A DNA stretch of 16,357 nt, taken from positions 1 through 16,357 of the forward strand of contig JAICHN010000064.1 in assembly GCA_025924845.1 (NCBI GenBank). The letters are read 5' to 3'. Shown here piece after piece: positions 1-16,357 of this stretch. The notes under the pieces were generated by a model. That model did no database searches. It was not told the DNA's origin and saw only the letters and a list, made by a program, of their open reading frames with translations. The translations under genes were made by a program, and so were the position numbers. The DNA is from Chloroflexota bacterium. GTDB lineage: Bacteria; Chloroflexota; UBA5177; JANWHV01. Numbering within the stretch: position 1 is the stretch's first letter; each line of letters begins with the position of its first letter.

Positions 1-34
1 GGCCGCTGCTTCACCATGTGGGCTTGTCATAACG

Positions 35-1204
35 TTAGTCGATCCAACTACCCTGGGTGAACTCAGCGGTGAAGAAAAAGAGCAGGGGTACGGCGAACCA
101 GGCCAGGCGACGCAGGCGGGTTTCATCCAGCATGAGGGCAAGCACGATAAATGCCGGCAAGACCGCCAGCATATAACGCCCGGTAGACAGGTAGCGGCTC
201 AAGGCAAAGCACCATCCGGCGAGACCGAAAAGAGTAAGATCGAGACCGAGCCGGCGCGCCCCCAGCAAAAGCAGGGCGAGTACGCCGAGAGCCGAAACAA
301 GGTCCCATAGGAGTACGTAGTTGGCGCTCGGAGAGTGAATAAGATGCCACTGGGGCGAGCGAATGACCGTGACGTACTGCTGGATCGTCTGCCACGGTGC
401 GAGGAGCGCGATATGCCACTTTTCCTGAAAGGTGTCCAGGATGACGCCCCCGCCCAGCCAGGCGCTGAGGATCTTTTGATAGACGAGCAGTCCCAATCCC
501 GGTAAGGCGGCGGCGCCAATGCCGCGGGCCAGCGCGCCGGCTTCGCGCTGCCGGCGGAGGGCAAGCAGGATGGGGACGACAAGCACGAGGCCCTGAAGGC
601 GGGTAAGTACGGCCAGGAGCGACAGGAATCCCGCCAGGCCAAGCCGATCGCGCCGTACCGCCAGCAGGGCTGCCGCGCTGAAGGCCAGAAACAGGGACTC
701 GCTGTAGGCGCCGAGCAAGTAAAAGGAATCGGGATACAACAAGATCACCACAATGGTACGCCAGGCCACCCGGTCGCCGAAGCCGTCCGCCACCCAGCGC
801 CAGAGTAGACCGAGCGCCGGCACGCAAGCGAGGTTGGAAACAAGCAGTCCGGCAGTGAGGTAGTGGCCGAACAAAGGCACGGCAAGGACGCGAATAAGGA
901 AGGGGTAGACCGGCATGTAGGCGGTGTTCAGACCATCGGCCGCGTAGCCGTGGGCGGCGATTTGGGTAAAGCGCAGGGCGTCGAAGTGCCGCCAGGGCTC
1001 GAGTAGGATCGCCGCGAGCCCGGCGGGCCCTCCGTTGTGCGGCAGGACGAGATAAGTAATGCTACCCACAATGGTCAGAAGCACCCGGAAGCCGACCACG
1101 AGCAGCACGAGGTCGGCCCACGGCACGGCGCATGGGGAGGCGGGCGCGGGCAAGCCGGTGCCCGCGCTCTCCGAAATCGGCTCAAGCGGAGTCGGTTCAA
1201 CCAT
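35..1204 (-). CDS. PIG-V-like polytopic mannosyltransferase (putative)
   Basis: Probable integral-membrane glycosyltransferase of the PIG-V/GT-C class, expected to move a sugar (mannose in characterised members) from a polyprenyl-phosphate donor to an acceptor on the outer face of the membrane. Numbered from the ATG at 1204 (389 residues), the luminal-loop signature HFDALRFTQIAAHGY lies near residues 73-87 with its acidic residue at D75. It is followed by AYMPVYPFL, which matches the PIG-V 'FFPLYP' element, and YPDSFYLLGAYSESLF, which matches the 'aYSEsLF' element. About ten hydrophobic segments fill the rest. The open frame extends upstream to a TTG at 1261, but I prefer the ATG at 1204 because it overlaps the upstream gene's TGA (ATGGTTGA), implying translational coupling. 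No clear Shine-Dalgarno sequence is visible. Class membership is fairly secure; donor and acceptor are unknown. Confidence 0.8.
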   Translation of the reverse strand: MVEPTPLEPISESAGTGLPAPASPCAVPWADLVLLVVGFRVLLTIVGSITYLVLPHNGGPAGLAAILLEPWRHFDALRFTQIAAHGYAADGLNTAYMPVYPFLIRVLAVPLFGHYLTAGLLVSNLACVPALGLLWRWVADGFGDRVAWRTIVVILLYPDSFYLLGAYSESLFLAFSAAALLAVRRDRLGLAGFLSLLAVLTRLQGLVLVVPILLALRRQREAGALARGIGAAALPGLGLLVYQKILSAWLGGGVILDTFQEKWHIALLAPWQTIQQYVTVIRSPQWHLIHSPSANYVLLWDLVSALGVLALLLLGARRLGLDLTLFGLAGWCFALSRYLSTGRYMLAVLPAFIVLALMLDETRLRRLAWFAVPLLFFFTAEFTQGSWID

Positions 1205-2459
1205 GGGCGCCAACCAGAGTTCGGGCGTCGCGCCGTCGATACAGCCAATAGGCCAGCGCAACCGATAGGGGAGGAAGGGCGTTGATGCCCACGGTGTGAT
1301 AGTCTCGGATCACTACCATGGGCGCCAGAACGGTGACCCAGGCCGCCAGGAGCACGGCTTGATCGCGGAGGCCCGCGCCGGCGGGACCGATCAGGCTGAG
1401 GAGGGCCGGGGCAAGGAGGATTTGGTCGCTGGTATGCACATAGGGCGATAGCGCCAGATACACGGCGATCCCTCCGCCCAGCAAATCTTGCCGACCTGGC
1501 CCGCCCGGACGGTGTACACGTACGGCGAGCTTGGCGACGATCCCGGCCGCGCCAAGCAAACACGCGGCGTTGAGGATTCCACTGGCGGCGCTGCCCTGAT
1601 AGAGGCCGGAGACGGACGCCAGATCGGGTTGCAGGCTGATGCTGTCCCCTAACTGCCGCAGGGCGGTGAGCCAATGCCCATAGGCCGCCGGCCCACCATC
1701 GAACCGTAGGCCGACCAGCGCGGCCAGTCCGCCCGCCAGTGCGAAGCCGGCGGACATGTGCTTCTTGCTGCCGTTAGGGGCGGCAAGGATGACGATGATC
1801 GCGATTGGCCCCATCAGATGAGGTTTGAATAGGCCACAGCCAAGGCACACTCCCGCCAAAAATGGTCGTCCCAGAGCGGTCAGTCGATAGGAAGCGCCCA
1901 GAGCGAGGAGCAACGGTGTGGAGTTCTGCCCCAGGCGCAGATCGAAGAGAGCGGCGGGCGAGATGGTGACCAGCGCGGCGGTGAGCAGGCGTGGACGGCG
2001 GGGCCAGTCGTACAGTGCCAGATACGCGCCGAGGGCGCCGCAGACAAAGAGCAACGCGGCCCAGAGGTGATAGGCCCCGCTCTCCGGGAGACCGGCAAAG
2101 GGTCGGAGAAGGAGCGCGAAGGGCGGCGGATCGGTATAAGGGGCGAACGCGAACGGCAGATTATGCCCCGCCCCGCCGTTGAACACTTGCTGCTGCACGC
2201 GCCAAAGGCTGGGCCAACTGAAAGGGTCTATCCCTTGCTTGTCGGCCACGGCGGCCGCGTAGAAAACCTTGAAGTCCGAGCCGTTTCCAGGGGCGGGCAC
2301 GTAGGTAGCGACATAGTAGACGGCGAAGGCCACGATGCATGCCATGAGGAGGGCAAGGGCGAGAGGTCGCCGCGTCATTGGCGCCACGATGCCTTCGGCG
2401 CCGCAATCCAGCCCCGCGTCGGAATGCAGGGTGAGGGAGTCGGGAATTGGGGCCGCCAC
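1197..2459 (-). CDS. GT87/DUF2029-type membrane glycosyltransferase
   Basis: Probable polyprenyl-phosphate-dependent glycosyltransferase (GT-C fold) in the cytoplasmic membrane. Characterised GT87 relatives are mannosyl- or arabinosyltransferases of cell-envelope lipids. Two family marks are visible: GSDFKVFYAAA, with the acidic residue (D62) in the first outer loop after TM1 and followed by GIDPF, and APYTDPPPFALLLRPFAGLP near residues 107-126, the 'Y.PP...ll.P' element. The rest is mostly hydrophobic helices. Start choice: the frame opens at a TTG at 2561 inside the promoter, and an ATG exists at 2378, but the GTG at 2459 has a near-perfect ribosome-binding site (AAGGGAGG, 4 nt spacer) at 2464-2471. 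This gives 420 residues. It is the first gene of a two-gene unit with the PIG-V-like gene. Substrate unknown. Confidence 0.82.
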   Translation of the reverse strand: MAAPIPDSLTLHSDAGLDCGAEGIVAPMTRRPLALALLMACIVAFAVYYVATYVPAPGNGSDFKVFYAAAVADKQGIDPFSWPSLWRVQQQVFNGGAGHNLPFAFAPYTDPPPFALLLRPFAGLPESGAYHLWAALLFVCGALGAYLALYDWPRRPRLLTAALVTISPAALFDLRLGQNSTPLLLALGASYRLTALGRPFLAGVCLGCGLFKPHLMGPIAIIVILAAPNGSKKHMSAGFALAGGLAALVGLRFDGGPAAYGHWLTALRQLGDSISLQPDLASVSGLYQGSAASGILNAACLLGAAGIVAKLAVRVHRPGGPGRQDLLGGGIAVYLALSPYVHTSDQILLAPALLSLIGPAGAGLRDQAVLLAAWVTVLAPMVVIRDYHTVGINALPPLSVALAYWLYRRRDARTLVGAHG

Positions 2460-2463
2460 CTGA

Positions 2464-2471
2464 CCTCCCTT
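2464..2471 (-). promoter_or_regulatory. Strong Shine-Dalgarno that fixes the GT87 start
   Basis: On the minus strand AAGGGAGG lies 4 nt before an in-frame GTG (2459-2457). It is the best ribosome-binding site in this unit. It decides the start against the longer TTG frame at 2561 and the internal ATG at 2378. Confidence 0.7.
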
Positions 2472-2532
2472 ACGATTTTGTCGGCCGACGCCGCTCTGCC
2501 AGGCAGGTAGACGGCAAAAGGTCACTGGCACC

Positions 2533-2561
2533 ATGGTAGTTACGGCGCGGAGGGTCGTCAA
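2533..2561 (-). promoter_or_regulatory. Sigma-70-type promoter of the GT87/PIG-V pair
   Basis: On the minus strand TTGACG (2561-2556) and TACCAT (2538-2533) are separated by exactly 17 bp. Transcription would begin near 2526, leaving a leader of about 67 nt before the GTG at 2459. The -35 box forms one edge of the 21-bp repeat at 2556-2576, so a protein bound to the repeat would touch RNA polymerase here. Confidence 0.6.
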
Positions 2562-2576
2562 TCACCGCGATGGGTG
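2556..2576. repeat. 21-bp direct repeat, copy 1, operator-like
   Basis: Identical over 21 bp to 5103-5123, on the same strand. The core is an inverted repeat ATCACC-GCGATG-GGTGGT (5 of 6 pairs here; 6 of 6 in the other copy). It lies between divergent glycosyltransferase units and includes the -35 box of the minus-strand promoter. A transcription-factor site is an inference. Confidence 0.55.
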
Positions 2577-2600
2577 GTGTGATTTCGCCCGGCATTGCGG

Positions 2601-2626
2601 TACAGCTGTATTAAGTCCCATATAAT
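2601..2626 (+). promoter_or_regulatory. Candidate promoter region for the plus-strand GT39-like gene
   Basis: A perfect TATAAT stands at 2621-2626 on the plus strand, preceded by the 10-bp palindrome TACAGCTGTA at 2601-2610. No good -35 box has normal spacing (TTGCGG at 2595-2600 would need a 20-bp spacer), so activator help or a different promoter is possible. A second AT-rich box, TATATT at 2681-2686, is closer to the gene. Confidence 0.35.
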
Positions 2627-2740
2627 GATCTGCACCGGGGCGTAGCCAAGAGTATCATCCAAACTGATTCACGGCCAACCTATATTTTGCCCCGCCATAA
2701 CGGTGAGATTCAGGTTCTATTGTTCAGATATCAGCATGAT

Positions 2741-4807
2741 ATGGCGCGACGCTCCCAGATTCCGTTAACTCTGGGGGCGACGATCGCCGTCCTGGCCGCG
2801 ATTGTTTCGAGGCACGCTGGTGATTCAAAGCAGGTTCCGGTCTTTGTGGTCGCGGCCACCCTGATCGCGATCGTCGGCGCGGCGATCAGCTTCCCGGTGC
2901 CGGCACCTCGCACTTTAATACTGGAAAGGAGATTTGAGCCGACCCGACCAGCTGGTCCGGCGGCTTTAGTTTTTCTTCTGCCCGCAGTGGCGGCAGTATT
3001 GATTTGGCGTACGGAGCCGTTTGCCCTTTTCCACCAATTCGTGAAATCAAGTTCGACCGGGGCGGCAGTCCTGTGGTTAGGTGGGTTGGTAGCTGGACTT
3101 GCCATGCTCTGGGATCGGTGGCACGGACAACCACGCGTCGGGGGCTTTGTCACGGCGATCAAGCGACCTGATACTCGCTGGGTGATGGCGATACTGATCG
3201 TTATCCTGATTGTGGGCGCGGTGGTACGGCTCTGGCATCTCTCCTCGCTCCCGGAGGGTATCTGGTCGGACGAAGCTGACAGCGCAGCCGATGCGGTCCG
3301 GTTGCTGCACGCGCCGTTTCAGCCGTTCGCGCCCGGTAACTATGGTCACAATCCAGCTCTCTACTTTTATGCCATGGCCGCCCTGATCCGGGCGGGCGGT
3401 GAGACCATCTGGATGGCCCGCCTGACCTCGGCGCTTTTCGGCGTCGCGAGCATCGCGGCGGCATTTGCCGTGGGCTATCAGGTGCGCGGCGCCGTGCTTG
3501 CCCTCTACGCGGCATCGTTGATGGCCATGGCCCAGTGGGCGATTACCTTTTCAAGAGTAGCGATGCCCAACATTCCCATTCCGGCGATTACCGGCCTTGG
3601 CTATGCCACGTTCATGATCGCCATGCATCGGCCGCGTCCATTTTGGTTCGCCTTGAGTGGCACGCTGCTCGGACTGTCGTTTCTTACCTATCCGGGCGCC
3701 TACTTGCCGGCGGTTATCCCTCTACTGTTGGTGTATGCGCGATCACGCTCGGATCCGGCATTTGCCCGAGCGAGCAGGCATGGACGCCTGTTTCTCCCCT
3801 TATGTTTGCTGGTCAGCGCGGCGCCGATGCTGACCACGCTGTTCCTTGATGGGAATTATGTGCTCGGTCGGGTACACGTTACCTCGCTATTCAACGAATA
3901 TCATGACACCGCCCGCCGTATCCTGGGCCTCCTCGACAACATACGTAGCTATACGTTAATGTTTACCGTCCAGGGCGATCACAACGGTCGACATAATCTG
4001 TCCGGGTCGCCCATGCTTGATCCTATTACCGGTGTCCTTTTTCTGCTCGGACTCGGAATTTGCCTTCGACAGTGGCGACAGTGGCAGTACCAGACACTAT
4101 TACTTTGGCTGGCGAGCAATCTCCTGAGCGGAATTCTGTCCCTGGAGTCTGAGGCGCCCCACGGGGCCCGCACGCTCGGCGCACTCGTCCCCGTGGTGGT
4201 TATCGCCGCGATGCCTTTGCTCTATCTCAAGCCGGTAGTGCAATCGACATTGGACCGCCTCGGCACCCACCGGGCTGTAGAGCAACAGGTTGGACCCAAG
4301 CCGGCAAGCCGCGACGCGGGACGAAAGGATACCTCCATAGCTAGCGCCCGTATTTCCGCTGGTCTTGCATCGGCTCTACTCCTAGGCGCCCTCATCCTGA
4401 ACCTCAACCAGTACTTCGGGGAGCAAGCCCGAAGTCTCCGCTCGTGGAGGGATATGGGAGGGCAGATTACCACGATGGCACGGTCAATTGCCCGGTTAAA
4501 CCGGGAAGGCGCTCACGTCTACACCGACCCGACGAAGATGAACGATATCGTGGTGCAGCTTGTAGCACCGGACTGGAAACCCCAGGCATACAACGCAAGT
4601 CATCCGTTTCGCGACGTGGCGAAAAGCGGGCAAATCGCATTCGTCATCCCTGTTCAGAGTGTGCCACTCGTGCGCCGCCTCCGATCCGGCATCAGTGATG
4701 TACGAGTGATCGCGATCACGCCGGCCTTCAATCAGCGGATAATCGAGGGTTGCGTAGTTAGCTGGCAAGCTCGGCCCGTGGCTTCGACACGGCGGAAAGG
4801 CGGGTGA
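2741..4807 (+). CDS. GT39/ArnT-like polytopic glycosyltransferase with long N-terminal membrane extension
   Basis: Probable PMT/ArnT-superfamily (GT-C) transferase acting on the outer face of the membrane with a polyprenyl-phosphate sugar donor. From the ATG at 2741 it has 688 residues. The hallmark acidic pair of the first outer loop is in LPEGIWSDEADSAADAVRLL (D177, E178), followed by a GHNPALYFY segment typical of the family's 'hPPlyyy' element. Unusually, about four extra hydrophobic segments precede the helix that leads into this loop, which in most relatives is TM1. After the last helix (around residue 560) comes a soluble tail of about 125 residues, expected outside the membrane. An upstream in-frame TTG (2687) is possible; neither start has a good ribosome-binding site. 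Sugar and acceptor are unknown. Confidence 0.8.
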   Translation: MARRSQIPLTLGATIAVLAAIVSRHAGDSKQVPVFVVAATLIAIVGAAISFPVPAPRTLILERRFEPTRPAGPAALVFLLPAVAAVLIWRTEPFALFHQFVKSSSTGAAVLWLGGLVAGLAMLWDRWHGQPRVGGFVTAIKRPDTRWVMAILIVILIVGAVVRLWHLSSLPEGIWSDEADSAADAVRLLHAPFQPFAPGNYGHNPALYFYAMAALIRAGGETIWMARLTSALFGVASIAAAFAVGYQVRGAVLALYAASLMAMAQWAITFSRVAMPNIPIPAITGLGYATFMIAMHRPRPFWFALSGTLLGLSFLTYPGAYLPAVIPLLLVYARSRSDPAFARASRHGRLFLPLCLLVSAAPMLTTLFLDGNYVLGRVHVTSLFNEYHDTARRILGLLDNIRSYTLMFTVQGDHNGRHNLSGSPMLDPITGVLFLLGLGICLRQWRQWQYQTLLLWLASNLLSGILSLESEAPHGARTLGALVPVVVIAAMPLLYLKPVVQSTLDRLGTHRAVEQQVGPKPASRDAGRKDTSIASARISAGLASALLLGALILNLNQYFGEQARSLRSWRDMGGQITTMARSIARLNREGAHVYTDPTKMNDIVVQLVAPDWKPQAYNASHPFRDVAKSGQIAFVIPVQSVPLVRRLRSGISDVRVIAITPAFNQRIIEGCVVSWQARPVASTRRKGG

Positions 4808-4980
4808 ATCCGCGGCACCTTCAACCGTACTGAACCGGTCGGGCTCCACTACGACAAGTCGTTTATCGCCACGGTACCGGCGCGTAACTGCCTACTTTTC
4901 GTGTTCCTGGTGATGTACGTTTGGCCAATCCGACGATCCGGCGAAGCGGGTTGGTCATTCAGTCTGCTCGGGAGCTGATC

Positions 4981-4996
4981 GGACGACAGATCGTCC
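4981..4996 (+). other. Perfect 6-bp hairpin in the gap
   Basis: GGACGA-CAGA-TCGTCC lies 174 nt after the stop of the large GT39-like gene. No T run follows, so it is not a standard intrinsic terminator. It could be a weak terminator, an mRNA 3' end structure or a protein site. Confidence 0.3.
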
Positions 4997-5102
4997 CAGG
5001 AGTCGGCCGGTCACTTCGGCGTAATGGTTGATTGGGACCCGCTCTCCGGCGCTTTTGGGGAGTGTATCCCTCTACTTCAGGTGATCGTTGTGTGGAAAGA
5101 GC

Positions 5103-5123
5103 CGTCAATCACCGCGATGGGTG
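5103..5123. repeat. 21-bp direct repeat, copy 2, operator-like
   Basis: Identical to 2556-2576. Here the core inverted repeat is perfect: ATCACC-GCGATG-GGTGAT at 5108-5125. It lies about 100 bp upstream of the GTG at 5224, in front of a second glycosyltransferase unit, as expected for a shared regulator site. Confidence 0.55.
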
Positions 5124-5212
5124 ATGGGCCTACCGGTCGCCGGACTGCTATCGTGCTGTACAGTACCTTCGGAATGGCGCCTCGCCCATCGAGCTGGGGG
5201 TTCATGTTGGCT

Positions 5213-5217
5213 GGAGG
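5213..5217 (+). promoter_or_regulatory. Shine-Dalgarno fixing the GTG start at 5224
   Basis: GGAGG with a 6-nt spacer to the GTG at 5224. It supports translation of the small 165-codon gene, which otherwise has no recognised homology. Confidence 0.65.
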
Positions 5218-5223
5218 GCATAC

Positions 5224-5721
5224 GTGCGGATAGAGCGACACGCCTCCACCAACCGATCGGATTCGGCATTGCTCCGGCCCCTGTCGGTGGTTCTTCTGGG
5301 ATTGATCGTCCTAGTCGGTATGTCTCGACTGTCCGTGGAGGCGCCGTTTTTCGGCCGATCGTCGCTCGTCAACTCTGCTGGTTGGGCGCCCGTACCCCAG
5401 GATGACCGGAACGCTCCCGAGGTCGATCTGGCGTTGCGCCGCGCCGCGAGCATGCTGCCCGTGAGTTCGGTATGCGTGATAGCACGTGATTCCTGGAATC
5501 GCGACTACTTCAGGGCTTCGTATATATTGATGCCCCGCCGAGTGTGGCCGGCGGCGCCCTTGCTCTCACGTCCCGTGCCTTCGCCGGGTACGCTTGCCGC
5601 GACGCTCTCCAGCCGGCATGCCGACTGCTTGCTGGTCCCGCCCGCCGCCGCCGTCCCTGACGGTTGGCTCCGGGTGAGCGGTGGGGCTTATGCGATATAT
5701 ATCCCGAAGGGCCGGCGATGA
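5224..5721 (+). CDS. Small single-pass membrane-anchored protein, unknown function
   Basis: No family recognised. The 165-residue product has a short basic N-terminus, one strong hydrophobic segment (LLRPLSVVLLGLIVLVGM, about residues 16-33) and then about 130 soluble residues. By the positive-inside rule these should lie outside the membrane. The soluble part contains SWNRDYFRASYILMPRRVWP, which resembles the 'Y..rY.l.PR.v' patch often seen in outer domains of bacterial PMT-like enzymes; that comparison is from memory. Its TGA overlaps the next gene's ATG (ATGA), so it is probably translated with the GT39-like transferase and may be its accessory subunit. GTG start with a strong GGAGG ribosome-binding site. 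Confidence 0.75.
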   Translation: MRIERHASTNRSDSALLRPLSVVLLGLIVLVGMSRLSVEAPFFGRSSLVNSAGWAPVPQDDRNAPEVDLALRRAASMLPVSSVCVIARDSWNRDYFRASYILMPRRVWPAAPLLSRPVPSPGTLAATLSSRHADCLLVPPAAAVPDGWLRVSGGAYAIYIPKGRR

Positions 5722-7106
5722 GCGGCGAGCTTCTCTGGTCCGCGCTCGCCATTGCGGCTATTCCGGCCGCGGGCTATCCCTGGACGCGGCTGCTCGGCTT
5801 GCGGGGATCGCTTGGCTTCGCGGCGGCGTGGCTGCTTGGCTCGGGGATTTTGACGAGCGCCATGCTCATTCTGAGCGTGGCTCAAGGCCGATTCACCCGG
5901 CTGTCTCTCGCACTGATCTGGTTGGCGGTTACCGCCGACGGCTGCCTGAGCGCGAGATGGAGCGAGCAATCGCTTCGACCGGCGCGGCCACGCTTGCCGG
6001 GGCGGACCGGGCTTCCGCTCACCATACTTGCATCGGCCGTGATAGCTTTCCAAACGGCATATGTCTGGCTGGCGGCGGTAAGGGTGCCTCTGGGCAGCTT
6101 CGACTCATGGTCGCTCTGGGAGTATAAGGGTAGACTCTTTCATCTCGACGGCATGGTGAGTGGGCTCAGTCTGCATGACCGCGCCCTCGTCTTCGCGCAT
6201 CCTGCCTATCCACCGCTGCTGTCGCTGCTGATCGCCTGGGTCTACACCTGGGCGGGAGCAGCGGCGCCTGCCTTGATGAAGCCGCTCTTCCCCCTCTTTT
6301 TCGGCTCGCTCCTCGCCGCGTTTTTCGCCGCGTTGGGCCCGCGCCTGGGTATCGGCGCGGCCCTGGTGGGGACCGCTGCCCTTGCGTTAATCCCCCGTAT
6401 CGCGGACTACGCGGGGACCGGGCTGGCCGATGTGCCGATGACCGCCTTTCTGGTCGCGGCGGCCTCGGCCTATTGCGCTTATCTGGAGAGCGGCGAGCGG
6501 CGCGCGTTGGTAGCCGCGGGCGTGCTGCTGGGCTTCGCGGCGCTCACCAAGCGGGATGCTCTGCCCTACCTGGGAGCGGCGGTCCTTGGGCTGGGACTCC
6601 TTGAACGGCGCGGCGGTGTGGTTACCCAAACGGCAGGCGCTGCTCTGGCGGTGTGCGGGCCGTGGTACGCCTACGTCGCCCTAACCGGCGTGCAGGATCG
6701 TGACTTTCTGCCCGCGACGCTGTCGAACATCGGCGCGCATCTCGACCGGATCGGCCCCATCGCTCGATTATTCCTCCTCAACCTCTATGCAATCGACGAG
6801 TGGAGCGTGCTCTGGATCGCCATGCCGGCCGTGCTGTTAACCGCGCTGCTCGCTCGGCGGGTGCGCACGCCTGCCTTGCTCCTCATGATCGTGCTCCCAT
6901 TGGCGGTTTTCATTGGATCGCTCAGCCTGTCCGCGTGGCCGGATTACACCGAGCATGCCAGAACGTCGCTCGATCGCTTGATCCTGGGTACCTGCCCCTT
7001 CGCCCTCTGGTTTGTCTGCGAACAGCTTGTGCCGAAGCGACTACCTAATAACCGACGGCAGCGCTTTGCGGCGAACAGAGCACCCGAGCCAGGAATCGGC
7101 CCGTAA
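5718..7106 (+). CDS. GT39-like polytopic glycosyltransferase
   Basis: Probable PMT/ArnT-like integral-membrane transferase of 462 residues. The catalytic-loop acidic residue is most likely D129 in [19 protein letters not shown] (about residues 127-145), a 'DsWs.W..Ka' pattern found in this class. The downstream elements [11 protein letters not shown] (161-171), [12 protein letters not shown] (233-244) and [10 protein letters not shown] (276-285) are in the order typical of PMT_2-type proteins. About eleven hydrophobic helices are visible. The frame is open from 5664, but the ATG at 5718 overlaps the stop of the 165-residue protein (ATGA), so that start is chosen. The last about 25 residues are hydrophilic and are encoded by DNA that also encodes the C-terminus of the convergent uvrA. 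Donor and acceptor unknown. Confidence 0.82.
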
Positions 7107-9993
7107 AGCTGTCGGGATTGGCCGCAAGATCCTCGGGTGTGCCCTCGGCCACGACCTCGCCGCCTCCGTCTCCGCCCTCCGGGCCGAGGTCGATCAGCCA
7201 GTCGGCGCTCTTGATCACGTCGAGGTTATGCTCGATGACCACTACCGTGTTCCCGGTCTCCACCAGGCGGTCCAGCACCTCAAGCAATCGCGCTACATCG
7301 GCGAAATGCAGGCCGGTAGTTGGCTCATCGAGAATGTAGAGGGTGCGTCCCGTGGCGCGCTTAGAGAGTTCGGTAGCCAGCTTCACGCGCTGAGCTTCGC
7401 CGCCCGAAAGTTGGGTGGCGGGTTGGCCGAGACGAATGTAGCCGAGCCCGACGTCGTTCAGGGTGCGGAGCTTGTTTCGTAGGTTCGGCACGGCCTCGAA
7501 AAAGGCGGATGCCTCCGAGACGGTCATCTCCAGCACATCGGCGATGTTCTTGCCCTTGTAGCGAATCTCCAGGGCCTCACGATTGTAGCGTTTGCCTTTG
7601 CAGATCTCACAGGGGACGTAGACATCGGGAAGAAAGTGCATCTCAATCTTGATGATTCCTTCGCCGGCGCAGGCCTCGCAACGACCACCCTTCACATTGA
7701 AAGAGAATCTGCCCGGTTTATAGCCGCGAATCCTTGCATCGGGCACCTGGGCGAATAACTCGCGAATCGGCGTAAACAGGCCGGTATAGGTAGCGGGGTT
7801 ACTGCGCGGCGTGCGGCCGATCGGCGACTGGTCGATGTCGATCACTTTGTCGAGGAACTCCAGGCCCTCGATCCCCTCGTGCGCGCCGGCTCGGCGCTTC
7901 ATCCGGAACAGATGCTGCGCTACGGCGTTGTAGAGCACCTCGTTGACCAGCGTGCTCTTGCCCGAACCGGAGACGCCGGTCACCCCGATAAATGTCCCAA
8001 GCGGGAAGCGCACCGTTAAGTTACGTAGATTGTTCTGGCGTGCCCCTCGCACCGTGATCGCGTGCCCGTTGCCGCGCCGTCTCTGGCTGGGAACCGCCAC
8101 GCTCAGTTCGCCCGACAGGTAGCGGCCGGTCAGCGACTCACCGCAGGCCATCACATCGTCAATGGTGCCCGCGGCCACCACATGGCCACCGTGCTCACCG
8201 GCGGCCGGGCCAATATCGACGATGTAGTCGGCAGCTCTGATCGTATCCTCGTCATGCTCCACCACGATCAGCGTATTGCCCATGTCGCGGAGCGTCTCAA
8301 GCGTATGCAGGAGGCGGGCGTTATCGCGTTGGTGGAGGCCGATACTCGGTTCGTCGAGCACATAAAGGACGCCCATCAGCCCCGAGCCGATCTGACTGGC
8401 CAGGCGAATTCGTTGGGCCTCACCACCGGAGAGGGTGGTGGCCGAGCGCAACAGCGACAGATAACCAAGCCCAACGTTGACCAAAAAGCCCAGTCGAGCG
8501 CGAATCTCCTTGAAGATTTGTCGACCGATCGCCATTTCCCGCATGCTGAGCGGCGGTGGCGCCGGGACGCGGCTCGCCCGGATCGGGCTGGGCTGAACGG
8601 TTTCCTCCCCGGCATCGGCCCCGACCAGCAGGCTAAACCAACGAGTGGCTTCGTAGATAGATAAGCGCGAAACCTCGACGATATTCAGCTTGCCCACCGT
8701 CACCGCCAAAGCTTCCGGCTTTAGGCGAGCGCCGTTGCAGACCGTGCAGGGCACGCTGGTCATGTACTCTTCGCACTCCTGCTTGTAGGTGTCGCTCTCA
8801 CTCTCACGGTAACGGCGCGCGAGCAGGGGGATAACGCCCTCGAAGCGCCCATCAAACTCATAGTGCCGCCCAGACTTCGTGCTGTGACTGATCCGCACCT
8901 TGGTTTGATCGCCGGGACCCAGCAAGATAAGCTGACGCTGATCCTCGGTCAAGGTCTCCCATGGCCGATGCGTAGTGATTCCCTGCTGCTTGCAGAACGC
9001 GTTGAGCAGGCTCCAGTAGTAGGTCCCACTGGTCTTAGACCAGGGCTGAATGGCGCCCTCATCCAGCGAGAGGTGTGGATTGGGCACTACCAAGTCTGGG
9101 TCGAACTCGAGGCGAGAGCCAAGCCCGGTGCAGGAGGGACAAGCCCCATGCGGATTGTTGAACGAGAAGGTACGTGGTTCGATTTCACCGACGCTGATCC
9201 CGCAGACCACACAGGCGAAGTGCTCGCTATAGAGATGGTCCTCACCATCCACCTCGGAGATAATCACGAGGCCGTTGCCCAGCTTGAGCGCCGTTTCCAC
9301 CGAATCGGCCAGGCGTGAAGCGTCTTCGCGCGCCTCCTCGCCCTGGTCGGCCCGGTCGTGAATAATCAGCCTATCGACGACGATCTCGACATCGTGCTTG
9401 CGATTCTTATCCATGGCAATGTCTTCGCCCAGGTCGTAGATCTGTCCGTCCACGCGCACCCGGACAAAGCCGTTGCGGCGAGCATCATCCAGGACGTTCC
9501 GCGCTTCGCCCTTACGACCACGCACCAGTGGGGCCAGTACACCCACCCGTGTATCGGGCGGTAGACCGAGGACCGCGTCCACGATTTGCTCAACTGACTG
9601 TCTACTGATTTCGCGCCCGCACTTCGGACAATGCGGATGACCGATGCGTGCGTAGAGGAGGCGTAGATAGTCGTGAATTTCGGTCACCGTACCGACGGTT
9701 GATCGGGGATTTCGGCTGGTGCTTTTCTGATCGATGGAAATAGCGGGCGAGAGGCCCTGGATGTAGTCAACATCCGGCTTATCCATCTGGCCCAAGAACT
9801 GCCGAGCATACGCGGAGAGCGATTCGACATAGCGTCGCTGTCCCTCGGCGAAGATCGTATCGAAGGCCAGGCTCGACTTGCCCGAACCGGACAGACCGGT
9901 GAACACGACGAACTTCTCACGCGGAATGCTGAGATCGATGTTCTTCAGATTGTGCTGGCGCGCACCATGCACGACGAGGTGATCTTGAGGCAT
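7045..9993 (-). CDS. uvrA: Excinuclease ABC subunit A
   Basis: UvrA is the damage-recognition ATPase of nucleotide excision repair; the dimer scans DNA and loads UvrB. At 982 residues it is a little longer than the usual 940-960. All hallmarks are present: Walker A GLSGSGKS (33-40) and GVSGSGKS (673-680), ABC signatures LSGGEAQ (521-527 and 862-868), and Walker B motifs ending LDEP (546-549 and 888-891). The first zinc finger is C261/C264/C285/C288, and the second is C772/C775/C795/C798, with the usual aromatic/charged loop between. A short insert of about 20 residues rich in Pro and Ala (about 459-482) precedes the first signature and accounts for part of the extra length. The ATG at 9993 has no ribosome-binding site but lies 7 nt after a TATACT box, suggesting leaderless translation. 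uvrB and uvrC are not in the window. Confidence 0.98.
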
Positions 9994-10000
9994 AAAATCC

Positions 10001-10006
10001 AGTATA
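10001..10006 (-). promoter_or_regulatory. Probable -10 box of uvrA, leaderless start
   Basis: On the minus strand TATACT ends 7 nt before the uvrA ATG. The normal distance from -10 box to transcription start would put the first transcribed base on or next to the A of ATG. No Shine-Dalgarno is present, and no good -35 box is seen at 16-18 bp. Confidence 0.45.
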
Positions 10007-10042
10007 GCGGCCCAGATCCCTGGGTGAGGAGTAGGTTATCGT

Positions 10043-10121
10043 CGAACCTTCGGCATAGCGAAGCATAACGCAACGAAGCCCCCCACGTGTAGCGGGGAGC
10101 TTCCGATAGGACCGAGGTTCG
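10043..10121 (-). other. Structured spacer between the zinc-ribbon gene and uvrA
   Basis: An outer stem pairs 10112-10121 with 10043-10053 (CGAACC/GGTTCG plus TCGG/CCGA, one bulged base). It encloses a 10-bp stem, 10103-10094 with 10084-10075 (GAAGCTCCCC/GGGGGGCTTC, 9-nt loop). The inner stem is complete only as minus-strand RNA, where one pair is G-U; on the plus strand it would be an A-C mismatch. It starts 17 nt after the stop of the zinc-ribbon gene and has no T run. It could be a 3' end/processing structure, an attenuator before uvrA, or a remnant. Confidence 0.45.
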
Positions 10122-10138
10122 AGAGTTGCTCGACGGGC

Positions 10139-10360
10139 TTAGGACTCGCCGGAGTCGAAGAGGATCGAGTTGCGTGACCGGCAACGGCCGCAGGCAACCA
10201 ACTTGTCGTCGGGCTGAATTTCCCAGGCATTGGCGATCGCGTTGTGCTCACCGTGGCGAATCCAGAATGTCCGGCGGTTGCCGCAAGCGATACAGACGGG
10301 CACGCGGCCCATGATCCGACCCTCGAAAGGAGCTTCCTGGCGCTTCAGCAGTCTTGGCAT
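10139..10360 (-). CDS. Small zinc-ribbon protein, unknown function
   Basis: Function not recognised. From the ATG at 10360 it is a 73-residue protein with two CxxC knuckles, CIAC (C23, C26) and CGRC (C57, C60), spaced as in a zinc ribbon. Between them is TFWIRHGEHNAIANAWEI. The N-terminus is basic (MPRLLKRQ), and there is no signal peptide or membrane segment, so it is probably cytoplasmic and might bind nucleic acid or a protein partner. Start is uncertain: the frame continues to another ATG at 10450 (103 residues). The 10360 start has GAGG 11 nt upstream, which is far; the 10450 start has only TAATAA 6 nt upstream. It reads toward uvrA, 145 bp away. Confidence 0.65.
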   Translation of the reverse strand: MPRLLKRQEAPFEGRIMGRVPVCIACGNRRTFWIRHGEHNAIANAWEIQPDDKLVACGRCRSRNSILFDSGES

Positions 10361-10754
10361 GGTGTGTAAAACCTCGATTCGCGATAAACGCCGGCTGACG
10401 TAATCCCTCGACACAACCTCCCATTTCTGGAGAGGCGGCGCGGCTACCATGCCGACTTATTAGGTGGTAAGTCGTTACTATTCGTAAAAGCTACGTCCCA
10501 ATCAGGTGCGGCCGGCTCTCGCGCATCTCCCTGATCTTCCCTGAAGTGGTTCACTCTTTTTGAGAAGGATGCAAGACGAGGGTCCTCGCCGCACTCTTAT
10601 CGTAGGACGGATACGTTATCGCAGCGTTGCGTTCAAGTTAAGGTTGGTTAATCTCCGGCGTATCCTGTTTTACACGGCGCGAAGACCTGTTCGCCGCGGA
10701 TTCCGCGCACGGGCTTCTCGATGAATATCCGTGCTGAATCAGCGAAACGTCGTC
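10361..10754. other. Gene-free stretch between the zinc-ribbon and GT4 genes
   Basis: I find no convincing gene here; the segment up to 10450 could be the N-terminus of the zinc-ribbon protein if its longer form is used. It must hold the promoter of that minus-strand gene, but no clear -35/-10 pair is visible. Downstream of the GT4 stop are two small back-to-back dyads (10679-10694 and 10695-10707). Confidence 0.5.
10679..10707 (-). terminator. Possible end-of-operon hairpins after the GT4 gene
   Basis: In minus-strand order, CGCGG-AAT-CCGCG (10707-10695) is followed directly by GCGAA-N6-TTCGC (10694-10679), starting about 48 nt after the GT4 stop. Both stems are short (5 bp) and no T run follows, so intrinsic termination is doubtful. 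Confidence 0.25.
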
Positions 10755-11873
10755 TTAAACCGCCAGTCCGTGGCGGTGTGCCAGCCTCTGGTACAGGGCC
10801 ATGTAAGCGGCAGTCATTCGCTCGGCCGAGTAAAACTGTTCCGCCCGTTGCCTGGCGCGCTCAACCATTTCGGTGCGCAGGTTCTCGTCAGCCAGTACGG
10901 CTTCGACTTGTCGACGCAGGGCATATGCATTATGAGGATCGAAGTACAACGCGCAGTCGGCCCAGATCGCCCTATACGAGGCGATGTCACTGAGCACGAG
11001 CGCACAACCGGCCAGCGCTGCCTCCACGGCGGCGAGGCCGAAGGGATCATAGAGGGCCGGCGATACGAACACCAGGGACCGCGCCATGTAGTCCCTCACC
11101 TCCGCGTGCGGAAGAGCGCCGACGAACTGCACATAGCGACTGGTCCCCGCGTTTACCGGACCTTGCGGACCTACCGTCTCGCCCACCGCCACGCACATGC
11201 GATCGGACAAGCCTTCGGCCATGCTCATGAAGCAGTCCAGGTTTTTCCCCTTGTCCCAGAGCCGCCCTACCATAATCGTGTCGAGCGAGCGAAAGGCGGC
11301 GCCGCCGCTCGTGTGGGGACTGACTCCATTCGCGATTAGGCGAACCGCGCCGCTGTAGGCATACCACCTACCTAACGCCTCGGCCACCATCAGGCTGGGG
11401 GCCACCACTGCCGCCGCCACGGCAAGGCCGCTTTTCAGGCGGTGGGCATAGGCCTGATCCACCAGCGGCATCTCCTCGTTCAACACGTGCGCGCGCCAAC
11501 TACACAGATCACTGTGAGACACCACAACAACCGGCATGCCGCTGGCGCCAAGCTCACCAAGATAATGCTCATTGGCGTGGACCAGGTGTGCCTTCCAGCG
11601 GAGGGCGAGATTCAGCACCTGCTGGAGTGCCGCTTCGTACTCAGCGTGGGCCTTTCCTTCCCATTCCAGGGGAATGTCCAACTGCTCGAGTGCCACCAGG
11701 CCGCCCCGCGGCCGGCTGCCAAGGCGGATATCCTCCAACTGGCCGGCGCTTGGCGGTCGCCCGCACACGGCCAGCAACACCTGGACGTTGTAGTGCTCGG
11801 CCAGCCCGTGCGCCAGAGTCGTGGCGTATTGCCAAACTCCCCCCACCGCGTCAGTAGTGAGAATCAACCGCAT
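10755..11873 (-). CDS. GT4-family glycosyltransferase (GT-B fold)
   Basis: Cytoplasmic Leloir glycosyltransferase expected to use a nucleotide sugar; UDP-glucuronate or a derivative is plausible because ugd is in the same operon. The 372-residue protein has the N-terminal glycine motif TDAVGGVWQYA (about 7-17), the mid-protein acceptor-side histidine VVSHSDLCSW (127-136), and the nucleotide-diphosphate element VGRLWDKGKNL (202-212, R204 and K208). The C-terminal DPFGLAAVEAALAGC (276-290) matches the GT4 E-x7-E motif, but its first glutamate is replaced by D276; E284 is kept. It is the last gene of the operon, and its ATG overlaps the end of the PRTase/kinase gene by 10 bp. There is no signal peptide. 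Exact substrate unknown. Confidence 0.88.
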   Translation of the reverse strand: MRLILTTDAVGGVWQYATTLAHGLAEHYNVQVLLAVCGRPPSAGQLEDIRLGSRPRGGLVALEQLDIPLEWEGKAHAEYEAALQQVLNLALRWKAHLVHANEHYLGELGASGMPVVVVSHSDLCSWRAHVLNEEMPLVDQAYAHRLKSGLAVAAAVVAPSLMVAEALGRWYAYSGAVRLIANGVSPHTSGGAAFRSLDTIMVGRLWDKGKNLDCFMSMAEGLSDRMCVAVGETVGPQGPVNAGTSRYVQFVGALPHAEVRDYMARSLVFVSPALYDPFGLAAVEAALAGCALVLSDIASYRAIWADCALYFDPHNAYALRRQVEAVLADENLRTEMVERARQRAEQFYSAERMTAAYMALYQRLAHRHGLAV

Positions 11874-13597
11874 GGCGCGGCCGTCAGCGAGAGCGCGGCG
11901 ATCAACCGCTTGCCGGCCAATTGCCTCGCCGCCGTAAGCCTGCCCAAGTCGTGGTGCCCTCCCGCGCGGTAGGTCGTGTCAAGCATGGCTAGTCGGTGCG
12001 CGTTGTACACGCAGTGATAGAACGGCAGACGGTGTTGCGCGCCCGAGTCACCGCTCGCTCCTGCGTAGATGGCCAGGAAGCGGGCTTGCTCGGCGGCATC
12101 AAGCTCCCACTCCTCAATGAAGCCGGCCAGATCGAAGGCAATATCTTGGGTACGCGCCCAGGAATGGTCAAGGAAATGGTCGGCCGTGTCACACTTAAGG
12201 ATACGGTCGCCCACCATGCGCCATTCCACGCGCTCGGGACGCTGATCACCGGCCAGCGCCCAAGGGTCCGCCGCGCTCGCGGCCTCGGTCATCCTGCTCA
12301 GTTGGGGCAGCCGGCCGGAACCACCCCACGCCGTGTGAATGTCTTCCACCGTCGCGTTCAAGTCACGGAAGTCGATCTCCTCGCCCGCACGCTCAGCGGT
12401 ATGACGGACGAACCCATAGTAGCGGGCGGCGGCGTCGATGATTGAGGCGCGAACCTTTGAGCCGATCGCTGGAGGGACGACCTCGCCCACCCAGTACTGT
12501 AAGAGAAAGCCATGGGCAAAGCCCCGATAGGCAGGCGCCATGCCTGCCTCCGCGATACGTTGGGATAGCGCGGCCTTGTGCCGACCAATCGGCCCGAAGC
12601 CCACGAACTTGGCAACGACCCGTTGCCCTCCGCGATCCCTGAGGAAGAGCTTTCGCCGCTCGAAGCCCGGCACCAGCGAAGCGTCGGATGCGCTCCATTT
12701 TCCCCAGGAGCAATCGCGCTCAAAGGACAACGAGCCTTCGCAGGCATCGCCCAGCAGGGCGGGCAGGCGCCGCGCAAGGAGATTTTCGATTGCCGGCTCG
12801 ACCGTGCGCACCGCAACCGACGCCCAGGTTTCGCGCACGTCGGCGCCGGCATTAGGTAACGGTCCGGGCGGATGCGCGCACACCACCACAATTCGATCCA
12901 CTGCTACGCCGGCGGCGCGGATGGCACCCACCGTGGCGGCAATAGACGAGCCGCTCAGTCCTGGTCCCTCGTCGACTACGATGAAGCGAGCGCCCCGATC
13001 GGCCGCGGCCCTCCAGGCGCGGGCGGTAGCCGGGGCAGCAATTACCTCGCGTGAAAACGGATCACCAAATGGGCGGACGGTGTGACGAGCGACCAGACAG
13101 GCTTGCCGGCGCAGTCCTGCCGCCACAGCGGCGGAAAGCGATGCACCAATACTGAGGACGCCGACCACGACATAGCGTTCGCCCCCACTTTCGACGGCGA
13201 TAGCCTGGCCGATGTCGGCGAAGGCGTCGGGAAACAGCGCGTAGAATAGGTAGCCCTCGGGCACCACAAGGGCCAATGGGCCAGGGTTGCCAAGCGGCGG
13301 CGGATTTGGCGTCGGCGGCGGGACCGCAGTCGGCGCGGCCACCCGATCGGCCCACCAGTCGGTGAGCGCACGCGCGGCGTCGTCATGGCCGGAGGCGCTC
13401 ATTTCGGACACCGCACGAGATTCCGCGATGTCCGCTAGAGCCTGCTCGAGCATTCCGGCCAGGATCAGACCGTCGCGAGCGGACTGCAGAGCACGCGAAG
13501 CACTTGGGGCGCCTACATGGCATTCGGCCAGGCACTCCAACTCGTACAGGATGTGCCGCGGGTCGCGCCGGACCGTTACATCCGTGTAAAACCTCAT
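11864..13597 (-). CDS. PRTase-like and APH-kinase-like fusion protein, uncharacterised
   Basis: A 577-residue protein with two apparent catalytic modules. Residues about 108-285 look like a type I phosphoribosyltransferase fold: VVGVLSIGASLSA (144-156) in the position of the first phosphate loop, then FIVVDEGPGLSGSS (205-218), a PRPP-loop variant with the acidic pair D209/E210. After about residue 300 comes a segment resembling an aminoglycoside-phosphotransferase-type kinase: RVVAKFVGFG (326-335, K330 as the ATP lysine candidate), then WRMVGDRILKCD with H474 and DIAFDLAGFIEEW (485-497). A classical HxD catalytic loop is not obvious. A helical N-terminus and a Pro-rich linker (about 91-107) precede the first module. 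No signal peptide, so cytoplasmic. The ATG overlaps the TGA of the hydrolase gene (ATGA). The real reaction is unknown, and domain calls rest on motifs only. Confidence 0.75.
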   Translation of the reverse strand: MRFYTDVTVRRDPRHILYELECLAECHVGAPSASRALQSARDGLILAGMLEQALADIAESRAVSEMSASGHDDAARALTDWWADRVAAPTAVPPPTPNPPPLGNPGPLALVVPEGYLFYALFPDAFADIGQAIAVESGGERYVVVGVLSIGASLSAAVAAGLRRQACLVARHTVRPFGDPFSREVIAAPATARAWRAAADRGARFIVVDEGPGLSGSSIAATVGAIRAAGVAVDRIVVVCAHPPGPLPNAGADVRETWASVAVRTVEPAIENLLARRLPALLGDACEGSLSFERDCSWGKWSASDASLVPGFERRKLFLRDRGGQRVVAKFVGFGPIGRHKAALSQRIAEAGMAPAYRGFAHGFLLQYWVGEVVPPAIGSKVRASIIDAAARYYGFVRHTAERAGEEIDFRDLNATVEDIHTAWGGSGRLPQLSRMTEAASAADPWALAGDQRPERVEWRMVGDRILKCDTADHFLDHSWARTQDIAFDLAGFIEEWELDAAEQARFLAIYAGASGDSGAQHRLPFYHCVYNAHRLAMLDTTYRAGGHHDLGRLTAARQLAGKRLIAALSLTAAPCG

Positions 13598-14472
13598 CCG
13601 TAGCGCCGTGCTACCTGTTGGGCAAAGAAGGCATATTCACCCGGATCGACCGGCGGACTGGTGTGATGCGCGCTTTTCCCGCGGCTGGGTGGGGTGAAGC
13701 AGAGCGTGGCGAGCACCTCGAACTCCTCCAGCGCGCTCATCATGCGGTCGAACCAGTCCCAGGCGCCGGGGATATGCGAATCCGCCCAGCTGATCCCCGT
13801 CCGCAGCCGTTTCACTTCCAGGCGCCGCAGCCACTTAACGGTTCGGCGCAGCCCATCGTAGTCGCCATACTGGATCCACTGACAGATACCCACTTCGGGC
13901 TGAAACGCGTGAAACGCTTGTTTCGGTTCCCCATGTTCACTGAGCAGCCCATGATAGAAGTGCCTGTAGTATGAACTTCCCTCGCTTTCCTTGTGGCGAG
14001 TCACGGCAATGGACGCGCTGGGTAGGTCAAAGAGGGAATACCAGTATATGCGCGGCACCACTCCGCAGAGCAGTTCAACGGTGCGGCTGAGACCAAAACA
14101 CTGTACCTCCTCGCAGCCGAAGCTCGATACGCCTACCTCGGTAACCCACACCGGTTTCCGGCTCATCGCTTCGATTTCGCGCACCTTGGCCGGCCAGTCA
14201 TTGAGCTGCCACAGATTCCAATCGAGAGGAAAGCCGTGGACGGCCACGACGTCAATGTGACGTTGCAGCCCATGCAGATACAGCGTGCGGATAAATTCGG
14301 CGTCGATCGGCGATATACCGCCCAGCACCCTCGTCATGCCGGGACGTTCGGCGGCGACCGCCTCGCAAGCCCACTTCACCATGGTGGCAAAGATAGTCCA
14401 ATCAGGATCCTCATCCCGATTCCAATGCGAGAGGTTATTGGGCTCATTCCAGAGCATGACCGAGTTAAGCAT
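13594..14472 (-). CDS. GH39/COG3664-like glycoside hydrolase with permuted order
   Basis: Retaining clan GH-A-type (beta/alpha)8-barrel hydrolase, similar in motifs to proteins annotated as beta-xylosidase. In this 292-residue protein the acid/base motif WNEPN is at residues 8-12 (E10), and the nucleophile candidate is E112 in VWVTEVGVSS. After a linker around residue 190 comes GICQWIQYGDYDGLRRTVKW, then RLRTGISWADSHIPGAWDWFD, LATLCFTPP and HHTSPPVDP, ending RRYG-stop. In ordinary members those elements form the first barrel strands, before WNEPN, so the order is circularly permuted. There is no signal peptide, so it may act in the cytoplasm. The ATG is 18 nt after the ugd stop and in the same frame; no clear ribosome-binding site, so coupling to ugd is likely. 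It could instead be a broken gene, but both catalytic glutamates are present. Confidence 0.82.
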   Translation of the reverse strand: MLNSVMLWNEPNNLSHWNRDEDPDWTIFATMVKWACEAVAAERPGMTRVLGGISPIDAEFIRTLYLHGLQRHIDVVAVHGFPLDWNLWQLNDWPAKVREIEAMSRKPVWVTEVGVSSFGCEEVQCFGLSRTVELLCGVVPRIYWYSLFDLPSASIAVTRHKESEGSSYYRHFYHGLLSEHGEPKQAFHAFQPEVGICQWIQYGDYDGLRRTVKWLRRLEVKRLRTGISWADSHIPGAWDWFDRMMSALEEFEVLATLCFTPPSRGKSAHHTSPPVDPGEYAFFAQQVARRYG

Positions 14473-14490
14473 GCAGAACGTCCAGAATGG

Positions 14491-15903
14491 TTAGCGTAAA
14501 GCGACGGCGGGATCTATTGATCCGTTGCCGTTCGACTCGGGTACCAAATACAGTTCGTGATCGATGTCGCCTCCGAAGGGTTGAGGACTGTAGCCGCGCC
14601 CGATCCCCAGGTAGGTGAAGCCGGCCGCCCGCAGATCCTCCGGTTCGTACAGGTTTCGCCCGTCAAAGAAGATAGAGGAGCGCATCAGCCCGCGTAGGCG
14701 TTGCATGTCGAGACTGCGAAACTCGCGCCACTCCGTGACGAGGGCGAGGGCATCGGCGCCGACCGCCACCTCGTAAGGGTCGCCCCGGAACTGGACGCCG
14801 GTGAGGAGGCGTCGCGCATTACTTTCCGCTTGCGGATCGTAAGCGGCGACGGTCGCGCCCTCGGCCAACAACTGCGCCGCGATATCCAGCGACGGCGCCT
14901 CGCGCATGTCGTCGGTATTCGGCTTGAAAGCCAGACCGAGGAGGCCGATATGCTTGCCACGCAGATCACCCAATGCGTCGCGGAGCTTGTCCACGGCCCG
15001 TGAGCGCTGGTCGTAGTTGATATCCAGAACGGCGCGTAGTAATTGTGGATGGCATCCACTAAAGTCCGCCATATGGGCGAGTGCTTTCACGTCCTTGGGG
15101 AAACAACTCCCGCCAAAGCCCAGGCCGGCATCAAGGAACGCGCCGGCAATGCGCTTGTCGTAGCCCATCCCGGTCGCCACTTCCTTGACGTCCGCGCCCA
15201 GGCGTTCGCAAATCTGCCCGATTTCGTTGATGAAGGAAATACTGGTGGCGAGAAAAGCATTGGAAGCGTACTTGATCATTTCAGCCGTGCGCAGATCGGT
15301 GACCATGACCCGGCAGCGCAAGGTGAGGTAGAGTTGGGCTACTCGCTCCGCCGCGTCGCGATCGGTGGAACCGAGCACCACCCGATCCGGCTGCATGAAG
15401 TCGTGCAAAGCGCTCCCCTCGCGGAGGAACTCTGGATTAGAGACTACCGAGAAACGGACATTCGGCCGCTTATACCGCTCGACAATGGCCGAAACCCAAT
15501 CGCCCGCGCCAATGGGCACGGTGCTCTTATTGATAATGGCCACACCGTCGCGCAGATGTGGGGCGATACGCTCCGTGCAGGTACGCACGGCGCGCAGATC
15601 GGCTCGGTCGGATCCTTCGCGGGTCGGAGTGCTTACCGCGATAAACACGAATTCGGCGTCGGCCAATGCACTGTCGTAGGCGGCCGTATCCTGCTCGGCC
15701 ACGAAGCGCAAACGGCCCCGAGTCTGGTTGTCAAGGACAAGTTCAGCCAGTCCCGGCTCGTAAATGGGCATCTCGCCCTGGCGCAGACTGGCGATTTTCG
15801 CTGAATCTATATCCAGGCAAGTGACATCATTACCCAACTCGGCAAAACAGGTGCCCGTCGTCAAACCGACATACCCGGTTCCCACCACACAGATTCGTCG
15901 CAT
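14491..15903 (-). CDS. ugd: UDP-glucose 6-dehydrogenase
   Basis: Oxidises UDP-glucose to UDP-glucuronate with two NAD+, supplying an acidic sugar donor for polysaccharides and related sugars. The 470-residue protein has the N-terminal Rossmann motif GTGYVG (8-13), AVSTPT (89-94), the substrate-loop SNPEFLREG (155-163), [10 protein letters not shown] with the conserved lysine K211, and [10 protein letters not shown] with catalytic C267 and D271. The C-terminal UDP-binding domain contains [16 protein letters not shown] (323-338) and FFDGRN (412-417). About 40 extra residues after residue 430 (Gly/Pro-rich, ending ALR) go beyond the usual end. It is the first gene of the four-gene operon. The ATG at 15903 has GAGGG 12 nt upstream, a rather long spacing. 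Function is secure; the paralogue-level name (ugd versus tuaD) is not. Confidence 0.95.
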
Positions 15904-15983
15904 GGATTATCGCTACCCTCTCGACTGGCAGTTACTCAGAGGTCGGACGTCGGCACCGGCCGGCCGCAAGGATCTGTATACCA
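15904..15983 (-). promoter_or_regulatory. Leader and candidate extended -10 promoter of the ugd operon
   Basis: On the minus strand TGG-TATACA (15983-15975) fits an extended -10 element (TGn plus a TATAnT-like box). This would start transcription near 15968 and leave a leader of about 65 nt before the ugd ATG. No convincing -35 box is seen, which is tolerated for extended -10 promoters. Confidence 0.35.
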
Positions 15984-16048
15984 TCGTGCCAGGCCATGCT
16001 AACACGATTGCAACTTATTGGTAAACCGAGGCGGCGGCGGTTCAGTGT

Positions 16049-16327
16049 TCAGAAGGTGACGCGGAATCCGCCGACGTCTCCCGTGGGCGGACTGGACTCT
16101 ACCTCGATCGTCTCCACGCGCGCTCCCGACGGTCCCCGGCGCAGCGCCGTGATCAGCGCCTCGATCGCTGCGACTTCCCCTTCCGCTTCCAACTCTACGA
16201 CCCTTTCATCCGGAGCATTTCGCACCCAACCGGAGAGCGCCAGCCGTGTCGCTCGCTGGGCCGTGAACTGGCGAAACCCCACGTTTTGCACCCGGCCGCG
16301 CAACGTGACGTGTACTCGCTTACGCAC
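16049..16327 (-). CDS. acyP: Acylphosphatase
   Basis: Small cytoplasmic enzyme hydrolysing carboxyl-phosphate bonds of acyl phosphates. From the GTG at 16327 it has 92 residues, the normal size. The phosphate-binding loop GRVQNVGFR (11-19) ends in the catalytic arginine R19, and GWVRN (33-37) provides the catalytic asparagine N37; the 18-residue spacing equals that of known acylphosphatases. The usual 'DGrVE' after this is DERVVE here. The C-terminus GFRVTF is typical of the family. The frame stays open to the window edge (GTG at 16357), but the inner GTG has GAGG with a 6-nt spacer (16334-16337), so the gene is probably complete. It is 145 bp upstream of ugd, same direction; a functional link is unproven. 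Confidence 0.93.
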   Translation of the reverse strand: MRKRVHVTLRGRVQNVGFRQFTAQRATRLALSGWVRNAPDERVVELEAEGEVAAIEALITALRRGPSGARVETIEVESSPPTGDVGGFRVTF

Positions 16328-16357
16328 GATCGACCTCGTCTTCGTATACTCGCGCAC

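Follow-up and report, generated by a model that had tools for sequence, protein, structure and literature searches.

The 292-residue protein described here is very probably a naturally circularly permuted glycosidase of clan GH-A type. It is encoded on the minus strand of a stretch of 16,357 nucleotides, called the window throughout. Clan GH-A enzymes are (beta/alpha)8 barrels in which the NE(P) acid/base motif follows strand beta4 and a Glu nucleophile lies on beta7; two Glu of this kind serve retaining catalysis. The features of the gene are as follows.

13594 to 14472, minus strand: permuted glycosidase gene, 292 aa, order beta4-beta8 then beta1-beta3
13909 to 14472, minus strand: beta4-beta8 segment with E10 and E112, residues 1-188; predicted strands 2-7, 47-53, 75-78, 108-113 and 142-145
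13597 to 13908, minus strand: beta1-beta3 segment, residues 189-292; predicted strands 195-197, 222-228 and 252-258
14443 to 14445, minus strand: codon of E10, predicted acid/base, aligned with E165 of PslG and invariant in 80 sequences
14137 to 14139, minus strand: codon of E112, predicted nucleophile, aligned with E276 of PslG and invariant in 80 sequences

Catalytic motifs and reading frame

A preliminary description, made from the DNA letters alone, had placed a WNEPN motif at residues 8-12 and the nucleophile region at residues 109-116. Both lie where it put them in a genuine ORF: W8 N9 E10 P11 N12 stand near the start and E112 falls inside the second stretch. The elements that normally come first had been assigned to the C-terminal 100 residues or so, and indeed GISWADSH, LCFTPP and HHTSPP, then ARRYG as the end motif, are all held in the last 67. 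Retention of both catalytic glutamates, also claimed, is borne out by an 80-sequence alignment of the permuted family, in which E10, E112, N9, H79, W144 and R224 are invariant. The PslG residues with which the two Glu align, E165 and E276, are described as key catalytic residues of that enzyme (PMC7237758). Since E10 and E112 are invariant in 80 sequences, the catalytic motifs of the permuted protein are more than a chance resemblance.

A stop codon stands 6 codons 5' of the start of the 292-aa ORF, and the stop-to-stop ORF ends at 14490. The frame is closed upstream and therefore no hidden N-terminal half belongs to the protein. Simple ORF picking gave a usable ORF in 53 of the 80 loci retained for study (HMM, tblastn and locus-wide counts used all 80); in 14 of these 53 an in-frame stop lies at most 20 residues upstream of the NEP motif.

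Evidence for exchanged segments

The permuted family was compared with a family of cousins of canonical order, first encountered next to the permuted gene of a Dyadobacter genome and widened by search (715 matches among 1393 candidates). When the two profiles are aligned with hhalign, permuted residues 2-191 match cousin residues 110-294 (score 341.6, E 1.5e-50) and permuted residues 189-292 match cousin residues 3-107 (score 230.2, E 1.1e-33). In a rotation scan of 19 cuts the best, at 188, yields a single alignment of 279 columns with a score of 563.6, against 341.6 for cut 0; column-shuffled controls (n=10) score 10.2-19.6. After rotation the two families are 35% identical over the 279 columns. 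The N part of the permuted protein aligned with its own C part scores 10.7, i.e. shows no resemblance, and the protein is therefore not an internal repeat.

At the break, the profile alignment reads '...RRYG-MLNSVMLWNEPNN' over '...TRYGEYFEYVELWNEPNN', interrupted by one gap column. This places the new termini in the loop that precedes beta4, and the old termini are fused at about residues 184-195. Together with the best cut at 188, this agrees with the initial proposal of a circular permutation broken between ARRYG and VMLWNEPN. PslG (PDB 5bx9, 4zn2, 9g17), the glycosidase of the Psl exopolysaccharide, which the literature terms GH39, gives a similar picture. The permuted profile matches it in two stretches of exchanged order, profile 195-291 aligning with chain residues 22-128 and profile 3-155 with chain residues 132-303 (overall E 3.2e-07), whereas the cousins match in one stretch, 17-268 on 27-305; the beta1-3 stretch of the permuted profile (195-291) on PslG alone reaches 4.6 bits, which is not significant by itself. 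Searches of six-frame translations with the cousin-family HMM found the swapped order, beta4-8 then beta1-3, in all 80 genome loci. In 35/35 whole genomes, chosen among those behind the 80 loci, the permuted gene consists of two exchanged pieces.

Tandem duplication followed by trimming is a frequent presumed route to circular permutation, and the protein might on that ground be a truncated tandem, the leftover of a duplicated barrel, or one half of a two-gene enzyme. This is very unlikely. The cousin-family HMM detected no beta1-3 remnant within 600 bp upstream of beta4-8 at any of the 80 loci, so the continuation into a full N-terminal barrel half, named in the preliminary description as the outcome that would overturn it, was not seen. 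Moreover, the window frame closes 6 codons upstream, 109 of 121 proteins have identical starts and eight strands are predicted. That an unrelated TIM barrel, its catalytic Glu placed on the first and fourth of its own strands, converged on this pattern in a shifted register is scarcely credible, given that both segments match the cousins in exchanged order with the above E values and that 35% identity emerges on rotation. Exchanged homologous segments, a rotated profile that aligns in one piece and common new termini without a tandem remnant are the marks of a permuted protein, and all three were found.

Predicted fold

The AlphaFold model of the 292-aa protein is a (beta/alpha)8 barrel read beta4-beta8, then beta1-beta3 (pLDDT 91, pTM 0.90); the remaining four models have mean pLDDT values of 85.2-86.3. 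The barrel takes up all 292 aa of the model, and in structure comparison it aligns end to end with complete TIM barrels. A fold that fails to close, the other outcome feared at the outset, was thus not observed. The barrel of clan GH-A and its motif positions, in canonical numbering, are found both in the predicted model and in the alignments.

Foldseek's first match for the model is PslG. Most matches returned by Foldseek and VIA-align 2 are unrelated TIM barrels, and these outrank PslG by Z in VIA-align 2, while an order-bound structure aligner covers only part of the permuted protein. A permuted barrel can be superposed on a normal one in a shifted register as well, so that neither Foldseek nor VIA-align 2 alone proves permutation; the informative part is the contrast between the permuted model and the cousin model in structure searches.

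Family assignment and known permuted barrels

With the single sequence as query, phmmer found no glycosidase in the PDB. Pfam at E<=1 returned only PF11790 and PF07745, both below cut-off; NCBIfam at E<=1 returned nothing for the window protein and listed none for its relative in locus L060 either. The native sequence scores 17.9 bits with PF11790, and six rotations of it gave 18.5, 18.5, 18.4, 17.8, 17.4 and no match, all below the cut-off of 21. Single-sequence rotations were undecided with Pfam, and profiles were therefore compared. Membership of GH39 was considered and not adopted, since no GH39 sequence model matched (the two Pfam models above remaining under cut-off) and the strand order is not canonical. 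Judged by the sequence tests made, the protein may be classed with clan GH-A type enzymes, as a circularly permuted relative of PslG that lies outside GH39. 'Beta-xylosidase', a label that the preliminary description mentioned for similar proteins, does occur as the source-given name of many listed homologues; it is a name only.

GH70 glucansucrases and GtfB-type enzymes are secreted multidomain enzymes acting on sucrose or starch. Their (beta/alpha)8 glycosidase barrel is described as naturally circularly permuted relative to that of GH13, with its motifs reordered (PMC9732880); unlike the permuted family, they belong to clan GH-H, not GH-A, and carry other motifs. The CE4 deacetylase domain of PgaB is another natural permuted carbohydrate-active barrel according to PMC13366581. 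It differs from the present protein in acting as a deacetylase rather than a glycosidase and in having a 7-fold barrel. Whole glycosidase barrels seem to be circularly permuted in nature only rarely, the case known from the cited report being GH70 versus GH13, in another clan. There is no permuted clan GH-A enzyme among the matches listed in the open-access literature, and searches there gave nothing on TIGR04290, on circular permutation with GH39 or with PslG, or on the combination of neighbour genes described below. The protein illustrates how permuted proteins get missed: it scores below the cut-offs of curated domain models, and a structure aligner bound to sequence order matches only part of it.

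Size and distribution of the family

A search space of 5.8 billion proteins, from which the 8000 candidates sharing most words were scored, gave at least 8000 matches at E<=1e-3 (8000/8000 scored candidates, element order not having been checked in all). The 120 matches listed show 58-91% identity to the window protein and cover 98-100% of its length. With the query included, 109 of 121 proteins have exactly the query's start. In 4 others the start lies 5 residues further in and in 6 one residue further out, and 2 have an extension of 12-13 residues. The breakpoints are thus shared among homologues, a point that the preliminary description had left to be checked. At the C-terminus, 70 of the 121 have 0-1 extra residue and the rest up to 36.

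A scan of species genomes confirmed at least 593 loci, of which 80 were kept for study. From their record titles these belong to Chloroflexi, Bacteroidota, Ignavibacteria, Gemmatimonadaceae, Verrucomicrobia, Nitrospirae, myxobacteria, many Proteobacteria and one Williamsia MAG. The spread is patchy: among 142 genomes sampled from the class of a Bradyrhizobium genome, 2 have the gene, that Bradyrhizobium included. The initial guess of a small uncharacterised family not unique to this genome therefore holds in part. The family is not confined to one genome and no open-access literature on it was found, but the numbers of matches and loci show that it is not small. It is a large bacterial family, seemingly unstudied. 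One Chloroflexi locus (L001) holds two divergent permuted copies, at 4027-4908 and 8001-8876 on opposite strands.

Canonical-order cousins and history

The cousin family is unnamed, and many of its members bear SDR-type names such as 'CDP-paratose 2-epimerase' or 'GDP-mannose 4,6-dehydratase' (examples are L020 15580-16881 and L081-L091). Motifs and the two Glu are common to both families. Unlike the permuted family, the cousins have the usual beta1-beta8 order, are in many cases fused to an SDR and form a separate clade. In 11 of the 35 genomes with a permuted gene, an ORF of 688-799 aa also matches the cousin family over its full length (E<=8.9e-88), and a full canonical copy lies within the permuted-gene locus in 2 of 80 cases (L020 and L039). 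The L020 cousin has as its extra part an SDR sugar-nucleotide enzyme, truncated where the locus ends. Several of the 35 genomes also hold weaker, more distant matches of canonical order. Since the permuted family is widespread and its canonical cousin sometimes occurs in the same neighbourhood, the two arrangements lend themselves to a comparison of folding, stability and activity.

Six weaker canonical-order matches and two further places were the outgroup candidates for a tree. Its 95 rows, left after removal of 17 long, odd-composition or redundant ones, comprise 40 permuted proteins (rotated), 50 cousins and 5 outgroup members, which are distant GH39-like proteins. The permuted rows are a sample, 43 before thinning: the window protein, 12 of the 120 listed proteins and 30 of the 80 loci. 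The 40 permuted proteins group in a single clade (100/99), and the 50 cousins make up a second one (96/92; recovered in 94% of 200 bootstrap trees). In an earlier tree of 112 rows, in which the L020 canonical paralogue was labelled permuted, the cousins split into two groups, and the fork between these and the permuted clade was not resolved. Because of that fork, and because long branches meet in the 95-row tree (a program warning), the choice between a sister and a nested position is unsettled. The sequence groupings fit a single origin of the permuted proteins. Canonical order came first, since PslG, the cousins and the outgroup all have it.

The permuted family would share with the cousins and, at a greater distance, with PslG an ancestor of the usual beta1-beta8 order. 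The original ends of that ancestor would have been joined near residues 184-195 of the present protein, and a cut in the alpha3-beta4 loop, immediately ahead of the acid/base strand, would have created the new termini. The barrel would still close, keeping E10 (beta4) and E112 (beta7) three strands apart, and the enzyme would presumably follow a retaining double-displacement mechanism.

Gene neighbourhood and putative role

Neighbours were counted within up to 8 kb on each side of the permuted gene at the 80 loci, of which 61 have 6 kb on both sides. A TIGR04290 methyltransferase is found at 59 of 80 loci and in 52 its domain ends at most 117 bp upstream on the same strand. A histidine phosphatase accompanies the gene at 58 loci, inositol-3-phosphate synthase (Ino1) at 50 and a nucleotidyltransferase at 36. 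Two groups of PF13524-type glycosyltransferases are each common (55/80 and 58/80), as are two SDR groups (44/80 each); these are profile counts under model names, and similar groups, such as the two SDR or the two PF13524 ones, may hit the same gene. Less frequent are a Zn-alcohol dehydrogenase (21 of 80), Gfo/Idh (19), GNAT (12) and PIG-L (11). The permuted gene thus marks a conserved neighbourhood, which looks like a glycan or glycoside assembly pathway. In locus L060, 15 consecutive genes on one strand (15-13747) form a cluster, parts of which are also present in other phyla; it holds glycosyltransferases, Ino1, a nucleotidyltransferase, the TIGR04290 methyltransferase, the permuted glycosidase, PIG-L, GNAT, a phosphatase and Gfo/Idh. 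An inositol synthase, a glycosyltransferase, a PIG-L deacetylase and a GNAT make up a mycothiol-type pathway. We do not adopt such a pathway for the permuted family, since Ino1, PIG-L and GNAT are found together at only 3 of 80 loci.

Most likely the permuted protein is a cytosolic retaining beta-glycosidase or transglycosidase of a glycan-building pathway. A cytosolic location is presumed because the first residues, as read from sequence and model, already belong to a barrel strand, so that a signal peptide would have no place. The enzyme would trim or transfer a sugar on an intermediate supplied by the neighbouring glycosyltransferases, methyltransferase, inositol-3-phosphate synthase and phosphatase; we offer this with reserve, as guilt by association, and as the likeliest single step. 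A wider reading, equally tentative, is that a permutation in clan GH-A founded a large, separate, cytosolic family with its N terminus on the acid/base strand and its gene usually close behind a methyltransferase gene. The pathway, a widespread one, would build a methylated, perhaps inositol-containing, glycoside, on which the permuted enzyme would trim or transfer sugars and, where present, the SDR-fused cousin would do a related step. If true, the permuted family would merit a glycosidase family of its own.

An alternative is a scaffolding or regulatory role, in which the barrel would bind a sugar or a nucleotide sugar and cut no bonds. Apparently inactive forms do exist in the cousin family: a canonical-order glycosidase-SDR fusion (L107, in the Skermanella genome behind L021) lacks both catalytic Glu motifs and, from its sequence, is likely a pseudo-enzyme. 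Furthermore, no recorded activity was met for the permuted family. Yet the invariance of both Glu, N9, H79, W144 and R224 in 80 sequences is hard to explain without catalysis, and we regard a purely binding role as unlikely.

Trimming of an exported polysaccharide outside the cytosol, in the manner of PslG, is improbable too. PslG is both the best profile match and Foldseek's first match, and it belongs to an exopolysaccharide operon (PMC10485009). The likeness consists in the exchanged-order profile match and the two aligned Glu. PslG differs in its usual order and in being described with a signal or membrane segment, a C-terminal carbohydrate-binding domain and a place in the periplasm or inner membrane (PMC7237758, PMC10485009, PMC6813494), whereas the permuted protein is already in strand beta4 at residue 2. 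In addition, the frequent fusion of the cousins to an SDR sugar-nucleotide enzyme points to the cytosol.

In the window itself, the genes around the permuted glycosidase are these.

10755 to 11873, minus strand: GT4-type glycosyltransferase (PF00534, E 7.9e-17); same group in 43/80 loci
11864 to 13597, minus strand: 577-aa protein, downstream; homologues near the permuted gene in 15/80 loci
14491 to 15903, minus strand: ugd (UDP-glucose dehydrogenase type), upstream; TIGR03026 above cut-off

The first two are recurrent neighbours of the family that the window keeps, and of the usual ones (methyltransferase, inositol-3-phosphate synthase, glycosyltransferases and histidine phosphatase) the glycosyltransferase alone is present. 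Eight L060 neighbour proteins, the methyltransferase and Ino1 among them, were tried against the window and none matched. The 577-aa protein has a weak phosphoribosyltransferase signal (PF00156, E 0.042) and a homologue of it a kinase-like signal below cut-off (NF041256, 3e-7); it is possibly an uncharacterised two-domain enzyme. The association of the family with ugd-type genes, mentioned in the preliminary description, is not general, a homologue of the window's ugd being found by tblastn in 2 of 80 loci. Also on the minus strand, a UvrA-like protein (7045-9993) and an acylphosphatase-like ORF (16049-16357) were recognised by eye from their translations.
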